From contig NC_014640.1 of NCBI RefSeq assembly GCF_000165835.1, positions 4,154,001 to 4,218,000 on the forward strand: 64,000 nucleotides of DNA, given 5' to 3'. Under the pieces are notes generated by a model. That model had not been told where the DNA came from, did no database searches, and was given only the letters and a program-made list of their open reading frames with translations. Within the stretch, counting starts at the first letter, position 1, and the number at the start of each line of letters is the position of its first letter. Shown here in pieces: positions 1 to 64,000 of this stretch. Source of the stretch: Achromobacter xylosoxidans A8. Its GTDB lineage: Bacteria > Pseudomonadota > Gammaproteobacteria > Burkholderiales > Burkholderiaceae_B. Position numbers and translations under genes: made by a program.

Positions 1-382
1 CGGGCCCGACGCTGCCTACCCCCGCCCGGATGATTTCCGAAAAGTACGCGGCCTCGAACAGAATGAAGGTAATGAAGGCCGACCCCATGGCGCCCAGCAC
101 GATGGGCCGCTCGGATCCCGTGATCGCTTGCAAGGCATAGGGCAGGATGAAATAGATCAGGAAGATCACCAGCACCAGCGGCAAGGAACGGAACAGGTTC
201 ACATATACCGTCGCGGGCCACGCCGCCAGGCGTCCGCCATAAAGCCGGGCAACGGCCAGCAAGGTGCCCAGCAGCACGCCGCCCACGGTCGACGTCAAGG
301 TCAGCAGCAGGGTGAAGCGCAAGCCGGACAGGATCAGGTACGGCAAGGCGTCAATAATCGATTGCAGATCGAAATCGGTCAT
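1..382 (-). CDS. Amino-acid ABC transporter permease, HisM/GltK type (3' end cut by window edge)
   Basis: Inner-membrane permease of a polar amino-acid ABC importer. The reading frame starts with MTDFDLQSIID at 382 and runs off the left edge, so the C-terminus is missing. The visible part holds hydrophobic segments and the family stretch NLFRSLPLVLVIFLIYF. It then continues through SERPIVLGAMG into the start of the EAAYFSEIIRAG permease loop that contacts the ATPase. Its ATG overlaps the stop of the upstream permease (ATGA, 379-382), so the two are translationally coupled and probably form a heterodimer. The ATPase is presumably further left. Substrate (glutamate/aspartate or similar) is inferred from family only. 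Confidence 0.85.
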   Translation of the reverse strand, partial: MTDFDLQSIIDALPYLILSGLRFTLLLTLTSTVGGVLLGTLLAVARLYGGRLAAWPATVYVNLFRSLPLVLVIFLIYFILPYALQAITGSERPIVLGAMGSAFITFILFEAAYFSEIIRAGVGSVGP

Positions 383-1134
383 GCCCGGCTCCCTTTCGCC
401 ATGCGCCCGCCAACGGCCCGGCCCGGAATCCGCAGCTTGTATTCCAGCGCGCGCATCACCACGATGACGATGAGATTGAGCGCCAGGTAGGCCATGGTGG
501 CGGTCAGAAAGGCCTCGAACACCTGGAACGAGAATTCCTGCATCGCATGGGCCTGGGCAGTCAGTTCCGCCAGCCCGATGGTCAGCGCCACCGAGGTGTT
601 CTTGATGGTGTTCAGGCAGTCCGACGTCATGGTCGGCAGGACCGTGCGCAATGCGTTGGGCAAGAGCACGTGCCGGTACAGCTGCGGCAAGGTCAGGCCC
701 AGCGCCAGGCCCGCGTTGCGTTGGCCCTGCGGCAAGGCCTCGATTCCGGCGCGCAGTTGTTCCCCGATGCGCGCCGACATGTACATGCCGATAGCCAGCG
801 CCGCCGTATAGAAGGACGCGTCGGGCAATTGCTTGATCCAGTCGCCGGCCGCCGTCGGCAGCAGCTCCGGCAAGACGAAGTACCACAGGAACATCTGCAC
901 GATCAGCGGGATGTTCCTGAACACTTCCACATAAACGGCTGCCGCCGCGCGCACCCCACGGGACGGCAGCGTGCGCGCCACGCCGACCGCCAGGCCCAGC
1001 GCCAGCGCGATCAGCCACGCCAGCGCCGCCGTTTTCACGGTCACGCTCAGCCCGTCCAGCAGGGTTTGCAGATACGTCTGCCCGCCGTCGGGCGACGGGG
1101 CGAACAACACGCCCCAGTTCCATTGATATGCCAT
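379..1134 (-). CDS. Amino-acid ABC transporter permease, HisM/GltJ type
   Basis: 251-residue inner-membrane permease. It begins MAYQWNWGVLF, like GltJ proteins, and has several hydrophobic helices (about residues 25-55, 80-105, 190-230). The cytoplasmic permease motif appears as SARIGEQLRAGIEALPQGQ. The next motif, YRHVLLPNALRTVLPTM, fits the ATPase-coupling loop of the polar amino-acid uptake family. It lies between the binding-protein gene (81 bp upstream, with a hairpin in the gap) and the second permease, with which it overlaps by 4 bp. The role is uptake of acidic or polar amino acids; the exact substrate is not visible. Confidence 0.9.
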   Translation of the reverse strand: MAYQWNWGVLFAPSPDGGQTYLQTLLDGLSVTVKTAALAWLIALALGLAVGVARTLPSRGVRAAAAVYVEVFRNIPLIVQMFLWYFVLPELLPTAAGDWIKQLPDASFYTAALAIGMYMSARIGEQLRAGIEALPQGQRNAGLALGLTLPQLYRHVLLPNALRTVLPTMTSDCLNTIKNTSVALTIGLAELTAQAHAMQEFSFQVFEAFLTATMAYLALNLIVIVVMRALEYKLRIPGRAVGGRMAKGSRA

Positions 1135-1167
1135 GCTTTTCTCGATGATCTGGCCGCGCGCGGTCCC

Positions 1168-1184
1168 GGCCCCTCGCCGGGGCC
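1168..1184 (-). promoter_or_regulatory. Intercistronic hairpin between binding protein and permease genes
   Basis: GGCCCC (1168-1173), a 5-nt loop and GGGGCC (1179-1184) form a perfect stem, one base pair longer if 1167/1185 are included. It sits in the 81-bp gap after the binding-protein gene. Such hairpins commonly stabilise the abundant binding-protein mRNA relative to the permease messages; that role is inferred. Confidence 0.4.
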
Positions 1185-1215
1185 GCGCATCGGCGTATTG
1201 CGGCTAAGCCTGGGC

Positions 1216-2124
1216 CTAGCGGTAGGCGGCGGGATCGCCCGAATCGGTGGGCGTGGCGACCACGCGCTTGAGCGCCTCGCTCATGGCCACGTTCAGGTTG
1301 ATGCCCTTGGGCGGCAGCGGGCTGCGGTACCAGCGGTCGTACAGCGCCTGGAACTCGCCGCTGGCGTAGAGGGCCTTGATGGCGTCATCCACCAGCGCCT
1401 TGAACTGCGGGTCGTCACGGCGCAGCATGATGGCGTAGGGCTCGATCGACAGGGACGCGTCGGAGACTTCGTAGCGGTCGGGCTGCTTGGCGTTGGCGAT
1501 CAGGCCGTACAGCAGGATATCGTCCATGACGAAGGCGGCGGCGCGGCCGGTCTCCACCATCAGGAAGCCTTCGGCATGCTCCTTCACCGGCACGATACGC
1601 ATGCCCAGTCCGCGCGTTTCGTTCAGTTCATTGATCTGGCGAATGTTCGCAGTGCCGGAGGTCGAGGCCACGACCTTGCCCTTCAGGTCGTCGACGGTGC
1701 GCAACTTGGAAGACTTCTGGCTGAGAAAGCGGTTGCCTGTCACGAAGGTGGTGACCGAGAACGCCACCTGCTGCTGGCGGTCCAGGGTGTTGGAGGTCGA
1801 GGCGCATTCCAGGTCGATGGTGCCGTTGCCCATCAGGGGAATGCGCGTCGCGGAGGTGACCGGCAGGTACTTCACCTGGATATCGCTGCGCTTGAGCCGG
1901 GTCTGCACCGCGCGGACGATGCGCTCGCAGATGTCGATCGAGTAGCCCACGGGCTTCTGGTTGCCGTCATAGTAGGAAAACGGGATCGAGGTCTCGCGAT
2001 GGCCGATGGTGATGGTGCCGGTGTCGGCGACCTTCTTCAGCGTGCCGTCCAGTTGCTGGGCCGATGCGGCGCCCGCCATAAAGATCGCCAACGCCGCGAC
2101 CGATGCCTTGATGCGAAGTGCCAT
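1216..2124 (-). CDS. Periplasmic amino-acid-binding protein, GltI type
   Basis: 302-residue solute-binding protein of the ABC importer encoded just downstream. The ATG at 2124 is chosen because it gives a clean signal peptide (MALRIKASVAALAIFMAGAASA, cleavage near residue 22) and has AAGGAGAAAAGC upstream. A longer upstream frame has no such leader. The mature part carries family 3 SBP features: ITIGHRETSIPFSYYDG, the KPVGYSIDICERIV segment and GKVVASTSGTANIRQI. This resembles GltI, a glutamate/aspartate-binding protein. The gene begins 22 bp after the LysR stop codon, so both may share a transcript. Confidence 0.88.
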   Translation of the reverse strand: MALRIKASVAALAIFMAGAASAQQLDGTLKKVADTGTITIGHRETSIPFSYYDGNQKPVGYSIDICERIVRAVQTRLKRSDIQVKYLPVTSATRIPLMGNGTIDLECASTSNTLDRQQQVAFSVTTFVTGNRFLSQKSSKLRTVDDLKGKVVASTSGTANIRQINELNETRGLGMRIVPVKEHAEGFLMVETGRAAAFVMDDILLYGLIANAKQPDRYEVSDASLSIEPYAIMLRRDDPQFKALVDDAIKALYASGEFQALYDRWYRSPLPPKGINLNVAMSEALKRVVATPTDSGDPAAYR

Positions 2125-2146
2125 GCTTTTCTCCTTAGGGTTTATG

Positions 2147-3046
2147 TCAGCGCTTGGTATAGAGGTTGAATACGCGTTCCACGGGCTCCTGGGCCGGCCC
2201 CTGGCGGCGGGCATACATGCAGATCTGCATCGGGATCGCGCAGCGGCGGTCCTTGATCGCGACGATCTCTCCGGCGTCCACCGACACCCGGGCGCTGGAT
2301 TCGGGCAGCCATGCCAGCCCGACGCCGGCGCTGACCAGCGTGCGCGCGCCATCCACGAAATCGGTTTCGCAGACGCGTTGCAGGACGGGGCGCTGCAGCA
2401 GGTCGCCGCAAGACAGGTCGACCAGCCGCCGGAAGTAGGCGCCCTGGGCATGCGACACATAGGGATAGCGCGCCGGGGAATCCACGGCGTACAGCGCGGT
2501 CTCGTCCACCGGCATGGCGGCGGGGCGGAACAGGCGCAAGAAGTCCGGCTCCATGCCGGTCCGCATATAAGCCTGCGGGTCCAGTTGTATGTCTTCGGCG
2601 GCGTGGCGGAAGCACACCAGCAGGTCGACCACGCCCGCGGCCAACCACTCGACCGAGTCGTGCACATTGCCTACATGCAGCCGCAGCGACTCGACGCCGC
2701 TCTCGTCCTTCCAACGGACGCACCAACCCGGAAAGTGCGAGGTCGCCAGGCAATGCGGCATGGCGACTCTGAGAACTGCGCCGTCATGGCCGGTGACGCC
2801 GGCCTCGCCGCGCGCATCCACCACCTTGCGCACGATCTCGGCGGCATTGGATCGGAATTGCTCGCCCGCCGCGGTCAGACGCAAGGGGAAACAGCCCCGG
2901 TCGATCAGCGCCGCGCCAGCCCAGGTTTCCAGGGACTGGATGCGCCGGCTGAACGCCGATTGCGAGACATGCCGCAATTCGGCGGCCGTGGTGAACTGCC
3001 CGCATTCCGCCAGGGTCAGAAAATCCTGGAACCAACGTAGATCCAT
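2147..3046 (-). CDS. LysR-family transcriptional regulator
   Basis: 299 residues from the ATG at 3046 (MDLRWFQDFLTL), the usual LysR start and length. N-terminal winged HTH at about residues 1-60 (QFTTAAELRHVSQSAFSRRIQSLE), followed by a substrate-binding co-inducer domain. It lies immediately upstream of, and on the same strand as, the amino-acid transporter genes, so it probably controls them and itself. A 7-bp dyad with T-N11-A geometry at 3106-3124, 60-78 bp upstream of the start codon, is a plausible autoregulatory box. Confidence 0.9.
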   Translation of the reverse strand: MDLRWFQDFLTLAECGQFTTAAELRHVSQSAFSRRIQSLETWAGAALIDRGCFPLRLTAAGEQFRSNAAEIVRKVVDARGEAGVTGHDGAVLRVAMPHCLATSHFPGWCVRWKDESGVESLRLHVGNVHDSVEWLAAGVVDLLVCFRHAAEDIQLDPQAYMRTGMEPDFLRLFRPAAMPVDETALYAVDSPARYPYVSHAQGAYFRRLVDLSCGDLLQRPVLQRVCETDFVDGARTLVSAGVGLAWLPESSARVSVDAGEIVAIKDRRCAIPMQICMYARRQGPAQEPVERVFNLYTKR

Positions 3047-3105
3047 AACAACCGCCGCGCCGTCAGATTGAATGCGAGGCAGTATAGGGACCACGTCCGG
3101 GGGCC

Positions 3106-3124
3106 TTATGCATAGTTTGCATAA
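3106..3124. promoter_or_regulatory. Candidate LysR box (dyad with T-N11-A)
   Basis: TTATGCA (3106-3112), spacer TAGTT, TGCATAA (3118-3124): a perfect 7-bp inverted repeat that contains the T-N11-A pattern of LysR-type operators. It lies upstream of the LysR gene at 2147-3046 and between it and the end of the LacI-family gene. Assignment to this LysR is by position. Confidence 0.5.
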
Positions 3125-3160
3125 CGCCCCCGCAGTCAGGGTTACTCCGGACCTGCCCGT

Positions 3161-4225
3161 CTACGGCAGGTTTTCGCGGAAGATCACCTGGCTGCGCGCC
3201 AGTTCCACCCCGTTCATCGGACTGCGCTTGTCGCGCAGGTTGCAGAAGATGCGCACGCAGCTCATCAGCGCTTCCATCGGGCTTTGCGTGATGACTGCGT
3301 CCATGGTGCCGTCTATCAGCAGCGCGCGGGTGTCGGGCGTGAGGCCGTGGCCGATGAAGACAACGCGGTGCTGCAAGCCGGCTTCCTTCAACGCGCGCGC
3401 CACGCCGTCGGATGCGCCACCGATGTTGTAGATGCCGGCCAGCTGCGGGTACTGCTCCAGCAACTGGCGGGCCTGCTCGTAGTTGCGCTGCGCATCGTCA
3501 TAGCCCTCGCGCAGATCCACCACCTGCATGGCCTGGAACTGTTCCGCGTATAGCTGCAGGAAGCCGCCTTCGCGCTCTTCATGGGCGCGGTAGTGACGCG
3601 ATCCGGCGATCAGCGCCACATGCGCCGCGCGCGAGCCGATGAAACGGGCAATCAGGTAGCCCGCGGTGCGTCCGGCCGCGCGGTTGTCCAGGCCCACGTA
3701 GGCCACGCGGGCGCTGTTGGCCAGGTCGGAGATCAGCGTCACCGCCGGCACGCCCTGCTGCGCCAGCAGGTTGACGGCCTCGCGCACGGCGGGATGCTCC
3801 AGCGCCATGAACGCGATGCCGTCGGCGCGCTTGCCGTGCCTGGCCAGCGCCTGCGCGAGCGCATCGGGATTGAAGCTTTCCACATACTCGACCTGGCACT
3901 TGGCGTTGAGCGGCGCGAAGTGCTCCTGGGCGTAGCTGACGGTGTCGCCCAGCATGCGCAGGTAGCGGTTGCTGCCGCGCGGCAGCAGGAACACCAGCCG
4001 CAGGGGCTCGGGCGCGGCGGCCGCAAGCACCTCCTGTTCCGGCAGATAGTCCAGTTCGATGGCCGCCTTGAAGACTTTCTGGGCGGTGCTGGCGCGCACG
4101 CCGGGCCGGCGATTCAGGACCCGGTCGGCCGTGGCGGTGGACACTCCGGCGCGCTCCGCCACATCGGCCAGGCGCGCCAGCTTGCGTTCGGGAGGCGTTC
4201 GATTCACATCAAAATCCATCATCAA
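3161..4225 (-). CDS. LacI-family transcriptional regulator
   Basis: 354 residues. LacI HTH at about residues 16-40 (ARLADVAERAGVSTATADRVLNRRPGVRAST), then a periplasmic-binding-protein-like effector domain with LLPRGSNRYLRMLGD and YVGLDNRAAGRTAGYLIARF. The effector domain is of the sugar-binding type (Peripla_BP). It is divergent from the TRAP transporter/RuBisCO-like protein operon, with 109 bp between the start codons, so it most likely represses that operon in response to a sugar acid. Three consecutive Met codons make the exact start uncertain by one or two residues. Confidence 0.9.
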   Translation of the reverse strand: MMMDFDVNRTPPERKLARLADVAERAGVSTATADRVLNRRPGVRASTAQKVFKAAIELDYLPEQEVLAAAAPEPLRLVFLLPRGSNRYLRMLGDTVSYAQEHFAPLNAKCQVEYVESFNPDALAQALARHGKRADGIAFMALEHPAVREAVNLLAQQGVPAVTLISDLANSARVAYVGLDNRAAGRTAGYLIARFIGSRAAHVALIAGSRHYRAHEEREGGFLQLYAEQFQAMQVVDLREGYDDAQRNYEQARQLLEQYPQLAGIYNIGGASDGVARALKEAGLQHRVVFIGHGLTPDTRALLIDGTMDAVITQSPMEALMSCVRIFCNLRDKRSPMNGVELARSQVIFRENLP

Positions 4226-4252
4226 TCAGGTTTGACGATGATAGCGCTGATT
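4224..4252. promoter_or_regulatory. Possible operator half-sites in the LacI/TRAP divergent region
   Basis: AATCAG (4224-4229) and CTGATT (4247-4252) form a spaced inverted repeat overlapping the LacI gene start, and a central AGCGCT palindrome lies at 4243-4248. It is in the right place for LacI-type control but the arms are short. Confidence 0.25.
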
Positions 4253-4334
4253 CACTATTGTCCATTCTGCCGCATGGTACTGGCGCTGTTGTGGCACATC
4301 AAAAAACATCATAACCAGAATTATGGAGACAACC

Positions 4335-5354
4335 ATGAAGCTGCTGACACGCCGCAGTGCCCTGCGCCGCCTTTGCGCGGTTCCCGCCGTCGCCCTGAGC
4401 TCGGGCTTCCCGCTGATCGCCCGCGCGGCCGACTACACGCTCAAGTACGGCAACAACCTGCCGGTCACGCACCCGCTGAATATCCGCGCCCAGGAAGCCG
4501 CCGAACGCATCCTCAAGGAAAGCAACGGCCGCGTGGACATCAAGATCTTCCCGAACAACCAGTTGGGCGGCGACACCGACATGCTGGCCCAGGTGCGCTC
4601 GGGCGGCATCGATTTCTTCACCCCGTCCGCCCTGGTCATCGCCACCCTGGTGCCGGTCGCGGCCATCAACGCCGTGGGCTTCGCCTTCAAGGACTACAAC
4701 CAGGTCTGGAGCGCCATGGACGGCGCGCTCGGCGCCCACGTGCGCGCCGCCATCGCGCAGCGCCGCCTCTACGCCTTCGAGAAGATGTGGGACAACGGCT
4801 TTCGCCAGACCACCAGCAGCAAGGCGCCGGTCAAGTCCGCCGCCGACATGGACGGCCTGAAGATCCGGGTGCCGGTCAGCTCGCTGCCGATCTCCATGTT
4901 CAAGGGCCTGGGCGCCGCGCCCGCCAGCCTGCAGTTCAGCGAGGTGTATTCCTCGCTGCAGACCAAGGTGGTGGACGCCCAGGAAAATCCCCTGCCCATC
5001 ATCCAGGTGGCCAAGCTGTATGAAGTGCAGAAGTACTGCTCGCTCACCAACCACATCTGGGACGGCTACTGGTTCATCGCCAACGGCCGCATGTGGGAAG
5101 GCCTGCCGCAGGATCTGAAGGCCATCGTGGCGCGCGGCATCAACGAGGCCGGCCTGGCCCAGCGCGAAGACATCAAGAAGCTCAATGCCTCGGTGCAATC
5201 GGATCTGGAAGGCAAGGGTCTGCTGTTCAACCAGCCGTCCGCCGACAGCTTCCGCGAACAATTGCGTACCGCCGGCTTCTACAAGGAATGGCAGGGCCGC
5301 TTCGGCAACGAGGCCTGGACCCTGCTGGAGCAGGCCGTCGGCAAGCTGGTCTGA
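4335..5354 (+). CDS. TRAP transporter substrate-binding protein, DctP family
   Basis: 339 residues. Start chosen at 4335 (MKLLTRRSALRRL) because GGAGA lies 5-6 bp upstream; an in-frame ATG at 4323 lacks this. Signal peptide with an RR-containing n-region and cleavage near RAA-DYTLKYGN. DctP features: NNLPVTHPLNIRAQEAAERI, IKIFPNNQLGGDTDMLAQVRSGGIDF and the conserved MDGLKIRVP arginine segment that binds a substrate carboxylate. It feeds the fused DctQM permease 9 bp downstream. Substrate is likely a sugar acid by context. Confidence 0.92.
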   Translation: MKLLTRRSALRRLCAVPAVALSSGFPLIARAADYTLKYGNNLPVTHPLNIRAQEAAERILKESNGRVDIKIFPNNQLGGDTDMLAQVRSGGIDFFTPSALVIATLVPVAAINAVGFAFKDYNQVWSAMDGALGAHVRAAIAQRRLYAFEKMWDNGFRQTTSSKAPVKSAADMDGLKIRVPVSSLPISMFKGLGAAPASLQFSEVYSSLQTKVVDAQENPLPIIQVAKLYEVQKYCSLTNHIWDGYWFIANGRMWEGLPQDLKAIVARGINEAGLAQREDIKKLNASVQSDLEGKGLLFNQPSADSFREQLRTAGFYKEWQGRFGNEAWTLLEQAVGKLV

Positions 5355-5363
5355 GGACGCGCC

Positions 5364-7244
5364 ATGTCCTCCTTGTCCGCACCCCACCCCGCGCCGCAAG
5401 CGCTGCCGGCCCATCCCCTGCGCCGTGCCGCCGGGGCCTTCGACGCGCTGCTGGGCAGCGTGGTCGAACACGTGGCGGCGGCCCTCGTGCTGGTCGAGAT
5501 CGCCGTGCTGTTCGCGGGCGTGGTGGCGCGCTACGCCTTCCACAGCCCGCTGGTCTGGTCCGACGAACTCGCCTCCATCCTGTTCCTGTGGCTGTCGATG
5601 CTGGGCGCGGTGGTCGCCCTGCGGCGCGGCGAGCACATGCGGATGACAGCCTTGGTTAACAACGTCAGCCCGGCGCGCCGCGCCCAGCTGGAAACGCTGG
5701 CGCTGGCCGCGTCGCTGGCCTTCCTGGCGCTGATCCTGGCGCCCGCCGTGGAATACGCGCATGAAGAACACTTCATCGTCACGCCCGCGCTGGAACTGAG
5801 CAACGCCTGGCGCGCCGCCGCGATTCCGGTGGGCATGGGGCTGATGGCGGTGGTGGCCCTGCTGCGGCTCTTGCGCACGCAAACCGCGCCGCAGATGCTG
5901 GCGGCGCTGGCCGGGGCGGCCGCGGTGGTCGCGCTGTTCTGGCTGGCGCAGCCGCTGTTTTCCACATTGGGCAAGCTGAACCTGCTGATCTTCTTCGTGG
6001 GCATCGTGGCCGCCACGGTGTTCTCGGGCGTGCCCATCGCGTTCTCGTTCGCCCTGGCCACATTCTCCTACCTGGCCTTGACCACCAACACCCCGATGGT
6101 GGTGATGGTCGGCCGGCTGGACGAAGGCATGTCGCACCTGATGCTGCTGGCGGTGCCGCTCTTCATCTTCCTCGGCTCGTTGATCGAGATGACCGGCATG
6201 GCGCGCGCCATGATCCAGTTCCTGGCCAGCCTGCTGGGACACGTGCGCGGCGGGCTGTCCTATGTGCTGATCGGCGCCATGTACCTGGTGTCCGGCATAT
6301 CGGGGTCCAAGATCGCCGACATGGCGGCCATTGCGCCCGTGCTGTTCCCGGAAATGCAGAAGCGCGGCGCCAAGCCGGGCGATCTGGTGGCCTTGCTATC
6401 GGCCACTGGTGCGCAGACCGAAACCATTCCACCGTCCATCGTGCTCATCACTATCGGCTCGGTCACGGGCGTGTCCATCGCCGCGCTCTTCACGGGCGGG
6501 CTGCTGCCGGCCGTGGTGCTGGGCCTGGCGCTGTGCTCGGTGGTGTGGTGGCGCTACCGCAAGGAAGACCTGAGCCTGGCGCAGCGCTTCAGCGCCCGCG
6601 AGATCGGACGCTTCTTCGTCATCGCCCTGCCCGCCGTGGCCCTGCCCTTCGTGATCCGCGCCGCGGTGGTCGAAGGCGTGGCCACCGCCACCGAGGTCTC
6701 GACCATCGGCATCGTGTATTCGGCCGTGGTCGGCCTGCTGATCTACCGGCGCTTCGACTGGGCCCGGCTCAAGCCCATGCTGATCGAGACCGCCTCGCTG
6801 TCGGGCGCCATCATGCTGATCGTGGGCTGCGCCACCGCCATGGCCTGGGCGCTGACGCAGTCCGGCTTCTCGGGCGACCTGGCCAAGCTGATGGCCGGCA
6901 TGCCCGGCGGCAGCTACGGTTTCCTGGCCGTGTCCATCGTCGCCTTCATCATCCTGGGCAGCGTGCTAGAAGGCATACCCGCCATCGTGCTGTTCGGCCC
7001 GCTGCTGTTCCCGATCGCGGCGCAGGCCGGCGTGCACGAGGTGCACTACGCCATGGTGGTGATCTTCGCCATGGGCATCGGCCTGTTCGCGCCGCCCTTC
7101 GGCGTGGGCTACTACGGCGCCTGCGCCATCAGCCGCGTCGATCCCAACGAAGGCATCGGCCCGATCTGGGGCTACATCGCCGCGCTGCTGGTGGGCCTGG
7201 TCATCGTCGCCGCCTTCCCCTGGTTCTCCATCGGTTTCCTGTGA
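5364..7244 (+). CDS. TRAP transporter fused small and large permease (DctQ-DctM)
   Basis: 626 residues, the expected length of a fusion of DctQ (about 170) and DctM (about 430). Residues about 30-180 form a four-helix DctQ domain (RYAFHSPLVWSDELASILFLW). From about 210 the protein is DctM: FFVGIVAATVFSGVPIAFSFALATF, LLLAVPLFIFLGSLIEMTG, GISGSKIADMAAIAPVLFP and LFAPPFGVGYY. It is an inner-membrane Na+- or H+-coupled importer working with the upstream DctP. The gene is followed by a GC-rich hairpin (7250-7269), which may lower expression of the enzymes relative to the transporter or process the message. Confidence 0.93.
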   Translation: MSSLSAPHPAPQALPAHPLRRAAGAFDALLGSVVEHVAAALVLVEIAVLFAGVVARYAFHSPLVWSDELASILFLWLSMLGAVVALRRGEHMRMTALVNNVSPARRAQLETLALAASLAFLALILAPAVEYAHEEHFIVTPALELSNAWRAAAIPVGMGLMAVVALLRLLRTQTAPQMLAALAGAAAVVALFWLAQPLFSTLGKLNLLIFFVGIVAATVFSGVPIAFSFALATFSYLALTTNTPMVVMVGRLDEGMSHLMLLAVPLFIFLGSLIEMTGMARAMIQFLASLLGHVRGGLSYVLIGAMYLVSGISGSKIADMAAIAPVLFPEMQKRGAKPGDLVALLSATGAQTETIPPSIVLITIGSVTGVSIAALFTGGLLPAVVLGLALCSVVWWRYRKEDLSLAQRFSAREIGRFFVIALPAVALPFVIRAAVVEGVATATEVSTIGIVYSAVVGLLIYRRFDWARLKPMLIETASLSGAIMLIVGCATAMAWALTQSGFSGDLAKLMAGMPGGSYGFLAVSIVAFIILGSVLEGIPAIVLFGPLLFPIAAQAGVHEVHYAMVVIFAMGIGLFAPPFGVGYYGACAISRVDPNEGIGPIWGYIAALLVGLVIVAAFPWFSIGFL

Positions 7245-7249
7245 GGCCT

Positions 7250-7269
7250 GCGGCCCGGGTCCGGGCCGC
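7250..7269 (+). terminator. GC-rich hairpin after the TRAP permease gene
   Basis: GCGGCCCGG (7250-7258), GT, CCGGGCCGC (7261-7269): perfect 9-bp inverted repeat starting 6 bp after the TRAP stop codon. No T-run follows, so it is more likely an attenuating or processing hairpin than a full terminator, since the next gene is in the same pathway. Confidence 0.4.
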
Positions 7270-7312
7270 GTCCTCCCGACATCCTCAAACCTCTTCCCGC
7301 AAAGAATCCATC

Positions 7313-7852
7313 ATGAGTCGTTTCCTGGGCGAAATCCGCCAACTCGGTTATGTGGTGCACGACATCGAAGCCGCCATGGACTACTGGAGCGCCACGCTGG
7401 GCGTCGGCCCCTGGTACTACAACCCGCGCGTGCCCATCGTGAACTATCAATACGACGGCGCTAGCCACCAACCGCACAACTCGGTGGCGCTGGCCAACTC
7501 CGGCTTCGTGCAGGTCGAGCTGATCCAGACCCGCAACGACGTGCCCTCCATGTACCGCGACTTCCTGCAGGCCGGCCGCACCGGGCTGCAGCACGTGGCC
7601 TACTGGACCGAAAGCTACGACGCCGACCTGGAGCGCCTGCTGGCCCAGGGCTTCAAGCCCAAGATGAGCGGCGAAGTCGGCGAGAAAGGCCGCTTCATCT
7701 ACTTCGACACCGAGTACCACCCCGGCACCGTGATCGAGCTGTCCGAAGTCGCCGGCCCCAAGGGCCGCCTGTTCGACCTGATCCGCGACAGCGCCCGCGA
7801 CTGGGACGGCAAGGATCCCGTGCGCCCCTTCCCCGACCTGAACCGGATCTGA
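7313..7852 (+). CDS. VOC-superfamily (glyoxalase/epimerase-like) protein
   Basis: 179 residues forming one vicinal-oxygen-chelate unit of the Glyoxalase_4 type. Likely metal ligands are the His in RQLGYVVHDIEAAMDYW, Glu in VQVELIQTR, His in GLQHVAYWTESYD and Glu in GTVIELSEV, arranged as in methylmalonyl-CoA epimerase-like proteins. Start at 7313 gives MSRFLGEIRQLGYVV; no strong ribosome binding site is seen. It lies between the TRAP transporter and the RuBisCO-like protein, so an isomerase or epimerase acting on the imported sugar acid is plausible. That function is inferred only. Confidence 0.8.
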   Translation: MSRFLGEIRQLGYVVHDIEAAMDYWSATLGVGPWYYNPRVPIVNYQYDGASHQPHNSVALANSGFVQVELIQTRNDVPSMYRDFLQAGRTGLQHVAYWTESYDADLERLLAQGFKPKMSGEVGEKGRFIYFDTEYHPGTVIELSEVAGPKGRLFDLIRDSARDWDGKDPVRPFPDLNRI

Positions 7853-7873
7853 CCTTTTTCTGCCACCGCCGCC

Positions 7874-9151
7874 ATGAATTCCCAATCGTTTACCGCCACC
7901 TATCTGATCGAAACCCCGCTGGACCCCGCAAAGGTCGCGGAAGTCATGGCCGGCGAGCAATCCTGCGGCACCTTCACGCGGGTGCAGGGCGAAACCGACG
8001 AGCTCCGCGCCCGCGCCCGCGCGCGCATCGAATCGATCGAAACGCTGGAATCCGCTGCCGCGCCCAGCCTGCCCAACGCCTGGCTGGCGCGGCAGCCCGG
8101 CGGCATGCCGGGCCTCTACCGGCGCGCCCGGGTGCGCATCGCCTTTCCCGTCGCCAACGTCGGCGCTAGTCTGCCGACGCTGGCCGCCACCGTAGGCGGC
8201 AATCTGTACGATCTGGGCGAAGTCACCGGGCTGCGCCTGGAAAGCATGGAGTTGCCGGCCAATTACCGCGCCCAGTTCGACGTGCCGCGCGTGGGCATCG
8301 CCGGCACGCGGCAACTGACTGGCGTGGCGCACGGTCCGCTCGTAGGCACCATCATCAAGCCCAACGTCGGCCTGTCGCCCGAACAGACCGCGCATCTGGC
8401 AGCGCAACTGTGCGCCGCGGGCGTGGACTTCATCAAGGACGACGAAGTCTGCGCCAACCCCGCCCACGCGCCGCTGGCGCAGCGCGTCGCCGCCGTCATG
8501 GCGGTGGTGCGCGCGCACCGCGAACGTACCGGACGGCAGGTCATGGTGGCCTTCAACATCAGCGACGAGACCGACGCCATGCGCCGCCACGCCGACCTGA
8601 TCGAACGCGAAGGCGGCACCTGCGTCATGGCCAGCCTGAACCATTGCGGCTACTCGGCCATCCAGACCCTGCGCCGCAGCACCCCGCTGGCGCTGCACGG
8701 CCACCGCAACGGCTACGGCGCGCTGTCGCGCCACCCCTTGCTGGGCCTGGGCTTCCAGGCCTACCAAACGCTGTGGCGGCTGGCCGGCGTGGACCATATG
8801 CACGTGCACGGCCTGCAAGGCAAATTTTCCCAGGAAGACGCCGAGGTGGTCGAATCCGCGCGCGACTGCCTGGCCTCGCTGACCCTGGGCATCGATGACC
8901 CCGTCATGCCCGCGTTTTCTTCCGGCCAATGGGCCGGCACCGTGCCCGCCACCTGGGCGGCGGTGCGCAGCGACGACCTGCTGTTCATGTCCGGCGGCGG
9001 CATCCTCGCCCACCCCGACGGCCCCGCCGCGGGCGTGCTCAGCATCCGCCAGGCCTGGCAGGCCATGCGCGACGGCGAGCGCCTGGAAGACTATGCCCGC
9101 AATGCGCCCGAACTGCGGCGCGCCATCGAATGCTTCGGCCACCGCGCATGA
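7874..9151 (+). CDS. RuBisCO-like protein (form IV), OiaX/OiaT type
   Basis: 425 residues, the large-subunit RuBisCO fold. Catalytic positions that can be aligned by motif are retained. They are Lys162 (GTIIKPNVGL; Lys175 of plant RuBisCO), carbamylation Lys188 with metal ligands Asp190 and Glu191 (DFIKDDE), His277-Arg278 (HGHRNG), His310 and loop-6 Lys317 (GLQGKF). Its stop overlaps the start of a DUF1537 kinase (ATGA). That pairing is known from D-apiose/D-apionate catabolism, where OiaK phosphorylates 3-oxo-isoapionate and RuBisCO-like OiaX decarboxylates, or OiaT transcarboxylates, the product. Which of the two reactions applies cannot be read from sequence here. Confidence 0.88.
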   Translation: MNSQSFTATYLIETPLDPAKVAEVMAGEQSCGTFTRVQGETDELRARARARIESIETLESAAAPSLPNAWLARQPGGMPGLYRRARVRIAFPVANVGASLPTLAATVGGNLYDLGEVTGLRLESMELPANYRAQFDVPRVGIAGTRQLTGVAHGPLVGTIIKPNVGLSPEQTAHLAAQLCAAGVDFIKDDEVCANPAHAPLAQRVAAVMAVVRAHRERTGRQVMVAFNISDETDAMRRHADLIEREGGTCVMASLNHCGYSAIQTLRRSTPLALHGHRNGYGALSRHPLLGLGFQAYQTLWRLAGVDHMHVHGLQGKFSQEDAEVVESARDCLASLTLGIDDPVMPAFSSGQWAGTVPATWAAVRSDDLLFMSGGGILAHPDGPAAGVLSIRQAWQAMRDGERLEDYARNAPELRRAIECFGHRA

Positions 9152-10521
9152 GCGCAACCGCGCACACAGACACGCCGCTGGAACCGCGGCAGGAAACGCG
9201 GCCGCGGCTGGGCTGGTACGGCGACGACTTCACCGGCGCCACCGACACGCTGGCGGAAACCGCCCGCGCCGGCCTGCGCAGCCTGCTGTTCCTGGGCGTG
9301 CCGACCCAGGAACAGCTGCGCCGCGCCGGCCCGCTGGACGCCATCGGCATCGCCGGCGCGGCGCGCGGCATGGCGCCGACGGAAATGCAGGCCGAGCTGC
9401 GCGCCGTGGGCCGCTACATGGCGGGCGCGGGCGTGCGCGTGCTGCATTACAAGTGCTGCTCCACCTTCGACAGCGCGCCGCAGGTGGGCAGCATCGGCGC
9501 CGCGGTGCTTGAACTGCGCCGCCACATGCCCAACCCGCTGGTGCCCATCGTCGGCGGACAGCCCAGCATCGGCCGCTATTGCAGCTTCGCCCAGTTGTTC
9601 GCGCGCGCGGGCTCCGCGCCCGAGATCCACCGCATCGACCGCCATCCGGTCATGCGCGCGCATCCCGTCACCCCGATGCACGAGGCCGACCTGCGCCTGC
9701 ACCTGGCGGCGCAAGGCCTGCCGGACATCCGCTCCTTGCCGCACACGGCCTACCCGCGCCTGCGGCGGGCAGCCGACGCGCCGCTGCTGGACGACTGGAT
9801 AGACCAGGTCATCGAGACCACCGACGGGCCGCTGCTGCTGGACCTGGTCGACGAGGAACAACTGGCCGTCATCGGCCGCCTGATCTGGCGCGCGGCGTCC
9901 TGCCTGCCCTTGCTGGCCGTGGGTCCCAGCAGCGTGCAGCAAGCGCTGGCCCGCGCCACCCCGGCAGGCGGCGCAAACGCCACGGCCGCGCCGCTGCAGG
10001 CCGCCAGCGGCCCCGTGCTGGTGGTGGCCGGCAGCCTGTCGCCCGTCACCGCCAAACAGATCGACGCTTGCCGGCAGTACCAGCGCCAGCCGCTGCAAGC
10101 GGAACGGCTGCAGCGGGATCCCGCCTACGCGGCGGAACAGGTCCGGCAAGCCGCGGCCATGCTGGCCCAGGGGCGCAACGTGCTGGCGCACACCGACAGG
10201 CCGGCGCAGGCGCTCGGCGCGCATCAGACCGCCGCCACCGCGCGCGCCACCGGCAAACTGGTGGCGGACATCGTGCGCGCCAGCGCGCAAGCCGGCACGC
10301 GCCTGTCGCGCATCGGCATTGCCGGAGGCGACACCTCCAGCCAAGCCACCCTGGCCCTGGGCCTGTGGGGCCTGGCGTTCCGCTGCGTGCTGGCGCCCGG
10401 TGTCACCGTCAGCCTGACGCGCAGCGACGACCCAGTGACCGACGGCATCGAACTGATGCTCAAGGGCGGGCAGATGGGCGGCGATCTGCTGTTCGACGAG
10501 CTGGCGCTGGGGCAGCGCTGA
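9148..10521 (+). CDS. oiaK: DUF1537 four-carbon acid sugar kinase, probable 3-oxo-isoapionate kinase
   Basis: 457 residues from the ATG at 9148, which overlaps the preceding stop by 4 bp. The N-terminal domain starts with RLGWYGDDFTGATDTLAE, the DUF1537 substrate-binding signature. The C-terminal nucleotide-binding domain contains VVAGSLSPVTAKQID and RIGIAGGDTSSQATLALG (residues about 395-412). DUF1537 enzymes phosphorylate threonate, erythronate, oxo-tetronate and 3-oxo-isoapionate. Adjacency to a catalytic-type RuBisCO-like protein favours the last. The dehydrogenase or oxidoisomerase that would make the substrate is not in this window. Confidence 0.82.
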   Translation: MSATAHTDTPLEPRQETRPRLGWYGDDFTGATDTLAETARAGLRSLLFLGVPTQEQLRRAGPLDAIGIAGAARGMAPTEMQAELRAVGRYMAGAGVRVLHYKCCSTFDSAPQVGSIGAAVLELRRHMPNPLVPIVGGQPSIGRYCSFAQLFARAGSAPEIHRIDRHPVMRAHPVTPMHEADLRLHLAAQGLPDIRSLPHTAYPRLRRAADAPLLDDWIDQVIETTDGPLLLDLVDEEQLAVIGRLIWRAASCLPLLAVGPSSVQQALARATPAGGANATAAPLQAASGPVLVVAGSLSPVTAKQIDACRQYQRQPLQAERLQRDPAYAAEQVRQAAAMLAQGRNVLAHTDRPAQALGAHQTAATARATGKLVADIVRASAQAGTRLSRIGIAGGDTSSQATLALGLWGLAFRCVLAPGVTVSLTRSDDPVTDGIELMLKGGQMGGDLLFDELALGQR

Positions 10522-10535
10522 ACGCAGACCGATCT

Positions 10536-11633
10536 TCACCTCGGAAGCCAGACCTCGCCCGCGCCTCGCTCCAGCGCGGCGAGCACCTCCGCCGTGTGCT
10601 GGCCAGACGTCGGCACCTCGCCAGCCGGCAGGGCCACTCCATCGAAACGCGGCGCCGCACGCGCCTCCAGGCGTCCATCCCGCTCGAAATACACGCCGCG
10701 CGCCTGCATATGCGGGTGGCGTGCGGCCTCTTCCGGGCTGAACACCGCGCCAAAGCAGACGTCGGTTCCCTCCAGCAACGCGCACCATTCCGCACGCGTG
10801 CGCTCGACAAAGATCGCGGCGAACTTGCCCCGCAAGGCCGGCCAACGCTGCCGCTCCCATTGCGGAAAGTCGACCGGATCGAGTTCCAGCTTGCGCAGCA
10901 GCAAGGCGTAGAACTGCGGTTCGAGCGCGCCCAATGTGATGTACTCGCCGTCCTTGCAGCAATAGCTGGAAAAAAAGTGCGAGCTGTCATGCACGTTCTC
11001 GCCCCGACGGCCCGTGACCAAGCCTTTTGCCTTCGTCGCCAGCATCAATGAAAGCAGATGCGCCGAACCGTCGACGATGGCGGCATCGACCACCGTGCCC
11101 AAGCCGGTCTCGCGGGCTTTCATGACCCCCGCCAGGATTCCGATGGCCAGATAAAGCGCGCCGCCGCCGATGTCTCCGAGGGCCGTGATCGGGGAAATCG
11201 GCGCTTCGCCCCGTGTTCCCGTGTAATAAAGCGCCCCCGACAGGGCGATGTAGTTGTTGTCGTGGCCCGCGGCCTGCGCCAGCGGGCCGGTCTGGCCCCA
11301 ACCGGTCATGCGGCCATACACCAGCCGCGGATTGCGCGTGTGCAACGGGTCCGGCCCCAGGCCCAGCCGTTCCATTACGCCAGGGCGCATCCCTTCGATC
11401 AGGACATCGGCCTGTTCTGCAAGCTTGAGCACCGTATCCCGGCCTTGCGCCGACTTGAGGTCCAGGGCGACCGTGCGCTTGCCGCGGTTGATGACCTGCC
11501 GTTCGTCCGCCCGCCGCACCGGATCGGCTCGCTCGACCGCAATTACGTCCGCGCCCAGGTCGGCCAGGTGCATGGCGCAGAACGGGCCCGGCCCCAGTCC
11601 GCAGATTTCGACGACTCTGATGCCTGACAACAT
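10536..11633 (-). CDS. CoA-transferase family III, alpha-methylacyl-CoA racemase-like
   Basis: 365 residues. The family III fold opens with SGIRVVEICGLGPGPFCAMHLADLGADVI. It carries the racemase signature AAGHDNNYIALSGAL with His124 and ALGDIGGGALYLAIG with Asp154. These are spaced 30 residues apart, as His126/Asp156 are in mycobacterial alpha-methylacyl-CoA racemase. This favours racemisation of 2-methylacyl-CoA over CoA transfer. It is the last gene of a minus operon with SDR, MaoC pair, thiolase and nitronate monooxygenase-like genes. It ends 14 bp from the convergent kinase gene. Confidence 0.82.
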   Translation of the reverse strand: MLSGIRVVEICGLGPGPFCAMHLADLGADVIAVERADPVRRADERQVINRGKRTVALDLKSAQGRDTVLKLAEQADVLIEGMRPGVMERLGLGPDPLHTRNPRLVYGRMTGWGQTGPLAQAAGHDNNYIALSGALYYTGTRGEAPISPITALGDIGGGALYLAIGILAGVMKARETGLGTVVDAAIVDGSAHLLSLMLATKAKGLVTGRRGENVHDSSHFFSSYCCKDGEYITLGALEPQFYALLLRKLELDPVDFPQWERQRWPALRGKFAAIFVERTRAEWCALLEGTDVCFGAVFSPEEAARHPHMQARGVYFERDGRLEARAAPRFDGVALPAGEVPTSGQHTAEVLAALERGAGEVWLPR

Positions 11634-11661
11634 GATTGCCTCCTGGATCCGTGAACCCGCC

Positions 11662-12492
11662 TCAAACGCTGCCCATGCCGCCGCCGCACACCAGCACCTG
11701 CCCGCTTACGTAGTCGGACTCCGGCTGGCAGAACAGGTAGACGGCGCCTGCGGCTTCGGCCGCCGTGCCGGGGCGGCCCAGCGGGATGGACTTCTTCGAT
11801 TGTTCCATCAGGGCCTCGCCTATCCCGACCTTGATCTCGCGGCCTTCGATATGCACCGTCTTGCTTTCCGCCCCGGTCAGTGGAACGGTCAAGCGAGTTT
11901 CAATATGCCCGAACGCCACCGCGTTGACGTTGACCTTGAGCCGGCCCCATTCGCGCGCCAGGGTCTTGGTCAATCCCAGAATGCCAGACTTGGCAGCCGA
12001 GTAGTTGGACTGCCCCACATTGCCCCCTGCGGCGATCGAAGAAATATTGACCACTTTGCGGAATACCTCGCGGCCTTCCGCCGCCTCGGCCTTGGCGGCC
12101 GCGGAGATCACGGGGTAAGCCGCCCGCAGGATGCGGAACGGCGCCGTCAGGTGGCAATCCAGAATCGCGTACCACTGCTCGTCGGTCATCTTCTGGATAA
12201 CGTTGTCCCAGGTGTAGCCGGCGTTGTTGATCATGATGTCTATGCCATGAAAATGCTCGACGGCGGTGCCGACCAGGCGTTCGGCGAAGTCGGTGGCCGT
12301 GACGCTGCCCACGCATGGCTGGGCGATGCCGCCGCGCGCGCGGATCATCTCGACCACTTCATGAGTGGGATCGGCATCCAGGTCGTTGACCACCACGCTG
12401 GCGCCTTCCGACGCCAGCTTGAGGGCCACTTCGCGGCCGATGCCGCGGCCGGCGCCCGTGACGATGGCGGATTTGCCGCTGAGTTTGCTCAT
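11662..12492 (-). CDS. SDR-family oxidoreductase (probable 3-hydroxyacyl-CoA dehydrogenase)
   Basis: 276 residues from the ATG at 12492. Classical SDR motifs: cofactor loop TGAGRGIG (about residues 11-18), an acidic VVNDLDADP after beta-2 that favours NAD(H), NNAGYTWDN, catalytic Ser in NISSIAAGG and YSAAK with the Tyr-x3-Lys pair. The C-terminus GHIETRLTVPL and VLVCGGGMGSV is FabG-like. Neighbours (hydratase pair, SCP-x thiolase, racemase) point to oxidation of a 3-hydroxyacyl-CoA during beta-oxidation. The acyl chain is unknown. Confidence 0.88.
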   Translation of the reverse strand: MSKLSGKSAIVTGAGRGIGREVALKLASEGASVVVNDLDADPTHEVVEMIRARGGIAQPCVGSVTATDFAERLVGTAVEHFHGIDIMINNAGYTWDNVIQKMTDEQWYAILDCHLTAPFRILRAAYPVISAAAKAEAAEGREVFRKVVNISSIAAGGNVGQSNYSAAKSGILGLTKTLAREWGRLKVNVNAVAFGHIETRLTVPLTGAESKTVHIEGREIKVGIGEALMEQSKKSIPLGRPGTAAEAAGAVYLFCQPESDYVSGQVLVCGGGMGSV

Positions 12493-12526
12493 GTCTTCTC
12501 CAGATAGCGTTGGTATTGCCTGTCGG

Positions 12527-12949
12527 TCAGGGCAAGGCCAGCACCGCCGTGCCCAGCAGCTTGTCCTGCCCATATTGATTGCTGCAGCGGATCGCCACCT
12601 TGATGCGGCGTTCGCCGCCGGCCTCGGACTTTTCAATGATCTCGCCAGTGCATAGCGGCGCATTTCCCAGATGGGTGATGCCGGTGAAGCGCATCGCCAT
12701 GCCGCGCAGCGCCGCCTGCGGCGCCCAACCGGTCAACAACCGCCCGAGATAGGCGGCCGACAGCATGCCGTGAGCGAACACGTCGGGCATGCCCGAGCGC
12801 CGGGCAAAATCAATATCGACGTGTATCGGGTTGTGATCGCCCGACGCGCCGCAGTACAACGCCAGCGTGGTCCGGGTGACGGCAGGCAACTGCAGCGGCG
12901 GCAGGATGTCGCCCACGCACACGGTGTCATAGCCAGGGATTTCGCGCAT
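12527..12949 (-). CDS. MaoC-like enoyl-CoA hydratase, catalytic subunit
   Basis: 140-residue single hot-dog domain of hydratase-2 type. Catalytic Asp38 and His43 lie in YCGASGDHNPIHVDIDFAR, and the family loop VFAHGMLSAAYLGRLL follows. Start at 12949 (MREIPGYDTVCVG). The neighbour upstream (12963-13406) is a second hot-dog protein lacking these residues, so the pair probably forms a heteromeric R-specific hydratase. It is very similar to the protein at 45413-45832, with almost the same active-site segment, so the two are clear paralogues. Confidence 0.87.
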   Translation of the reverse strand: MREIPGYDTVCVGDILPPLQLPAVTRTTLALYCGASGDHNPIHVDIDFARRSGMPDVFAHGMLSAAYLGRLLTGWAPQAALRGMAMRFTGITHLGNAPLCTGEIIEKSEAGGERRIKVAIRCSNQYGQDKLLGTAVLALP

Positions 12950-12962
12950 TGTCCGGCCCTCC

Positions 12963-13406
12963 TCAGCCACGGCGTTCGACGATGGTGCAGCGCAGATCCG
13001 CCACATGCTCGCCGTTCTGGTTTTCAACCCGGGTTTCCTGGACCACGAAATGCAGCGCGCCGCCCTTCTTGTCGTAGACATCGGCCACGCGTGTGTCGAA
13101 GAACAGCCTGTCGCCGGCATGCGCCATGCAGTGGTACTCGAACGCCTGCTCGGCATGAAGAATGCGGCCGAGGTCCAACTGCAGGAATTCCAGGATGCCG
13201 GCCAGCTCCGCCACTTCGCTGTTCAGGCAGAACAGGAAAGTCGGAGGCACGGGCAAGCCAGCATGGCCGGCCTCGCTGGCGGCGCCCGCGTCGGTGTAGA
13301 TCGGATCCGTCTCGCCAGTCGCCAGGGCGAAGAAGCGCAGGCGTCCCGGTTCAACCGCTATCTCGCCGCGCGAGACGCGCCGGCCTATGAAACTGCTGTC
13401 TGCCAT
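12963..13406 (-). CDS. FAS1-like/MaoC N-terminal dehydratase domain protein (non-catalytic partner)
   Basis: 147 residues from the ATG at 13406. N-terminal MaoC-like hot-dog domain: RLRFFALATGETDPIYTD takes the place of the catalytic D-x4-H motif, and GLPVPPTFLF and ILHAEQAFEYH follow. In the family such subunits shape the acyl-binding pocket of a two-subunit hydratase. It is 13 bp upstream of the catalytic subunit. It is a paralogue of the protein at 45844-46290 (shared VADVYDKK and HFVV segments). Confidence 0.82.
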   Translation of the reverse strand: MADSSFIGRRVSRGEIAVEPGRLRFFALATGETDPIYTDAGAASEAGHAGLPVPPTFLFCLNSEVAELAGILEFLQLDLGRILHAEQAFEYHCMAHAGDRLFFDTRVADVYDKKGGALHFVVQETRVENQNGEHVADLRCTIVERRG

Positions 13407-13434
13407 CTGATCGCTCCTTGATAGGGCGTCCGCA

Positions 13435-14628
13435 TCAGGACGCGCCGCACCCATACAGGGTGACCACGCAAGCCCCGCCCAGTCCCAGGTTGTGTTGCAG
13501 CGCCAGCCGCGCCCCCTCGACCTGGGTCGGACCTGCGGCGCCCCGGATCTGGCGGGTGAGTTCGTAGCATTGGGCCAGACCGGTGGCGCCCAGCGGATGG
13601 CCCTTGGACAGCAAGCCGCCCGACGGGTTGGTGACCACCTGTCCGCCATAGGTATTGGCGCCGTCCATGACGAAGCGCTCTGCCTCTCCCTGCGGGCAGA
13701 AGCCCAAAGCCTCGTAGCTGAGCAGTTCGTTGTGGGCGAAGCAGTCGTGCAGCTCGGCCACCGCGATATCGTCCGGGCCGACGCCCGATTCCTCGTAGAC
13801 CCGTAGTGCCGCCTCGCGCGCCATGCTGAAACCCACCACTTCGATCATGGACCGCGTGTCGAACGTTTCCGGGCCGTCGCTGGTCATGGACTGCGCCAGG
13901 ATGCGGACCGTGGCGCGGACGCCGTGCTTTCTGGCAAATGCCTCGGAACACACGACTGCGGCCGCGGCCCCGCAAGTCGGCGGGCAAGCCATCAATCGGG
14001 TCATCACGCCTGGCCACACCACCGGATCGTTCAATACCTCTTCGACCTCAATCACCTTGCGGAAGATTGCCATCGGGTTGTTGGCGGCGTGACGACTGGC
14101 CTTCGCGCGTATCGCCGCAAATGTCTCCAGGCGGGTGCCGTACTTCTCCATGTGCTCCTTGCCGGCGCCGCCGAACTGCAACAGCGCCATCGGCATGCCT
14201 TCCTCTGCCTGCCGTGGATTCAGCGCTCCCGCAATGTCCAGGAACGCGCCCAGCGGCGCGGGCCGGTCATCCCAATGCGCTTTCAAGGCGCCGGGCTGCA
14301 TCTGTTCGAAGCCGAGCGCGATAGCGCAGTCCACCGCCCCGCTGGCCACCGCCTGGCGGGCCATGAACAGCGCGGTCGATCCGGTGGCGCAGTTGTTATT
14401 GACATTGATGACCGGGATACGCGACAGGCCGACCGGATAGAGCGCGGCCTGGCCCGCGCAGGAATCGCCATAGACGTAGCCGACGTAGGCCTGCTGCACC
14501 AAGTCGTATGGAATGCCGGCATCGGCCAGCGCCATGCGCGCGGCCTGCGCGCCCATTTCGACGTACGTGTCGCTGGCGCCGGGCTTCTTGAACGGGATCA
14601 TGCCGACCCCCGCAACTACGATGGACAT
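13435..14628 (-). CDS. SCP-x-like thiolase
   Basis: 397 residues. The thiolase catalytic set is complete: nucleophile Cys80 in NVNNNCATGSTALF, His344 in LLSKGHPLGATG and Cys387 in LGLGGACVVTLYG. The NNNCATGS signature matches SCP-x/SCP2 thiolases, which cleave branched 3-oxoacyl-CoAs in peroxisomal oxidation. Start at 14628 (MSIVVAGVGMIPF). It precedes the hydratase pair in the minus operon, fitting a terminal thiolysis step. There is no attached sterol-carrier domain. Confidence 0.88.
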   Translation of the reverse strand: MSIVVAGVGMIPFKKPGASDTYVEMGAQAARMALADAGIPYDLVQQAYVGYVYGDSCAGQAALYPVGLSRIPVINVNNNCATGSTALFMARQAVASGAVDCAIALGFEQMQPGALKAHWDDRPAPLGAFLDIAGALNPRQAEEGMPMALLQFGGAGKEHMEKYGTRLETFAAIRAKASRHAANNPMAIFRKVIEVEEVLNDPVVWPGVMTRLMACPPTCGAAAAVVCSEAFARKHGVRATVRILAQSMTSDGPETFDTRSMIEVVGFSMAREAALRVYEESGVGPDDIAVAELHDCFAHNELLSYEALGFCPQGEAERFVMDGANTYGGQVVTNPSGGLLSKGHPLGATGLAQCYELTRQIRGAAGPTQVEGARLALQHNLGLGGACVVTLYGCGAS

Positions 14629-14667
14629 GGAGTGCTCCTGAGTGATGGTGTTGGTACTGGACCCGCC

Positions 14668-15654
14668 TCAGACGGATATCCCCGCATCGGCCGCCACGCC
14701 AGAAAGCCGCGCACGAGCCGCCTCGTATTCCAGCCGCATGGAGGCCACGATGTCGCGCGTCGGCACGATGGCATCGATGCAGCCCACCCCCTGGCCGGCA
14801 GACCAGATATCGCGCCACAGTTTTCTGCGCGGCTCGCCCTGCGCCGCCAGGGTTTCGCGGTAGCTGTCGCGCGTGGGCAGCCGATCCGTATCCAGCCCCA
14901 GATCGGCGATGCTCTGCTTCAAGTAATTGGCGTGAACCCAGGAAAACAGGTCGCTATAGATGACGCCATCCGTACCCGCCTCCAGCACCGCCTGCTTGTA
15001 GGCTGGCTCGATGCTGGCCTCAGGACTGGCCAGGAAGCGCGTGCCCACATAGGCAAGGTCCGCGCCCATGGCGCGCACCGCCAGCACATGCTCTCCGGTG
15101 CTGATCGCCCCAGCCACGAGCAGCAGGCCATCGAACCAGCGCCGCACTTCGCCCACGAGGGCAAAGGGCGAAAGGTTGCCGCCATGGCCGCCTGCCCCGG
15201 CGCATACCAGGATGAGGCCGTCCACGCCCGCGGCTGCCGCCTTGCGCGCGTGGCGTTGGTTGATGACGTCGTGCAACACCACGCCGCCGTAGCCATGCAC
15301 GGCGCGCACCACGTCCTTGGGATCGCCGACCGACGTAATCACGATAGGCACGCGGCGCCGCACGCACGTTTCGAGATCGGCATGCTGCCGGTCGTTGGAG
15401 TGGTGCAGTATGATGTTTACGGCATAGGGGGCCGCCGGCGCCGAGGGATGCACCGAGTCATGCGCCACCAACGCCGTCTCGATGCGCGAGATCCATGCGT
15501 CGAGTTCTCCTGGTCCACGCGCATTCAATGCCGGGAACGAGCCCACGATGCCGGCTTGGCACTGGGCCAATACCAGATCGACGCCGCTGGCGATGAACAT
15601 GGGAGAAGCGACTACGGGCAGTCGCAGATTGCGTAACACGGAGAGCTTGGTCAT
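14668..15654 (-). CDS. Nitronate monooxygenase-like flavoprotein
   Basis: 328 residues from the ATG at 15654 (MTKLSVLRNLRLPVVASPMF). FMN-binding TIM barrel of the 2-nitropropane dioxygenase family: LPVVASPMFIASG at the N-terminus, VICAGAGGHGG-like LILVCAGAGGHGGNLS near the middle, then VAGAISTGEHVLAVRAMGADLAYVGTRF. Such proteins are often found in acyl-CoA clusters, with roles as nitronate oxidases or enoyl reductase relatives; here the role is unknown. It is the first gene of the minus operon and diverges from the LuxR-type regulator, with 98 bp between the starts. Confidence 0.85.
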   Translation of the reverse strand: MTKLSVLRNLRLPVVASPMFIASGVDLVLAQCQAGIVGSFPALNARGPGELDAWISRIETALVAHDSVHPSAPAAPYAVNIILHHSNDRQHADLETCVRRRVPIVITSVGDPKDVVRAVHGYGGVVLHDVINQRHARKAAAAGVDGLILVCAGAGGHGGNLSPFALVGEVRRWFDGLLLVAGAISTGEHVLAVRAMGADLAYVGTRFLASPEASIEPAYKQAVLEAGTDGVIYSDLFSWVHANYLKQSIADLGLDTDRLPTRDSYRETLAAQGEPRRKLWRDIWSAGQGVGCIDAIVPTRDIVASMRLEYEAARARLSGVAADAGISV

Positions 15655-15752
15655 GGAATGAACGAGTCGGGTGGTTCGTGCAGGAAGTAAAGCACCGGGA
15701 ACGCCCCAGGCATCCCACCCCGAAAGAGTAGGTCCCAGGATCGACGCGACCG

Positions 15753-18428
15753 ATGCACTCCAAAACCGATTCCATGTCCGCAAGAGGCCCGCTGGTGGAG
15801 CGGCCCCGTCTGCTGGAGCGCCTGGCGCAGGCTCGTGGCCGACGCTGTGTCGTCCTGCACGGTCCGGCCGGCAGCGGCAAGACCAGCCTGATGCTGGCCT
15901 GGCGGCGCGAACTGGTGGCAGCCGGCGTGGACGTAGCCTGGCTGGCCCTGGGCCGGGCTGATGACGACCCCGCCCGCTTGTTCGATGCCCTGCAGACCGG
16001 CCTGCGCAGGGTCGACCCCGCCCTGGTGTCGGAAGCCGCCGTGCTGGCCGGCCGCGGCAATGATGCCAGCGCCATCGAAGCGGCGGTGATCGCCCTGGTG
16101 CGTGCCATTGCCGCCCATCCGCGCGAACTGGTGCTGATGTTCGACGATGCGCATCATCTGCGCGACCCGCGCGTCGCTGGCGCCGCGCAACTGCTGCTGG
16201 ACTACGGTCCGGCCAATCTGCAATGCGTCCTGTCGGCGCGACGCCAGCCTGCCCTGGCCTTGGGGCGGCTGCGCGACCAAGGCCAATTGGCAGAGCTAGG
16301 CATGGAAGAACTGCGCTTCACGCCCGAGGAATCGGCTCAACTGGCGCACAACCTGCTGGGCTCGATCGACGAAAACACCGCCGCGCAGTTCTACGAACAG
16401 ACTGGCGGCTGGGTGGCGGGCCTGAAACTGCTATGCATGGATCTGCGCCATGTGCGCCGCGGCGCGCCGGTACGCGACGCACGCAGCTTCGCGCGCTACT
16501 TCGAGCAGGAGGTCATCGAGCAGCTCCCGCCGGAACTGGTCGCCTTCCTGATCCGCTGCGCGCTACCTGAACACTTCAACATCGAGTTGTGCGCCCAATT
16601 GTTGGGCGACGCTCCCGACATCGGAGCGAGCCTCGATCAGTTCGCCATGCTGGAGCGGCAGGGCCTGTTCATGGTCCCCGCGGGCCCGCGCTACCCCGAT
16701 GGTTGGTGGCGCCTGCATCCGCTGCTGCGCAATGTGCTGACCGCGCGGCTGGATGCGCTGGCGGCAGAGCCGCTGCGCGCGCTGCACACCGCGGCCTGGC
16801 GCTACTTCGCGGCGCATGGCATGCACTATGACGCGGTGCATCATGCATTACGCGCCGGGGCGGTGGACGACGCCACCGCCCTGGTGGAAGCCTGTGCCGC
16901 CGAACTCTTTGCGCGCGGCGACCTGCGCCAACTGGTGGGGCTGATGCGCCTGCTGCCGCCGGCTGCCGTGCGCGCCCACGCGGGCCTGCGCCTTTGGGTC
17001 GCCTGGACCCAGCTGTATGAGCAACGCTTGTCCGAATGCGCCCGCACCATAGAGCAATTGCAGGCCGACCTGGTCGGCGCCCCGGCGCGCGAGCGCTACC
17101 GCCTGACACTCTTGCGCGGCTTGCTCGCAGTACAGCGCGACGACACGGCCGCGGCAATGGCCGTACTGCCGCAATTGCTGACGCCTCCGGACGATGCCGA
17201 CGGCATCACCCTGACCGGCCGCCGCTGCCTGCTCACCTGGATCCATCTGTATCAAGGCCAGTACGAAAAAGCGCGTGTCGCGCAATTGGAAGGCGCCACG
17301 CCCACGGTGCAGGGACAGCCGCTCTACGGTACGCCGATAGGCCTGTTGGCCGGCCGCAGCCTGGTCGGACTGACGCATGCGGTGCAGGGACAGGTCATAC
17401 AGGCGGAGAGAGTCTACCGCGACGTCCTGTTCGAGGCCGAGCGGCGCGGGCCGAGCTGCGCCGATGCCGGTACCCTGGCGGCGGCCCTGCTGGGCGAAGT
17501 GCTGTATGAACTGAACGACGCGCAGGGCGCGCTGAACCTGCTGGAGCCACGCCTGGAAGTCATGGAGCGCGTATCCATCCCGGACACTCGCGTACGCATG
17601 ATGCTGGTCCTGGGACGAGCGCGCTGGATGATGGGCCGCCCGCTGGATGCCATGGACTACCTGGAGCAATCCCGCGACTACGCAAGTCGCATGGGACTGG
17701 ACCGCATGCTGTCATACGCGCTGCTGGAGATGCTGCAGTTCCGCCTCAAGCAAGGCGAACGGCAAGCCGCGCACGAGCTGCTGCAGGAACTGGAGGCGCT
17801 GGATGCCAGCCACACCGGCTCCGAGGTCGGCACGCTGAGCGAGATCCTTGTCGTCGCCGAACGCGCGCGTATCCGTCTGTGGCTTGGTTCCGGCGACCTG
17901 GACCTGGCGCTGACGAGGCTGGAGTCCCTGGCGGAACTCTGCCGCCAGCGAGGCCGGGTGCGCCGCGTGCCTTTTCTGCAGCTGCAGGCCGCGGCGGCCC
18001 TGCGGCAACTGGGCCGGCACGATTCGGCCCGCGACCATGTGCGCAGCGCGTTGCGGCTTGGCCATGAACTCGGCCTGGTACGCACGCTGCTGGACGCGCA
18101 CGAGGACGTGCCCGCCCTGGTCGGCGACGCCCTGCGCGATCCCGCACTGGATGCCGTGCTGGGCTTCTACGCCGAACGGCTGACGGCAGCCGCGCGCGAC
18201 CCTGGCGCCGGCACGCCGGCCCCGGCCGCGCCCAGCCGTCCCGGACTGGAAGCGCTCAGCCCGCGCGAAATCGAAATCGCGCAGTTGCTTGCGCAGAACC
18301 TGCCCAACAAGAAGATCGCGCGCGCGCTCGACCTGTCCCTGAACACGGTCAAGTGGCATCTGAAGAATGTCTACGGCAAGCTGGGCGCAAGCGGGCGCGA
18401 CGAAGTGATGGAACGGCTCAGGCTCTAG
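15753..18428 (+). CDS. MalT-type (LAL) LuxR-family regulator with ATPase domain
   Basis: 891 residues. Walker A GPAGSGKTSLMLAW at about residues 39-52 and the Walker B-like LVLMFDDAHHL at about 126 mark a STAND-type NTPase. A long helical repeat region (about 330-800) follows. The C-terminal LuxR HTH is LSPREIEIAQLLAQNLPNKK (about 829-848), followed by ARALDLSLNTVKWHLKNVYG. MalT-like proteins become active on binding an inducer and ATP. It is divergent from the acyl-CoA operon and upstream of the Bug/dehydrogenase operon, so it probably controls both. Start could also be the internal Met at residue 8. Confidence 0.9.
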   Translation: MHSKTDSMSARGPLVERPRLLERLAQARGRRCVVLHGPAGSGKTSLMLAWRRELVAAGVDVAWLALGRADDDPARLFDALQTGLRRVDPALVSEAAVLAGRGNDASAIEAAVIALVRAIAAHPRELVLMFDDAHHLRDPRVAGAAQLLLDYGPANLQCVLSARRQPALALGRLRDQGQLAELGMEELRFTPEESAQLAHNLLGSIDENTAAQFYEQTGGWVAGLKLLCMDLRHVRRGAPVRDARSFARYFEQEVIEQLPPELVAFLIRCALPEHFNIELCAQLLGDAPDIGASLDQFAMLERQGLFMVPAGPRYPDGWWRLHPLLRNVLTARLDALAAEPLRALHTAAWRYFAAHGMHYDAVHHALRAGAVDDATALVEACAAELFARGDLRQLVGLMRLLPPAAVRAHAGLRLWVAWTQLYEQRLSECARTIEQLQADLVGAPARERYRLTLLRGLLAVQRDDTAAAMAVLPQLLTPPDDADGITLTGRRCLLTWIHLYQGQYEKARVAQLEGATPTVQGQPLYGTPIGLLAGRSLVGLTHAVQGQVIQAERVYRDVLFEAERRGPSCADAGTLAAALLGEVLYELNDAQGALNLLEPRLEVMERVSIPDTRVRMMLVLGRARWMMGRPLDAMDYLEQSRDYASRMGLDRMLSYALLEMLQFRLKQGERQAAHELLQELEALDASHTGSEVGTLSEILVVAERARIRLWLGSGDLDLALTRLESLAELCRQRGRVRRVPFLQLQAAAALRQLGRHDSARDHVRSALRLGHELGLVRTLLDAHEDVPALVGDALRDPALDAVLGFYAERLTAAARDPGAGTPAPAAPSRPGLEALSPREIEIAQLLAQNLPNKKIARALDLSLNTVKWHLKNVYGKLGASGRDEVMERLRL

Positions 18429-18429
18429 G

Positions 18430-18451
18430 CCCCCCCATCAGGGGTGGGGGC
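18430..18451 (+). terminator. C/G-run hairpin after the LuxR gene
   Basis: GCCCCCCC, loop ATCA, then GGGGTGGGGGC directly after the LuxR stop codon, a stem with one bulged base. No T-run. It could separate the regulator message from the Bug operon. Confidence 0.3.
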
Positions 18452-18503
18452 TGGCGGGGCCGGCAGGCAGCACGATGCCAGCACCAGAACGAAGAGACCG
18501 CCC

Positions 18504-19505
18504 ATGCCTTCCATGCCCCCGCGCCCTTCCGTCGTCCTTCTGCTGCGCACCGGCGCGCTGCTGTTCTGCGCCGCCCTGCTCGCCGCGCCAGCCCGCGCCG
18601 ACTACCCTGAACGTCCGGTGCGCCTGCTGGTGGGCGTGCAGGCCGGCGCCAGCACCGACACCCTGACTCGCCAGTTGGCCCAGCGCCTGAGCGAGCAGCT
18701 CGGCCGTCCGTTCGTGGTGGAGAACAAGCCCGGGGCCGCCACCCGCATCGCCATGGAGGCCGTCAGCCGCGCACCGGCCGATGGCTACACCCTGGGCGTG
18801 GCCAACGCGGTCAGCGCCAACTTTCCCATGATGTTCGACGACTTTGCCTTCATCCCCGGCAAGGACTTCACCCCGATCAGCCTGCTTGGGCGCGCGCCCT
18901 CCTACCTGGCGATCCGGGCCAGCCTGCCGGTAAGGAACGTGCAAGAGTTCGTCGCCTACGCCCAGGCCAACAAGGGCAAACTGAACTATGGCCAGGGCAG
19001 CAACGGCAGCAACCCGCATCTGGCTGCACGGCTGCTGGTTCAATCGCTGGGAATCCAGGCCACGGAGGTCGCCTACAAGGGCAACGCACCCACCGGCATC
19101 GCGCTGGCGTCTGGCGAAATCGATTTCGCGATTCTCGAATACCCCTCGGTGCGCCCGCTGGTCGAACGCGGCAGCGTGCGCCTGCTGGCTGTCACGGAGC
19201 CGCGCCGGGCGGCGCTGGCGCCTGACGTTCCGACCAGCACCTCACAAGGCCTGACACCCCGGCTCGAAGGTGTCACGCCCTGGTTCATGTTGGTGGCGCC
19301 CGCCGGCACGCCCGCCAACGTCATCGAACGATTGAACCGCGAGGTCAATCAGGCGCTGCGCTCGCCCGATGTGCGCCAGGCCGCGGAGGCCGCAGGTCTT
19401 GAACCGGCAGGCCTGGACGTCGCTGAAACACAGGCCTACTTCCTGCGTCAGCGAGAAAGCGCCGCGCAGTTATCGCACGAATTGAATGTCTCGCTGAAGA
19501 ACTGA
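18504..19505 (+). CDS. Bug/TctC-family periplasmic solute-binding protein
   Basis: 333 residues from the ATG at 18504, which gives a signal peptide ending ...APARA before DYPERPVRLLVG. Bug hallmarks: YPERPVRLL, a divergent G-loop (VGVQAGASTDTLTRQLAQRL in place of PFAPGG), FVVENKPGAATRIAMEAVSRAPADGYTL and the late APAGTPANVIERLNREV. Bug proteins bind small carboxylates in the periplasm and serve transport or sensing. No TctA/TctB membrane partners are nearby, so it is an orphan. It leads the plus operon with acyl-CoA dehydrogenase and CoA-transferase, so an organic acid that is later CoA-activated is the likely ligand. Confidence 0.9.
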   Translation: MPSMPPRPSVVLLLRTGALLFCAALLAAPARADYPERPVRLLVGVQAGASTDTLTRQLAQRLSEQLGRPFVVENKPGAATRIAMEAVSRAPADGYTLGVANAVSANFPMMFDDFAFIPGKDFTPISLLGRAPSYLAIRASLPVRNVQEFVAYAQANKGKLNYGQGSNGSNPHLAARLLVQSLGIQATEVAYKGNAPTGIALASGEIDFAILEYPSVRPLVERGSVRLLAVTEPRRAALAPDVPTSTSQGLTPRLEGVTPWFMLVAPAGTPANVIERLNREVNQALRSPDVRQAAEAAGLEPAGLDVAETQAYFLRQRESAAQLSHELNVSLKN

Positions 19506-19614
19506 GGCTGTCGCCCCGTCTTGCCACGGCGCAGCCGCGGCCCGATTCGTCTCCGGCGAGCACCCCAGCCACGACTGGAATGCCTTGCCTGGCCTTTGAG
19601 GATCCCTGATCGCC

Positions 19615-21936
19615 ATGTCTACCACCCCGCTCTCCACCGATCTCGAAACCTTCCGCACGGAAGTACGCCTAGCCCTGGAGGGCCTCCTGCCACAGGATAT
19701 CCGTGCCGCCGTGCAGGCGCAGTGCCTGGTCACGCGCGAACAGGCGCAACGCTGGCACGGCATCCTGCACGCGCGCGGTTGGGGCGCGCCCGGATGGCCG
19801 CGCGAGCACGGCGGGCCAGGCTGGTCGCTGGCCCAGCAAGCCGTGTTCCGGGAGGAACTGGCCGCCAGCGAGGCGCCGCGCTATGAGAACCTGGGCATAG
19901 ACACCATAGGTCCGACCATCATGCGTCATGGCACGCCGCAGCAATGCGCCACTTTCCTGCCGCGCATCCTGTCGTTCGAGGATTTCTGGGCGCAGGGCTA
20001 CTCCGAGCCTGATGCCGGCTCGGATCTGGCATCGCTGCGCACCGTAACGCGCCGCGAAGGTGACCACTACGTGCTCAACGGCACCAAGATCTGGCAGAGC
20101 TACGGCCATTGGGCCAACTGGGTGCTGGTGCTGGCGCGCAGCGATGCCGCGGCGCAGCGCAAGCAAGACGGCATTTCCGTGCTGCTGGTGGACATGACCG
20201 CGCCTGGCGTCACGGTCCGGCCTATCCGCTTCATGCATGGCGGCGTTCTGCACGTGCAGATTTTCTTTGACGACGTCCGCGTGCCGCTGGCCAATCTCGT
20301 GGGCGCCGAACATGCGGGGTGGTCCGTCGCCAAGGGCCTGCTGGTCACCGAACGCCTGTTCGTGGCCCGTGTGGCCGAGACCAAGGCCGAACTGCAGGCG
20401 ACGCGCCGGCTGGCGTCCGGTCGCGGACCGGGAGGAGCTTCACTGCTGGAACAGGACGTCTACGCGCGACGCTATGCCGAGCTGGACATCCGGGCGCGCG
20501 CCCTGGACGCGTCCTGGTGGCCCGCCGTGGCCGCGGTCGAACGAGGAGAAGAGCCCGCGCTGGCGGCCTCGCTGCTCAAGCTGCAAGGCAACGAAGTCCT
20601 GCAGGACACCCATCAGCTCCAGTTGGACCTGTTGGGCGGCGACGCGTTGGCCTTCGACCCCGCCGCCGTCGCGGGCGCCCCTTCCGATCCGCCCCTATCG
20701 CCGCGGCATGCCGGCAATCTGTCGATGCACGTCTGGCGTTACCGCGGCATCACCCTGGGCGGCGGCACCTCGGAGATTCAGCGCGGCATCGTCGCCAAGG
20801 CAATCTTCGGCGGCCAGACCGAAATCGACATGCCGCAAGCCTTGCCCGAGCAACAGGCGATGCTCGACGATGGCCTGCGGCGGCTGCTGGCCGATACCTA
20901 CGACTTCGACCGGCGCCGCGCCATGCTGGAAGCCGCCGCGACGCAGGCTCCTTCCTTCTGGGCGGGCTACGGCGAACTGGGCTTGCGCGGTTTGATGGTG
21001 CCAGAGCGCGATGACGGCTTCGGCGGCGGCCTCTCCGATCTCGTGCCAGTCATGGAAGCGTTGGGCGAATTCCTGGTGCTCGACCCGGTGCTCTGGAGCC
21101 ACCTGCTGCCTCTGCAACTGTTGCTGGACGCGCCCGGCTACGCGGGACGCGCCGCCGCCATCGCGGCACTGGTGGACGGCCATCCCATCGCCTTCGCGCA
21201 TGGCGAGCGCGGCGCGCCGCTGACGGCGCGCCGCGATGGCGATGGCTGGCGCCTGTCTGGCGTCAAGACGCAGGTGCTGGGAGGCGACAGCGCGCGCCGG
21301 GCGCTCGCCAGCGCTCGGCTGGAAGGAGGCGGCAGCGCACTGTTCGATTGCCCCATGGGAACGTCCGGCATCCAGGTGCGCGCATACCGTCTGCACGATG
21401 GCCGCGGCGCCGCCGACCTGACGTTCGACGACTTGCGCCTGCCGGCCAGCGCCCGCGTGGCCGGCCCCGAACGCGCCGATGGCATCATCGACGAAGCGCT
21501 CGCCTTCACAACCATCGCGCTATGCGCCGAGACCGTCGGGGCCATGCGCCAGGCGCTCGCTCTGACCATCGAGTACATGCGCACCCGCAAGCAGTTCGGC
21601 CGCAATCTGGCCGAAAACCAGGCCTTGCAACATCGCGTGGTCGAGCATTACCGCAACTGGATACATGCACGCGCCTTGCTGCGCGAGGCTGTGGCCGGGT
21701 GGGATACGGCTTCGCCGTCGGAGCGCGCCATACGCGTCAGCGCCGCCAAGTGGATGGCGGGCCGCGCAGGCCGGGGCATCGCCCTGGACGCGCTGCAACT
21801 GCATGGCGCGGTCGGTTTCCAGGAGGAGACCGCCATCAGCCACTATGCGCGCCGACTGGCCGCGAACGATGTCCTGCTGGGCGACGCTGTTTTTCACCTG
21901 GGCCGCTGCGCTGCCCTCAATGGTCCATACGCATGA
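19615..21936 (+). CDS. Acyl-CoA dehydrogenase, two tandem ACAD domains in one chain
   Basis: 773 residues, twice the usual length (about 380-400). The first unit holds GWGAPGWPREHGGPGW, the FAD/substrate stretch GYSEPDAGSDLASLRT, NGTKIWQSYGHWANW and the ACAD C-terminal signature GGGTSEIQRGIVAKAIFG (about 380-400). The second unit starts near 405 and ends with TRKQFGRNLAENQALQH and ALDALQLHGAVGFQEE. Bacterial ACADs of this kind otherwise occur as separate alpha and beta subunits of heterotetramers, and this gene looks like a natural fusion. It would introduce the double bond in the acyl-CoA made by the neighbouring CoA-transferase. Confidence 0.9.
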   Translation: MSTTPLSTDLETFRTEVRLALEGLLPQDIRAAVQAQCLVTREQAQRWHGILHARGWGAPGWPREHGGPGWSLAQQAVFREELAASEAPRYENLGIDTIGPTIMRHGTPQQCATFLPRILSFEDFWAQGYSEPDAGSDLASLRTVTRREGDHYVLNGTKIWQSYGHWANWVLVLARSDAAAQRKQDGISVLLVDMTAPGVTVRPIRFMHGGVLHVQIFFDDVRVPLANLVGAEHAGWSVAKGLLVTERLFVARVAETKAELQATRRLASGRGPGGASLLEQDVYARRYAELDIRARALDASWWPAVAAVERGEEPALAASLLKLQGNEVLQDTHQLQLDLLGGDALAFDPAAVAGAPSDPPLSPRHAGNLSMHVWRYRGITLGGGTSEIQRGIVAKAIFGGQTEIDMPQALPEQQAMLDDGLRRLLADTYDFDRRRAMLEAAATQAPSFWAGYGELGLRGLMVPERDDGFGGGLSDLVPVMEALGEFLVLDPVLWSHLLPLQLLLDAPGYAGRAAAIAALVDGHPIAFAHGERGAPLTARRDGDGWRLSGVKTQVLGGDSARRALASARLEGGGSALFDCPMGTSGIQVRAYRLHDGRGAADLTFDDLRLPASARVAGPERADGIIDEALAFTTIALCAETVGAMRQALALTIEYMRTRKQFGRNLAENQALQHRVVEHYRNWIHARALLREAVAGWDTASPSERAIRVSAAKWMAGRAGRGIALDALQLHGAVGFQEETAISHYARRLAANDVLLGDAVFHLGRCAALNGPYA

Positions 21937-21950
21937 AGGAAGCATCCGCC

Positions 21951-23162
21951 ATGAACGCCTCCCACCCGGGCCGCGGCCCCCTGCAGGGCCTGCGGGTCCT
22001 GGACATTGCCACCATCGTAGCCGCGCCCTCCGCCGCGGCGCTGCTGGCGGACTACGGCGCCGAGGTGCTGAAAATCGAGTTGCCCGGCGGCGACGGCTGC
22101 CGCAGCTTCCCGCCGCACAAGGATGGCAAGCCCCTCTGGTGGAAAGTGACCAACCGCAACAAGCAACTCATCTCGCTGGATCTGCGCAAGCCCGAGGGCG
22201 TCGCCCTGCTCAAGCGCCTGCTGCCGCGCTTTGACGTGCTGATCGAGAATTTCCGTCCAGGCACCCTGGACCGCTGGGGCCTGGACCGCGACACACTGTG
22301 GGCCATCCAGCCGCGCCTGGTGATCCTGCGCACCACGGCATTCGGCCAGGACGGCCCATACCGCGACCGCGCCGGATTCACCAGGATATTCGAGGCCATG
22401 GGCGGACTCACCTACATCACCGGCGAGCCGGACGGCCAACCCATGCACGCCGGCTATCCGATAGGCGACTCCATCGGCGGACTGTTCGGCGCTTTAGGCA
22501 TCATGACCGCCCTTTGGAAGCGTGCGCGCACCCCCGACGCGCCCGGCGAGGAAATCGACCTGGCTCTGACCGAGGCCATGTTCAAGCTGATGGAATTCCT
22601 GCCGCTCAAGCACGACCTGCTGGGCGAAAACCACGGGCGCTCCGGCAACACCAGTCAGTATTCGGCGCCCACCGGCGTGTTCCGCAGCCGTGACGGCGAT
22701 TGGGTATCCCTGTCCGGCAGCACAGACACCTTGTTCGCCGCGAATTGCCGCGCCATCGGCCGCGAGGACCTGATCGCCGATCCGCGCTACGCCAGCAACG
22801 CTGCGCGCTGCCGCCACACTGAAGCCTTGAACGCGCTGTTCGCCGAATGGTTCGCGCAGCATGATCTGGCGGACATCCTGCAGCGCTTCGAGCAACACCA
22901 AGGCACCCTGGCGCCCATCTACTCGACCCGCCAGATTGTCGACGATCCGCAGATGCGCGCGCGCGGTTTTCTGCGCACGGTGCCAGACCGGGACTTCGGC
23001 ACGGTCCGCGTGCAGGATGTAGTGCCCCGTTTCCGCAACGATCCCGGCCATGTCTACAGCACCGGCGGCGACATCGGCCAGGACAACGACACGATCTATG
23101 GCGACTGGCTGGGTCTGGATCCGGCAGAACGCGCGGCGCTGCGCGAACAAGGAGTGATCTGA
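21951..23162 (+). CDS. CoA-transferase family III (CaiB/BaiF)
   Basis: 403 residues from the ATG at 21951 with GAAGGA upstream; an alternative ATG at 21933 overlaps the previous stop codon. The family fold starts LQGLRVLDIATIVAAPSAAALLADYGAEV. The likely catalytic Asp is residue 173 in GYPIGDSIGGLFGALG, aligned with formyl-CoA transferase Asp169. The racemase His motif is absent, so true CoA transfer to a carboxylic acid is expected. It probably supplies the substrate of the acyl-CoA dehydrogenase. Its stop overlaps the start of the enoyl-CoA hydratase gene by one base (23162). Confidence 0.88.
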   Translation: MNASHPGRGPLQGLRVLDIATIVAAPSAAALLADYGAEVLKIELPGGDGCRSFPPHKDGKPLWWKVTNRNKQLISLDLRKPEGVALLKRLLPRFDVLIENFRPGTLDRWGLDRDTLWAIQPRLVILRTTAFGQDGPYRDRAGFTRIFEAMGGLTYITGEPDGQPMHAGYPIGDSIGGLFGALGIMTALWKRARTPDAPGEEIDLALTEAMFKLMEFLPLKHDLLGENHGRSGNTSQYSAPTGVFRSRDGDWVSLSGSTDTLFAANCRAIGREDLIADPRYASNAARCRHTEALNALFAEWFAQHDLADILQRFEQHQGTLAPIYSTRQIVDDPQMRARGFLRTVPDRDFGTVRVQDVVPRFRNDPGHVYSTGGDIGQDNDTIYGDWLGLDPAERAALREQGVI

Positions 23163-23983
23163 TGGAAAAACTGAACTTTCGTGAATCCCGCCTCGACCTG
23201 CATGCCGACGGCGTGGCAGTCTTCCACCATCTGCGCGGCGAGGCGCGCAGCCCCCTGTCGATGGCGCTGCGCGACGACTACGCCGACATGCTGGCCGCGG
23301 TGCGGGAGCGCCAGGCGCGGGCCCTGGTGCTCGCGGGCGGCGAAGGCGCCTTTTGCGCCGGCGGCGACGTCAAGGCCATGCAGCAACGGTTGGCCGACGG
23401 TTCACAATCCGCGGGCGTGCGCCAGCGCCTGCAGGATATGCATATCTGGCTGCAACAACTGCGGGACCTGGAGATCCCGGTGATCGCCGCGGTTGACGGG
23501 GCAGCCTGGGGCGGCGGGTTCGCGCTGGCCTTGTGCGCCGACTTCATCCTGGCCACGCCCCGGGCTTCTTTCTGCATGGTGTTCCTGCGTATCGGCGCCC
23601 TGCCCGACATGGGCGCGCTGCACCTGCTGCCCCGCGCGGTCGGGCTGCCCAAGGCGAAAGAACTGCTTATGACCGGGCGGCGCATCGACGCACAGGAAGC
23701 CGAGCGGCTGGGCTTTGTGCTTGCCTTGCATGAACCGGAAGCCTTGCAGGCCGAAGCGCTGGCCCTGGCGCGCCGCTTCCTGCCCGCTTCGCGCGTGGCC
23801 CTGGGCTTGACCAAACGCCTGGCCAACCGAGCATACGAACTGGACCCGGCCACCATGGCGGAACTGGAGGCCTGCGCCCAGGTCTCCTGCCTGGCCGAAG
23901 CGGATCACGCCGACGCGCTCGAACGTTTCGTGCAGAAGCAGCCCATGCGCTACGACTGGGACGGCAAGGCTCCGCCCGCCTGA
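23162..23983 (+). CDS. Enoyl-CoA hydratase/isomerase (crotonase family)
   Basis: 273 residues. The crotonase oxyanion-hole segments are ALVLAGGEGAFCAGGDVKAM (about residues 55-74) and AVDGAAWGGGFALALCADF. The next motif, FLRIGALPDMGALHLLPRAVGLPKAKELL, contains the region of the second catalytic acid, but the usual Glu is replaced (IGALPDMGA), so the reaction may differ from simple hydration. It is the fourth gene of the LuxR-linked operon, overlapping the CoA-transferase stop. It acts in the cytoplasm on an enoyl-CoA. Confidence 0.88.
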   Translation: MEKLNFRESRLDLHADGVAVFHHLRGEARSPLSMALRDDYADMLAAVRERQARALVLAGGEGAFCAGGDVKAMQQRLADGSQSAGVRQRLQDMHIWLQQLRDLEIPVIAAVDGAAWGGGFALALCADFILATPRASFCMVFLRIGALPDMGALHLLPRAVGLPKAKELLMTGRRIDAQEAERLGFVLALHEPEALQAEALALARRFLPASRVALGLTKRLANRAYELDPATMAELEACAQVSCLAEADHADALERFVQKQPMRYDWDGKAPPA

Positions 23984-24046
23984 ATCGCCCGTTTACGGCG
24001 ACACTGACGACCATAACGACGATAACTATCCCACCAAGGAGACATC

Positions 24047-25030
24047 ATGAGCGGAATCCGACACGCAGGAGGCAGGCGGCGCGCGTGCGCCATCCTGATC
24101 GGGGCGACCTTGCTGCCGCTGGCCGCCTGGTCCCAGGGGCCGGCCAACCCGATCACCTTGATCGTGCCGTTTCCCGCCGGCGGCCCGACTGACGCAGTCG
24201 CCCGCAGCGTGGCGCAGCACATGAGCGAAACCCTGGGTCAGACGCTGATCGTGACCAACCGGCCCGGCGCCGGCGGCAGCATCGGCTCCTCGGCGGTGGC
24301 GCATGCCGCTCCCGATGGCCTGACCTTGCTGGTCGGCACCGCCGCCTTGATGACCAATCCCTATCTCTATAAATTGAACTTCGATCCGATGAAGGATCTG
24401 CAGGCGATAGCGCTGCTGGCGAAGACGCCCGTCTTCATCTGGGTCGACAGCCGTTCTCCGTTCCGGAGCTTGCCGGATCTGTTGGCAGCCTTGAAAGCCA
24501 ACCCTGGAAAATTCAACTACTCATCCTCGGCGCCCACCACGCTAGCCCATCTTGGCAGCTTGCGCCTGCTCGACGAGGCTGGCGTCAAGGCCACCCACAT
24601 CAATTACAAGGGCTCGGCCCAGGCCACCACCGACTTCCTGGGTGGCGTGTTCTCGATCTACTTCGAGGTCGGTCAGCCGCTGGCGCCGCATCTGGCCGCC
24701 GGCAAGGTGCGGCCCCTGGCTGTGCTGGCGGACAAACGCAGCCCCTTGATGCCCGACGTGCCCAGCATCACCGAGTTCGGCTTGCCCGCCATCAACGCAG
24801 AGCCTTTCATGGTGCTGCTCGCGCCGCACGGTACGCCCGCAGCGTTGATACAGCGCCTGAACGAACACGCCCACCGGGCATTGCAGGCGCCATCCGTCCG
24901 CGGCAAGCTGGGCGCGCTTTACTTCGAGGTCGACGAGGGAGGCCAACCGGCAGGCGTGCAGGATTGGCTGCGTGCACAATCCAGCCAATGGGGCGACGTC
25001 ATCGCCAAACACGGACTGAAGGCGGAATGA
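24047..25030 (+). CDS. Bug/TctC-family periplasmic solute-binding protein
   Basis: 327 residues. AAGGAGA lies 6 bp before the ATG. Signal peptide MSGIRHAGGRRRACAILIGATLLPLAAWSQ. Bug motifs: NPITLIVPFPAGGPTDAVARSVAQHM, LGQTLIVTNRPGAGGSIGSSAVAHAAPDG and LLAPHGTPAALIQRLNEHAH. It is placed between two enoyl-CoA hydratase genes, 1 bp before the next one, which implies co-expression. It is the second orphan Bug of this operon, so the transported acid or acids may need two receptors. Confidence 0.9.
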   Translation: MSGIRHAGGRRRACAILIGATLLPLAAWSQGPANPITLIVPFPAGGPTDAVARSVAQHMSETLGQTLIVTNRPGAGGSIGSSAVAHAAPDGLTLLVGTAALMTNPYLYKLNFDPMKDLQAIALLAKTPVFIWVDSRSPFRSLPDLLAALKANPGKFNYSSSAPTTLAHLGSLRLLDEAGVKATHINYKGSAQATTDFLGGVFSIYFEVGQPLAPHLAAGKVRPLAVLADKRSPLMPDVPSITEFGLPAINAEPFMVLLAPHGTPAALIQRLNEHAHRALQAPSVRGKLGALYFEVDEGGQPAGVQDWLRAQSSQWGDVIAKHGLKAE

Positions 25031-25031
25031 C

Positions 25032-25838
25032 ATGGCCGGAACCCCTGATGCGCAATCCGTGACCTGGCATGTACAAGACCATGTCGGGCACATCATGCTA
25101 AACCGTCCCGAGGACGCCAACGCGATCGACCTGCCATTTGCCCTCGCCTTTTCCCGTGTCGTGGAGCAGGCCGCGCGCGCCGATATCGGCGCCGTCCTGC
25201 TGTCCGCGGCCGGCAAGCAATATTGCGCCGGAGGCGATATCAATGCCTTCGCCGCCTGTGAAGGCACGCTGGACAGCCTGATAGGCGAACTGCTGGACAT
25301 CCTGAATCCGGCCGTCGCCCGCCTGGCCGCCCTGCCGCTGCCGGTGATCAGCGCCGTGCATGCGCCCGTGGGCGGCGCCGGCATCGCATTGGCGCTATGC
25401 GCCGACATCGTCCTGGCCTCTCCGGCCATGAAATTACGCGGCGGCTACTCGGCCCTCGGGCTGAGTCCGGACATCGGCGCATCGTACTTCCTGGCTCTGC
25501 GCGCAGGCGCCGCCCGCGCCAAGTACATATTGATGACGAACCGCGCCATGCCCGCCGAGGAATGCCTGCGCCTGGGGCTGGTGGACGAGGTTTGGTCGCA
25601 GGAGGACCTGCAAGACGCCGCCGTGGCATTGGCCGGCCGCCTCGCGGCGGGCGCGACCGGCGCCTTGGGCGGCATCAAGCGCCTGTGCGAGGACGCCGGC
25701 AGTCATGACTTGCCCACTCACCTGGAACACGAACGCCGCGCCCTGCTGCGCTGCGCGCGCGCCGCGGATTGCCGCGAAGGCATTGCAGCCTTCCGACAAA
25801 AGCGTCCGCCCCGTTTCGACGATCCGCGCATCGACTGA
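25032..25838 (+). CDS. Enoyl-CoA hydratase/isomerase (crotonase family)
   Basis: 268 residues. Oxyanion-hole motifs VLLSAAGKQYCAGGDINAFA and AVHAPVGGAGIALALCADIVLAS, then GYSALGLSPDIGASYFLALRAG. The second motif again has S-P-D where canonical hydratases have a Glu, as in PaaG-type isomerases. It follows the Bug gene by 1 bp and ends the operon. It may act as an isomerase or hydratase on the enoyl-CoA produced upstream. Confidence 0.88.
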   Translation: MAGTPDAQSVTWHVQDHVGHIMLNRPEDANAIDLPFALAFSRVVEQAARADIGAVLLSAAGKQYCAGGDINAFAACEGTLDSLIGELLDILNPAVARLAALPLPVISAVHAPVGGAGIALALCADIVLASPAMKLRGGYSALGLSPDIGASYFLALRAGAARAKYILMTNRAMPAEECLRLGLVDEVWSQEDLQDAAVALAGRLAAGATGALGGIKRLCEDAGSHDLPTHLEHERRALLRCARAADCREGIAAFRQKRPPRFDDPRID

Positions 25839-25880
25839 ACTCGGCGTGGGCGCCAAGGCCATTCTTTTGCTATTGGAAAG

Positions 25881-25917
25881 CCATTGTTTCCCATACCTGG
25901 ATTTATCCGGCCAATGG
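25881..25917. promoter_or_regulatory. A/T-rich intergenic stretch with dyads upstream of amidohydrolase
   Basis: The 121-bp gap 25839-25959 is more A/T-rich than its surroundings. It holds CCATTG (25881-25886) facing CAATGG (25912-25917), and nested GGAAA (25875-25879)/TTTCC (25887-25891). This suggests a separate promoter or operator for the amidohydrolase unit. The regulator is unknown. Confidence 0.3.
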
Positions 25918-25959
25918 AAGCTGACAGAATCTGTGCTCCCCAAAGGAGACACGGAAGAC

Positions 25960-27372
25960 ATGGCAAGAACATTGATAAAACATGCCGGCATCCTGAGCAT
26001 GGATGCAAAGCTCGGCGAACTGCATGGCGACGTCCTGATCGATGGCGACCGCATCGCCGCGATCGGCCCGGACCTGCAAGCGCAGGACGCTGAGGTCATC
26101 GACGCCAGCGGCATGATCCTGATGCCCGGACTGATCGATGCGCATCGCCACGTATGGGAGATCATCGACATGGGCCGGCTGGTGAAATCCCGACCGGCCG
26201 AGTATGCCAGCAACTACCAGAAGTGGAAGATGCGGACCATCGTCTGCATGACGCCCGAGGACAATTACCTGGCTGAACTCGTGGGCGGACTGGAAGCGAT
26301 CAATTCCGGCGTCACCACGGTTTTCGACTTCGCCCATGGCCAGCCCACCGAGGACCGCGCGCTCGCCGCCGCCCAGGGGCTCAAGGATTCGGGCATCGCC
26401 GGCTGGTTCGGTTTCCAGCTGGGCGTGTCCTCGTCCTACGGACCCGGCGACACGGTGCCGCTGGCCCAGGCCGACGGCCAACGCATCGCCAAGACCACGG
26501 AAACGCATTGGCGCACCGCCGAGCGCCTGCAGCGCGAGTATTTCTCCGATAGTTCGGCACCGCTGCAGCTAGCGCTGGCGCCTAGCGGCAACAACGGCAG
26601 CGCGCTGGACGACATCCGCGCCGAATGGGGCCGGGCCCGAGGCATGGGCGTCGGCATGCTCGCCGCCCATATCCACAAGCCCGAGGCGCCCCACCCCGCC
26701 GGCTTCATGGGGCATCGCGACTCGGGCATCGGCGACCTGCACGAGGCCGGCCTGCTCGGGCCGGACTATCAGGCCACGCACGCCAACCGCCTCACGTCCG
26801 AGGAATTGGCCATGCTGCGTGATACCGGCGGCATGATCTGCGCCACCGCCATGGGCGAGTTCCCCTATGTCATGTCGGCCGACAAGGGGCCGTCCGTACA
26901 TGGCCGCTCGCGCCGCGCGGGCGTGCCCACCGGCATGGGCATCGACATCTCCCTGGCGTTGCCGGGCGACTACTTCGAGCATATCCGCGCGACCTACTGG
27001 AACCTGTACCTGGATCCGGAAGTCCGCGACGTGATGAAGGCCTGTTCCTCCGACTACATCCTGGACTTCGCCACCGGCCTGGGCGCCAAGTCGGTGCGGC
27101 TGGGAGACACCGCCGGCACGATCAGCGTGGGCAAGCGCGCCGACCTGGTATTGCTGAGCACCGATCGCATTGGCTTCGGCATGGCGGGCAGCCTGGCCGA
27201 CCGCGTGGTCAGCTTCGCCAGCACGGCGGACGTGGACAGCGTGTGGATCGCCGGCAAGGCGCGCAAGCGCCACGGCCAGATGTTGGGCGTAGACTGGCCC
27301 GCGCTCAAAAAACGCCTGGTCGAAGCGCAGGAGCGCGTTGGCCAGTTGGCGGCCACGATACGTCTCGTCTGA
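25960..27372 (+). CDS. Metal-dependent amidohydrolase (cytoplasmic paralogue)
   Basis: 470 residues from the ATG at 25960 with AAAGGAGA upstream. Amidohydrolase superfamily of the chlorohydrolase/guanine deaminase kind: GLIDAHRHVWE with His62 and His64 as metal ligands, DFAHGQPTEDRALAAAQG, AAHIHKPEAPHP and YQATHANRLTSEEL with later His ligands, and GTISVGKRADLVLL at the C-terminus. No signal peptide, so cytoplasmic. It is strongly similar to the exported protein at 29764-31302 (shared CMTPEDNYL and SGVTTV segments). It is followed by a Bug gene 115 bp downstream. Substrate unknown. Confidence 0.9.
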   Translation: MARTLIKHAGILSMDAKLGELHGDVLIDGDRIAAIGPDLQAQDAEVIDASGMILMPGLIDAHRHVWEIIDMGRLVKSRPAEYASNYQKWKMRTIVCMTPEDNYLAELVGGLEAINSGVTTVFDFAHGQPTEDRALAAAQGLKDSGIAGWFGFQLGVSSSYGPGDTVPLAQADGQRIAKTTETHWRTAERLQREYFSDSSAPLQLALAPSGNNGSALDDIRAEWGRARGMGVGMLAAHIHKPEAPHPAGFMGHRDSGIGDLHEAGLLGPDYQATHANRLTSEELAMLRDTGGMICATAMGEFPYVMSADKGPSVHGRSRRAGVPTGMGIDISLALPGDYFEHIRATYWNLYLDPEVRDVMKACSSDYILDFATGLGAKSVRLGDTAGTISVGKRADLVLLSTDRIGFGMAGSLADRVVSFASTADVDSVWIAGKARKRHGQMLGVDWPALKKRLVEAQERVGQLAATIRLV

Positions 27373-27487
27373 TCGTCATTTTTCCTTCGGACGCCTTCAA
27401 CATGGCGGCTGCAGACCTCGCCAGGACACGCATCCTGGACATGTCGCAGCCGCCGCGGGCGTTTCACGCGTACAGGATTTTTCGAAC

Positions 27488-28465
27488 ATGAAAAAGATAC
27501 TAGGTATTGCCACCCTCGCCGCCCTCCAGGCCTGTTTCACCCCAGCCGCCGCGCAGGGCGCGGATTCCTGGCCAAACCGGCCGGTGCGGATCATCCATGG
27601 CTTCGCGCCCGCCGGTCCCATCGATAATTTCGCGCGCCTGCTGGCCGCGCAATTCAACGACCGCTTCGGCGAGCCGGCCATCGTGGAGGGCAAACCGGGC
27701 GCCGGCGGCACCATCGCCGCGCGCTTCGTCGCACGCAGTCCGTCGGACGGATACATCCTCTACCTGATGGCCTCCGGCCATGCTTCCGCGCCCGGCCTCT
27801 ACAAGTCCCTGGGCTACGATCCCATCAAGGACTTCACCATGATCTCCGTCGTGGCCCAGAGCCCTTATGCCGTGATCGCCAATCCCGCCGCCGGCTACGG
27901 CTCGATGCGCGAACTCATCGACGCGGCCCGCCAGCAGCCGGAGAAAATCGACTATGGATCCGGCGGCATAGGCAGCGGTATGCACCTGGCCGCCACGCTG
28001 CTGCAGGCACGCACCGGCGTGCGCCTGAACCACGTGGCCTACAAAGGCGGCGGCGCGCCCGCGCTGGCGGTGATCGGCGGCGAGGTTCCCGTCATCATGA
28101 CGGCCCTGGCGGGCATGAGCACCTATATTGCTGAAGGCAAGGTCAAGCCGCTGGCGGTCACGACCGCGCAACGCTTTGCGCAGTATCCCGATGTGCCCAC
28201 TCTGTCGGAAACGGTAGCCCCCGGCTTCGACGTCACGGCCTGGTATGCCTTGGCGGGTCCCAAGGACCTGCCGCCCGCCATCGTCGCCAAGCTCAATGAT
28301 ATGGTGCGCGACACGCTGCAACGCCAGGACATCATCGAAAGCCTGCGCCTGCAAGCGGCGGAACCGGCGGCGTCCAGCCCGGCCGTGGCGCAGGAGCTGC
28401 TGGCCAGCGAAGTCGCCCGGTGGCAGAAAGTCGTCCGCGAGGAAGGCCTGGCGGACATGAACTGA
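27488..28465 (+). CDS. Bug/TctC-family periplasmic solute-binding protein
   Basis: 325 residues from MKKILGIATLAALQACF. Signal peptide cleaved near AAA-QGADSW. Bug motifs WPNRPVRIIHGFAPAGPIDNFARLLAAQF, EGKPGAGGTIAARFVARSPSDGY and YKSLGYDPIKDFTMI. It sits between two paralogous amidohydrolases and next to a porin, suggesting that all handle the same solute. A strong hairpin follows the stop codon. Confidence 0.9.
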   Translation: MKKILGIATLAALQACFTPAAAQGADSWPNRPVRIIHGFAPAGPIDNFARLLAAQFNDRFGEPAIVEGKPGAGGTIAARFVARSPSDGYILYLMASGHASAPGLYKSLGYDPIKDFTMISVVAQSPYAVIANPAAGYGSMRELIDAARQQPEKIDYGSGGIGSGMHLAATLLQARTGVRLNHVAYKGGGAPALAVIGGEVPVIMTALAGMSTYIAEGKVKPLAVTTAQRFAQYPDVPTLSETVAPGFDVTAWYALAGPKDLPPAIVAKLNDMVRDTLQRQDIIESLRLQAAEPAASSPAVAQELLASEVARWQKVVREEGLADMN

Positions 28466-28469
28466 ACCC

Positions 28470-28495
28470 GCATGGCGCGCCGCAGCGCGCCATGC
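28470..28495. terminator. Bidirectional hairpin between convergent Bug and porin genes
   Basis: G + CATGGCGCGC (28470-28480), loop CGCA, GCGCGCCATG + C (28485-28495): a perfect 11-bp stem with a 4-nt loop filling the 33-bp gap between two convergent stop codons. No T-run, but the position and symmetry suit a shared terminator. Confidence 0.65.
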
Positions 28496-28498
28496 CCC

Positions 28499-29572
28499 TC
28501 AGAACTTGTGGCGGATGCCTAGCGCCACGGCGGCCTGGCTGTCCTTGCCAGCCGGCAGCGTGCTCAGCGGCGCGAAGTTCAGCGCCGAATTCCGCGCATA
28601 GGCAGCGGCCGCATACAGGTCGGTGCGCTTGGACAGGCCGCCGTACACGAGTTGCAGCGCATGCTGCCGGGGATTCGGCGGATTGCCCGCCCCCGCCCTG
28701 GCCTTCACGTCGTCGTAATAGAAGGCGGCCGTGATCCGCAACACAGGAGAAATGCGGTACCCGACTCCGATCCACCACATGTCGTCGCGTTGGTTCAGAT
28801 TGCCTGTCGCCGTCTTGTCCTGCGCCCACCGGTAGCCTATGGTCAACCGCCACGGGTCCGGCGCATAGGTTGCGGCCAGGGCCAACTTGCGCAGCCGGTT
28901 GGATGCGGCTGCCGCCACGCCGCCCGATTGGTCATAGACCGCCGCCAGGCCGAAAGGGCCGGAGAGGTAGCTCACGCCGCCGCCCCAGGCCGACCGCTGG
29001 TACGGCGCGCCGGATGCGTCATCGAGCTGGTAGTGCGCCTGCGCGGCCAGCGGCCCCGTCGCGACACGATACTTGACCGAATTGTCGAGGCGCAGGTTGC
29101 CCATGAGAAACGGCATGGGCTCGTAGGCGCCCGCGTAGGTCAGGGGCATGAAGGCCGGCAACAGGTCGAACATGCTGACGTATTGCCGCCCGAAACTCAG
29201 CATGCCGTAGGGGCCGTTCAGGCCCAGGAATGCCTGCCGGTTGAATGGCCGCCCCGCCTCGCCCATCGCCCCCGTGTGCATATAGAAGCCGCTCTCCAGC
29301 GCGAACACGGCCTGCGTTCCTCCGCCCAGGTCCTCCACGCCCCGCAACCCCCAGCGAGAGCCGGACAGTCCTCCCGAATTCATCCGCAACGCGGACCCTC
29401 CGGACGAGGACGAATCCGCAGACGAGCGATTGTTGCTCCGGTACTCGATATAGCTGTCGGCCAGCCCATACAGCGTCAGGCTGGACTGTGCGAGTGCCGA
29501 TGGCCCGTATCCAGCACAGACAGCCAAGGCCGCCCATTTCGCCAGAGCTTTGAATTGCGTGCTGCACTTCAT
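28499..29572 (-). CDS. Gram-negative outer-membrane porin
   Basis: 357 residues from the ATG at 29572 (MKCSTQFKALAKWAALAVCAG), signal peptide cleaved at ALAQ-SSLTLYGLADSYIEY. The betaproteobacterial porin start SSLTLYGLAD, the internal SRWGLRGVEDLGGGTQAVFALESGF, and the C-terminal phenylalanine (AVALGIRHKF) required for barrel assembly are all present. It forms a trimeric outer-membrane channel. Its location between Bug and exported amidohydrolase genes suggests a role in entry of the same substrate. Confidence 0.93.
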   Translation of the reverse strand: MKCSTQFKALAKWAALAVCAGYGPSALAQSSLTLYGLADSYIEYRSNNRSSADSSSSGGSALRMNSGGLSGSRWGLRGVEDLGGGTQAVFALESGFYMHTGAMGEAGRPFNRQAFLGLNGPYGMLSFGRQYVSMFDLLPAFMPLTYAGAYEPMPFLMGNLRLDNSVKYRVATGPLAAQAHYQLDDASGAPYQRSAWGGGVSYLSGPFGLAAVYDQSGGVAAAASNRLRKLALAATYAPDPWRLTIGYRWAQDKTATGNLNQRDDMWWIGVGYRISPVLRITAAFYYDDVKARAGAGNPPNPRQHALQLVYGGLSKRTDLYAAAAYARNSALNFAPLSTLPAGKDSQAAVALGIRHKF

Positions 29573-29702
29573 GAACACCCCCCTTTTTGACTTCGTTATG
29601 TTTGCCATGGACGGCAACAAGCCTGCCGCAGGACGCAGCAACTCCCGGCGCCGCGCGAACCGGGATACGCGCGGCGCCGTACTACAGGCAGGATTGATGA
29701 AT

Positions 29703-29756
29703 GCCGGCGGACGCCGGCCTCATGCAGGAAGCGGGCCCGCGCTCAGGCGGACCCGC
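29703..29756 (-). terminator. Two adjacent hairpins downstream of the exported amidohydrolase gene
   Basis: GCGGGCCCGC (29731-29740), loop GCTCAG, GCGGACCCGC (29747-29756) gives a 10-bp stem with one mismatch starting 7 bp past the stop codon. A second hairpin, GCCGGC-GGAC-GCCGGC, lies at 29703-29718. Together they should end the amidohydrolase transcript before the porin gene on the same strand. Confidence 0.5.
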
Positions 29757-29763
29757 GCCCGCG

Positions 29764-31302
29764 TCACGCGGTGAACGTGATGGTTTGCGCCTGACCGCTG
29801 ATGCGTTGCTGCACGGCGGCGAGCTCCGCTTTGAGCTTCGCCCAATCCACGTCGAGCATCTTGCCGTGGCGCTTGCGGGCCCGGCCGGCAACCCAGACGC
29901 TATCGATGTCCGCCAGGGAGGCGAAGTTGGCGACGCGATCGGCCAGACTGCCCTGCATGGGGAATCCGATGCGGTCCGTGGCCAGCAGCACCAGGTCAGC
30001 GCGCTTGCCGACGCTGATGCTGCCCGCCATGTCCCCCGCCCGGACCGCGCTCGCCCCGAGCGAGGTCGCGAACGCCAGCGCGTCCTGCGACTTGTACTCG
30101 CGCACGATCTCGCGCCCTTCCGGCTCCAGGAACAGGCTCAGGAACGCGCCGCGCACATGTTCGAAGAAGTCCTGCTGCACCACCAGCGCGCCATCGATGC
30201 CAATGCCGGTCGCCACGCCGGCCTGACGCGCGCGTCCATGGGAAGAAGCCATCATGTTGGGCGACAGCATGTAGGGAAATTCGCCCACCACGGTAGCGCA
30301 CAGCATGCCCCCCGTATCGCGCAACAGTCCGAGTTCCTCCGCCGTCAGGCGGTTGCCATGGGCGAGGTGATAGTCCGGCCCCAACAGCCCAGCCTCGTAC
30401 AGATCCTGGATGCCGGACCCGCGGTGGCCGATCGCGCCCAACGGCTTGGGCGCCGGCGGTTTGTGCACGTGCGCCGCGAGCAGCTTCACGCCCGTGTCTC
30501 GGACCCGCGCCCATTCCTTCTTCACGTCCGCGACCGCGCGGCCGATGGCGTCCGAGGGCGCCAGCCCCAATTGCAGCGGCGCGATGCCATCCGAGAATAT
30601 TTCGGAGCGCAGCCGCTCCACGGTGCGCCAGTTCTGCTCGGTGGTGGTGGTGAGATCCGCCTGGACCCGCGCCATGGAGACCGTTGATCCAGGACCGAAC
30701 GCCAGCGTGCGTCCGAGCTGGAACGCGAACCAGCCGTTGACGCCCGAATCGCGGATGCCGCGCGCCGCGGCCAGCGCCGTTTCCTCGGAGGGCTGCCCAT
30801 GCGCATAGTCCAGCACCGTGGTCACGCCCGAGTCGATGGCCTGCAGGCCGCCAATCAACTCCACCAGGTAGTTGTCTTCCGGCGTCATGCAGGCCATGGT
30901 CCGGCGTTGCCATCCCAGATAGGCGCGCGAGTATCCCGTGGGGTCCATCTTGACCAGGCGTCCGGCGTCGATGCACTGCCAGAGATGGCGATGACCGTCG
31001 ACCATGCCAGGCATCAGGATTTTCCCGCTAGCGTCGATAACGTCCGCGTCGCCCGCGGACAAGTTCCTGCCTATGGCCGCGATGCGGCCCTGGTCGATCA
31101 GCACGTCCGCGCCGGTCATTTCCTGATGCTGCGCGTCCATGGTCAGCAGGTCCGCATTCCGGATCAAAGTCCGGGAGAATCCCGATGCGGGGCGCGCGGC
31201 CACGGTGAACTTCCGAAGGGGCTCCTGCGCAAACGCGTTGCCGCTCGCGGCAGCAGCCGCCACCCCGCCCAAGGACAGGCGCAGAAAGGATTTCCTGCTC
31301 AT
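29764..31302 (-). CDS. Metal-dependent amidohydrolase with Tat-like signal peptide
   Basis: 512 residues from the ATG at 31302 (MSRKSFLRLSLGGVAAAAAS). The leader has an Arg-Lys pair followed by SFLRL and ends GNAFAQ, a Tat-like export signal with one Arg replaced by Lys. The core has GMVDGHRHLWQ (metal His pair), DYAHGQPSEE, AAHVHKPPAPK and HGNRLTAEEL, closely matching the cytoplasmic paralogue at 25960-27372. A GTG at 31353 with GGGAGA 5 bp upstream is a good alternative start that would lengthen the n-region by 17 residues. Probably a periplasmic hydrolase; substrate unknown. Confidence 0.88.
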   Translation of the reverse strand: MSRKSFLRLSLGGVAAAAASGNAFAQEPLRKFTVAARPASGFSRTLIRNADLLTMDAQHQEMTGADVLIDQGRIAAIGRNLSAGDADVIDASGKILMPGMVDGHRHLWQCIDAGRLVKMDPTGYSRAYLGWQRRTMACMTPEDNYLVELIGGLQAIDSGVTTVLDYAHGQPSEETALAAARGIRDSGVNGWFAFQLGRTLAFGPGSTVSMARVQADLTTTTEQNWRTVERLRSEIFSDGIAPLQLGLAPSDAIGRAVADVKKEWARVRDTGVKLLAAHVHKPPAPKPLGAIGHRGSGIQDLYEAGLLGPDYHLAHGNRLTAEELGLLRDTGGMLCATVVGEFPYMLSPNMMASSHGRARQAGVATGIGIDGALVVQQDFFEHVRGAFLSLFLEPEGREIVREYKSQDALAFATSLGASAVRAGDMAGSISVGKRADLVLLATDRIGFPMQGSLADRVANFASLADIDSVWVAGRARKRHGKMLDVDWAKLKAELAAVQQRISGQAQTITFTA

Positions 31303-31453
31303 CTTGATTGCGTCCCAAGACTCCAACGGAACGCCTGTTCTTTTCTGTGCCACGCTAGTCTCCCTCGTTATAATCAGCCGCGATATTGACATCGCCAGGT
31401 CCCGTGATTAAAGGGCTGCTTCAGAAATAAACGGTTTCGCTGCGGGAAAAAAT

Positions 31454-32359
31454 ATGAATCGCCTGGTGGCAATGAGCGTCTTCTGCAAAGTCGTCGAACA
31501 TGGAAGCTTCACGGTCGCCGCAACACGCTTGGACATGTCCACCGCCTCGGTCAGCAAGAACGTGTCCGCGCTGGAAGACCACATCGGCACGCCGCTGCTG
31601 GCGCGCACCACCCGCCGTATCGTGCTCACGGACGCGGGCAAGACCTACTACGACAAATGCTCGCGCATCCTGGAGGATGTCGAGGAAGCTGAACGCACCG
31701 CCGGTCAGGTCCAGACCACGCCGCGGGGGCTCTTGAAAGTGCGCGCGCCCATCTCCTTCGGCAGCGCCAACCTGGGCCGCCTGATCACCGCATTCACCAC
31801 GAGTTTTCCCGAAGTCACTGTCGAGATGACGCTCAACGACAGGTATCTCGATCCGGCCGAGGAAGGCGTCGATGTGGCGCTCTACATCGGCGCCACGCCC
31901 AAGCATTTCGCGGCCGGCGCCCAAGCCATCGCCACCCTGCCCAGAATGCTGGTCGCGGCACCGCTCTACCTCGAGCGCCAGGGCCTCCCCACGGAAATCC
32001 AGGACCTCGCCAGCCACCAATGTTTGGTCTACACGCGCGGCGCCAGCCCCAGCGAATGGCGCTTTACGCGCAACGGCGTGGAGCAGACCGTCCACGTCAG
32101 CGGCTCCCTGCGCTGCAACAACAGCCAGACCCTGCACGACGCCGCGCTGAGCGGCGCCGGCGTCGGACTGTTGCCGACCTTTCTGGTGGCGCAGGATCTG
32201 GCTTGCGGCCGTCTCACGCACCTGCTGCCGGATTGGCAGCCTGCGGAAAGAAACCTGTACGCCGTGTATCCGCAACCGCGACGCTCTTCGCCCAAGGTGC
32301 GCGAGTTCGTCGAGCTGTTGGCCAGCAATCTCGATTTGGGATCGCCGATCGCGTCCTAG
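31454..32359 (+). CDS. LysR-family transcriptional regulator
   Basis: 301 residues. HTH at about residues 17-36 (GSFTVAATRLDMSTASVSKN), then ALEDHIGTPLLARTTRRIVLTDAG. The effector domain starts around residue 90 (GLLKVRAPISFGSANLGRLI), as in the CrgA/AaeR branch of the family. It is divergent from the exported amidohydrolase with 61-151 bp between the starts, depending on the start used. It most likely controls that gene and perhaps the porin. Confidence 0.92.
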   Translation: MNRLVAMSVFCKVVEHGSFTVAATRLDMSTASVSKNVSALEDHIGTPLLARTTRRIVLTDAGKTYYDKCSRILEDVEEAERTAGQVQTTPRGLLKVRAPISFGSANLGRLITAFTTSFPEVTVEMTLNDRYLDPAEEGVDVALYIGATPKHFAAGAQAIATLPRMLVAAPLYLERQGLPTEIQDLASHQCLVYTRGASPSEWRFTRNGVEQTVHVSGSLRCNNSQTLHDAALSGAGVGLLPTFLVAQDLACGRLTHLLPDWQPAERNLYAVYPQPRRSSPKVREFVELLASNLDLGSPIAS

Positions 32360-32423
32360 CGGCCGGGTTATGCTGCCAACGCGCCCCGCTTGCGGGCGCC
32401 ATTCACTCTGGAGACTCGCCGAC

Positions 32424-33323
32424 ATGAACTGGCCGCTGCGCACTTGGACAATCGCCGCGATCACGCTGTGCGCATCCACCACCGTCTTGGCCGCCGCACC
32501 GGCCGATCGGGCCGAATGGACCAGCGGCGTCATGCGCAAGCTGCATCGCGACCTGTCGATGCCCAAGGAAGCGCAAGGCCTGGATGGCTCGCTGAGCCTG
32601 CGCCTGCGGCTAACGGTGATGCGGGACGGCAGGATCGCTGCGGTGGAACTGGCCAGGTCCTCGGGTCATGTCGCCGTGGACATAGCGGTCACCCGCATGA
32701 TCCAACGCGCCAGTCCGCTGCCGGCCTTTTCCGCCGACATGCCGGCCGACAAGGAAATCTTGATGGTACCGGTGCGTTTCGAGATCGAAGATCAGCCCCC
32801 GCGGCCCACACGCAATGTGCAGCTCCGCTACGCCGACCCGGCGCGCGGCTTCGGCGTGACCGTGCCCGCCCCCTACCAGATCGCGCGGGTCGGCAAGTCC
32901 GAGGAATTCGACGTGCTGGTGCAGATCGCCAGCACCGCCAGTACTCCGCAAGCAGCGGGTGCGGCGGGCTATCTGTGCGGCGTCGGCTTCAGCACACCGC
33001 GCAAGGCGCTGAAGACCCACCCCGGCGCCGAAGCCCCGCTCTCGGCCGCTTCCCGGCTGGCGGCCGCCGTAGCCATTCTGGCCGCGCAAAACGAGTCGCC
33101 CGGACAGCGGAGCGGCTTTGAATTGCAGGGCGTCAAGGGCATCGACTACCTCGCCCCGGCCGGCAGCAGAGCGGATGGCGTGCCCCTGCTGGAGTACAAC
33201 GCGTTGCTGGACAGCCCCACGCTGCGTGTCGCCATGCGCTGCACCACGACGAGCCGCGACATGCCAGGCGCCCTGTCCGCATTCCGCCAGATACGGGACG
33301 GAATCAGCCTGGGCAAGCAATAG
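32424..33323 (+). CDS. Periplasmic TonB C-terminal-domain protein with extra C-terminal domain
   Basis: 299 residues from the ATG at 32424 with TCTGGAGA upstream. Signal peptide MNWPLRTWTIAAITLCASTTVLA. A TonB_C-like domain occupies about residues 40-120: SLRLRLTVMRDGRIAAVELARSSGHVAVDIAV, then ASPLPAFSADMPADKEILMVPVRFEI. The proline-rich spacer and membrane anchor of true TonB are missing, and an unrecognised domain follows (about 135-299, beginning YADPARGFGVTVPAPYQIAR). It is therefore probably a soluble periplasmic protein rather than an energy transducer. Function unknown. Confidence 0.75.
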   Translation: MNWPLRTWTIAAITLCASTTVLAAAPADRAEWTSGVMRKLHRDLSMPKEAQGLDGSLSLRLRLTVMRDGRIAAVELARSSGHVAVDIAVTRMIQRASPLPAFSADMPADKEILMVPVRFEIEDQPPRPTRNVQLRYADPARGFGVTVPAPYQIARVGKSEEFDVLVQIASTASTPQAAGAAGYLCGVGFSTPRKALKTHPGAEAPLSAASRLAAAVAILAAQNESPGQRSGFELQGVKGIDYLAPAGSRADGVPLLEYNALLDSPTLRVAMRCTTTSRDMPGALSAFRQIRDGISLGKQ

Positions 33324-33339
33324 GGCGGGCTCCCCGCCC
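33323..33339. terminator. Hairpin between convergent TonB_C and GntR genes
   Basis: GGGCGGG (33323-33329), loop CTC, CCCGCCC (33333-33339), beginning on the last base of the stop codon, in a 77-bp convergent gap. No T-run. Confidence 0.45.
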
Positions 33340-33400
33340 CGCCCTGGCCGAGGGACTCCCGCAGCGCACGGCGGCGGGAATCGAAACCCGACGCCTCGAC

Positions 33401-34123
33401 TCAGTCCAGCATTTCAAAGAACGGCGCCATGCGCTCGCGCGATCTCAGGATGTGGTCGCGCATGGCGGCCTGCGCGCCGTCGGCGTCACGCGCCTCCAGC
33501 GCCTGCACGATGCGCGCGTGTTCAGTCACGGCTTCCTCGGTGACCCGCGAGTGGAAGCGCAGCCGGAACAGATGGGTATGCGCATACAGCCGCGCCAGCG
33601 CTTCGGCCAGCAGCTCGTTGCCGCTCTGCTGCGCAATCCAGGAATGGAACTGCGCGTCCAGCACGGCGAACTTGCCGTAGGCCACGCGCGCGTCGTCGGC
33701 GCTTGGGGCGCTCATCGCAGCAGACAGCGCGGCCAATTCCTGGCGCGCCGCGTCCGTCATGTGCTGCGCGGCCAGGCTCGCCCCGAACGGCTCCAGTTGC
33801 AGGCGCAGTTCATACATCTGCTCGAAGCGCCGGCGCGTGGGCATGGGCGCCGCACTGTATCCCACGTGGTGGGTCTTGACGACGAGGCCTTCCGTTTCAA
33901 GCCGGATCAGCGCAGCGCGTATTGGCGTCTGCGACACGCCCAATTCGCGCACCAGCGCATCGACCGCGATACGCATGCCGGGCGCGATCTTCAAGGAAAT
34001 GAGCTGCGACAGCAGCGTCTCATAGACCTCATCGCCCAAGGAGCGCACGCGCTCGCCCAGGCGCTGGCCGCTCGCCGGCGCGTTTGATGGCGCGGCTCCG
34101 GAACCGAGAGAGAGAGTCGTCAT
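33401..34123 (-). CDS. GntR-family regulator, FadR/FCD subfamily
   Basis: 240 residues from the ATG at 34123; the longer frame would need a TTG start at 34165. Winged HTH: LGDEVYETLLSQLISLKIAPGMRIAVDALVRELGVSQTPIRAALIRLETEGLV. An all-helical FCD effector domain follows (RRFEQMYELRLQLEPFGASLAAQH, then FHSWIAQQSGNELLAEAL with metal/ligand His residues). It is divergent from the dehydrogenase operon at 34235-40176 and is its probable repressor. Two dyads in the 111-bp intergenic region are candidate operators. Confidence 0.92.
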   Translation of the reverse strand: MTTLSLGSGAAPSNAPASGQRLGERVRSLGDEVYETLLSQLISLKIAPGMRIAVDALVRELGVSQTPIRAALIRLETEGLVVKTHHVGYSAAPMPTRRRFEQMYELRLQLEPFGASLAAQHMTDAARQELAALSAAMSAPSADDARVAYGKFAVLDAQFHSWIAQQSGNELLAEALARLYAHTHLFRLRFHSRVTEEAVTEHARIVQALEARDADGAQAAMRDHILRSRERMAPFFEMLD

Positions 34124-34144
34124 GGTTGTTTCACCCAGGTTTGC

Positions 34145-34157
34145 CAACAATGTGTTG
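34145..34157. promoter_or_regulatory. Candidate GntR operator 1
   Basis: CAACA (34145-34149), ATG, TGTTG (34153-34157): a perfect short dyad 22 bp upstream of the GntR start codon, suitable for autorepression. Confidence 0.4.
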
Positions 34158-34184
34158 ACGTCCAATTTGTTACGAGGTTAGCAT

Positions 34185-34217
34185 AAATCAGATCGTATTT
34201 CGGATCCGATCGGATTT
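34185..34217. promoter_or_regulatory. Candidate GntR operator 2
   Basis: AAATCAGATCG (34185-34195) and CGATCGGATTT (34207-34217) match as an inverted repeat at 10 of 11 positions with an 11-bp spacer, in an A/T-rich stretch 18 bp upstream of the first dehydrogenase gene. Likely the promoter/operator of the dehydrogenase operon. Confidence 0.5.
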
Positions 34218-34234
34218 AACAACTTAACGAGACT

Positions 34235-35248
34235 ATGACGACAACGATAAAAACGGGGGAGGCAAGGCGGGCTTGCATGCGCGCGCTGGAACTGGCGGGG
34301 ACCCCCACGAGCCACGCCGCGACACAGACCAGCCTGCTGCTTGAAGCCGAATTGCGAGGCCGGGCTTCCCACGGCCTGCTACGGCTTCCGCGCATCATCG
34401 AACGGATCCACAACGGCGTGGCCGACCCGAAAACCCGCGGCGCCGCCGTTTGGCGCTCCCCCGCCTTCCTGGACATGGATGGCGAACGAGGCCTGGGCCC
34501 GGTCATCGCGTTGGCGGCCCTTGACCAGATCTGCGACCGCGCCCGCGACACGGGTATCGCGATCGCGGCGGTCAGCAACAACAACCACATCGGCATGCTG
34601 GCGTTGTATGCGGAACAGGTGGCCCGTGCAGGCCAGATCCTGCTGGCCCTGTCGACCAGCGAAGCCCTGGTACATCCATGGGGCGGCCGCCGCGCCCTGA
34701 TCGGCACCAATCCCATCGCGATCGGCGTGCCTACCGAGGACGAACCCTTCGTGCTGGACATGGCCACCAGCCAGGTCGCCATGGGCAAGATCCACGACTA
34801 CGCCAACCATGGCCGGCCGCTGGACCCGGGATGGGCGCTGGACGGCGCGGGCAATCCCACCACGGACGCCACGGCCGCCAAGGCAGGCGCACTGGCGCCC
34901 TTTGGCGAAGCCAAGGGCTACGCGCTGGGGCTGGCGTTTGAACTGCTGGTGGCCAGCCTGACGACATCCGCGCTCGGCACGGCGGTCAAGGGCACGCTGG
35001 ATTCCACCGAGGTCTGCAACAAGGGCGACGTCTTCATTGTGGTCGAGGCGGGGTCGGGCGCGGTCGCCGACCGCATCACCCGCTACCTGGATGAAATCCG
35101 CGCATGCCCCGCCCTACAGCCTGAGCGGCCCGTCGCGGTACCGGGCGACCGGGCGCGCGCCGAACGCCGGCAACGCCTGGACACCGGCATCGAGCTGGCC
35201 GACGAGGTCTGGCACCGCATTCTCGATCTGGCGCAATGCGCCGCCTGA
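34235..35248 (+). CDS. Ldh2-family (malate/L-lactate/sulfolactate) dehydrogenase
   Basis: 337 residues, normal for the family. Characteristic segments: GRASHGLLRLPRIIERI (His46), AIAAVSNNNHIGMLALYAEQ with catalytic-type His118, GGRRALIGTNPIAIGVPT and FVLDMATSQVAMGKI. These NAD(P)-dependent enzymes oxidise 2-hydroxyacids such as malate, lactate, sulfolactate or ureidoglycolate. It is the first gene of a unit with an Fe-type alcohol dehydrogenase, semialdehyde dehydrogenase, isopropylmalate-type dehydrogenase and Bug. The actual substrate is not visible. Confidence 0.88.
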   Translation: MTTTIKTGEARRACMRALELAGTPTSHAATQTSLLLEAELRGRASHGLLRLPRIIERIHNGVADPKTRGAAVWRSPAFLDMDGERGLGPVIALAALDQICDRARDTGIAIAAVSNNNHIGMLALYAEQVARAGQILLALSTSEALVHPWGGRRALIGTNPIAIGVPTEDEPFVLDMATSQVAMGKIHDYANHGRPLDPGWALDGAGNPTTDATAAKAGALAPFGEAKGYALGLAFELLVASLTTSALGTAVKGTLDSTEVCNKGDVFIVVEAGSGAVADRITRYLDEIRACPALQPERPVAVPGDRARAERRQRLDTGIELADEVWHRILDLAQCAA

Positions 35249-35278
35249 ACGCACTACGACTTCCCTCAAGGATCCGCA

Positions 35279-36505
35279 ATGACTGATTTGTTTGGAATCA
35301 TGCGCGCGCCGCGCGCTGTCTTGTTCGGCAACGGCCAGCGCCTGGCATTGGGCCGCGTCGCGGCCGCCCTGGGCCAACGCGTACTGATTTGCACCGACGA
35401 GCGTTTTGCCGGCACGCCCGAAATGTCCGCACTGCTGGCGTCGCTGGAAACCGCGGGCGTGCGCGTCCAGGTGTACGACCGCACCCAGCCCGACCTGCCG
35501 GTCGAAGGCGTCTACGAATGCGTGGCCGCGCACCGCGCCTTCCAGCCTGATGCCATTGTCGGGCTGGGCGGCGGCAGTTGCCTGGATATGGCCAAACTCG
35601 TAAGCCTGCTGCTGGCGCACGGCGGACAAGCGTCCGACTATTACGGCGAGTACAAAGTACCCGGCCCAACCATCCCTGTGATCGCACTGCCCACCACGTC
35701 GGGCACGGGCTCCGAGGTCACGCCCGTGGCCGTGCTGGCCGACAGCGCTCGCGACCTGAAGGTCGGCGTATCCAGTCCGCACCTGATACCCCACACCGCC
35801 ATCTGCGATCCCGAGTTGACCCTGACTTGTCCCAAGGGGCTGACCGCCATCGCCGGGGCCGACGCATTGACCCATGCCATCGAGGCCTTGACCGCCGTCC
35901 GGCGCAGCCCCGACGCCGACATCGCGCAGACGCGCGTGTTCGTCGGCAAGAACGCCTTCAGCGACCAACAGGCGCTGGTCGCCATCCGCGCGCTCGCGTC
36001 GTATCTGCCTCGGGCGGTCGAGAACGGCGCCGACCTGCACGCCAGAGGGCAGGTCATGGCCGCGGCGCTGGCCGCAGGCCTGGCTTTCGGCGTGGCCGGC
36101 ACCGCCGCCGCTCACGCCATCCAGTACCCCATCGGCGCCCTGACCCACACGGCGCATGGCGCGGGCGTGGCCACGCTGATGCCCTACGTCATGGACTTCA
36201 ATGCGCCGGCCTGCGCCGCCGACTACGCGGCGATCTCACAGGCCATGGGGGATACGGAAACCGATCCTCAACGCCTTGCCGGCAACGCCCCGCGCCATGT
36301 CTACGAACTGTTCGCGGGCATCGGCATCCCTGCAACGCTGGAAGGATTGGGCGTACGCGCCGACCAGTTGGACTGGATCGCCGAGCAATCCATGCTGGCC
36401 GCGCGCCTGGTCACGAACAATCCCCGCCCGCTGGACCAGACCGGCATCGCGGCCATCGTGGCCGCTGCCCACGCAGGCCGCGGCTCGTTTCGCCCATCCC
36501 GATAA
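35279..36505 (+). CDS. Iron-containing alcohol dehydrogenase
   Basis: 408 residues. NAD-binding GLGGGSCLDMAKL (about residues 95-107), TTSGTGSEVTPVAVL, metal-ligand segments GADALTHAIEAL and AAAHAIQYPIGALTHTAHGAG with several His residues as in group III alcohol dehydrogenases. The family includes 4-hydroxybutyrate and other omega-hydroxyacid dehydrogenases. The downstream semialdehyde dehydrogenase supports hydroxyacid to semialdehyde oxidation, by inference. Confidence 0.9.
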   Translation: MTDLFGIMRAPRAVLFGNGQRLALGRVAAALGQRVLICTDERFAGTPEMSALLASLETAGVRVQVYDRTQPDLPVEGVYECVAAHRAFQPDAIVGLGGGSCLDMAKLVSLLLAHGGQASDYYGEYKVPGPTIPVIALPTTSGTGSEVTPVAVLADSARDLKVGVSSPHLIPHTAICDPELTLTCPKGLTAIAGADALTHAIEALTAVRRSPDADIAQTRVFVGKNAFSDQQALVAIRALASYLPRAVENGADLHARGQVMAAALAAGLAFGVAGTAAAHAIQYPIGALTHTAHGAGVATLMPYVMDFNAPACAADYAAISQAMGDTETDPQRLAGNAPRHVYELFAGIGIPATLEGLGVRADQLDWIAEQSMLAARLVTNNPRPLDQTGIAAIVAAAHAGRGSFRPSR

Positions 36506-36536
36506 CCCCTACCCCATCCCTATCCGGAGCTGACAC

Positions 36537-37985
36537 ATGACCATCGAGGCCAGCAAGCTGTCCACTGACCTTTACATCGACGGCGCCTGGCGCGCCGCCA
36601 CCTCGGGGCGCCGCATCGACGTGTTCGACCCGTCCACCGAGCAGGTAATCGCAAGCGTGGCCGACGCCACGCTGGAAGACGCCGCCGCGGCCGTGGATGC
36701 CGCCGCGCGCGCCGCCGCCGGCTGGGCGGCCACCCCCGCCCGCCAGCGCGGCGAAATCCTGCGCAGATGCTATGAACTGATGGTGCGCGACGCCGACGAC
36801 CTGGCCCGCCTGATCTCGATGGAGAACGGCAAGGCGCTGGCCGACGCGCGCGGCGAGGTCGCCTATGCCGCCGAATTCTTCCGCTGGTTCTCCGAGGAAG
36901 CGGTGCGCATCAACGGCGACATCAGCGTGTCGCCTGGCGGCGCCAGCCGCATCATCGTCCAATACCAGCCCATAGGCATCGCCCTGCTGGTCACGCCGTG
37001 GAACTTCCCTGCCGCCATGGCCACCCGCAAGATCGCACCCGCACTCGCGGCAGGCTGCACCTGCATCCTCAAGCCCGCCACCGAAACGCCCTTGACCGCG
37101 TATGCCGTCATGCGACTGCTCGAGGAAGCCGGCGTGCCTCCGGGCGTGGTCAACGTGTTGACGACGTCGTCGGCGGGCAAGTTCGCCAATGCCGTGCTGG
37201 ACGATCCGCGCGTGCGCAAGCTCTCCTTCACGGGGTCGACGGAAGTGGGCCGTGTGTTGCTGCGCAAGGCTGCGGACTCGGTCATCAGCTGCTCGATGGA
37301 GCTGGGCGGCAACGCGCCGTTCCTAGTCTTCGACGACGCGGACATCGACGCCGCCGTGGAAGGCGCCATGATCGCCAAGATGCGCAACGGCGGCGAGGCC
37401 TGCACGGCGGCCAATCGCTTCTACGTGCAGCGTGGCGTCGTCGAGACGTTCAGCGCCAGGTTCGCCGCCCGCATGGCGGCGCTGAAAACCGGCGACGGCG
37501 TCAATCCGGACACGCAATGCGGCCCCCTGGTCAATGCCGGCGCGGTGGACAAGGTGGCCTCGCTGGTGGACGACGCCGTGGCCAAGGGCGCGCGCGTCAA
37601 GGCCGGCGGCAAGCGGCTGGACCGTTCCGGCTATTTCTATGAGCCCACCGTGCTGGTGGACGTGCCGGCCGACGCCGACCTGCTGACCGAAGAGATCTTC
37701 GGCCCCGTGGCGCCCATCGTGGCCTTCGATACCGAAGACGAAGCGGTGGCATTGGCCAACGCCACCGAGTACGGCCTGGTGGCCTACGTCTACACCCGTG
37801 ACCTGGCCCGCGGCCTGCGGGTCTCCGAGAGCATCGAAAGCGGCATGATCGCCCTGAACCGGGGCCTGGTGTCGGATCCGGCAGCGCCCTTCGGCGGCGT
37901 CAAGCAAAGCGGCCTGGGCCGCGAAGGCGCGCACCACGGCCTGCTGGAATTCATGGAAGCGAAATACATCTCGACCAACTGGTAA
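36537..37985 (+). CDS. Succinate-semialdehyde dehydrogenase-like aldehyde dehydrogenase
   Basis: 482 residues. Start follows CCGGAGCTGACAC. ALDH motifs: LVTPWNFPAAMATRKIAPALAAGCT with the conserved Asn, KLSFTGSTEVGRVLLRKAA cofactor turn, CSMELGGNAPFLVFDDADID with the general-base Glu, and the nucleophile Cys in MRNGGEACTAANRFYV (residue about 288). The sequence resembles GabD. It oxidises a semialdehyde to a dicarboxylic acid in the cytoplasm; coupling with the upstream alcohol dehydrogenase is likely. Confidence 0.92.
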   Translation: MTIEASKLSTDLYIDGAWRAATSGRRIDVFDPSTEQVIASVADATLEDAAAAVDAAARAAAGWAATPARQRGEILRRCYELMVRDADDLARLISMENGKALADARGEVAYAAEFFRWFSEEAVRINGDISVSPGGASRIIVQYQPIGIALLVTPWNFPAAMATRKIAPALAAGCTCILKPATETPLTAYAVMRLLEEAGVPPGVVNVLTTSSAGKFANAVLDDPRVRKLSFTGSTEVGRVLLRKAADSVISCSMELGGNAPFLVFDDADIDAAVEGAMIAKMRNGGEACTAANRFYVQRGVVETFSARFAARMAALKTGDGVNPDTQCGPLVNAGAVDKVASLVDDAVAKGARVKAGGKRLDRSGYFYEPTVLVDVPADADLLTEEIFGPVAPIVAFDTEDEAVALANATEYGLVAYVYTRDLARGLRVSESIESGMIALNRGLVSDPAAPFGGVKQSGLGREGAHHGLLEFMEAKYISTNW

Positions 37986-37991
37986 CTCCGA

Positions 37992-38016
37992 GCGGCCGCG
38001 TCGCGCGCGCGGCCGC
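37992..38016 (+). promoter_or_regulatory. Intercistronic hairpin after aldehyde dehydrogenase gene
   Basis: GCGGCCGC at 37992-37999 and again at 38009-38016, a self-complementary octamer giving an 8-bp stem with a 9-nt loop, 6 bp after the stop codon and 40 bp before the next start. Probably a processing or attenuation hairpin. Confidence 0.4.
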
Positions 38017-38055
38017 CCCTCCCATTTCGAACCCCAAACGAGGAGATAGCCAGAC

Positions 38056-39144
38056 ATGGCTAAATATGAAATTGCGACCATCGACGGCGATGGCATCGGT
38101 CCGGAGGTCTGCCAGTCGGCGATCACCGTGCTGAAGGAAGCCTGCGGCTCCGGCCTGCTCGCGTTCAGCAGCTACGACGGCGGCGCCGACCACTACGTCA
38201 GGTCGGGCTACGTGCTGCCCGACGACACCTATGCGGCCTGCAAGGCGGCCGACGCCATCTTGCACGGCGCGGCAGGCATGCCTGGCGTGACCTATCCCGA
38301 CGGCACCGAGGTCGGCAACGACCTCCACTTGCGCCTGCGCTTCCGGCTCGACCTGTACGCCAACGTGCGTCCCATCCGGCTATACCAGGGAGTCGACTCG
38401 CCGCTCAAGCACTTCCAGCCGGGACAGATCGACTACGTGATCGTGCGCGAGAACACCGAGGGCCTCTACGCCAGCCGTGGCGGCGGCATCGTGCTGCGCG
38501 ACGAAGTGGCCACCGACACCATCGTCGTCACCCGCAAGGGCATCGAACGCGTGGCGCGTTTTTCATTTGAACTCGCCCGCCAGCGCAAGGGCGCGCCGCG
38601 CGACGGCAAGCGCCGCGTCACGGTATGCGACAAGGCCAACATCCTGCGCACCTACGCCTTTTTCCGCGCCGTCTGCGACGAGGTCGCGACGTCCTACCCC
38701 GACGTCGACATCGACTACGCCTATGCCGACGCCATCACTGTGCACATGCTCAAACGGCCGGACTTCTATGACGTGATCGTGGCCGAAAACATGTTCGGCG
38801 ACATCATCTCCGACCTGGGCGCCGCCACCATCGGCGGCATGGGCCTGTCCGCCTCGGCCGAACTGGGCGACACGCACGGCCTGTTCCAGGGCGCCCACGG
38901 TTCCGCCCCCGACATCGCCGGCCAGAATGCCGCCAGCCCGCTGGCCACCATCCTGTCGGGCGCGCTCATGTTGCGCTGGCTGGGCGACAAGCATGCCGAT
39001 GGCGCGTTGACCGACGCCGCGCAGCGCATCGAGCTCGCCGTCGAACAGGTGCTTGCCAAGGGAGACCACGTGCCGCGCGACCTGGGCGGCACCGCAAGCT
39101 GCACCGACATGACCCAGGCGGTCTGCCGCGCGCTGTCCCGCTGA
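38056..39144 (+). CDS. Isocitrate/isopropylmalate/tartrate-type dehydrogenase
   Basis: 362 residues. IATIDGDGIGPEV at the start, YVIVRENTEGLYASRGGG, TVCDKANILRTYAFF with the active-site Lys, ENMFGDIISDLGAATIGG with metal-binding Asp residues, and GAHGSAPDIAGQ. The length and motifs fit the beta-decarboxylating dehydrogenase family, closest to the isocitrate/isopropylmalate class; NAD versus NADP cannot be judged safely. AGGAGATAGCC precedes the ATG. It would act on a 2-hydroxy-dicarboxylic acid of the same pathway. Confidence 0.9.
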   Translation: MAKYEIATIDGDGIGPEVCQSAITVLKEACGSGLLAFSSYDGGADHYVRSGYVLPDDTYAACKAADAILHGAAGMPGVTYPDGTEVGNDLHLRLRFRLDLYANVRPIRLYQGVDSPLKHFQPGQIDYVIVRENTEGLYASRGGGIVLRDEVATDTIVVTRKGIERVARFSFELARQRKGAPRDGKRRVTVCDKANILRTYAFFRAVCDEVATSYPDVDIDYAYADAITVHMLKRPDFYDVIVAENMFGDIISDLGAATIGGMGLSASAELGDTHGLFQGAHGSAPDIAGQNAASPLATILSGALMLRWLGDKHADGALTDAAQRIELAVEQVLAKGDHVPRDLGGTASCTDMTQAVCRALSR

Positions 39145-39192
39145 GCGGCGTACGCATCCACACACACAAAAGCAATGACGAGGAGACACCCC

Positions 39193-40176
39193 ATGCTACG
39201 CATCACCCCCATCCTGTGCGCCGCGCTGACCGCGGTATCGCTTGCCGCCCCCGCGGCGGCCCAGGACTATCCCAGCCGTTCCATCACGGTCATCGTGCCC
39301 TTCGCGCCGGGCGGCACCAGCGATACGCTGGGCCGTCTGGTGGCAACTTCCCTGGCCAAGCAGCTGGGCCAGACCGTGGTGGTCGAGAACTCCGGCGGGG
39401 CCGGTGGCCTTATCGGCATGCAGAAGCTGCAAAAGAGTTCGCCTGACGGCTACACCCTGGCCTTCAACAACATGTCGCTGGCGATCCTGCCGCACCTGCA
39501 TCCCAAGGCCAATTACGATCCGCAAAAGGAACTGGCGCCCATCGGCATCGTCGCTACCGTGCCGATGGTGCTGTCGGTCAGCAACAAGAGCGGCATCCAG
39601 GACCTGCCCGCCATGCTCAAGCGCATCCGCGACACGAACGCCGTCAAGCTCAACCTGGGCTCCAGCGGTCCCGGCAGCACTGCGCATCTGGCAGAGGCCA
39701 TGTTCCTGCACTTCGCCAATGCGCGCGGCGAACTCATTCCCTATCGCGGCACGGGTCCCGCGTTGACCGACCTGATGAGCGGGATGATAGATGGCGTCAT
39801 CGACCAGACCGTGACCATGCTGCCCCTGCACCAGGACAAGCGCGTCAAGGCCATCGCCGTCACCGGATCCGCCCGTCTGGCGCAGAGTCCGGACATTCCC
39901 ACCTTTGCCGAGGGCGGCCTGCCCGAGTTCGACCTGGCGATCTGGAACGGCCTGGTCGCGCCCGCAGGCACTCCCCAGCCCGTCGTCGACAAGCTGTCCG
40001 CCGCCCTGTCCCAGGCCATCGACACGCCCGAGTTCAAGACGCGTCTGGAACAACTGGCGGCGCAGGCTCCGGCTACGCAAGAACGCGGTCCCCTTGCTTT
40101 CGCCGATCTGCTCAAGCGCGACTCGGAACGGGTGTCCTCGCTGGTCAAGAGCGCGAACTTGCTCGGCGCCAACTAA
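39193..40176 (+). CDS. Bug/TctC-family periplasmic solute-binding protein
   Basis: 327 residues from the ATG at 39193, chosen because AGGAGA lies 6 bp upstream; an ATG at 39175 lacks this. Signal peptide MLRITPILCAALTAVSLAAP, cleaved before QDYPSRS. Motifs SITVIVPFAPGGTSDTLGRL, VVVENSGGAGGLIGMQKLQKSSPDGYTL and VAPAGTPQPVVDKLSAAL. It closes the GntR-linked dehydrogenase unit and probably binds its hydroxy-dicarboxylate substrate. It ends 15 bp from the convergent comEC gene. Confidence 0.9.
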   Translation: MLRITPILCAALTAVSLAAPAAAQDYPSRSITVIVPFAPGGTSDTLGRLVATSLAKQLGQTVVVENSGGAGGLIGMQKLQKSSPDGYTLAFNNMSLAILPHLHPKANYDPQKELAPIGIVATVPMVLSVSNKSGIQDLPAMLKRIRDTNAVKLNLGSSGPGSTAHLAEAMFLHFANARGELIPYRGTGPALTDLMSGMIDGVIDQTVTMLPLHQDKRVKAIAVTGSARLAQSPDIPTFAEGGLPEFDLAIWNGLVAPAGTPQPVVDKLSAALSQAIDTPEFKTRLEQLAAQAPATQERGPLAFADLLKRDSERVSSLVKSANLLGAN

Positions 40177-40191
40177 GCGTCGCGGGCGGTC

Positions 40192-42600
40192 TCAGGGGCC
40201 ATGCCAGTACCGCCGCCCGCGCTCCCGCTCAGCCCAAACCTCCAGGCCCTCGGGACCTGAGCTCGCCATCACCGCGCCATCGCGGTCGCTGCGCCAGAAG
40301 GCGGCGCCGGCCCGTGTCCATCGCAGCTCCACCGCGCGAGCCGGATGGTGGAAGCGGTTCAAGTGTCCCGCCTGCGCGATCGCATGGCCGGCGGCCGCGG
40401 CGGCCACCAGGTCCCTGCCCGAGGACGACGCCGAGCCATGATGCGGCGCCATCACCACGTCGATGCGCGGCAAGTCCTGGACCAGCGCGCTTTCCTGCGC
40501 CACGCCCACGTCGCCCGTCAGCAACAGCGAATGTGACTTCCCCTGCACCAACAGCACGCAGCTATCGGCATTGCGGCCCTGCCCGCCCTTGCCGCCGGCA
40601 TCCACCGGATTCAGGAAGGTGAACGCCACGCTGTCCGCCTCCCAGCCCTGGCCGCGCCGGCAACGCCCCATGTCGTCAGGCAAGGGCGGTGCAATGCTGC
40701 CCGCGTCCGGCCACAACCCAATGTCGCGGCGCAGGAACGCGGCCACATCGAACGAGGCAAAGCCGCGTAATGCCGGAACCGCCGCCAGCACAGCGCGCAA
40801 GCCACCCACGTGATCCAGGTCGGCGTGCGACAGGACCAGCACGTCCAGCTGCCGGATACCGCGCGCCAACAGGAATGGCGCCACCACGCGCTCGCCCGCG
40901 TCGCTGCCGCCGTAGTGGCGTGGGCCCGCGTCGAACAGCAGGGTTTGGTTGGCGGTCTCCACCAGGATGGCGCTGCCCTGCCCCACGTCCATCGCGCTCA
41001 TGCGCCAATGGCCCGGCTCGGGCCGGTCGGGCCGCCAGAACAGCAGCGGCAGCATGCAGATCCACCCCAAATGCCTGCCCGGCCATCCGCGTACCTGCAA
41101 CGCCCATGCCATCCCAGCCACCGCCAGCAGCAGCCAGGGCCATGGCGCCGCCGCGACCGGCACGCTGGCCCAGGCGGCGTTGCCCACCCAGGACACGGGC
41201 GCCATGATCAGGTCGAACGCCAGCAAGCCCCATTGACCCGCGAACGCGGCCAGCGCCTGTGCGCCCGGCAGCACCGACAAGGCTGCGCACAGCAAGGCCA
41301 GCGGCGTCACGACGAAGGTCACGACGGGAATGGCCACCGCATTGGCCAGCGGCGAACCCAGCGACACCTGGTGCACCAGGAAGGCCAACAGCGGCGTCAG
41401 GCCTACGGTCACCATCAACTGCAAGCGCGTCGCCTGCGCCAATCTGGCCACGCAGCGCCGGCGCCAGCCGGCCTCGTGGTCCACCGGCGCATCCGCGATA
41501 CGCAACAGCACCGCCACCGCGCCGAACGACAGCCAGAATCCCGCCGACACCGGCGCCCAAGGATCCAGCGCCACCACCACAGCGGCGGCGCACGCCAGTA
41601 CCCGGCCGGCCGACAGCGGCAGGCGCGACACCGCCGCCGCCAGCACCACCGACAGCATGAAAAAAGTGCGCCGCGCCGGCACACCCCAACCGGCCAGCAG
41701 GCAGTACAGCAACGCGACCAACGCGGCCGCCGCCCCGCCCGCCACGCGCGCGGGCACGTGCTCGGCCAACCCCGCGCCGCGCCAACGTCCCCGCCGCCAC
41801 AGTGCCGCCACCAGCACCCCGGCGATGCCCGCTATCGAGGTCACGTGCATGCCGCTGATCGACACCAGATGCGTGATGCCGCTGCGGTTGAACAATCGCC
41901 AGTCGTCGCGCGCCACGCCGGCCTGATCGCCGATGGCCAGGGCGATCAACACCGGCGCGTAGCGATGCTCGCCCAGGGCCGCGCGCAAACCCTCCCGCAC
42001 CCGATGGCGCGCCCGCTCTATCGCGATGCCCGGTGTCGCCCAAGGCCGGTCCGCCAGCAGCCTGGGCTGCCCGCGCACCGTGCCCACCGCGCGTATCCCC
42101 TGCGCGAACATGCGCCCTTCCGCATCGGGCCCGGCGGGATTCAGCAGACCGTGGGGACGCCGCAGCACCAGCGCCATGCGCCAGACCTGGCCGGGCTTGA
42201 GTTCAGGTAGCGCGGCCTGCGGGCCGGGCGGCGCCTGCCAGCTGACCTGGATGCGCGACGGAATCCCTGGCGGCGCCGGCTCGTCCAGTTCGGCCAGAAA
42301 GCGCTGGCTGCGCGCATCGCCGTCCGGCAACTCCGCGACGCGCAGCGCCAGGCGCGACACGGCATCCTGGTGCGCATCCGACAGCCTATCGTCAAGCCTG
42401 GATTGCGCTTGCAGGCTGGCATTGAGCAGGCCCGCACATAGGCCCAGCGTCAGGGCCGCGAGCAAGCGCCCGGCGCGGTGCCGCAGCCGCATGCCGACGG
42501 CGGGCGCGAGCAGGCACGCCCCCGCCAACAACCATGTGGCCCCAGCTCCTGGAAGCCGGGGGCACAACTGGATCAATCCCGCGCCCGCCACGAACGCCAT
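40192..42600 (-). CDS. comEC: DNA internalisation protein ComEC/Rec2
   Basis: 802 residues, standard for ComEC. An N-terminal hydrophobic/OB region is followed by the competence membrane domain (SGITHLVSISGMHVTSIAGIAG at about 235-256, then many helices). The C-terminal metallo-beta-lactamase-like domain has AMDVGQGSAILVETANQTLLFDAG, VLSHADLDHVGGLRAVLA and VVMAPHHGSASSSGRD. It forms the inner-membrane channel for single-stranded DNA uptake. No other competence genes are near. The start at 42600 has no clear Shine-Dalgarno. Confidence 0.95.
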   Translation of the reverse strand: MAFVAGAGLIQLCPRLPGAGATWLLAGACLLAPAVGMRLRHRAGRLLAALTLGLCAGLLNASLQAQSRLDDRLSDAHQDAVSRLALRVAELPDGDARSQRFLAELDEPAPPGIPSRIQVSWQAPPGPQAALPELKPGQVWRMALVLRRPHGLLNPAGPDAEGRMFAQGIRAVGTVRGQPRLLADRPWATPGIAIERARHRVREGLRAALGEHRYAPVLIALAIGDQAGVARDDWRLFNRSGITHLVSISGMHVTSIAGIAGVLVAALWRRGRWRGAGLAEHVPARVAGGAAAALVALLYCLLAGWGVPARRTFFMLSVVLAAAVSRLPLSAGRVLACAAAVVVALDPWAPVSAGFWLSFGAVAVLLRIADAPVDHEAGWRRRCVARLAQATRLQLMVTVGLTPLLAFLVHQVSLGSPLANAVAIPVVTFVVTPLALLCAALSVLPGAQALAAFAGQWGLLAFDLIMAPVSWVGNAAWASVPVAAAPWPWLLLAVAGMAWALQVRGWPGRHLGWICMLPLLFWRPDRPEPGHWRMSAMDVGQGSAILVETANQTLLFDAGPRHYGGSDAGERVVAPFLLARGIRQLDVLVLSHADLDHVGGLRAVLAAVPALRGFASFDVAAFLRRDIGLWPDAGSIAPPLPDDMGRCRRGQGWEADSVAFTFLNPVDAGGKGGQGRNADSCVLLVQGKSHSLLLTGDVGVAQESALVQDLPRIDVVMAPHHGSASSSGRDLVAAAAAGHAIAQAGHLNRFHHPARAVELRWTRAGAAFWRSDRDGAVMASSGPEGLEVWAERERGRRYWHGP

Positions 42601-42686
42601 GCAGAAAATTCGGCCTGTGATGTGCGACTCCCGAAACGGGACAGCGTAGGCCGAGGCGCGGCGTTGCGGCGGATAGTGTGTATGTT

Positions 42687-42705
42687 TTCAGCCAGCTCGG
42701 CTGAA
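42687..42705. terminator. Hairpin between SDR gene end and comEC start
   Basis: TTCAGCC (42687-42693), loop AGCTC, GGCTGAA (42699-42705): perfect 7-bp stem in the 132-bp gap, 28 bp past the SDR stop. On the minus strand A residues follow, so it is a weak terminator candidate or part of the comEC leader. Confidence 0.35.
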
Positions 42706-42732
42706 CGCAGATCAGAAGCGCTGGCGCGCCTT

Positions 42733-43665
42733 CTAGCCCGCTGACGCGTTAGCCAGCTGTGCCGCGAACACGCTGGGCGGCAGACCATCGGCAACCTGCT
42801 TGAAGGACTTTTCCAGCATGGAAGACAATTGATCGAACTGCCAGGGACTCGAGGAACTGATCTGGCGTATCTCTTCCGGATTGCTGTACAGCCCCACATC
42901 GAAACCGCCAGCGGACAGCGTGCGGCCAGTCAGCCAGCTCGATCGTTCGCTGGCAAGATACAGCACGATGGGCGCGATATTCTCCGGCATGAGCGCGGCT
43001 ATTCCGGGACTGTCCACATCGCCCACCTTCTTGTCGCTGGGAATCGTGCCGGTCAACCGGGTCGCGGCCACCGGCGCAATGGCGTTCGCCGTAACTCCAT
43101 ATCGCGCCAATCCTTGCGCCAACGAATACGTCAGGCCCACCACCCCCATCTTGGCTGCGGCGTAGTTCGCTTGCCCGGGAGACCCTTGCAAGCCCGAAGC
43201 CGAGGTGAAGTTGATGATGCGATAGTTCCCGTTCGGGTTGCGCTGCTGGCGGAAATAGGCCGCCGCCGGCTGGACAGTGCTGAAATGCCCCTTCAGGTGT
43301 ACGCGGACGACGGCATCCCAATCCGCCTCGGTCATGTTGAAGATCATTCGATCGCGCAAGATGCCCGCAACGTTGACGACGATATCGAGCTTGCCGAATT
43401 TCGCCACCGCCGTCTCGACCAGCCGCCGCCCGGTTGCCACGTCGGCAATGTCACCGGCGTCGGCAACGGCGCTGCCTTTCAGATCGTTGATCTGCTCGGC
43501 GACGCGATGCACCGGGCCGTTGTCGCCGCCAGTGCCGTCCGGGCCGGTACCCAAATCGTTAATGACCAGATTCGCGCCCTCTCGCGCGAAGGCGAGCGCG
43601 ATGGCAGCGCCAATTCCCTGTCCTGCTCCCGTGATGATCGCGGTACGGCCTTTCAGGATACCCAT
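42733..43665 (-). CDS. MFE-2-like SDR (3-hydroxyacyl-CoA dehydrogenase type)
   Basis: 310 residues from the ATG at 43665 (GGAG upstream); a TTG at 43671 would add two residues. SDR motifs TGAGQGIG, NVAGILRDRMIFNMTEADWD, FTSASGLQGSPGQANYAAAKMG (catalytic Ser, Tyr, Lys). The stretch VINDLGTGPDGTGGDNGP and RVHLKGHFSTVQPAA match the dehydrogenase domain of peroxisomal multifunctional enzyme 2/HSD17B4. It is downstream of the acyl-CoA ligase, 3 bp away. It should oxidise a 3-hydroxyacyl-CoA of a branched or cyclic acid. Confidence 0.88.
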   Translation of the reverse strand: MGILKGRTAIITGAGQGIGAAIALAFAREGANLVINDLGTGPDGTGGDNGPVHRVAEQINDLKGSAVADAGDIADVATGRRLVETAVAKFGKLDIVVNVAGILRDRMIFNMTEADWDAVVRVHLKGHFSTVQPAAAYFRQQRNPNGNYRIINFTSASGLQGSPGQANYAAAKMGVVGLTYSLAQGLARYGVTANAIAPVAATRLTGTIPSDKKVGDVDSPGIAALMPENIAPIVLYLASERSSWLTGRTLSAGGFDVGLYSNPEEIRQISSSSPWQFDQLSSMLEKSFKQVADGLPPSVFAAQLANASAG

Positions 43666-43667
43666 GC

Positions 43668-45209
43668 TCAAATCTCCATTTTGGATGTGTTGTAACGATC
43701 TCTGAGAACATTCCTCTGCAGCTTCCCCGCTTCCGTGCGGGGTAGCTCATCAAGAAATTCATACCTGCCCGGGCACTTGTAGCCGGCCAGGGTTTCGGCC
43801 GCGTAGGCCCGGAGTTCTTGAACCAAGGCTGCCCGGTCGCTGCCTGCGTCGGCAGGCTGTATCACCGCCAGGACGCTCTGCCCCCATTCCGGGTCGCTGA
43901 CTCCAATGACCGCAACATCCTTCACCGATCCGTGGGTAATCAGGCGGCCTTCGATTTCAGCGGGATAAATGTTCACGCCACCCGACAGGATCAGATCGTT
44001 GCGGCGGTCGAGAATGAACAAGAAGCCATCCTCATCGATGGTGCCGATGTCGCCAGCGGTCGCGTAGCCATCGTCAAGACGGGACGACCGGGTCTTTTCT
44101 TCATCGTTGTGATAGGAATAATCGGTCATCGCGCTACGCGCATAGATCATGCCTACTTCGCCCGCGGGCAGTTCCTGCCCATTCTCATCGACGATCCTGA
44201 GCACCGTTCCAGGTGCGGCCCGGCCCACCGTTCCTGGCTTGCTCAGCCAGTCCTCCGGGCCCACCATCGAGTACATGCCAGCCTCGGTCGAACCGAGGTA
44301 TTCCCAGATTTTTGGCCCGAGCCATTTCATCATCTTGAACTTGACATCGATCGGGCAAGGCGCGCCGGCATGCACCACGCACTTCAAGCTCGAAACATCG
44401 TATTTCTTGCGGTTTTCCAGCCGCAGCAATCTGACAAAATGGGTCGGCACCATGTGCACGGTCGATACCCGATATTTTTCGATATCCCGCAATGCCAGTT
44501 CGGCATCGAACTTGTTGCGGCAAACTATCGTATGGCCGCGATGCAGGGACATCATCGCCCATGCGGCAGGCGCCGAATGATAGAGGGGCGAGAACACCAG
44601 GTGACAACCAGGGTCATGAGAAACGCCAAACAGATCGAGCGCGTCCGGGAGGTTGCCGATGACATCCTCGGGGCTCTTGTCCGCGAGCTTGCGCTTCACG
44701 CCCTTGGGCCTGCCGGTAGTCCCGGATGTGTAGCCCATCCACGAGCCCGCGCTGCGTTGATCGGGGACGCGGCTGTCCGCCTTCAATTCGTCGAATCCGC
44801 CCCATCCACGCTCTCCTCCCTCGATGCTGAAGCGCATCGCTGGCAATTCGGCGGAGGCAAGGCCGGGCGCGAACTCATTTGACGCGATCAGCATCTTTGA
44901 GTCGCTATCGCGCAAGATGTAGACGATCTCCTCGGCAGTGAGGTGCCAATTGATCGGCACCATGTACAGCCCGAGCTGCCCCGTGGCCAATGCAAGCTCG
45001 AAATAAGCTTGACAGTTCTTTAGAAGCACGGCGACCGCGTCACCCCTACGCAGACCTCGCGCGCGAAGTCCATTCGACAGTCTGTTGACCTCGTCCAGCA
45101 ACTTGCCAAAGGTCGTCGTCGTTCCGTCCGCCTCGATGTACGCAATGCGCTCGGGATGCCTGCTGGCGAGGCTGTAGAAACCTTTCGATTCGGGTCCTTT
45201 GCCGTGCAT
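43668..45209 (-). CDS. Acyl-CoA synthetase (AMP-binding family)
   Basis: 513 residues from the ATG at 45209, chosen because GGAGGA lies 6 bp upstream; the frame extends 15 codons further. AMP-binding motif MGYTSGTTGRPKGVKRKL, then LVFSPLYHSAPAAWAMM, YLGSTEAGMYS (A5-type), YATAGDIGTIDEDGFLFILDRRNDLILSGGVNIYPAEIE and C-terminal KCPGRYEFLDELPRTEAGKLQR with the catalytic Lys. It activates a carboxylic acid with ATP and CoA. A 25-bp dyad lies 64 bp upstream of the start. Confidence 0.92.
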   Translation of the reverse strand: MHGKGPESKGFYSLASRHPERIAYIEADGTTTTFGKLLDEVNRLSNGLRARGLRRGDAVAVLLKNCQAYFELALATGQLGLYMVPINWHLTAEEIVYILRDSDSKMLIASNEFAPGLASAELPAMRFSIEGGERGWGGFDELKADSRVPDQRSAGSWMGYTSGTTGRPKGVKRKLADKSPEDVIGNLPDALDLFGVSHDPGCHLVFSPLYHSAPAAWAMMSLHRGHTIVCRNKFDAELALRDIEKYRVSTVHMVPTHFVRLLRLENRKKYDVSSLKCVVHAGAPCPIDVKFKMMKWLGPKIWEYLGSTEAGMYSMVGPEDWLSKPGTVGRAAPGTVLRIVDENGQELPAGEVGMIYARSAMTDYSYHNDEEKTRSSRLDDGYATAGDIGTIDEDGFLFILDRRNDLILSGGVNIYPAEIEGRLITHGSVKDVAVIGVSDPEWGQSVLAVIQPADAGSDRAALVQELRAYAAETLAGYKCPGRYEFLDELPRTEAGKLQRNVLRDRYNTSKMEI

Positions 45210-45272
45210 GGGTCTTCCTCCAATGATTTGCTGTGCAAACTCGGTCTCTTTCATCCGGAATTTGGCGCTTTT

Positions 45273-45297
45273 TTTACGGACGTTTTTTGTCTGTAAA
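45273..45297. promoter_or_regulatory. Candidate TetR operator, site 1 (upstream of acyl-CoA ligase)
   Basis: TTTACGGAC, 7-bp spacer, GTCTGTAAA: an imperfect inverted repeat (8 of 9) 64 bp upstream of the ligase start codon in a T-rich stretch. The same element in reverse orientation occurs at 46397-46421, with one arm difference out of 18 bases. The TetR at 48125-48850 is the likeliest binder. Confidence 0.65.
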
Positions 45298-45412
45298 TAA
45301 TAATATTGCGGTTCTTTGAGGTCAAGCGGCTAGGCAAATTGTCCGGTTTCGAGAGACGGGCGAACGAGTTCGCACGCGAGCGGCGCGTTGCCTTGAGGAC
45401 GACATTGTGGCG

Positions 45413-45832
45413 TCAATAGGCCGCCACTACCGCCTCGCCAATCACCTTCTGCGCACCGTTCTGGTCCGCGCAGCCCAGGCTTAGCTTGACGAGCTTATCC
45501 CCCTGCGCGGTGGACTTTTCAATCACGCGCCCGACGCAATGAGGCTTGTCGCCCACGTTCGTAATTCCCGTAAATCTCACTGACATGCTGCGGATGTCTT
45601 CCTGCGGTACCAGCTTGGTCAGCAACCTTCCCAGATATGCGGCCGAAAGCATGCCGTGCGCGAATACGTCCTGCATTTTTGCCTTTCTGGCGAAATCGAT
45701 ATCCACATGAATCGGGTTATGGTCGCCGGATGCGCCGCAGTACAACGCCAAGGTGGTCCGGGTGATGGCCGGTATATCCGTCAGCGCGATCTCATCTCCG
45801 ACCGAGATGGCAGAAAAATCAATTCTTTGCAT
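45413..45832 (-). CDS. MaoC-like enoyl-CoA hydratase, catalytic subunit (second copy)
   Basis: 139 residues. Asp37 and His42 in YCGASGDHNPIHVDIDFAR are the hydratase-2 catalytic pair, and VFAHGMLSAAYLGRLL follows. It is nearly identical in this region to the protein at 12527-12949. AAGGAGAATACCC precedes the ATG. With the hot-dog protein encoded 11 bp upstream it should form a two-subunit hydratase. The divergent genes for a DUF35 protein and a thiolase-fold protein complete a set like ChsH1-ChsH2-Ltp2 of steroid side-chain degradation. Confidence 0.87.
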   Translation of the reverse strand: MQRIDFSAISVGDEIALTDIPAITRTTLALYCGASGDHNPIHVDIDFARKAKMQDVFAHGMLSAAYLGRLLTKLVPQEDIRSMSVRFTGITNVGDKPHCVGRVIEKSTAQGDKLVKLSLGCADQNGAQKVIGEAVVAAY

Positions 45833-45843
45833 GGGTATTCTCC

Positions 45844-46290
45844 TTATCCGTTTCTACGCTCGACGATTGTGCTGCGAAGCTGCGCCACCGCGTCCCCATT
45901 GACGTCGCTCACGGCAGTTTCCAAGACGACAAAATGAAGCTGGCCGTCTTTCTTGTCGTATACGTCGGCCACCTTGGTTTCAAACTGCAGGACGTCTCCG
46001 GCATAGGCCATTTTTTTATAGGTGAAAGCCTGCTCGGCATGCAGAACGCGCGCCAGATCGAGTTGCAAGCGCGACATGGTATTGCTGGAGGCCGCGGCCT
46101 CTCCATTTAGGCAAAACAGGAAGGTCGGCGGAATCGGAATACCTCTGTAGCCGGCGGCAAGCGCCGCGGACTCTTCAAAGTAGATCGGATTGTTCTCTCC
46201 GATTGCTTTTGAGAAAAATTTCAACCGCCCCATCTCCGCCGTCGCGGTTCCCCGCGACAGGATCGTCCCGATATCAGTCGGCTCAGCCAT
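45844..46290 (-). CDS. FAS1-like/MaoC N-terminal dehydratase domain protein (second copy)
   Basis: 148 residues. Hot-dog domain with GRLKFFSKAIGENNPIYFEE in place of a catalytic Asp-His motif, PIPPTFLFCLNGEA and VLHAEQAFTYKKM. Non-catalytic partner of the MaoC subunit downstream and paralogue of 12963-13406. First gene of a minus transcript whose start faces the DUF35 gene across a 205-bp region containing the candidate TetR site. Confidence 0.82.
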   Translation of the reverse strand: MAEPTDIGTILSRGTATAEMGRLKFFSKAIGENNPIYFEESAALAAGYRGIPIPPTFLFCLNGEAAASSNTMSRLQLDLARVLHAEQAFTYKKMAYAGDVLQFETKVADVYDKKDGQLHFVVLETAVSDVNGDAVAQLRSTIVERRNG

Positions 46291-46396
46291 AGCGCATCTC
46301 CGTGGAAAAAGTTTTCGCTCTGGTACGCGCGGACGCCGCAGACCGCCAATCCCCTGCCTTCAGGACTGTTGACACGCCCGTACGCCAGCACTATTA

Positions 46397-46421
46397 TTTT
46401 CAGACTTATTTCGTCCGTAAA
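46397..46421. promoter_or_regulatory. Candidate TetR operator, site 2 (divergent promoter region)
   Basis: TTTTCAGAC (46397-46405), 7-bp spacer, GTCCGTAAA (46413-46421). Read on the opposite strand it is TTTACGGAC-N7-GTCTGAAAA, matching site 1 at 17 of 18 arm positions. It sits 106 bp upstream of the MaoC-pair start and 74 bp upstream of the DUF35 gene, so one site could control both directions. Confidence 0.65.
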
Positions 46422-46495
46422 TCGTAGCACGGAAATTGCAGAGATCAATAGCAAGTCAACGCAACGCCATCGTCAATCAAACCGAAACGACATTC

Positions 46496-46894
46496 ATGAA
46501 GCCCATACCTACACCAGACACCCTTCCATACTGGAACGCGGCAAAACAAGGCCGGCTCGAAATTCAACATTGCAATGATTGCGGCCAGTTCTACTTCTAT
46601 CCGGGGATTTTCTGCCGGCATTGCCTTTCCGATCAGGTCCGGTGGAAGCAGGTTTCCGGAAAAGCAAAGTTGATCTCCTATGTGATCAACCACCGGCCCA
46701 TCCCGGGCAATGAGGGCGCATCACCCGTCATCGCCCTGGTCCAGCTGGCCGAAGGCCCTCGCATGATGACCAACATCGTGGGCATCGCGCCCACACCGGA
46801 AAACCTGGCATTGGACATGGACCTGATCGTCGACTTTGTGCAGCGCGATGGCATATCGCTGCCCGTGTTTCAGCCCGAGGGAATCAGCAAATGA
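46496..46894 (+). CDS. DUF35 (zinc ribbon plus OB-fold) protein, probable aldolase partner
   Basis: 132 residues from the ATG at 46496; no clear Shine-Dalgarno. Zinc ribbon with Cys26, Cys29, Cys40 and Cys43, then an OB-fold (KAKLISYVINHRPIPGNE, GPRMMTNIVGI). DUF35 proteins assist thiolase-superfamily aldolases and deacetylases; in ChsH2-Ltp2 the DUF35 domain docks the aldolase. Here the stop overlaps the start of the thiolase-fold gene (ATGA), consistent with complex formation. Confidence 0.88.
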   Translation: MKPIPTPDTLPYWNAAKQGRLEIQHCNDCGQFYFYPGIFCRHCLSDQVRWKQVSGKAKLISYVINHRPIPGNEGASPVIALVQLAEGPRMMTNIVGIAPTPENLALDMDLIVDFVQRDGISLPVFQPEGISK

Positions 46895-48054
46895 GCGAAA
46901 AAAACATGCATGGCGGCAACGTGGTCATCGTGGGCGCCGCCGAAACCGATGAGATTGGCATCGTTCCCTCCAAATCCGTGATCGCGCTTCACGCCGAAGC
47001 CGCCAGAAACGCCCTGCGCGACGCAGGCTTGTCACCCTCGGACGTAGACGGCATCGCCACCGCAGGACTGATGCCGATGGAGGTTACGCACTATTTGGGG
47101 ATCACCCCCAGATGGATCGATGGCACGATGGTCGGCGGATGCAGCTTCCTTTCCCATGTGCGACACGCCGCGGCCGCCATCGCTTCGGGCGCCGCGAACG
47201 TGGTCCTCATCACGCATGGCGAGTCCGGCCGTTCACGAGTCGGGGCGCCCGCCTGGACCATCAACGCGGCGGCAGCGGAAGGACAATTCGAAGCGCCATA
47301 CGGGGCCGTGGCGCCATACTCGACCTTTACCGTGCCCGCCTTGCGCTTCCTGCATGACCGCGGCATGGGGCCGCGGGATCTCGCGGAAGTCGTGGTCGCG
47401 CAGCGAAAATGGGCCAGCCGCAACTCCCGCGCCTTGCGCCGAGAAATCGTCACGGCCGATGAAGTGTTGTCCGCGCCTGTCATCGCTTACCCGTTCACGC
47501 GCGACATGTGTTGCGTCGTCACGGACGGCGGCGGCGCCCTGGTATTGACCAGCGCCGAGCGGGCCGCGAACCTGCCTTCGGCGGACCGCGCGGTCTTCTT
47601 GCTGGGCTCCGGCGAATCCGCCGAATCACGGCTGGTATCGCAAATGGAAGACGTCAGTTCGTTCCAGTCCTTCCGCCGATCTTCCAAAGAGGCGTTCGAA
47701 ACCAGCGGAATCAGCCATGACGATGTGGACCATCTGATGTGCTACGACGCGTTCGCGCACTTGCCGCTATACATGCTCGAAGATATCGGATTCGTGGGCA
47801 AAGGCGAGTCCGGCGCCTTCATTGCCGAGGGCAATACGCTGCCGTCCGGCAGGCTGCCCATGAATACCAATGGAGGGGGGCTCTGCTACACTCATACGGG
47901 CATGTACGGCATGTTTGCCATTCAGGAAGCAGTACGCCAGTTGCGAGGCAGCGCCGAAGCTCAGGTCCAAGACGCGCAGCTTAGTTTTGTACAGGGCGTG
48001 GGGCTGTTTTTTGCGGCATCGACCAGTCTGGTACTAGCCGCCAGCCGCCCCTGA
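46891..48054 (+). CDS. Thiolase-fold protein, probable acyl-CoA aldolase (Ltp2-like)
   Basis: 387 residues. Thiolase fold with Cys84 in MVGGCSFLSHVRHAAAAI at the nucleophile position and His335 in GGGLCYTHTGMYGMFAIQEA. There is no cysteine after residue 332, so the C-terminal proton-transfer Cys of true thiolases is missing (SFVQGVGLFFAASTSL ends the chain). This loss plus coupling to a DUF35 gene resembles Ltp2-type aldolases, which split 3-hydroxyacyl-CoAs by retro-aldol cleavage. A non-thiolytic role is inferred. Compare the complete thiolase at 13435-14628. Confidence 0.83.
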   Translation: MSEKNMHGGNVVIVGAAETDEIGIVPSKSVIALHAEAARNALRDAGLSPSDVDGIATAGLMPMEVTHYLGITPRWIDGTMVGGCSFLSHVRHAAAAIASGAANVVLITHGESGRSRVGAPAWTINAAAAEGQFEAPYGAVAPYSTFTVPALRFLHDRGMGPRDLAEVVVAQRKWASRNSRALRREIVTADEVLSAPVIAYPFTRDMCCVVTDGGGALVLTSAERAANLPSADRAVFLLGSGESAESRLVSQMEDVSSFQSFRRSSKEAFETSGISHDDVDHLMCYDAFAHLPLYMLEDIGFVGKGESGAFIAEGNTLPSGRLPMNTNGGGLCYTHTGMYGMFAIQEAVRQLRGSAEAQVQDAQLSFVQGVGLFFAASTSLVLAASRP

Positions 48055-48104
48055 TTCCCGTAAGCGGGTATACGCCTGGCATCTGAGCGGTAAGTCCCCC
48101 CGAA

Positions 48105-48131
48105 GGAGCATGCGCGATGGCGGCATGCTCC
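48105..48131 (+). terminator. Terminator hairpin after the thiolase-fold gene
   Basis: GGAGCATGC (48105-48113), 9-nt loop, GCATGCTCC (48123-48131), followed by GTTTTGCTTTA. Perfect 9-bp stem with a T-rich tail, 50 bp after the stop codon. It overlaps the first possible start codons of the TetR gene. Confidence 0.55.
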
Positions 48132-48850
48132 GTTTTGCTTTATGGCGCGCCTTGCTCGCCATCCGCTTCGTATCCGAGGGCAGAATTCTGAATCCGTCTA
48201 CACCTGGCCGCGGCCGTCCAATAGATCCTACGCTCGAACCCCGGGTCTTTGCCGCAACACTCACCCTCTATAAAGAGCTGGGCTGGGCCGGACTGACCAT
48301 CGATGGCGTTGCGCGTGCGGCGAAAGTCGGTAAAGCCGCGATCTACAAGCGCTGGCCCAACAAGGAAGCCTTGATTGCGGACACCTTGCAGGACATGTCC
48401 GCCCCATTTCCGGATTTCGGCAATACCGGATCCCTGCGCGGAGATCTGGTCCACCTGGCGGTCGCCATCCTGCGATTCTATGCGCAGGGCTACGGGCTCA
48501 TCGTCGCCCGGGTCCATATCGAGGCAAAGCTCTTTCCGGAAGTACTGGGCAGATCGCTGGCAGGCTGGGAACGCCATAGCCGGGAACACGGACGCAAGAT
48601 CATCCTGCAGGCGATGGCGCGCAATGAAATCCCGAAAGACGTCTCCCCTGCCCTGGTACTCGATCTGGTCGCCGGCGCGCTGCTGAATCACTTCCTGTAC
48701 ACCCCAGACGACAAAATGGAATTGCTTCAGAAAAACTGCGCGAGCTATGCCGAAACGGTGGTCGACTTCGTGCTGCGCGGCGTGGGCTACCAACCCATCC
48801 CGCCTGACAGCTCGCCGGCCACTCCGGCCCGGCCAGCCCGCGGCTCATAG
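48125..48850 (+). CDS. TetR-family transcriptional regulator
   Basis: 241 residues if the ATG at 48125 is used; an ATG at 48110 is also in frame, but both lie in the terminator hairpin. The conserved part starts later (GRGRPIDPTLEPRVFAATLTLY). HTH: LTIDGVARAAKVGKAAIYKRWPNKEALI. The C-terminal ligand-binding helices contain FYAQGYGLIVARVHIEA. The true start may be a non-ATG codon between 48150 and 48190. It is the only regulator of this module and is the likely repressor at the two 9-7-9 dyads. Confidence 0.88.
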   Translation: MLRFALWRALLAIRFVSEGRILNPSTPGRGRPIDPTLEPRVFAATLTLYKELGWAGLTIDGVARAAKVGKAAIYKRWPNKEALIADTLQDMSAPFPDFGNTGSLRGDLVHLAVAILRFYAQGYGLIVARVHIEAKLFPEVLGRSLAGWERHSREHGRKIILQAMARNEIPKDVSPALVLDLVAGALLNHFLYTPDDKMELLQKNCASYAETVVDFVLRGVGYQPIPPDSSPATPARPARGS

Positions 48851-48894
48851 GGCGACATTTCCTGTATTGTGTCGGTGCCCGGCAAGATGCTTCA

Positions 48895-48906
48895 CTCATT
48901 AATGAG
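48895..48906. promoter_or_regulatory. Palindrome in the benE leader
   Basis: CTCATTAATGAG, a perfect 12-bp palindrome ending 8 bp before the benE start codon, in the place of a ribosome-binding site. Could be an operator or translation control element. Confidence 0.35.
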
Positions 48907-48914
48907 ATAAGTCC

Positions 48915-50120
48915 ATGGCCCACCCAGACACGATTCCAGCCGCTCCATCGTCATTCCCGGCAACCGAGCTGACGAACGCTTTCGTCGCCTTCCTGTTCTC
49001 CGCGTCCGCGCCGGTGGCCATCATCCTGAGCGCGGGCGTGAAGGGAGGCCTCAGCCAGGCGACTCTGGCTTCGTGGATATTTGCCGCATTCGTGCTCAAC
49101 GGCATCCTCACCATCGTGATGTCCGCCATCTACCGGCAGCCGCTCGCCTTCCTCTGGACCATCCCCGGCGCGGTGCTGGTCGCCAGCGCCCTGCAACATC
49201 TGCCCTTTGCCGAGGTCATCGGCGCCTATCTGCTGACCGCCGCGCTGATGCTGGTGCTGGGATTGACGGGCTGGGTCGGCGCCATCATGGACCGCATCCC
49301 CATGCCCATCGTCATGGGCATGGTCGCCGGCGTCTTCCTCAGCTTCGCGCTGGACTGGATCAAGTCGTTCGCATCCGATCCCTGGCTCGCGGGCGTCATG
49401 ACCGCCACCTTCTTCCTGGTCTCGGTCTTCCCTGCCGTGCAAAAGCGGCTATCGCCCATTATCGGCGCGCTGATCGCGGGAATAGGCGTGCTGATGTTCA
49501 TGGGACGAGCGCCACAGCTGGAACACGTGACGCTGGCGACCTCGGTGGCCAGCCCGCAGTTCTACGCGCCGGTATTCTCCTGGGCCGCGGCATTCGAGCT
49601 GGTGCTGCCTCTTGCGGTGACCGTGATCGCGGTGCAGAACGCGCAAGGGATTGCCGTGCTGAGGAATTCGCTGCATCGGCCGCCGGTCAATGCGATCACC
49701 AACGCCTGCGGCGTGTTCTCGGCGCTGACCGCCTGCCTGGGCTGCGTCTCGACCTGTCTGGCCGGTCCATCGAACGCCATCATCGCCTCCGGCGCCGACG
49801 CGTCGCGGCACTGGCTGGCCGCGATCTTCCTGGGCGTGATGGTGATCGTGTTCGGCCTGTTTTCGCCGCTGGTCACGCAGGCGCTGCTGGCCACGCCCGC
49901 CGCCTTCGTGGCCACGCTGGCGGGGCTGGCGCTCCTGCGCATCCTGCAAGGCGCGTTCCATACCGCTTTCCGCCAGCACTTCACGCTGGGCGCCCTGGTC
50001 GCCTTCCTGGTGACCCTGGGCGGCCTGCCCCTGCTTGGCATCGGCGCGCCGTTCTGGGGCGTGGTGTTCGGCGTGGCGACCAGCTTCATCCTGGAGCGCG
50101 CGGATTTTTCGAAGACCTGA
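48915..50120 (+). CDS. benE: Benzoate/H+ symporter, BenE family
   Basis: 401 residues with about 11-12 hydrophobic segments. BenE features: FVAFLFSASAPVAIILSAGVKGGLSQ, IYRQPLAFLWTIPGAVLVASAL, PMPIVMGMVAGVFLSFALDW and NAITNACGVFSALTACLGC. Inner-membrane importer for benzoate-type aromatic acids. No benzoate catabolic gene is adjacent; the ring-hydroxylating dioxygenase at 60935-64000 is 11 kb away, so a link is possible but not shown. The start lacks a strong Shine-Dalgarno. Confidence 0.92.
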   Translation: MAHPDTIPAAPSSFPATELTNAFVAFLFSASAPVAIILSAGVKGGLSQATLASWIFAAFVLNGILTIVMSAIYRQPLAFLWTIPGAVLVASALQHLPFAEVIGAYLLTAALMLVLGLTGWVGAIMDRIPMPIVMGMVAGVFLSFALDWIKSFASDPWLAGVMTATFFLVSVFPAVQKRLSPIIGALIAGIGVLMFMGRAPQLEHVTLATSVASPQFYAPVFSWAAAFELVLPLAVTVIAVQNAQGIAVLRNSLHRPPVNAITNACGVFSALTACLGCVSTCLAGPSNAIIASGADASRHWLAAIFLGVMVIVFGLFSPLVTQALLATPAAFVATLAGLALLRILQGAFHTAFRQHFTLGALVAFLVTLGGLPLLGIGAPFWGVVFGVATSFILERADFSKT

Positions 50121-50156
50121 TGGCCAAAATCGAGCGGACGGCGCACAAGTACTGAC

Positions 50157-51743
50157 TCAAGAAACCGGAGGCGGTTGTGCTGCTTTGCCAAAACAGCCAA
50201 TCGCATTGCCTCCAAAGAGCGATTCAGGATTTATGAAATCTCTCGTCGCTCGCAAGATTTCCGACGGATACCGGGCCCATGCGCGCTCTTGAGAGAGCAT
50301 GTGCCAATCGCTGCCATACATGAGTCTGGCATTCAGCACTGCATGAGTTTCGAAGATCCTCTTCAATTGATCGCGCGCGATGCAACTCTCCAACTTTCCA
50401 CATCTCAGATTTTCCCAGTAACCCGTATCGCCATAGAGGTTCTTCCCCGCGCCAGCCTCCATCAGTGCGGCAAACCCGGCTGACCAGCCCTCAAGATCGT
50501 CTCCCCCAAAGTGGCCGATGTTCACACGGGGCGAGTCCAGTTTCATCAGCGCTTGCGTCCATCCCTGCGGGCTTGCGTACTCGTCATGCAGGTCATCCAA
50601 CCCCATTGTTGATGCGCCGTGAGCCATCACCGGTACGTCCAGACGCTGGGCAATGTTCCACATCGCCGTCAGCTCACGTTCCAGGGCTGCGCCCGAGGGT
50701 ATCCCCGGGCGCATCGGGTGAACGTCAGGGTTTACAAGCGGCCTGAATCCGTTCGGCGGGTAAATCTTGATGCCGACAAACCCCCGCCTTTCTATCGCGT
50801 CGGCCACCCGCAAGCGCACCCGCTTGGGGTCCAGCACCGCACTCCAGGGGTTGTACGCAACCAAGGGGCGCATGTATCCATTCGACAGCACTGAAAGCAA
50901 CTGATGCAGCGCTATCTGGCTCTCTTGCGATGAAAGGGCTGCGGGAGCCAGCCAATAATCAAAGTCGACCAAGGAAGCAAACACGCGGTCCACCCCGAAA
51001 GCCTGGTCACCGGTGGTGAACGACTGCTGGTACGCGAGCAGGTTCATCCATCGATAAGACAGCATGTATCCCACAAAACCCACAACACCTTCGCGATATG
51101 CTCCACCTCCCTGGGCCGCGCCATCGCTCATGGGTTCTACCAGTCCTCCGGTCTCGGTGGCTTGAAAAACCATTGCCATCGTGTCCGGTCCCAAGTTTCC
51201 GTCCACCCCTCCCTGTGTAAAGCTCGCTGGCGCCGCATCGTTGTAGATCGTCTCAAATTCGGTTCCTCGTACCACCTCGAAGAAGAAGGCTGACTGTCTT
51301 TTCAAGAACTCTGCTCGCCGCTGGTGCAGGACAGTTTCGCTTGCCTCTGGCGGCAGGCCCATTACCGCATGGTTGCGGGCCATCCCGACAAGCTCTTTGA
51401 TTTCTTCATCGGCGGTCGGCGCCAGGGATGCAATCCGGCCGGCAAGTGGGGCCAATGCCCTAATCAGCGTCCTGGATACTCCGGACCTGCTATGCGCAAC
51501 CGGTCCCGCCAGGAATCCTTCCACCGGCACATCGCTGGCATTAAAGAAGTGCGCGTGGGTATCGACCACCCAAGCCGGAGCGCCCTCGGCCTTCCGCCCA
51601 GGACGCGGTGTCAGGATAGGGCTGAGGCCCTCGGGCGGAGCGCTGCCTTGAGCGTTTTCCGAAGCTCGGCGCGGCCATCGGCACCCCCCAACAAAGGGCA
51701 GCGCGGCGAGCGCGCTCAAGAGTTCGCGACGCCGGGGTTTCAT
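50157..51743 (-). CDS. Amidohydrolase-family putative lipoprotein with RR leader
   Basis: 528 residues. Leader MKPRRRELLSALAALPFVGGC has a twin Arg and a lipobox-like VGGC (Cys21), suggesting Tat-exported lipoprotein. The core contains VVDTHAHFFNASDVP (metal His pair), GFVGIKIYPPNGFRP, DVPVMAHGAST, RVNIGHFGGDDLEGW and ARLMYGSDWHML, an amidohydrolase-2-type barrel. Its start overlaps the stop of the metallophosphatase-like gene by 4 bp. It is the last gene of a three-gene cassette that is more A/T-rich than the window. Substrate unknown. Confidence 0.78.
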   Translation of the reverse strand: MKPRRRELLSALAALPFVGGCRWPRRASENAQGSAPPEGLSPILTPRPGRKAEGAPAWVVDTHAHFFNASDVPVEGFLAGPVAHSRSGVSRTLIRALAPLAGRIASLAPTADEEIKELVGMARNHAVMGLPPEASETVLHQRRAEFLKRQSAFFFEVVRGTEFETIYNDAAPASFTQGGVDGNLGPDTMAMVFQATETGGLVEPMSDGAAQGGGAYREGVVGFVGYMLSYRWMNLLAYQQSFTTGDQAFGVDRVFASLVDFDYWLAPAALSSQESQIALHQLLSVLSNGYMRPLVAYNPWSAVLDPKRVRLRVADAIERRGFVGIKIYPPNGFRPLVNPDVHPMRPGIPSGAALERELTAMWNIAQRLDVPVMAHGASTMGLDDLHDEYASPQGWTQALMKLDSPRVNIGHFGGDDLEGWSAGFAALMEAGAGKNLYGDTGYWENLRCGKLESCIARDQLKRIFETHAVLNARLMYGSDWHMLSQERAWARYPSEILRATRDFINPESLFGGNAIGCFGKAAQPPPVS

Positions 51744-52714
51744 ACAGGGAGCCAGCTCGCGCGGCTTAGTTTGCGCGAATGGCGCGGCTCAGGCTGGTTC
51801 TCCGCGAAAAAAGAAAATGAAACGTGCGTCTCGTCGATATCGACGAGACCATAGTTCCTGTACGTCTCTCCTACCGTCACGGCGTATTTCACTGCCGCGC
51901 CCGATGAGGTCGCCTCATGCAGGGGCCAACCCGTGGTGAAAAAAGCATCGGACTCGTTACGGTGGATATCGCCGCTGAGCACCAGGATCTTGCTGATGGC
52001 TGCCCGACCAAGCAGCCACTCCCAGTCACCGGCATACCCAACCTTGTAATCAGCACAGGTGGAGCCACTGGCGAAGAGGTGAATGGCATCAGGTGCGCGC
52101 TCCATAGCAGCGTCGAAGCCGGCTCTTTGTCGGGCGCCCAATATCGTGCGCGCGTCGTCTGGAATCAGCCAGGTTCCCGTACGCCAGCTACGCACATCGG
52201 CAAGATGCAACATCACGTCATTCGACAGCTTGATACTTGGCGATTCCAGAGGCGGCTGATTCTCCTTCCAAAGGGACGGAGCATTGTAGGCATTGGGAAA
52301 TGAGCCCGCCGCCATGCCTTTTTTCAGAGTCCTACGAAACGCCTCATGCAGGGCAGTGCTGATACGCAGTTTCGGCGCCTGAGCGGGGCTTTCCCTGGCA
52401 ACCGCTCCCAGGACATCATTCCATAGGCAGTCGTGATCGTCCCAAGTCGTCCAGACACGACCTGTTGGCAACGACTTCACAAGTCTTGAGAACTGCGCCT
52501 GCTGAAGCAGCTCGCTGTACCGAGAAAACGCATGCTTGGCAAAGTCGTCCACGCCCATATCTTTTGGATGCCCTGCTTCCTCGACATGTATGTCCAGGTA
52601 CATGCTGTCACCGAGCAAGATCAGATGATCTGGCGCTTGCGCCCTGATCCAGTCCCAAACGGGTTGGTCATTGAATACATTGGTGGCGATGCAGGACGCA
52701 AATGCGATGCGCAT
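51740..52714 (-). CDS. PhoD-like metallophosphoesterase
   Basis: 324 residues without signal peptide. Metal motifs of the PhoD type: IAFASCIATNVFNDQPVWDW, HLILLGDSMYLDIHVEE, RVWTTWDDHDCLWND and KILVLSGDIHRNESDAFF. It is shorter than secreted alkaline phosphatase D (about 550), so it is a compact cytoplasmic relative whose substrate is unknown. Middle gene of the cassette: 10 bp from the DUF2272 gene and overlapping the amidohydrolase gene. Confidence 0.85.
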   Translation of the reverse strand: MRIAFASCIATNVFNDQPVWDWIRAQAPDHLILLGDSMYLDIHVEEAGHPKDMGVDDFAKHAFSRYSELLQQAQFSRLVKSLPTGRVWTTWDDHDCLWNDVLGAVARESPAQAPKLRISTALHEAFRRTLKKGMAAGSFPNAYNAPSLWKENQPPLESPSIKLSNDVMLHLADVRSWRTGTWLIPDDARTILGARQRAGFDAAMERAPDAIHLFASGSTCADYKVGYAGDWEWLLGRAAISKILVLSGDIHRNESDAFFTTGWPLHEATSSGAAVKYAVTVGETYRNYGLVDIDETHVSFSFFAENQPEPRHSRKLSRASWLPV

Positions 52715-52724
52715 AAGAGTTCCC

Positions 52725-53582
52725 TCAAGCGATTCGATTTTTCATCAGGACAATTGCTTCTCCAACCAACTTTCCCTTATCGAATCGCTGGTTCTTTCCG
52801 AGTTTTCCGTCGGCGGTCAGCTGGTATCCGGTGACGAAGACGGACTGCCTGACGTTGCCGCCCACGGCCAATGCAACCTCGGAACCTACCGCCACGACAA
52901 TGTCAGAATGGCTAGGAGCCTCCGGATTTTTCGTCGCCGCGAGATATTGGTCGAACGCGAAGGGAGTTCCCCGCCAACTGCCGATGATGTCGCCGACCTG
53001 CGGCTTGTCTTCCGTTAGGGGAACACCCCAGAACGGCGCGGACGCATCCTTGCTTGCCCCCTTCTTGATGGCATCCCACATGAACCTCGCGTGGCCGATG
53101 GACTGCTTGAAGGCCTGGTACTCCGGGATAACCTTCGCCGCGTTCCTTACCATGAGGGAAATGGCAACGGCAGACCAGGGGTAAGCAGTATCTTTCCCGG
53201 TCAGGTTCTTACCCAGCGCCTTCCACATTTCGTGGATGTAGCTGCTATAGGGTTCAGCGTTCTCTTTACCCTGCCCTTTGTCGAATCGAAGCCACTGCTC
53301 CACCGCGGCCGCCACAAGCGCTTCGCGGGCGCGCGTAGCGGGTGACCGCAACGTTGGCTGTTTGGCCTTGGCCCACTTGAACTTCGAGTCCGCCAGGCCG
53401 TCAACCGAGTATCCCTGGAGCGGCACCCCGCCAATTTCCGTTTGAACGTGATGCCACCCACCGGGCGCGTCCCCCAGATCGAAGATTTCCTCGCCTAGCG
53501 TGAGACTGCCGATCGGTGAGTTCTTCACAGTACTGGGCGTGGCCCGCAGGTTGACAGCCTCGACATTGACGAAACGTTTCAT
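52725..53582 (-). CDS. DUF2272 domain protein with N-terminal SH3-like domain
   Basis: 285 residues from the ATG at 53582. Residues about 1-60 look like a bacterial SH3 domain (VEAVNLRATPSTVKNSPIGSL, then GGWHHVQTE). The remainder matches DUF2272: SSYIHEMWKALGKNLTG, TAYPWSAVAISLMVRNA, HARFMWDAI, PQVGDIIGSWRG and SHSDIVVAVG. The layout recalls CHAP/NlpC-type peptidases, with a Ser in place of Cys in WSAV; that relation is an inference. No signal peptide. First gene of the three-gene cassette. Confidence 0.75.
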   Translation of the reverse strand: MKRFVNVEAVNLRATPSTVKNSPIGSLTLGEEIFDLGDAPGGWHHVQTEIGGVPLQGYSVDGLADSKFKWAKAKQPTLRSPATRAREALVAAAVEQWLRFDKGQGKENAEPYSSYIHEMWKALGKNLTGKDTAYPWSAVAISLMVRNAAKVIPEYQAFKQSIGHARFMWDAIKKGASKDASAPFWGVPLTEDKPQVGDIIGSWRGTPFAFDQYLAATKNPEAPSHSDIVVAVGSEVALAVGGNVRQSVFVTGYQLTADGKLGKNQRFDKGKLVGEAIVLMKNRIA

Positions 53583-54064
53583 GAGACGCTCCCTGACCGC
53601 ACCCGGGCATTGGCCGCTGTGCACGCCAAACCGAGACAACGATCTCTATCAACTCAATATGCAAAAAGCCGGCACCTTTTCCAAGGTGCAGTGCAAGCCA
53701 AAGTACGTGAAAAGATCCGCATCATCTCTCCGCCAATTGCATGAAACACAATGGCGCAGATACCATCCGCACACACGAAAATCCCGGGCAAGAGGTGCTC
53801 CCCTCAAGTTATTGCCATAGGAGCGATGTGCGCGGCCTTGGCCGAAACCATGTTAGGAGCGTCTTTTTGTCGGCGCATACCCAAATTTGAGTATGCGGAC
53901 CGCAAGACCCGTCCATTGCCACACCCAAGCCATAAGCACATCACTCAGTTAGAAATTGCGTATCAGTCGTTTGGCCTGACGACCATCTCCCGTACTGTGA
54001 TCAGTCCGCGCCAGCCTTGCCGAATCCGCAAGGCGCCGCGTTCGTTTCACTCTCGGAGACCCGC
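53583..54064. other. 482-bp A/T-richer intergenic region
   Basis: No convincing gene. It separates the start of the minus cassette from the start of the amidohydrolase gene on the plus strand, so promoters for both should lie here. The only clear element is the hairpin GCACCTT-TTCC-AAGGTGC at 53672-53689. Short open frames here lack family signals. Confidence 0.5.
53672..53689. promoter_or_regulatory. Hairpin in the divergent region
   Basis: GCACCTT (53672-53678), loop TTCC, AAGGTGC (53683-53689), a perfect 7-bp stem about 90 bp upstream of the DUF2272 gene. Could be an operator or leader hairpin. Confidence 0.3.
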
Positions 54065-55588
54065 ATGAACGACCGGCTGCACCGTACCCAGGCTTCCCGC
54101 TCCGCCGCCATCAAGGCGAAGCTGGACTATCCCGTGATCGATACCGACGTACACGTCAACGACTATGCGCCTGTGCTGGAGGACTACATCCAGCACTATG
54201 GCGGCTCCAAGCTGGTGGATGTGCTGCGCAAGACGCAGGGCTCGCGCTTCGCCACCAAGTCCCAGGGCAAGGACTGGTATCAGCAGACGCCCGCGGAACG
54301 ACAACACAACCGCACGCTGCGTTCGCCCTGGTGGGCGCGCGTCACACGCAATACCCTGGACCTGGCCACGGTCACGCTGCCGGAGCTGCTATATGAACGC
54401 CTGGAGGAGCAAGGCTCCGACTACTCCATCCTGTTTCCCAACGACGTGCTGGCGCCGCTGGGCGCGGGCGACGAATACCGTCAGCCCTTGCATCGCGCGA
54501 TCAACCATTTCCATGCGGACCAGTACCGCAAGTACAGCGACCGGCTGACGCCCGTGGCGGGCATTCCCCTGAACACGCCGCAGGAAGCCATTGAAGAACT
54601 CGAATTCGCCGTCAAGACGCTGGGGCTGAAGGTGGCGAACATTCCGGGCGGCGTGCGCCGGCCGATCAAGGCCATCGCCGACAAGTACCCGCCGGCGGAG
54701 TACCCGGAGATCGCGCGGCATGCGTCCTACGTCGACTTCTTCGGCCTGGACAGCGAGTACGACTACGACCCGTTCTGGGCCAAGGCGGTGGAACTGGGCG
54801 TGCCGCTCGCCACCCACTACGGCAGCCAGGGCTGGACTGGCCGACATTCCATCAGCAACTACATGTTCAACCATATCGGCCATTTCGCCGATGGTTCCCA
54901 GGCCTTCGCCAAGGCGCTGTTCTTCGGCGGCGTGACCCGGCGCTTTCCCGATCTGCGCGTGGCCTTGCTGGAGGGTGGCGCGGATTGGGGCGCGCATGTG
55001 TATGCGCACCTAGTGGACCGCTGGGAAAAGCGCAACCGCAACGCCGTGCAGCAATACAACCCGGCCAACGCCGACGTGGAGCTGTTGGCAGACCTGTTCG
55101 AGCGCTACGGCGCCGGACTGCTGAACGGACGCGAAATCAACAAGGACACCCTGCTGCGCGACAGCCTGGGCCTGTCGGCGTTGCATCACAGCCGCGAGCC
55201 CCAGGGCGATGAGCTCGACGACTTCGCCGCGGCCGGCATCGACAGCGTGGAGGATATCCGCAAGCGCTGGGTCGACAGCTTCTACTTCGGATCGGAGGCC
55301 GACGACCGGACCATAGGCGCCGCCTTCAACGACCGCGCCAACCCGCTGAACACCAAGCTCAACGCGATCTGGTCGTCGGACGTCGGCCACTGGGACGTAC
55401 CCGACCTGACCGAACCGCTGGCCGAAAGCTGGGACCTGGTCGAGGACGGCGTGATCAGCGCGGCGGACTTCAAGGCCCTGGTGTTCGACAACCCCTACCG
55501 CTTCTATACCCAGGCGCACCCCGAGTTCTTCAAGGGCACGCGCATCGAGCAGAAGCTGCAGGCGCGCTCCCAGAAGCGCGCGGCCTGA
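54065..55588 (+). CDS. Amidohydrolase-2 family protein (decarboxylase/hydrolase type)
   Basis: 507 residues from the ATG at 54065. Barrel motifs: YPVIDTDVHVNDYAPVLEDYI at the N-terminus (D-x-H metal site), DYSILFPNDVLAPLG, PLATHYGSQGWTGRHSISNY, FPDLRVALLEGGADWGAHVY and AIWSSDVGHWDVPD with the catalytic-type Asp. Such proteins hydrolyse or decarboxylate acids. It lies 117 bp upstream of an ABC importer unit on the same strand, so the importer may bring in its substrate. A hairpin separates them. Confidence 0.87.
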   Translation: MNDRLHRTQASRSAAIKAKLDYPVIDTDVHVNDYAPVLEDYIQHYGGSKLVDVLRKTQGSRFATKSQGKDWYQQTPAERQHNRTLRSPWWARVTRNTLDLATVTLPELLYERLEEQGSDYSILFPNDVLAPLGAGDEYRQPLHRAINHFHADQYRKYSDRLTPVAGIPLNTPQEAIEELEFAVKTLGLKVANIPGGVRRPIKAIADKYPPAEYPEIARHASYVDFFGLDSEYDYDPFWAKAVELGVPLATHYGSQGWTGRHSISNYMFNHIGHFADGSQAFAKALFFGGVTRRFPDLRVALLEGGADWGAHVYAHLVDRWEKRNRNAVQQYNPANADVELLADLFERYGAGLLNGREINKDTLLRDSLGLSALHHSREPQGDELDDFAAAGIDSVEDIRKRWVDSFYFGSEADDRTIGAAFNDRANPLNTKLNAIWSSDVGHWDVPDLTEPLAESWDLVEDGVISAADFKALVFDNPYRFYTQAHPEFFKGTRIEQKLQARSQKRAA

Positions 55589-55613
55589 CCCTCACCGCAA
55601 ACCGCACTGCCAC

Positions 55614-55633
55614 CCGCCGGTTCGCGCCGGCGG
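55614..55633 (+). terminator. Hairpin between amidohydrolase and ABC importer genes
   Basis: CCGCCGG (55614-55620), TTCGCG, CCGGCGG (55627-55633): perfect 7-bp stem with a UUCG-like loop, 25 bp after the stop codon. No T-run; partial terminator or processing site. Confidence 0.45.
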
Positions 55634-55705
55634 ATGGACAGTCCTGCCCGCGGCTGGCGCGCGCCGGCCCGGGCCTGTCTTTCATCATCATCTTACGGAA
55701 CGACC

Positions 55706-56815
55706 ATGCGCACCCTGCCCTCTCTCCACAGCCTGATTTCACGCCTGATGCTGGGCGCTGCCCTGTGCGCCGTCAGCCTGGCCTCCCTGGCCGCGCCCGA
55801 CGTGGTCCGTATCGGCTTGGCGACCGCCGGCGGCGGCGACCCCATCACCTGGGGCGGCTCGCCGGGCGGCGTGGCGCGCGCCAACAACTGGCTGGAGGAA
55901 GCCTTCCAGGGCACCGGCACCCAGGTGCAATGGCTGTTCTTCAAGGGCGCCGGCCCGGCGGTCAACGAAGCGCTCTCGAACAAGCAGATCGATTTCGCCT
56001 ACCAGGGCGACCTGCCGTCGGTGGTGGGCCGCTCCAACGGGTTGAAGACCCGCATCCTGCTGGGTAGCGGCGTGCGCAACAACCTGTACGTCTCCACGCC
56101 CAAGGATTCCGCGCTGCAATCGCTGGACGATTTGAAGGACCGCAAGGTGTCGATCTTCCGCGGCACCAATGGCCATCTGGTCGCGATCAATGTGCTGGCC
56201 TCGCGTCAGCTGACCGAGCGTGACATCAAGGGCGTCAACCTGGACACCGGCAGCGCGCAGGCGGCGCTGGTCTCCAGTGGCGTGGACGCCGCCTTTGGCG
56301 GCTATGAGTACTTCAAGCTGCGCGACCAAGGCCTGGCGCGCATCATCTACTCGACCAAGGGCCAGGATCCCTCGTTCACCCGCCAGGCGTCGTTGTTGGT
56401 GCGCGAGGACTTCGAGAAGGAGAACCCCGAAGCCGTGCAGCGCGTGGTCGACGTGTTCGTGCGCGCGGCGCAATGGTCCTCCGACGAACAGAACCGCGAC
56501 GCGCTCTTCAAGGTCTGGGCGCGCAGCGGCACGCCTTACGCGTCCTGGCAGGCGGAGTTCGAAGGCGAAGTGCTGGCCGTGCGCAACTCGCCGCTGCTGG
56601 ACGAGTTCCTCGCCGCGCGCTACCAGGCCGTGGCGGACGATGCCCTGAAACTGAAGCTGATCCGCCGTCCCGTGAGCGTGGACGGCTGGTTCGAGCCGCG
56701 CTACCTCGACGCCGCGCTGCGCAAGGCCAATCTTGCCACCCGCTGGACCGCGTTCAACGCGCAGGGCCAGCCGGCGTCCGGCGAACGCCAGGCCAACGCC
56801 GCCACGGCACGATAA
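55706..56815 (+). CDS. Sulfonate/nitrate/taurine-type ABC substrate-binding protein
   Basis: 369 residues from the ATG at 55706. Signal peptide ending SLASLAAPD. SsuA-like features: VVRIGLATAGGGDPITWGG, QVQWLFFKGAGPAVNEAL, IDFAYQGDLPSVVGRSNG and RKVSIFRGTNGHLVAINVLA. The family binds sulfonates, taurine, nitrate or related anions. Three transporter genes follow closely. Substrate here unknown; the amidohydrolase upstream hints at a carboxylated or amide compound. Confidence 0.9.
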   Translation: MRTLPSLHSLISRLMLGAALCAVSLASLAAPDVVRIGLATAGGGDPITWGGSPGGVARANNWLEEAFQGTGTQVQWLFFKGAGPAVNEALSNKQIDFAYQGDLPSVVGRSNGLKTRILLGSGVRNNLYVSTPKDSALQSLDDLKDRKVSIFRGTNGHLVAINVLASRQLTERDIKGVNLDTGSAQAALVSSGVDAAFGGYEYFKLRDQGLARIIYSTKGQDPSFTRQASLLVREDFEKENPEAVQRVVDVFVRAAQWSSDEQNRDALFKVWARSGTPYASWQAEFEGEVLAVRNSPLLDEFLAARYQAVADDALKLKLIRRPVSVDGWFEPRYLDAALRKANLATRWTAFNAQGQPASGERQANAATAR

Positions 56816-56824
56816 GGAGTGGTC

Positions 56825-57676
56825 ATGTCCACGAATACTCTGAGCGCGCCGCTGCCGTCCGCGCGCCATGCACCTCTTGATCTGCTGCGCAACGCCGGCG
56901 GCCGCCTGCTGCCCTGGCTGCTGCCGCTGGCGTTGCTCGCGCTCTGGCAGCTGGGCGCGGCGCAGGGCTGGATCTCCCCGCAAGTGCTGCCTTCGCCCCA
57001 CTTCGTCTGGCTGACCTTGCAGGACCTCTACAGCAGCGGCGACCTCTGGCTGCACGTGCAGGCCAGCATGCAGCGCGTGCTGGTGGGCTTCGCGGCCGGC
57101 AGCGCGTTGGGCCTGGCGCTGGGCGCGGCGATGGGATTGTGGCGTCCGCTGGAAGCCTACATCCTGCCCACCTTCAACGCGCTGGTGCAGATTCCGGTAC
57201 TGGCCTGGCTGCCCTTCGTGCTGCTGCTGGTAGGCATAGGCGAACCGCTGAAGTACATCCTGATCGCCAAGGCCGCGCTGGTGCCGGTGACGCTGAACAC
57301 CTTGCAGGGATTCCGGCAGACCCCGAGCAACTTGCTGGAAGTGGCCCGCGTCTATGGCTACACGCGCCGCCAGCAGGTGCTGGAAGTGGTGCTGCCGCAT
57401 GCGCTGCCCACGCTCTTCACCGGCCTGCGCCTGGGCTTCACCAAGGCCTGGCTGTCGCTGGTCGTGGTGGAGCTGGTCGCGTCCAGCGAAGGGCTGGGCT
57501 ACCTGATCGTCTATGGCCGCCAGCTGTTCCAGCTGGACCTGGTGATGGCGGCGGTGCTCGTGGTGGGCGCCATCGGCTATGCCATCGACAAGTTGTTGGA
57601 CCTGGCCGAAGTCCGCGCGGGCGGCGGCCAGGCCGCTACCCGCCTGGGTACGACGTCCACGGGAGCCCACGCATGA
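56825..57676 (+). CDS. ABC permease, SsuC/TauC type (first)
   Basis: 283 residues from the ATG at 56825; AAGGAG lies 6 bp upstream. SsuC features: LPLALLALWQLGAAQGWISPQVLPSPH, GFAAGSALGLALGAAMG, NALVQIPVLAWLPFVLLLVGIGEPLKY and EVVLPHALPTLFTGLRLGFTKAW. Six or so membrane helices. Overlaps the second permease gene by 4 bp. The pair probably forms a heterodimer, unlike the usual SsuC homodimer. Confidence 0.9.
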   Translation: MSTNTLSAPLPSARHAPLDLLRNAGGRLLPWLLPLALLALWQLGAAQGWISPQVLPSPHFVWLTLQDLYSSGDLWLHVQASMQRVLVGFAAGSALGLALGAAMGLWRPLEAYILPTFNALVQIPVLAWLPFVLLLVGIGEPLKYILIAKAALVPVTLNTLQGFRQTPSNLLEVARVYGYTRRQQVLEVVLPHALPTLFTGLRLGFTKAWLSLVVVELVASSEGLGYLIVYGRQLFQLDLVMAAVLVVGAIGYAIDKLLDLAEVRAGGGQAATRLGTTSTGAHA

Positions 57677-58482
57677 TGGCGGCATTTATCTCCTCGCCTC
57701 CCGCCGCCCGCCGCGCAAGCCGTTGGCTGCAAGCACGCTGGCGCGGCCTGGTGCTGCCCGTTGCCGCGATCCTGGTCTGGTGGGCGCTGGCGCGGCTGGA
57801 CTGGGTCTCCACGCCCTTGCTGGTGTCGCCGGGCAAGGTGCTGGACACCGCGGCCAGCCAGATCTCCTCGGGCCGGCTGTGGCGCGCGCTGAGCGCGAGC
57901 CTTGCGCGTGAATTTACCGGCTTCGCAATAGGCACCGTGCTCGGTCTGATACTCGGCGCGCTGCTGGGCCTGCTGCCGCTGTTCAACCGCATCGTGGGCC
58001 CCAGCTTCAATACCTTCAAGCAGATCTCGCTGTTCGCCTGGATTCCGCTGATCTCGGTTTGGTTCGGCCTGGGCGACGTGGCCAAAGTGACGTTCCTGTC
58101 GCTTGCGGCCCTGGTGCCCGTGGTCGTCAATACCTGCGACGGCATACGCAGCACGCCCACGGCCCTGCTGGAGGTAGCACGCGTGTTCGGCTATTCCCGC
58201 TGGCAGACCTTGCTGCACGTGGTGCTGCCGTCGGCGGCGCCTTCGATCTTCACCGGCGTGTACCTGGCGCTGATCTACTCCTGGCTGGCGACCATAGGCG
58301 CGGAGTACCTGTTGGTGGCCGGCCACGGCATCGGCAATACCCTGATCGAAGGCAGCGAACACTTCCAGATGGATCTGGTGATCTTCGGCATGTTCGTGAT
58401 CGGCCTGGTGGGATGGACCATGAATGCATGGGCCCGCGCGCTGGAGCGCCGGCTGACGCGGCACCGCCCGGGCGCCGCCTGA
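57673..58482 (+). CDS. ABC permease, SsuC/TauC type (second)
   Basis: 269 residues. Starts at 57673 within the previous stop (ATGATG). Motifs LVLPVAAILVWWALARLDWV, GFAIGTVLGLILGALLG, NTFKQISLFAWIPLISVWFGLGDVAK and HVVLPSAAPSIFTGVYLALIYSW. It is a sequence relative of the first permease, probably from duplication. GGAAAGG follows before the ATPase start. Confidence 0.9.
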   Translation: MMAAFISSPPAARRASRWLQARWRGLVLPVAAILVWWALARLDWVSTPLLVSPGKVLDTAASQISSGRLWRALSASLAREFTGFAIGTVLGLILGALLGLLPLFNRIVGPSFNTFKQISLFAWIPLISVWFGLGDVAKVTFLSLAALVPVVVNTCDGIRSTPTALLEVARVFGYSRWQTLLHVVLPSAAPSIFTGVYLALIYSWLATIGAEYLLVAGHGIGNTLIEGSEHFQMDLVIFGMFVIGLVGWTMNAWARALERRLTRHRPGAA

Positions 58483-58497
58483 TAAAGAAGGAAAGGA

Positions 58498-59367
58498 ATG
58501 ACGAGCATCTTCGGCAAGGAATTGAGTATCCGCGGCGTGGGCAAGCGGTATGCCGGCCCCGGCGACGGCGCGCAGGCGCTGCAAGTGCTGCACGACATCA
58601 ACCTCGACGTGTCCGCCGGGCGCTTCGTCAGCATTGTGGGCGCCAGCGGCTGCGGCAAATCCACGCTGCTGCGCCTGATCCTGGGGCTGGACGGCGACTA
58701 CTCCGGCCAGATCCTGCTGGATGGCAAGTCAGTGCAAGGCGCGGGCCTGGACCGCGGCATCGTGTTCCAGGACCATCGCCTTTTCCCATGGCTGAACGTG
58801 GAACGCAATATCGCGACGGCGCTACGCAACGCGCCCTTGTCGAAGGCGGAAAAGCGCGAGCTGGTGGCCGAGCATATCGCGCTGGTCGGATTGCAGGGCT
58901 TCGAGCAGTCCTACCCGCACCAGATTTCGGGCGGCATGGCGCAGCGCGTGGCGATCGCGCGCGGCCTGGTCAACCGGCCGCGGGTGCTACTGCTGGACGA
59001 GCCGCTGGGCGCCCTGGACGCGTTGACGCGGTCGCGGTTGCAGAACGAGCTGCAGCGCATCTGGCAACACGAAAAGATCACCATGGTGCTGGTCACCCAC
59101 GACGTGGAGGAAGCCGTATTCCTGGGCGACCGCGTGGTGGTGATGCAGCCGCGTCCGGGCCGCATACGCCGCATCGTCGACATCGATCTGCCGCATCCGC
59201 GCCACCGCAGCGATCCGCGCTTCATCCGGCTGCGCGATGACGTGCTGAGCGATTTTCTCGATCCGGACGGGCGCGTGGCCGACAACGAACCGCTGCCGCC
59301 TCCCGGAGGACTGGCGGCCACGGTGGGAGCCTTGCCCGCATTGGGACGCTTGCGCATGGCTTGGTAG
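58498..59367 (+). CDS. ABC transporter ATP-binding protein, SsuB/TauB type
   Basis: 289 residues. Walker A GASGCGKST (about residues 48-56), Q-loop in GIVFQDHRLFPWLNVERN, signature ISGGMAQRVAIARGL, Walker B VLLLDEPLGALDA and switch His in MVLVTHDVEEAVFLGDRV. It powers the two permeases above. A 13-bp hairpin begins at its stop codon. Confidence 0.94.
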   Translation: MTSIFGKELSIRGVGKRYAGPGDGAQALQVLHDINLDVSAGRFVSIVGASGCGKSTLLRLILGLDGDYSGQILLDGKSVQGAGLDRGIVFQDHRLFPWLNVERNIATALRNAPLSKAEKRELVAEHIALVGLQGFEQSYPHQISGGMAQRVAIARGLVNRPRVLLLDEPLGALDALTRSRLQNELQRIWQHEKITMVLVTHDVEEAVFLGDRVVVMQPRPGRIRRIVDIDLPHPRHRSDPRFIRLRDDVLSDFLDPDGRVADNEPLPPPGGLAATVGALPALGRLRMAW

Positions 59368-59396
59368 GAAGCCGGCGGCTCACGCCGCCGGCTTCC
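59367..59396. terminator. Strong bidirectional hairpin between convergent ATPase and Bug genes
   Basis: GGAAGCCGGCGGC (59367-59379), loop TCAC, GCCGCCGGCTTCC (59384-59396): perfect 13-bp stem with a 4-nt loop, starting on the last base of the ATPase stop. No T-run on either side; shared terminator by position. Confidence 0.65.
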
Positions 59397-59414
59397 ACTG
59401 CGAGGGTCCGCCGC

Positions 59415-60395
59415 TCAGTCGATCGACGCGCCCGCCACCTTCACCACCTTGCCCAGCCGCGCGTACTCTTCCGCGCCGAACTCCGCCAGCGACTGGCGCG
59501 AGGTGGCCGACGGAATGGCGCCGCGAGACTCCAGCATCTTGCGCACTTCGGGCTGCTGCAACGCGCGGTTGACGGCGGCGTTGAGCTTGTCCAGCACCGC
59601 CACCGGCGTACCCTTGGGCGCGTACAGGCCGTCCCAGGCGAAGAACTCATAACCCTTCAGGCCCGCCTCGTTGATCGTGGGAATGTCCGGGTTGGACGCC
59701 ACCCGCTCCGGCGTCGTCACGCCCAGCGCGCGCAGCTTGCCTGCCGCGATCTGCCCCGACACATTGGGCATCACGTCGATCATGAACGAAATGCGGCCGC
59801 CCAGCAGATCGGTCATGGCCGCGCCACCGCCCTTGTAGGGGATGTGCATGACCTTGGTCCCCGCCATCTGGTTCAGCAGCTCACAGGCCAGGTGCGAGGA
59901 CGTGCCGTTGCCCGCCGAACCGCAGGTCAGTTCGCCGGGGTTGGCCTTGGCATAGGCCAGCAGCTGCGCCAGGGTCTTGAAGCGCTCGTCCGTGGCGTTG
60001 ACCACCAGCGCCGCGGCGATGACCGTGAAGCGCGAGATCGGCTCGAAGTCGGAAGGCGCGTAGCCCGGCGACTTGTACAGCCAGTGGTTGGTGGCCTGGG
60101 TGCCGTTGGTGCCGTAGGCCAGCGTGTAGCCGTCGGGCTTGGCGCGCGCGGCGATCGAGGTGCCGATATTGCCGCCCGCGCCGGGGCGGTTCTCGACGAT
60201 GATGGATTGGCCGAGTTCGCGCGACAGCGGTTCCGCGACCAGGCGTGCCAGCGTGTCGCCGCCGCCCCCGGCCGCGAACGGCACCACCAGCGTGATCGGG
60301 TGGGTCGGCCAGTCGGCCTGTTGCGCCTGGACGCCGGACACGACGGCCGCACAGGCGGCCGCCAACATGCATTGCAAGATTCTTGAAGGTTTCAC
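59415..60395 (-). CDS. Bug/TctC-family periplasmic solute-binding protein
   Basis: 326 residues. Signal peptide MKPSRILQCMLAAACAAVVSGVQAQ. Bug motifs WPTHPITLVVPFAAGGGGDTLARL, QSIIVENRPGAGGNIGTSIAARAKPDGYTLAY and LYAPKGTPVAVLDKLNAAV. It is the last gene on the strand that carries the ring-hydroxylating dioxygenase, 111 bp downstream of the SnoaL-like gene, and probably recognises the aromatic acid substrate. No TctAB partner nearby. Confidence 0.9.
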   Translation of the reverse strand: MKPSRILQCMLAAACAAVVSGVQAQQADWPTHPITLVVPFAAGGGGDTLARLVAEPLSRELGQSIIVENRPGAGGNIGTSIAARAKPDGYTLAYGTNGTQATNHWLYKSPGYAPSDFEPISRFTVIAAALVVNATDERFKTLAQLLAYAKANPGELTCGSAGNGTSSHLACELLNQMAGTKVMHIPYKGGGAAMTDLLGGRISFMIDVMPNVSGQIAAGKLRALGVTTPERVASNPDIPTINEAGLKGYEFFAWDGLYAPKGTPVAVLDKLNAAVNRALQQPEVRKMLESRGAIPSATSRQSLAEFGAEEYARLGKVVKVAGASID

Positions 60396-60415
60396 GGTTT
60401 GTCTCCTGAGGAATT

Positions 60416-60502
60416 TTAGTTTCGCGTCCGCTGCTTTTTGAATAGTCCGGACGCGCGAGCTTGTATCGGTTCGGGGTAGGCGGGGATCTCGGTGATGCTC
60501 AT
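60416..60502 (-). CDS. Possible 28-residue small protein downstream of SnoaL-like gene
   Basis: ATG at 60502 lies 4 bp after the previous stop codon; the frame encodes MSITEIPAYPEPIQARASGL plus eight residues rich in Lys/Arg and ends at 60416. Its DNA includes the dyad at 60423-60455. No family is recognised. It may be a real small gene or a chance frame. Confidence 0.25.
   Translation of the reverse strand: MSITEIPAYPEPIQARASGLFKKQRTRN
60423..60455 (-). terminator. Hairpin upstream of the Bug gene
   Basis: CGCGTCCG (60423-60430), 17-nt A/T-rich loop, CGGACGCG (60448-60455): perfect 8-bp arms in the gap between the dioxygenase operon and the Bug gene. Partial terminator or processing site. 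Confidence 0.35.
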
Positions 60503-60506
60503 GCCG

Positions 60507-60938
60507 TCATTCCGGCGGAAGATGGCGGCGGCTGCTCTTGTCGGCCAAGCGCCAGCCGCCGTCCGTCTCCACCAGCACGTCCTGGCATTCGCGGATGGCC
60601 ACCAGGCGCGGCGCGCCGCCTTGTTCATGCGGCACGCTGTCGTAGGCGGTCAGGAAGTAGCCGACCGTCGCTCGCGCGCCGGCCAGTTCGATCAGCCGCA
60701 AGTTGGTGATGACATGACAGGTGCTGCGTTCCGGCGCGCGGGCATTCAGGGCTTCCAGGATTTCCTGGCGGCCGGCAAGCCGGCGTCCCTGCCGCTGCCA
60801 GACGCCGTCCTCGGCCATGAGCGCGGCGGCGGCCTCGTGACGCCGCGTGTCCAGGGCGTGAAAGAATTCCAGCACCACGGATTCGCAGGCCGTCTTGGCC
60901 AGCATGGGCAAAATCGGGTTTTCCATTGCGATCCTCAT
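60507..60938 (-). CDS. SnoaL-like/NTF2-fold protein of the dioxygenase operon
   Basis: 143 residues from the ATG at 60938, which overlaps the reductase stop (ATGA); an internal Met at 60926 is an alternative. NTF2-like cone: VVLEFFHALDTRRHEAAAALM, DGVWQRQGRRLAGRQEILEAL, STCHVITNLRLIELAG and ECQDVLVETDGGWRLADKSS. Small ring-hydroxylating dioxygenase beta subunits share this fold, so it could be an accessory or second beta-type subunit. Exact role unknown. Confidence 0.75.
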   Translation of the reverse strand: MRIAMENPILPMLAKTACESVVLEFFHALDTRRHEAAAALMAEDGVWQRQGRRLAGRQEILEALNARAPERSTCHVITNLRLIELAGARATVGYFLTAYDSVPHEQGGAPRLVAIRECQDVLVETDGGWRLADKSSRRHLPPE

Positions 60939-62158
60939 TCAATCTGGGCGCTGGCCAGCGGCACATCCGGCCGCTGCAACAACGCCGGGTCCAGGGCCGC
61001 GCGCTGCGCGATCCATTTGCGCAGCTGGCGGAAATCGCGCGCCGCATCCACCGATACGCCGGCCACGGCGCGACCACCGGGGTCCAGCGCCACCGACAGC
61101 AAGGCGCGGTCCCCCGCCTGGGGCCGCAGCACTTCGCTGCAGGCCAGGCCAGGGAATCCGACGATCTGCACCATGGCGTCGTATTGCTCCGACCAGACGG
61201 CGCCGGTCGGCGCATAAGGCTCGCCCAGTCCCAGCGCCGACAGCGCGGCGGCCGTGCCCTGGTCCTGCGCGTTCTGCCAGGACTCCATGCGCGCGTGGCC
61301 GTCCTCGGCCGCCAGCACCGCGACGTCGCCCGCCGCGTAGACGTCGGGCGACGAGGTCCTGCAATATGCGTCCACCAGCACGCCGCGTTCGCAGGCGATG
61401 CCGGCCTCGCGCGCCAGTTCGTCATTGGCCCGCAGGCCCACGCCCAGCACGATGGCGTCGGCATCCAGGCGGGTGCCGTCGGACAGTTCCGCCACCGGAC
61501 GGCCGTCCGCCTGCGCCAGCACCGCGCGCAGACCGGTGTTCAGCCGCAAGTCCACGCCATGCGCGGCATGCAGCGCGGCCAGGTGCGCCGAGACGCCGGG
61601 CTGCACGCTGCGGGCGCACAGCCGCGGCCCTTGCTCCAGCACAGTCACGGCGCTGCCCGACTGGCGCGCCGTCGCCGCCACCTCCAGCCCGATCCAGCCG
61701 CCGCCGACCACGACCAGGCGGCGGCCCGGTCCCAGGCTGGCGCGCAGGCGCAAGGCGTCGCCACGGGTGCGCAGCACGTGCACGCCCGGGCCGTCGATGC
61801 CCGGCAGCGCGGGCACTATCGGTCTGCCGCCCATGCACAGGATCAGCTTGTCGTAGGCAATGGCGCCGCCGTCCGAAGCATCCACCTGCCTGTCAGCCAG
61901 GCGCAGGCGCGTGGCCGCCACGCCCGGCTGGAACTCGATACGCAGCCCGGCCAGCCGATCGGCCGAAAACAGCTCGGTGCTTTCAGGCACGGCCTGGCCG
62001 CCCAGCACCGCCTTGCTCAAGGGCGGGCGCTCGTACGGCGCGTGAGCTTCATCGCCCAGCAGCACGATGCGGCCTTCGTAGCCGCGCTCGCGCAAGGTCG
62101 CCGCGGCCCAGCCGCCCGCCTGGCCCGCACCGACCACCACCATGGCGGCCGAGCTCAT
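60935..62158 (-). CDS. Ferredoxin-NAD(P)+ reductase of a ring-hydroxylating dioxygenase
   Basis: 407 residues from the ATG at 62158, overlapping the ferredoxin stop codon by 4 bp. FAD-binding VVVGAGQAGGWAAATLRERGYEG, APYERPPLSKAVLGG, the NAD-binding RLVVVGGGWIGLEVAATARQ and VYAAGDVAVLAAEDGHARMESW. This is the class of HcaD/BphA4-type reductases that pass electrons from NADH to a Rieske ferredoxin. The gene order leaves no doubt about its partner. Confidence 0.92.
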   Translation of the reverse strand: MSSAAMVVVGAGQAGGWAAATLRERGYEGRIVLLGDEAHAPYERPPLSKAVLGGQAVPESTELFSADRLAGLRIEFQPGVAATRLRLADRQVDASDGGAIAYDKLILCMGGRPIVPALPGIDGPGVHVLRTRGDALRLRASLGPGRRLVVVGGGWIGLEVAATARQSGSAVTVLEQGPRLCARSVQPGVSAHLAALHAAHGVDLRLNTGLRAVLAQADGRPVAELSDGTRLDADAIVLGVGLRANDELAREAGIACERGVLVDAYCRTSSPDVYAAGDVAVLAAEDGHARMESWQNAQDQGTAAALSALGLGEPYAPTGAVWSEQYDAMVQIVGFPGLACSEVLRPQAGDRALLSVALDPGGRAVAGVSVDAARDFRQLRKWIAQRAALDPALLQRPDVPLASAQIE

Positions 62159-62475
62159 GCAGCCTCCGCCTTCAGGTAGACCGTGCCCGCCTCCACCCGC
62201 ACCTCGTAGCGGCGCAGGTCCGTCGTGACCGGCGGGCATTGCGGCTTGCCGGTGCGGATGTCGAAAACGCCCTGGTGCAACGGGCATTCGATGGTACCGT
62301 CCTCCAGGTAGCCATCGGCCAGGCTGGCGTTGCCGTGCGGGCAGCGGTCCTGCGTGGCGCAGATATCGCCTTGCAGGTCGTAGAGGCAGACGCCCTCGCC
62401 TTCGTGCACCACGCGCAGGGTGCCGGTGTCGGGCGAAATGTCCGACACCATCGCCACAGGTTTCCAGGTATCCAT
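62155..62475 (-). CDS. Rieske [2Fe-2S] ferredoxin component
   Basis: 106 residues from the ATG at 62475; a GTG at 62481 overlapping the alpha-subunit stop would add two residues. Rieske ligands Cys45/His47 (RCPHGNASL) and Cys64/His67 (CPLHQGVFD) with the usual 17-residue spacing. Electron carrier between the reductase and the oxygenase. Coupled by overlap to the reductase gene. Confidence 0.92.
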   Translation of the reverse strand: MDTWKPVAMVSDISPDTGTLRVVHEGEGVCLYDLQGDICATQDRCPHGNASLADGYLEDGTIECPLHQGVFDIRTGKPQCPPVTTDLRRYEVRVEAGTVYLKAEAA

Positions 62476-62477
62476 GC

Positions 62478-63746
62478 TCACAGCCCCATCGCCTGGCGGT
62501 AGTAGTCGTAGAAGGACCGGATCAAGACCTCGGTCACCATGTAGTCGGCGGGCTCGGTATCGCGGCCGCCCATCTCGACGATGCCGCGCGCTTCCGGATA
62601 GCCGGTAACGCCGATCTGCACCTGGTTCAGCATTTCGCTGTCGTCCATCGACACGAAGCCAGCGGGACCCAGCAGGTTGGCGTGCTTCAGGCGCAGGCGG
62701 GTCATTTCCTCGTCGTCGTCCTCGTAGCCGTAATAGGTGAACACCAGCTCATGCTCGGTGGGGCTGCGCGGGATGACGTGGCGGGTCTTGAGCGAATTGG
62801 CCTGGATGCCGAACTGGGCGGCGGGAAATACCCAGGCGCCGCCGACACGGCCGCGGTTGAACTCGGCGCGCGGGGTCACCGTTTCCAGGTCCAGCAGTTC
62901 GAGGTCGTCGCGGAAGCGGCTCATTTCCGTGGTCGCTTCAGTCTTCTTCTTGCCCTCGTTGTGCGACACCATCACGCTGTGCGCGCCACCGCCCGTGGGG
63001 ATGCACTCGGACTTGGAATCCGCGCGCCACAGGCCGAAGGTGATGTAGAAGGTGTGCAGCAGCGTGGCGTGGTACGGATCCTTCAGGTTCTCGAGGTACA
63101 TCTTCCAGTTGCTGGGGATCAGCTGGCGGCTGTAGCCCAACAGCTTGAGCGGCTTGCCGGGCAGCATGTGGTCGATCTCGGCCAGCACCTCGGGGCCGCA
63201 ATAGTCCTCGAAACTGGGCGCGTCCTCGGCGAAGGTGGCCCAGATCGAGCCGCCGCGGTTCACGCTGCGCAGCTTGCGGATGCCGTTCTGCTTGGGATCG
63301 AAATCGCGCGGCATGCCCCCCTTGCCCATGGCGCCGCGGCGGAACGGCACGCCCTGCAGATTGCCGTTCAGGTCATAGTTCCACTGGTGGTAGGGGCAGG
63401 TGAAATCCTCGACCTTGCCGGTGTTCTGCCAGCAGATCTGCGCGCCGCGGTGCGCGCAGCGGTTTTCCAGCACGTTGATCTCGCCTTCCGCGTTGCGGAC
63501 CATGACCACGGGGCGGTTGCCGATCCAGTTGCGCTTGTAGCAGCCCACTTCGGGCACTTCGCATTCCAGGCCCACGTAGTTCCAGGTCTTGCCGCCGAAG
63601 AACACGTCCATTTCCTTCTGGAAGATGGCGGGATCGGTGTAGACCCAGTTGGGGATGCGCGTGTAGCCCTCCTTGGGCCAGCGGCGTTCGATATGGATGG
63701 GGGCCGCCGCCGGAGCCTCCGGCGCGGTGGTGTGGGAACAGGTCAT
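62478..63746 (-). CDS. Ring-hydroxylating dioxygenase, large (alpha) subunit
   Basis: 422 residues. N-terminal Rieske domain: Cys97/His99 (RCAHRGAQ) and Cys117/His120 (CPYHQWNY). Catalytic domain: NLKDPYHATLLH gives Asp223 and iron ligands His226 and His231. Closest in look to the terephthalate/salicylate/anthranilate oxygenase group, so an aromatic carboxylate is the expected substrate. Together with the beta subunit, ferredoxin and reductase it forms a three-component dioxygenase. Confidence 0.92.
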   Translation of the reverse strand: MTCSHTTAPEAPAAAPIHIERRWPKEGYTRIPNWVYTDPAIFQKEMDVFFGGKTWNYVGLECEVPEVGCYKRNWIGNRPVVMVRNAEGEINVLENRCAHRGAQICWQNTGKVEDFTCPYHQWNYDLNGNLQGVPFRRGAMGKGGMPRDFDPKQNGIRKLRSVNRGGSIWATFAEDAPSFEDYCGPEVLAEIDHMLPGKPLKLLGYSRQLIPSNWKMYLENLKDPYHATLLHTFYITFGLWRADSKSECIPTGGGAHSVMVSHNEGKKKTEATTEMSRFRDDLELLDLETVTPRAEFNRGRVGGAWVFPAAQFGIQANSLKTRHVIPRSPTEHELVFTYYGYEDDDEEMTRLRLKHANLLGPAGFVSMDDSEMLNQVQIGVTGYPEARGIVEMGGRDTEPADYMVTEVLIRSFYDYYRQAMGL

Positions 63747-63768
63747 GAGAGGTATCCTCGGGGCGGAT

Positions 63769-64000
63769 TCAGATGGGAACGATGAGCGAGGTGCGCACGC
63801 GGTAGTTGTCGTACACGCAGTCGCGGCGGCTGAAGGCCAAGCCCTCGGGCGTCACGCGCACCACGTCCAGGTAGCGGCCCACCATGTTCAAGGTGGGCTC
63901 CCGGTCGGACAGGGACTCCATCACCGCGAAGTTGGCCTGCGCCACGATGTGGTCGCCCTGCACTTCCAGCACGCGTACGCCGCTGACGAAGTGGCGCAGC
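63769..64000 (-). CDS. Ring-hydroxylating dioxygenase, small (beta) subunit (5' end cut by window edge)
   Basis: C-terminal part only; the gene continues beyond the right edge. The visible segment LRHFVSGVRVLEVQGDHIVA, FAVMESLSDREP, VGRYLDVVRVTPEGLAFSRR and YDNYRVRTSLIVPI is the C-terminal cone of dioxygenase beta subunits. It is 22 bp upstream of the alpha gene, so beta precedes alpha. Confidence 0.85.
   Translation of the reverse strand, partial: LRHFVSGVRVLEVQGDHIVAQANFAVMESLSDREPTLNMVGRYLDVVRVTPEGLAFSRRDCVYDNYRVRTSLIVPI

Follow-up and report, generated by a model that had tools for sequence, protein, structure and literature searches.

The window (the whole 64,000-nucleotide stretch of Achromobacter xylosoxidans A8 DNA that was analyzed) contains a 6.2-kb unit in which a split MaoC hydratase faces a DUF35 gene, and the latter overlaps a thiolase-fold gene by 4 bp (46891-46894). 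This layout, described in an earlier note on the same DNA, was borne out by domain matches to PF01575, PF13452, PF12172, PF01796, and PF22691. An acyl-CoA ligase, a short-chain dehydrogenase (SDR) whose start overlaps the ligase stop, and a TetR-family regulator complete the unit (Table 1).

Table 1. Features of the cassette, in window coordinates
Feature	Position	Strand	Basis
Cassette as whole unit (SDR, ligase, MaoC pair, DUF35, thiolase-fold gene, TetR)	42652..48851	.	Congener comparison, GC
SDR, MFE-2-type (3R)-hydroxyacyl-CoA dehydrogenase-like	42733..43671	-	PF00106/PF13561; 2et6 match
AMP-forming acyl-CoA ligase	43668..45254	-	PF00501 + PF13193
Palindromic box 1 (TTTACAGAC-N7-GTCCGTAAA), likely TetR operator of ligase-SDR promoter	45273..45297	.	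Promoter comparison; kept in G614
Promoter-like TTGACC-17-TATTAT before ligase, adjoining box 1	45297..45325	-	10/12 consensus matches
MaoC hydratase subunit, HadB-like, Asp37/His42	45413..45832	-	PF01575; nearest solved structures HadB-type; motif GDHNPIH
MaoC partner subunit, HadA-like, Tyr37 for catalytic His	45844..46290	-	PF13452, PF22622; structures; motif GENNPIY
Promoter-like TTGACA-17-TATTAT before DUF35, adjoining box 2	46369..46397	+	11/12 consensus matches; consensus scan only
Palindromic box 2 (TTTTCAGAC-N7-GTCCGTAAA), likely TetR operator of divergent promoter	46397..46421	.	Promoter comparison; G614 counterpart
DUF35 protein, stand-alone, 132 aa from ATG 46496	46496..46894	+	PF12172 zinc ribbon + PF01796 OB fold
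Thiolase-fold lyase, predicted retro-aldolase: Gly83, Tyr285-Asp-Ala-Phe, His335	46891..48054	+	PF22691; alignments
TetR-family regulator, presumed binder of boxes 1 + 2	48110..48850	+	PF00440 + PF16859

The borders of the unit were examined by comparison with two congeners. DNA similarity between the window and congener G616 ends at 42651 and restarts at 48852; G616 lacks the unit, has 82 bp between these points, and has its competence-protein and BenE-like genes next to each other. Congener G614 has the entire unit at the identical site, both boxes included, and its seven genes are kept there under purifying selection (dN/dS 0.07-0.30), with the SDR (0.072) and the thiolase-fold gene being the two most constrained. 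The GC content is 0.55-0.64 at 43-49 kb versus 0.67-0.72 at 36-43 kb, and is low at 50-54 kb as well (0.56-0.61). The cassette was probably acquired from outside. It had been called proteobacterial, which holds for the host but not for the closest related loci, 35 of 38 of which are actinobacterial by the taxon in their record names.

The earlier note had placed the ligase in the same regulon without giving evidence, and support now comes from a 25-bp palindrome that adjoins the -10 element at both promoter-like sites and is kept in G614. The promoter-like sites are weak on their own, since 4 occur in the stretch versus 2.1 expected. A relaxed box pattern matched 2 places in the whole 7.36-Mb genome, both of them the cassette boxes, and its reversed control matched 1 place; this re-finding is no independent test because the pattern was derived from those two places. 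Independent support for the boxes is their position and their conservation in G614, where the box 2 counterpart has one substitution against the relaxed pattern. Across 125 loci, the pattern occurred only in L001, which is the window itself, and a repeat search run on the intergenic stretches one by one missed the box, which emerged from comparing both promoters. The TetR protein, relatives of which (at least 100 bits) occur in 9 of 38 close loci, likely operates via the two boxes.

The MaoC pair consists of one catalytic-type subunit with an Asp/His dyad and one noncatalytic-type subunit, as in heteromeric hydratases of the HadAB and ChsH1-ChsH2 type. The latter subunit has HadA among its nearest solved structures, and its PF22622 match represents the N-domain of MFE-2 hydratase-2. 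A related MaoC pair in Cupriavidus adjoins an acyl-CoA dehydrogenase and a ligase, so that a single source for the pair was not found; a second Cupriavidus record is unannotated in this region. The DUF35 protein is indeed stand-alone, as had been claimed (the listed ORF runs from TTG 46436, 152 aa), and thus gives the hydratase no tether; its best solved structure is ChsH2(DUF35) (6ok1_B), followed by 9myr_B. The hydratase-DUF35-aldolase complex of the earlier note is a putative one. According to PMC12502768, the MaoC and DUF35 pieces of Comamonas TA441 retained both activities when expressed separately.

The best solved structures for the ligase were 8weu and 8wev (feruloyl-CoA synthetase; 225 and 224 bits), matches too general for naming a substrate. 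The SDR, for which 2et6, a (3R)-hydroxyacyl-CoA dehydrogenase, scored best (279 bits; next 219), is closest to the (3R)-hydroxyacyl-CoA dehydrogenase of MFE-2, which is its predicted activity. This gene of the same minus-strand run was absent from the earlier note. Its presence in the operon counts against a retro-aldolase, because its product would feed a 3-oxoacyl-cleaving enzyme rather than an aldolase.

The catalytic positions of the thiolase-fold protein were then compared with those of its relatives. In the multiple alignment, Gly83 shares its column with the CA(S/T)G cysteine of true thiolases and with CtSal Gly89; this position is Gly in all 83 related loci and in 120 of 120 listed database proteins (query included, among at least 8000 scored candidates, all passing). 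Where named, these 120 are called thiolase, thiolase C-terminal domain protein, or acetyl-CoA acetyltransferase. The adjacent Cys84, previously taken as the retained nucleophile, is C in 42, S in 32, T in 5, and G in 4 of the 83 loci, and C in 110 and G in 10 of the 120 proteins. A pairwise HMMER alignment to 7yvy puts C84 on the thiolase Cys via one-residue insertions on either side; despite this, Gly83 was preferred as the nucleophile column on the basis of the multiple alignment and the CtSal Gly89 numbering. Cys84 as the catalytic nucleophile was ruled out by the alignment register and the Ser/Thr/Gly substitutions. His335, the other residue named at the time, proved invariant (83/83 loci; 120/120 proteins), corresponding to the His of the thiolase GHP motif and sharing a column with the Ltp2 acid Tyr344. 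The lack of a Cys at the C-terminal catalytic position was also correctly noted, as the CxG position reads QGVG. Tyr285 of the YDAF motif, equally invariant in both sets, stands where related thiolases carry His, and the His/Asn that starts the HDCF/NEAF motif was not found. Four further matches in this genome retain the residues of a thiolase (Cys-Ala at the nucleophile, H-D-x-x, and GHP); none of these four Cys-type paralogues has a DUF35 match (30 bits or more) nearby, whereas 11 of the 13 Tyr-type ones do.

The earlier note itself had named a phylogenetic position among true thiolases as refuting its reading. The tree did not place the protein there, as the thiolases form a 100/99 group excluding the query. 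The query lies inside a 30-row clade (100/98) without Ltp2 and clades with 4u4e at 100/99, apart from both Ltp2 and Sal; the placement of IpfD is unsure, with a long branch and an open fork. Hence, of the proposed Ltp2-like aldolase, the preference for aldolase over thiolase stands (tree, Gly83, Tyr285, and the IpfD motif), whereas membership of the Ltp2/Sal group does not.

The closest solved structure, 4U4E (a putative thiolase of Sphaerobacter thermophilus; 46% identity), shares the clade, NTNGGGLSYTH, and the Tyr, but has YDSF and Ser at position 84; its function was not found, and literature on 4U4E and its organism yielded nothing. The Ltp2-ChsH2(DUF35) steroid aldolase of Thermomonospora curvata (PDB 6OK1) is alike in fold, DUF35 partner, Tyr in YDxF, and Gly at the nucleophile place, and its hydratase likewise combines an active MaoC subunit with an inactive one (PMC11321319, in excerpt). 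However, its motif reads YDHF instead of YDAF, Tyr344 serves as the acid in place of His335, and its DUF35 domain is fused to MaoC. The Shy-Sal(DUF35) bile acid aldolase of Comamonas testosteroni (PDB 9MYR) shares the fold, DUF35, and equivalents of Tyr302 and Gly89, but the catalytic Cys304 of its YDCY motif is Ala287 here and Gln352 is His335, and Shy is one fused MaoC-DUF35 protein. Both known aldolase acids are therefore missing from the query. The Tyr at the Tyr285 place is essential in these two characterized aldolases (Ltp2 Tyr294 and Sal Tyr302), with Tyr mutation abolishing activity (PMC12329534). IpfD/IpfE of ibuprofen breakdown (plasmid pIBU218; IpfD identified by gene position, not from a locus-tag table) share YDAF, Gly at the nucleophile place, a separate PF01796 OB-fold partner, and a ligase in the cluster, but have Tyr at the His335 place, obtain the beta-hydroxyl from a dioxygenase rather than a hydratase, and are distant in sequence; a zinc-ribbon match was not obtained for IpfE. 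Together they remove the acyl-CoA group during ibuprofen breakdown (PMC6063337, in excerpt); the step is termed retro-aldolase, yet the same paper also writes "ipfDE-encoded thiolase" (PMC9195938, in excerpt). BbsB has a thiolase fold with a DUF35 subunit as well, but carries HDAF and GHP (in a fragment without the nucleophile region) and falls in the thiolase group. A literature search on the motifs, Ltp2, and IpfD returned just two papers, the one on Sal and an E. coli genome paper with no bearing on the subject.

Neighboring genes were counted in 80 related loci (38 close and 42 more distant; residues over 83 loci). A DUF35 gene was present in 79 of the 80, and in 77 it immediately preceded the thiolase-fold gene in the same orientation, indicating a DUF35 partner at the gene level; this, together with the seven genes kept in G614, places the layout beyond chance. 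As raw counts, SDRs scoring 200 bits or more occurred in 27/38 close and 22/42 distant loci (350 bits or more, 22 and 0), and no more than 21/38 and 8/42 had a fused-type hydratase at most 3 kb from the lyase. The fused hydratase of the relatives is represented by L018 (PF22622 + PF01575). Some relatives carry a P450 and an aldehyde dehydrogenase; in none of the 10 close loci with both did an acyl-CoA dehydrogenase reach 340 bits against the probe, which is what an acid that already has its double bond would lead one to expect. The L021 P450 is nearest CYP268A2, CYP125MRCA, and CYP124, and that of L012 matches CYP105-type enzymes, so that the case for an isoprenoid substrate depends on a single P450 subfamily. 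A literature search combining terpene, P450, thiolase, and OB-fold found nothing relevant among the papers listed.

The missing thiolase cysteines, the invariant Tyr285 and His335, the tree position apart from thiolases, the YDAF shared with IpfD, and the presence of DUF35 matches near Tyr-type but not Cys-type paralogues all argue for a retro-aldolase. Judging from sequence, we consider it moderately likely that the protein is one, using a Tyr/His pair, in a TetR-controlled cassette degrading an alpha,beta-unsaturated acid, probably a branched or cyclic (isoprenoid-like) one. The ligase would convert the acid to an enoyl-CoA, which the HadA/HadB-like MaoC pair would hydrate to a 3-hydroxyacyl-CoA, and retro-aldol cleavage of the latter by the DUF35-associated protein would release a short acyl-CoA together with an aldehyde or ketone. 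Tyr285 may abstract the beta-hydroxyl proton, as proposed for Ltp2 Tyr294 and Sal Tyr302; His335, at the place of Ltp2 Tyr344, may protonate the enolate, and the Gly83 backbone amide would occupy the place of the nucleophilic Cys. The SDR might serve a parallel or following oxidation. A description of such a Tyr/His pair was not found in the literature. The absence of an aldehyde dehydrogenase from the cassette counts against an aldolase, as do the lack of either known aldolase acid, the limited occurrence of fused-type hydratases near the lyase in related loci, and the unsure placement of IpfD.

Peroxisomal MFE-2 pairs with SCP-x, a Cys-dependent thiolase. That system likewise sets a type-2 hydratase and a (3R)-hydroxyacyl-CoA dehydrogenase beside a thiolase-fold enzyme, but the genes are separate here and the thiolase-fold protein has neither Cys. 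The cassette could encode a split MFE-2-type beta-oxidation, in which hydratase and SDR yield a 3-oxoacyl-CoA that the thiolase-fold protein cleaves by noncovalent retro-Claisen attack of CoA or water. The 2et6 match, the PF22622 match and the fused hydratases of relatives, the co-occurrence of hydratase and SDR (20/38 close and 18/42 distant loci), the shared constraint on the SDR and thiolase-fold genes, and the identity of His335 with the GHP His all fit this scheme, but the nucleophilic Cys is missing, Tyr285 replaces the thiolase His at a place where Tyr is essential in two aldolases, and we know of no noncovalent thiolase; we regard it as rather unlikely.

Foldseek matched PhlC and the archaeal thiolase/HMG-CoA synthase complex to the fold of the query, and both have DUF35 partners (PMC12329534, in excerpt). 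An enzyme of another kind, such as a C-acylase like PhlABC or one that decarboxylates or condenses its substrates in a synthetic role, is nevertheless improbable given the missing Cys and the catabolic neighbors (ligase, hydratase, and dehydrogenase, with P450 and aldehyde dehydrogenase in some relatives). Least probable of all is a steroid side-chain aldolase of the regular Ltp2 or Sal type: the tree excludes such membership, the acid residue differs, the genome yielded no relative of Sal or Ltp2 at E 1e-60 among the first-look candidates scored (12 of 33 and 13 of 29), and no steroid genes were recognized among the cassette genes.

The retro-aldolase reading has a broader form, which we put forward tentatively and hold to be somewhat doubtful: thiolase-fold retro-aldolases may have a third, widespread catalytic design, with Tyr as base, His as acid, and Gly instead of the nucleophile, at work in MFE-2-like cassettes (ligase, type-2 hydratase, and dehydrogenase) with which actinobacteria and, through transfer, proteobacteria degrade unsaturated acids that are branched and isoprenoid-like. 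If true, a large family now named thiolase or acetyl-CoA acetyltransferase would be renamed by its chemistry, and a Tyr/His pair combined with a Gly in the nucleophile column would provide a simple sequence test to tell likely aldolases from thiolases. The cassette itself would offer a small regulated unit for testing hydratase-aldolase coupling with a stand-alone DUF35 protein, apparently outside steroid metabolism.

Gly83 of the lyase, the thiolase-fold protein predicted to be a retro-aldolase, occupied in multiple alignments the column of the thiolase CA(S/T)G cysteine and of Gly89 of CtSal, a DUF35-partnered steroid/bile acid aldolase. According to excerpts of the CtSal report (PMC12329534), the published model places the amide of Gly89 in contact with the beta-hydroxyl, and thiolysis is impossible because Gly replaces the nucleophilic Cys. 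Position 83 was glycine in every one of the 83 related loci and of the 120 listed proteins (the best of 8000 scored, query included; an Achromobacter sp. protein among them is 97% identical to the lyase), while the adjacent Cys84 column held Cys in 42, Ser in 32, Thr in 5, and Gly in 4 of the 83 loci. Tyr285, within a YDAF motif, and His335 showed no variation in either set. The His335 column aligned with Tyr344 of TcLtp2, a second DUF35-partnered aldolase, with Gln352 of CtSal, and with the GHP histidine of thiolases. Whereas Tyr344 serves as the acid in TcLtp2, the lyase has His335 there; IpfD, from ibuprofen breakdown, shares YDAF with the lyase but has Tyr in the His335 column. As judged from these residues, the predicted aldolase base is present in the lyase family, and we propose that the family uses its own acid, different from those of known aldolases. 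Separately, L114-L118, related stretches from other genomes of the order, carried Gly in the nucleophile column and His in that of His335, together with a YDCF motif, and so combined the Sal-type Cys with a retained His, a combination not found in the excerpts of the aldolase literature cited.

Coordinates of the cassette genes and of a second acyl-CoA cluster in the window
Feature	Position	Strand	Remark
SDR	42733-43671	-	
Ligase	43668-45254	-	
MaoC2	45413-45832	-	HadB-like half of MaoC pair
MaoC1	45844-46290	-	HadA-like half of MaoC pair
DUF35	46496-46894	+	stand-alone
Thiolase-fold gene (lyase)	46891-48054	+	4-bp overlap with DUF35
TetR	48110-48850	+	
Second acyl-CoA cluster	10536-15783	-	CoA-transferase, SDR, HadB/HadA-like pair, SCP2-type thiolase, nitronate monooxygenase-like gene

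The MaoC pair is HadA/HadB-like, with scores under NCBI's cut-offs. MaoC2 retains the Asp/His dyad (GDHNPIH), and in MaoC1 the His is replaced by Tyr (GENNPIY), the same split of catalytic roles as in ChsH1/ChsH2 according to excerpts of PMC11321319. The reading of DUF35 as a stand-alone protein in the earlier note was borne out. In Comamonas TA441, as stated in excerpts of PMC12502768, aldolase activity requires DUF35, and MaoC and DUF35 still function when separated. DUF35 and the lyase likely form a pair, with any tether to the hydratase hypothetical.

Gene context was tallied in the best 80 of the 201 related stretches that one genome scan returned, namely 38 closest and 42 more distant loci; the tallies are raw counts by bit-score thresholds within at most 10 kb on either side, and several contigs stop short of that limit. 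In these best 80 of 201, DUF35 occurred in 38 closest and 41 distant loci, of which 36 and 41, respectively, had it immediately upstream in the same orientation. A hydratase was detected in 26 closest loci (fused type in 25) and 24 distant ones, an SDR in 27 and 22, both together in 20 and 18, and a ligase or CoA-transferase in 28 of the closest. Of the 38 closest loci, 21 had a fused hydratase no more than 3 kb from the lyase, versus 8 of the 42 distant ones, and an SDR of at least 350 bits was found in 22 versus none; the fused hydratase of L018 matched PF22622 and PF01575. Furthermore, P450 and aldehyde dehydrogenase occurred together in 10 of the 38 closest loci, none of which had an acyl-CoA dehydrogenase of at least 340 bits, suggesting that the acid there is unsaturated from the outset. 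CYP268A2, CYP125MRCA, and CYP124 were nearest to the P450 of L021, and that of L012 matched CYP105-type enzymes. On Sphingomonas MM-1 plasmid pISP0, one run held ferredoxin, alcohol dehydrogenase, P450, two MaoC, CoA transferase, aldehyde dehydrogenase, SDR, OB-fold, thiolase, and TonB receptor genes. This plasmid is typed conjugative, its P450-to-lyase operon looks complete, and its lyase is 69% identical to the query.

The residue evidence, together with the precedents Ltp2, Sal, and IpfD/IpfE, favours retro-aldol cleavage by the lyase, under which the recurring SDR is unexplained. The best solved relative of the cassette's SDR was 2et6, an MFE-2 listed as a (3R)-hydroxyacyl-CoA dehydrogenase, followed by the MFE-2 entries 1zbq, 1gz6, and 3oml (160-165 bits); MFE-2 is known to pair with SCP-x. 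The SDR could signify that a 3-oxoacyl-CoA is the true substrate and is cleaved without Cys; we know of no non-covalent thiolase. Under the favoured retro-aldol cleavage, the SDR might oxidise some of the hydroxyacyl-CoA and so supply a thiolase located elsewhere, or act on the ketone or alcohol produced.

The ligase had been assigned to the same regulon, and this was supported by common palindromic boxes at both promoters, their position at -10-like hexamers, and their conservation in the congener G614. TATTATTTnCAGAC-N6-CGTCCGTAAA is common to both promoter stretches, with 24 of 30 positions identical, and a 25-bp palindrome lies at 45273-45297 and 46397-46421. Allowing up to three mismatches, the palindrome gave 4 rows in the window (two places, both strands) against 0.02 expected, the pattern being derived from those same two places; a relaxed pattern found 2 places in the whole genome, both in the cassette, and its reversed control 1. 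Each box starts at the final base of a -10-like hexamer (promoter-like sites: 4 found versus 2.1 expected). In G614, the box preceding the ligase is conserved as TTTACAGAC-N7-GTCTGTAAA, and the second box departs from the relaxed pattern by a single substitution. We infer that the TetR protein binds the two boxes.

The site was compared in G614 and G616, two of 12 other congeners. G614 carries the complete cassette in the same gene order between the same two flanking genes (identities: SDR 94%, ligase 83%, MaoC 85 and 82%, DUF35 84%, lyase 93%, TetR 79%); between its TetR and BenE (L145:2254-8049) are a B3/4-domain gene, an MFS transporter, a TonB receptor, and a FecR gene. Since DNA identity was 84% in the cassette versus 87 and 91% in the flanks, both cassettes were probably inherited from one common ancestor. 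Against G614, dN/dS was 0.067 for the lyase, 0.072 for SDR, 0.155-0.220 for DUF35, the MaoC pair, and ligase, and 0.302 for TetR. In G616, the competence-protein gene (40192-42600 in the window; PF03772) and the BenE-like gene adjoin each other, similarity covering 40000-42651 and 48852-50114 with 82 bp between them in G616; this congener may have lost the cassette or never had one. The BenE-like benzoate transporter gene (48915-50120) follows TetR on the same strand and, because it adjoins the competence-protein gene in G616, is regarded as a neighbour rather than a cassette part. Next to it, 50157-52714 is a second low-GC stretch (0.56-0.61 at 50-54 kb); its genes had no match beside BenE in G616, and it may be another variable segment.

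At E 1e-130, only 4 of 151 genomes in the family sample were retained, namely A8 itself and three at 55-56% identity; the 6 congeners listed there, which do not include G614 or G616, all fell short. Judged by record title, the 38 closest loci (from the best 80 of 201) comprised 35 actinobacterial ones, two from sphingomonads, and one from a Chloroflexota bin. Low GC, this rarity, and the mostly actinobacterial relatives suggest that the cassette was acquired from outside. Most relatives have a fused hydratase versus the HadA/HadB pair of the cassette. In a betaproteobacterial class sample of 321 genomes, the best match of MaoC1 outside the cassette was in its own genome (59%), and the cassette may therefore have been assembled from two sources.

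In the second acyl-CoA cluster, the SCP2-type thiolase has NCATG, HDCF, and GHP; in contrast to the cassette, a true thiolase would there follow on the hydratase and dehydrogenase steps. The HadA of this cluster is 59% identical to MaoC1. Among 18 further matches in the A8 genome (L092-L109), 4 retained Cys-Ala, HDxx, and GHP and look like true thiolases. None of these 4 had a DUF35 match reaching 30 bits in the surrounding stretch retrieved, versus 11 of the 13 that carry YDx(F/Y); L106 has a YAPC motif and a DUF35 match. On these motifs, A. xylosoxidans A8 is predicted to possess a large set of aldolase-like paralogues that have YDx(F/Y) and lack the thiolase Cys.
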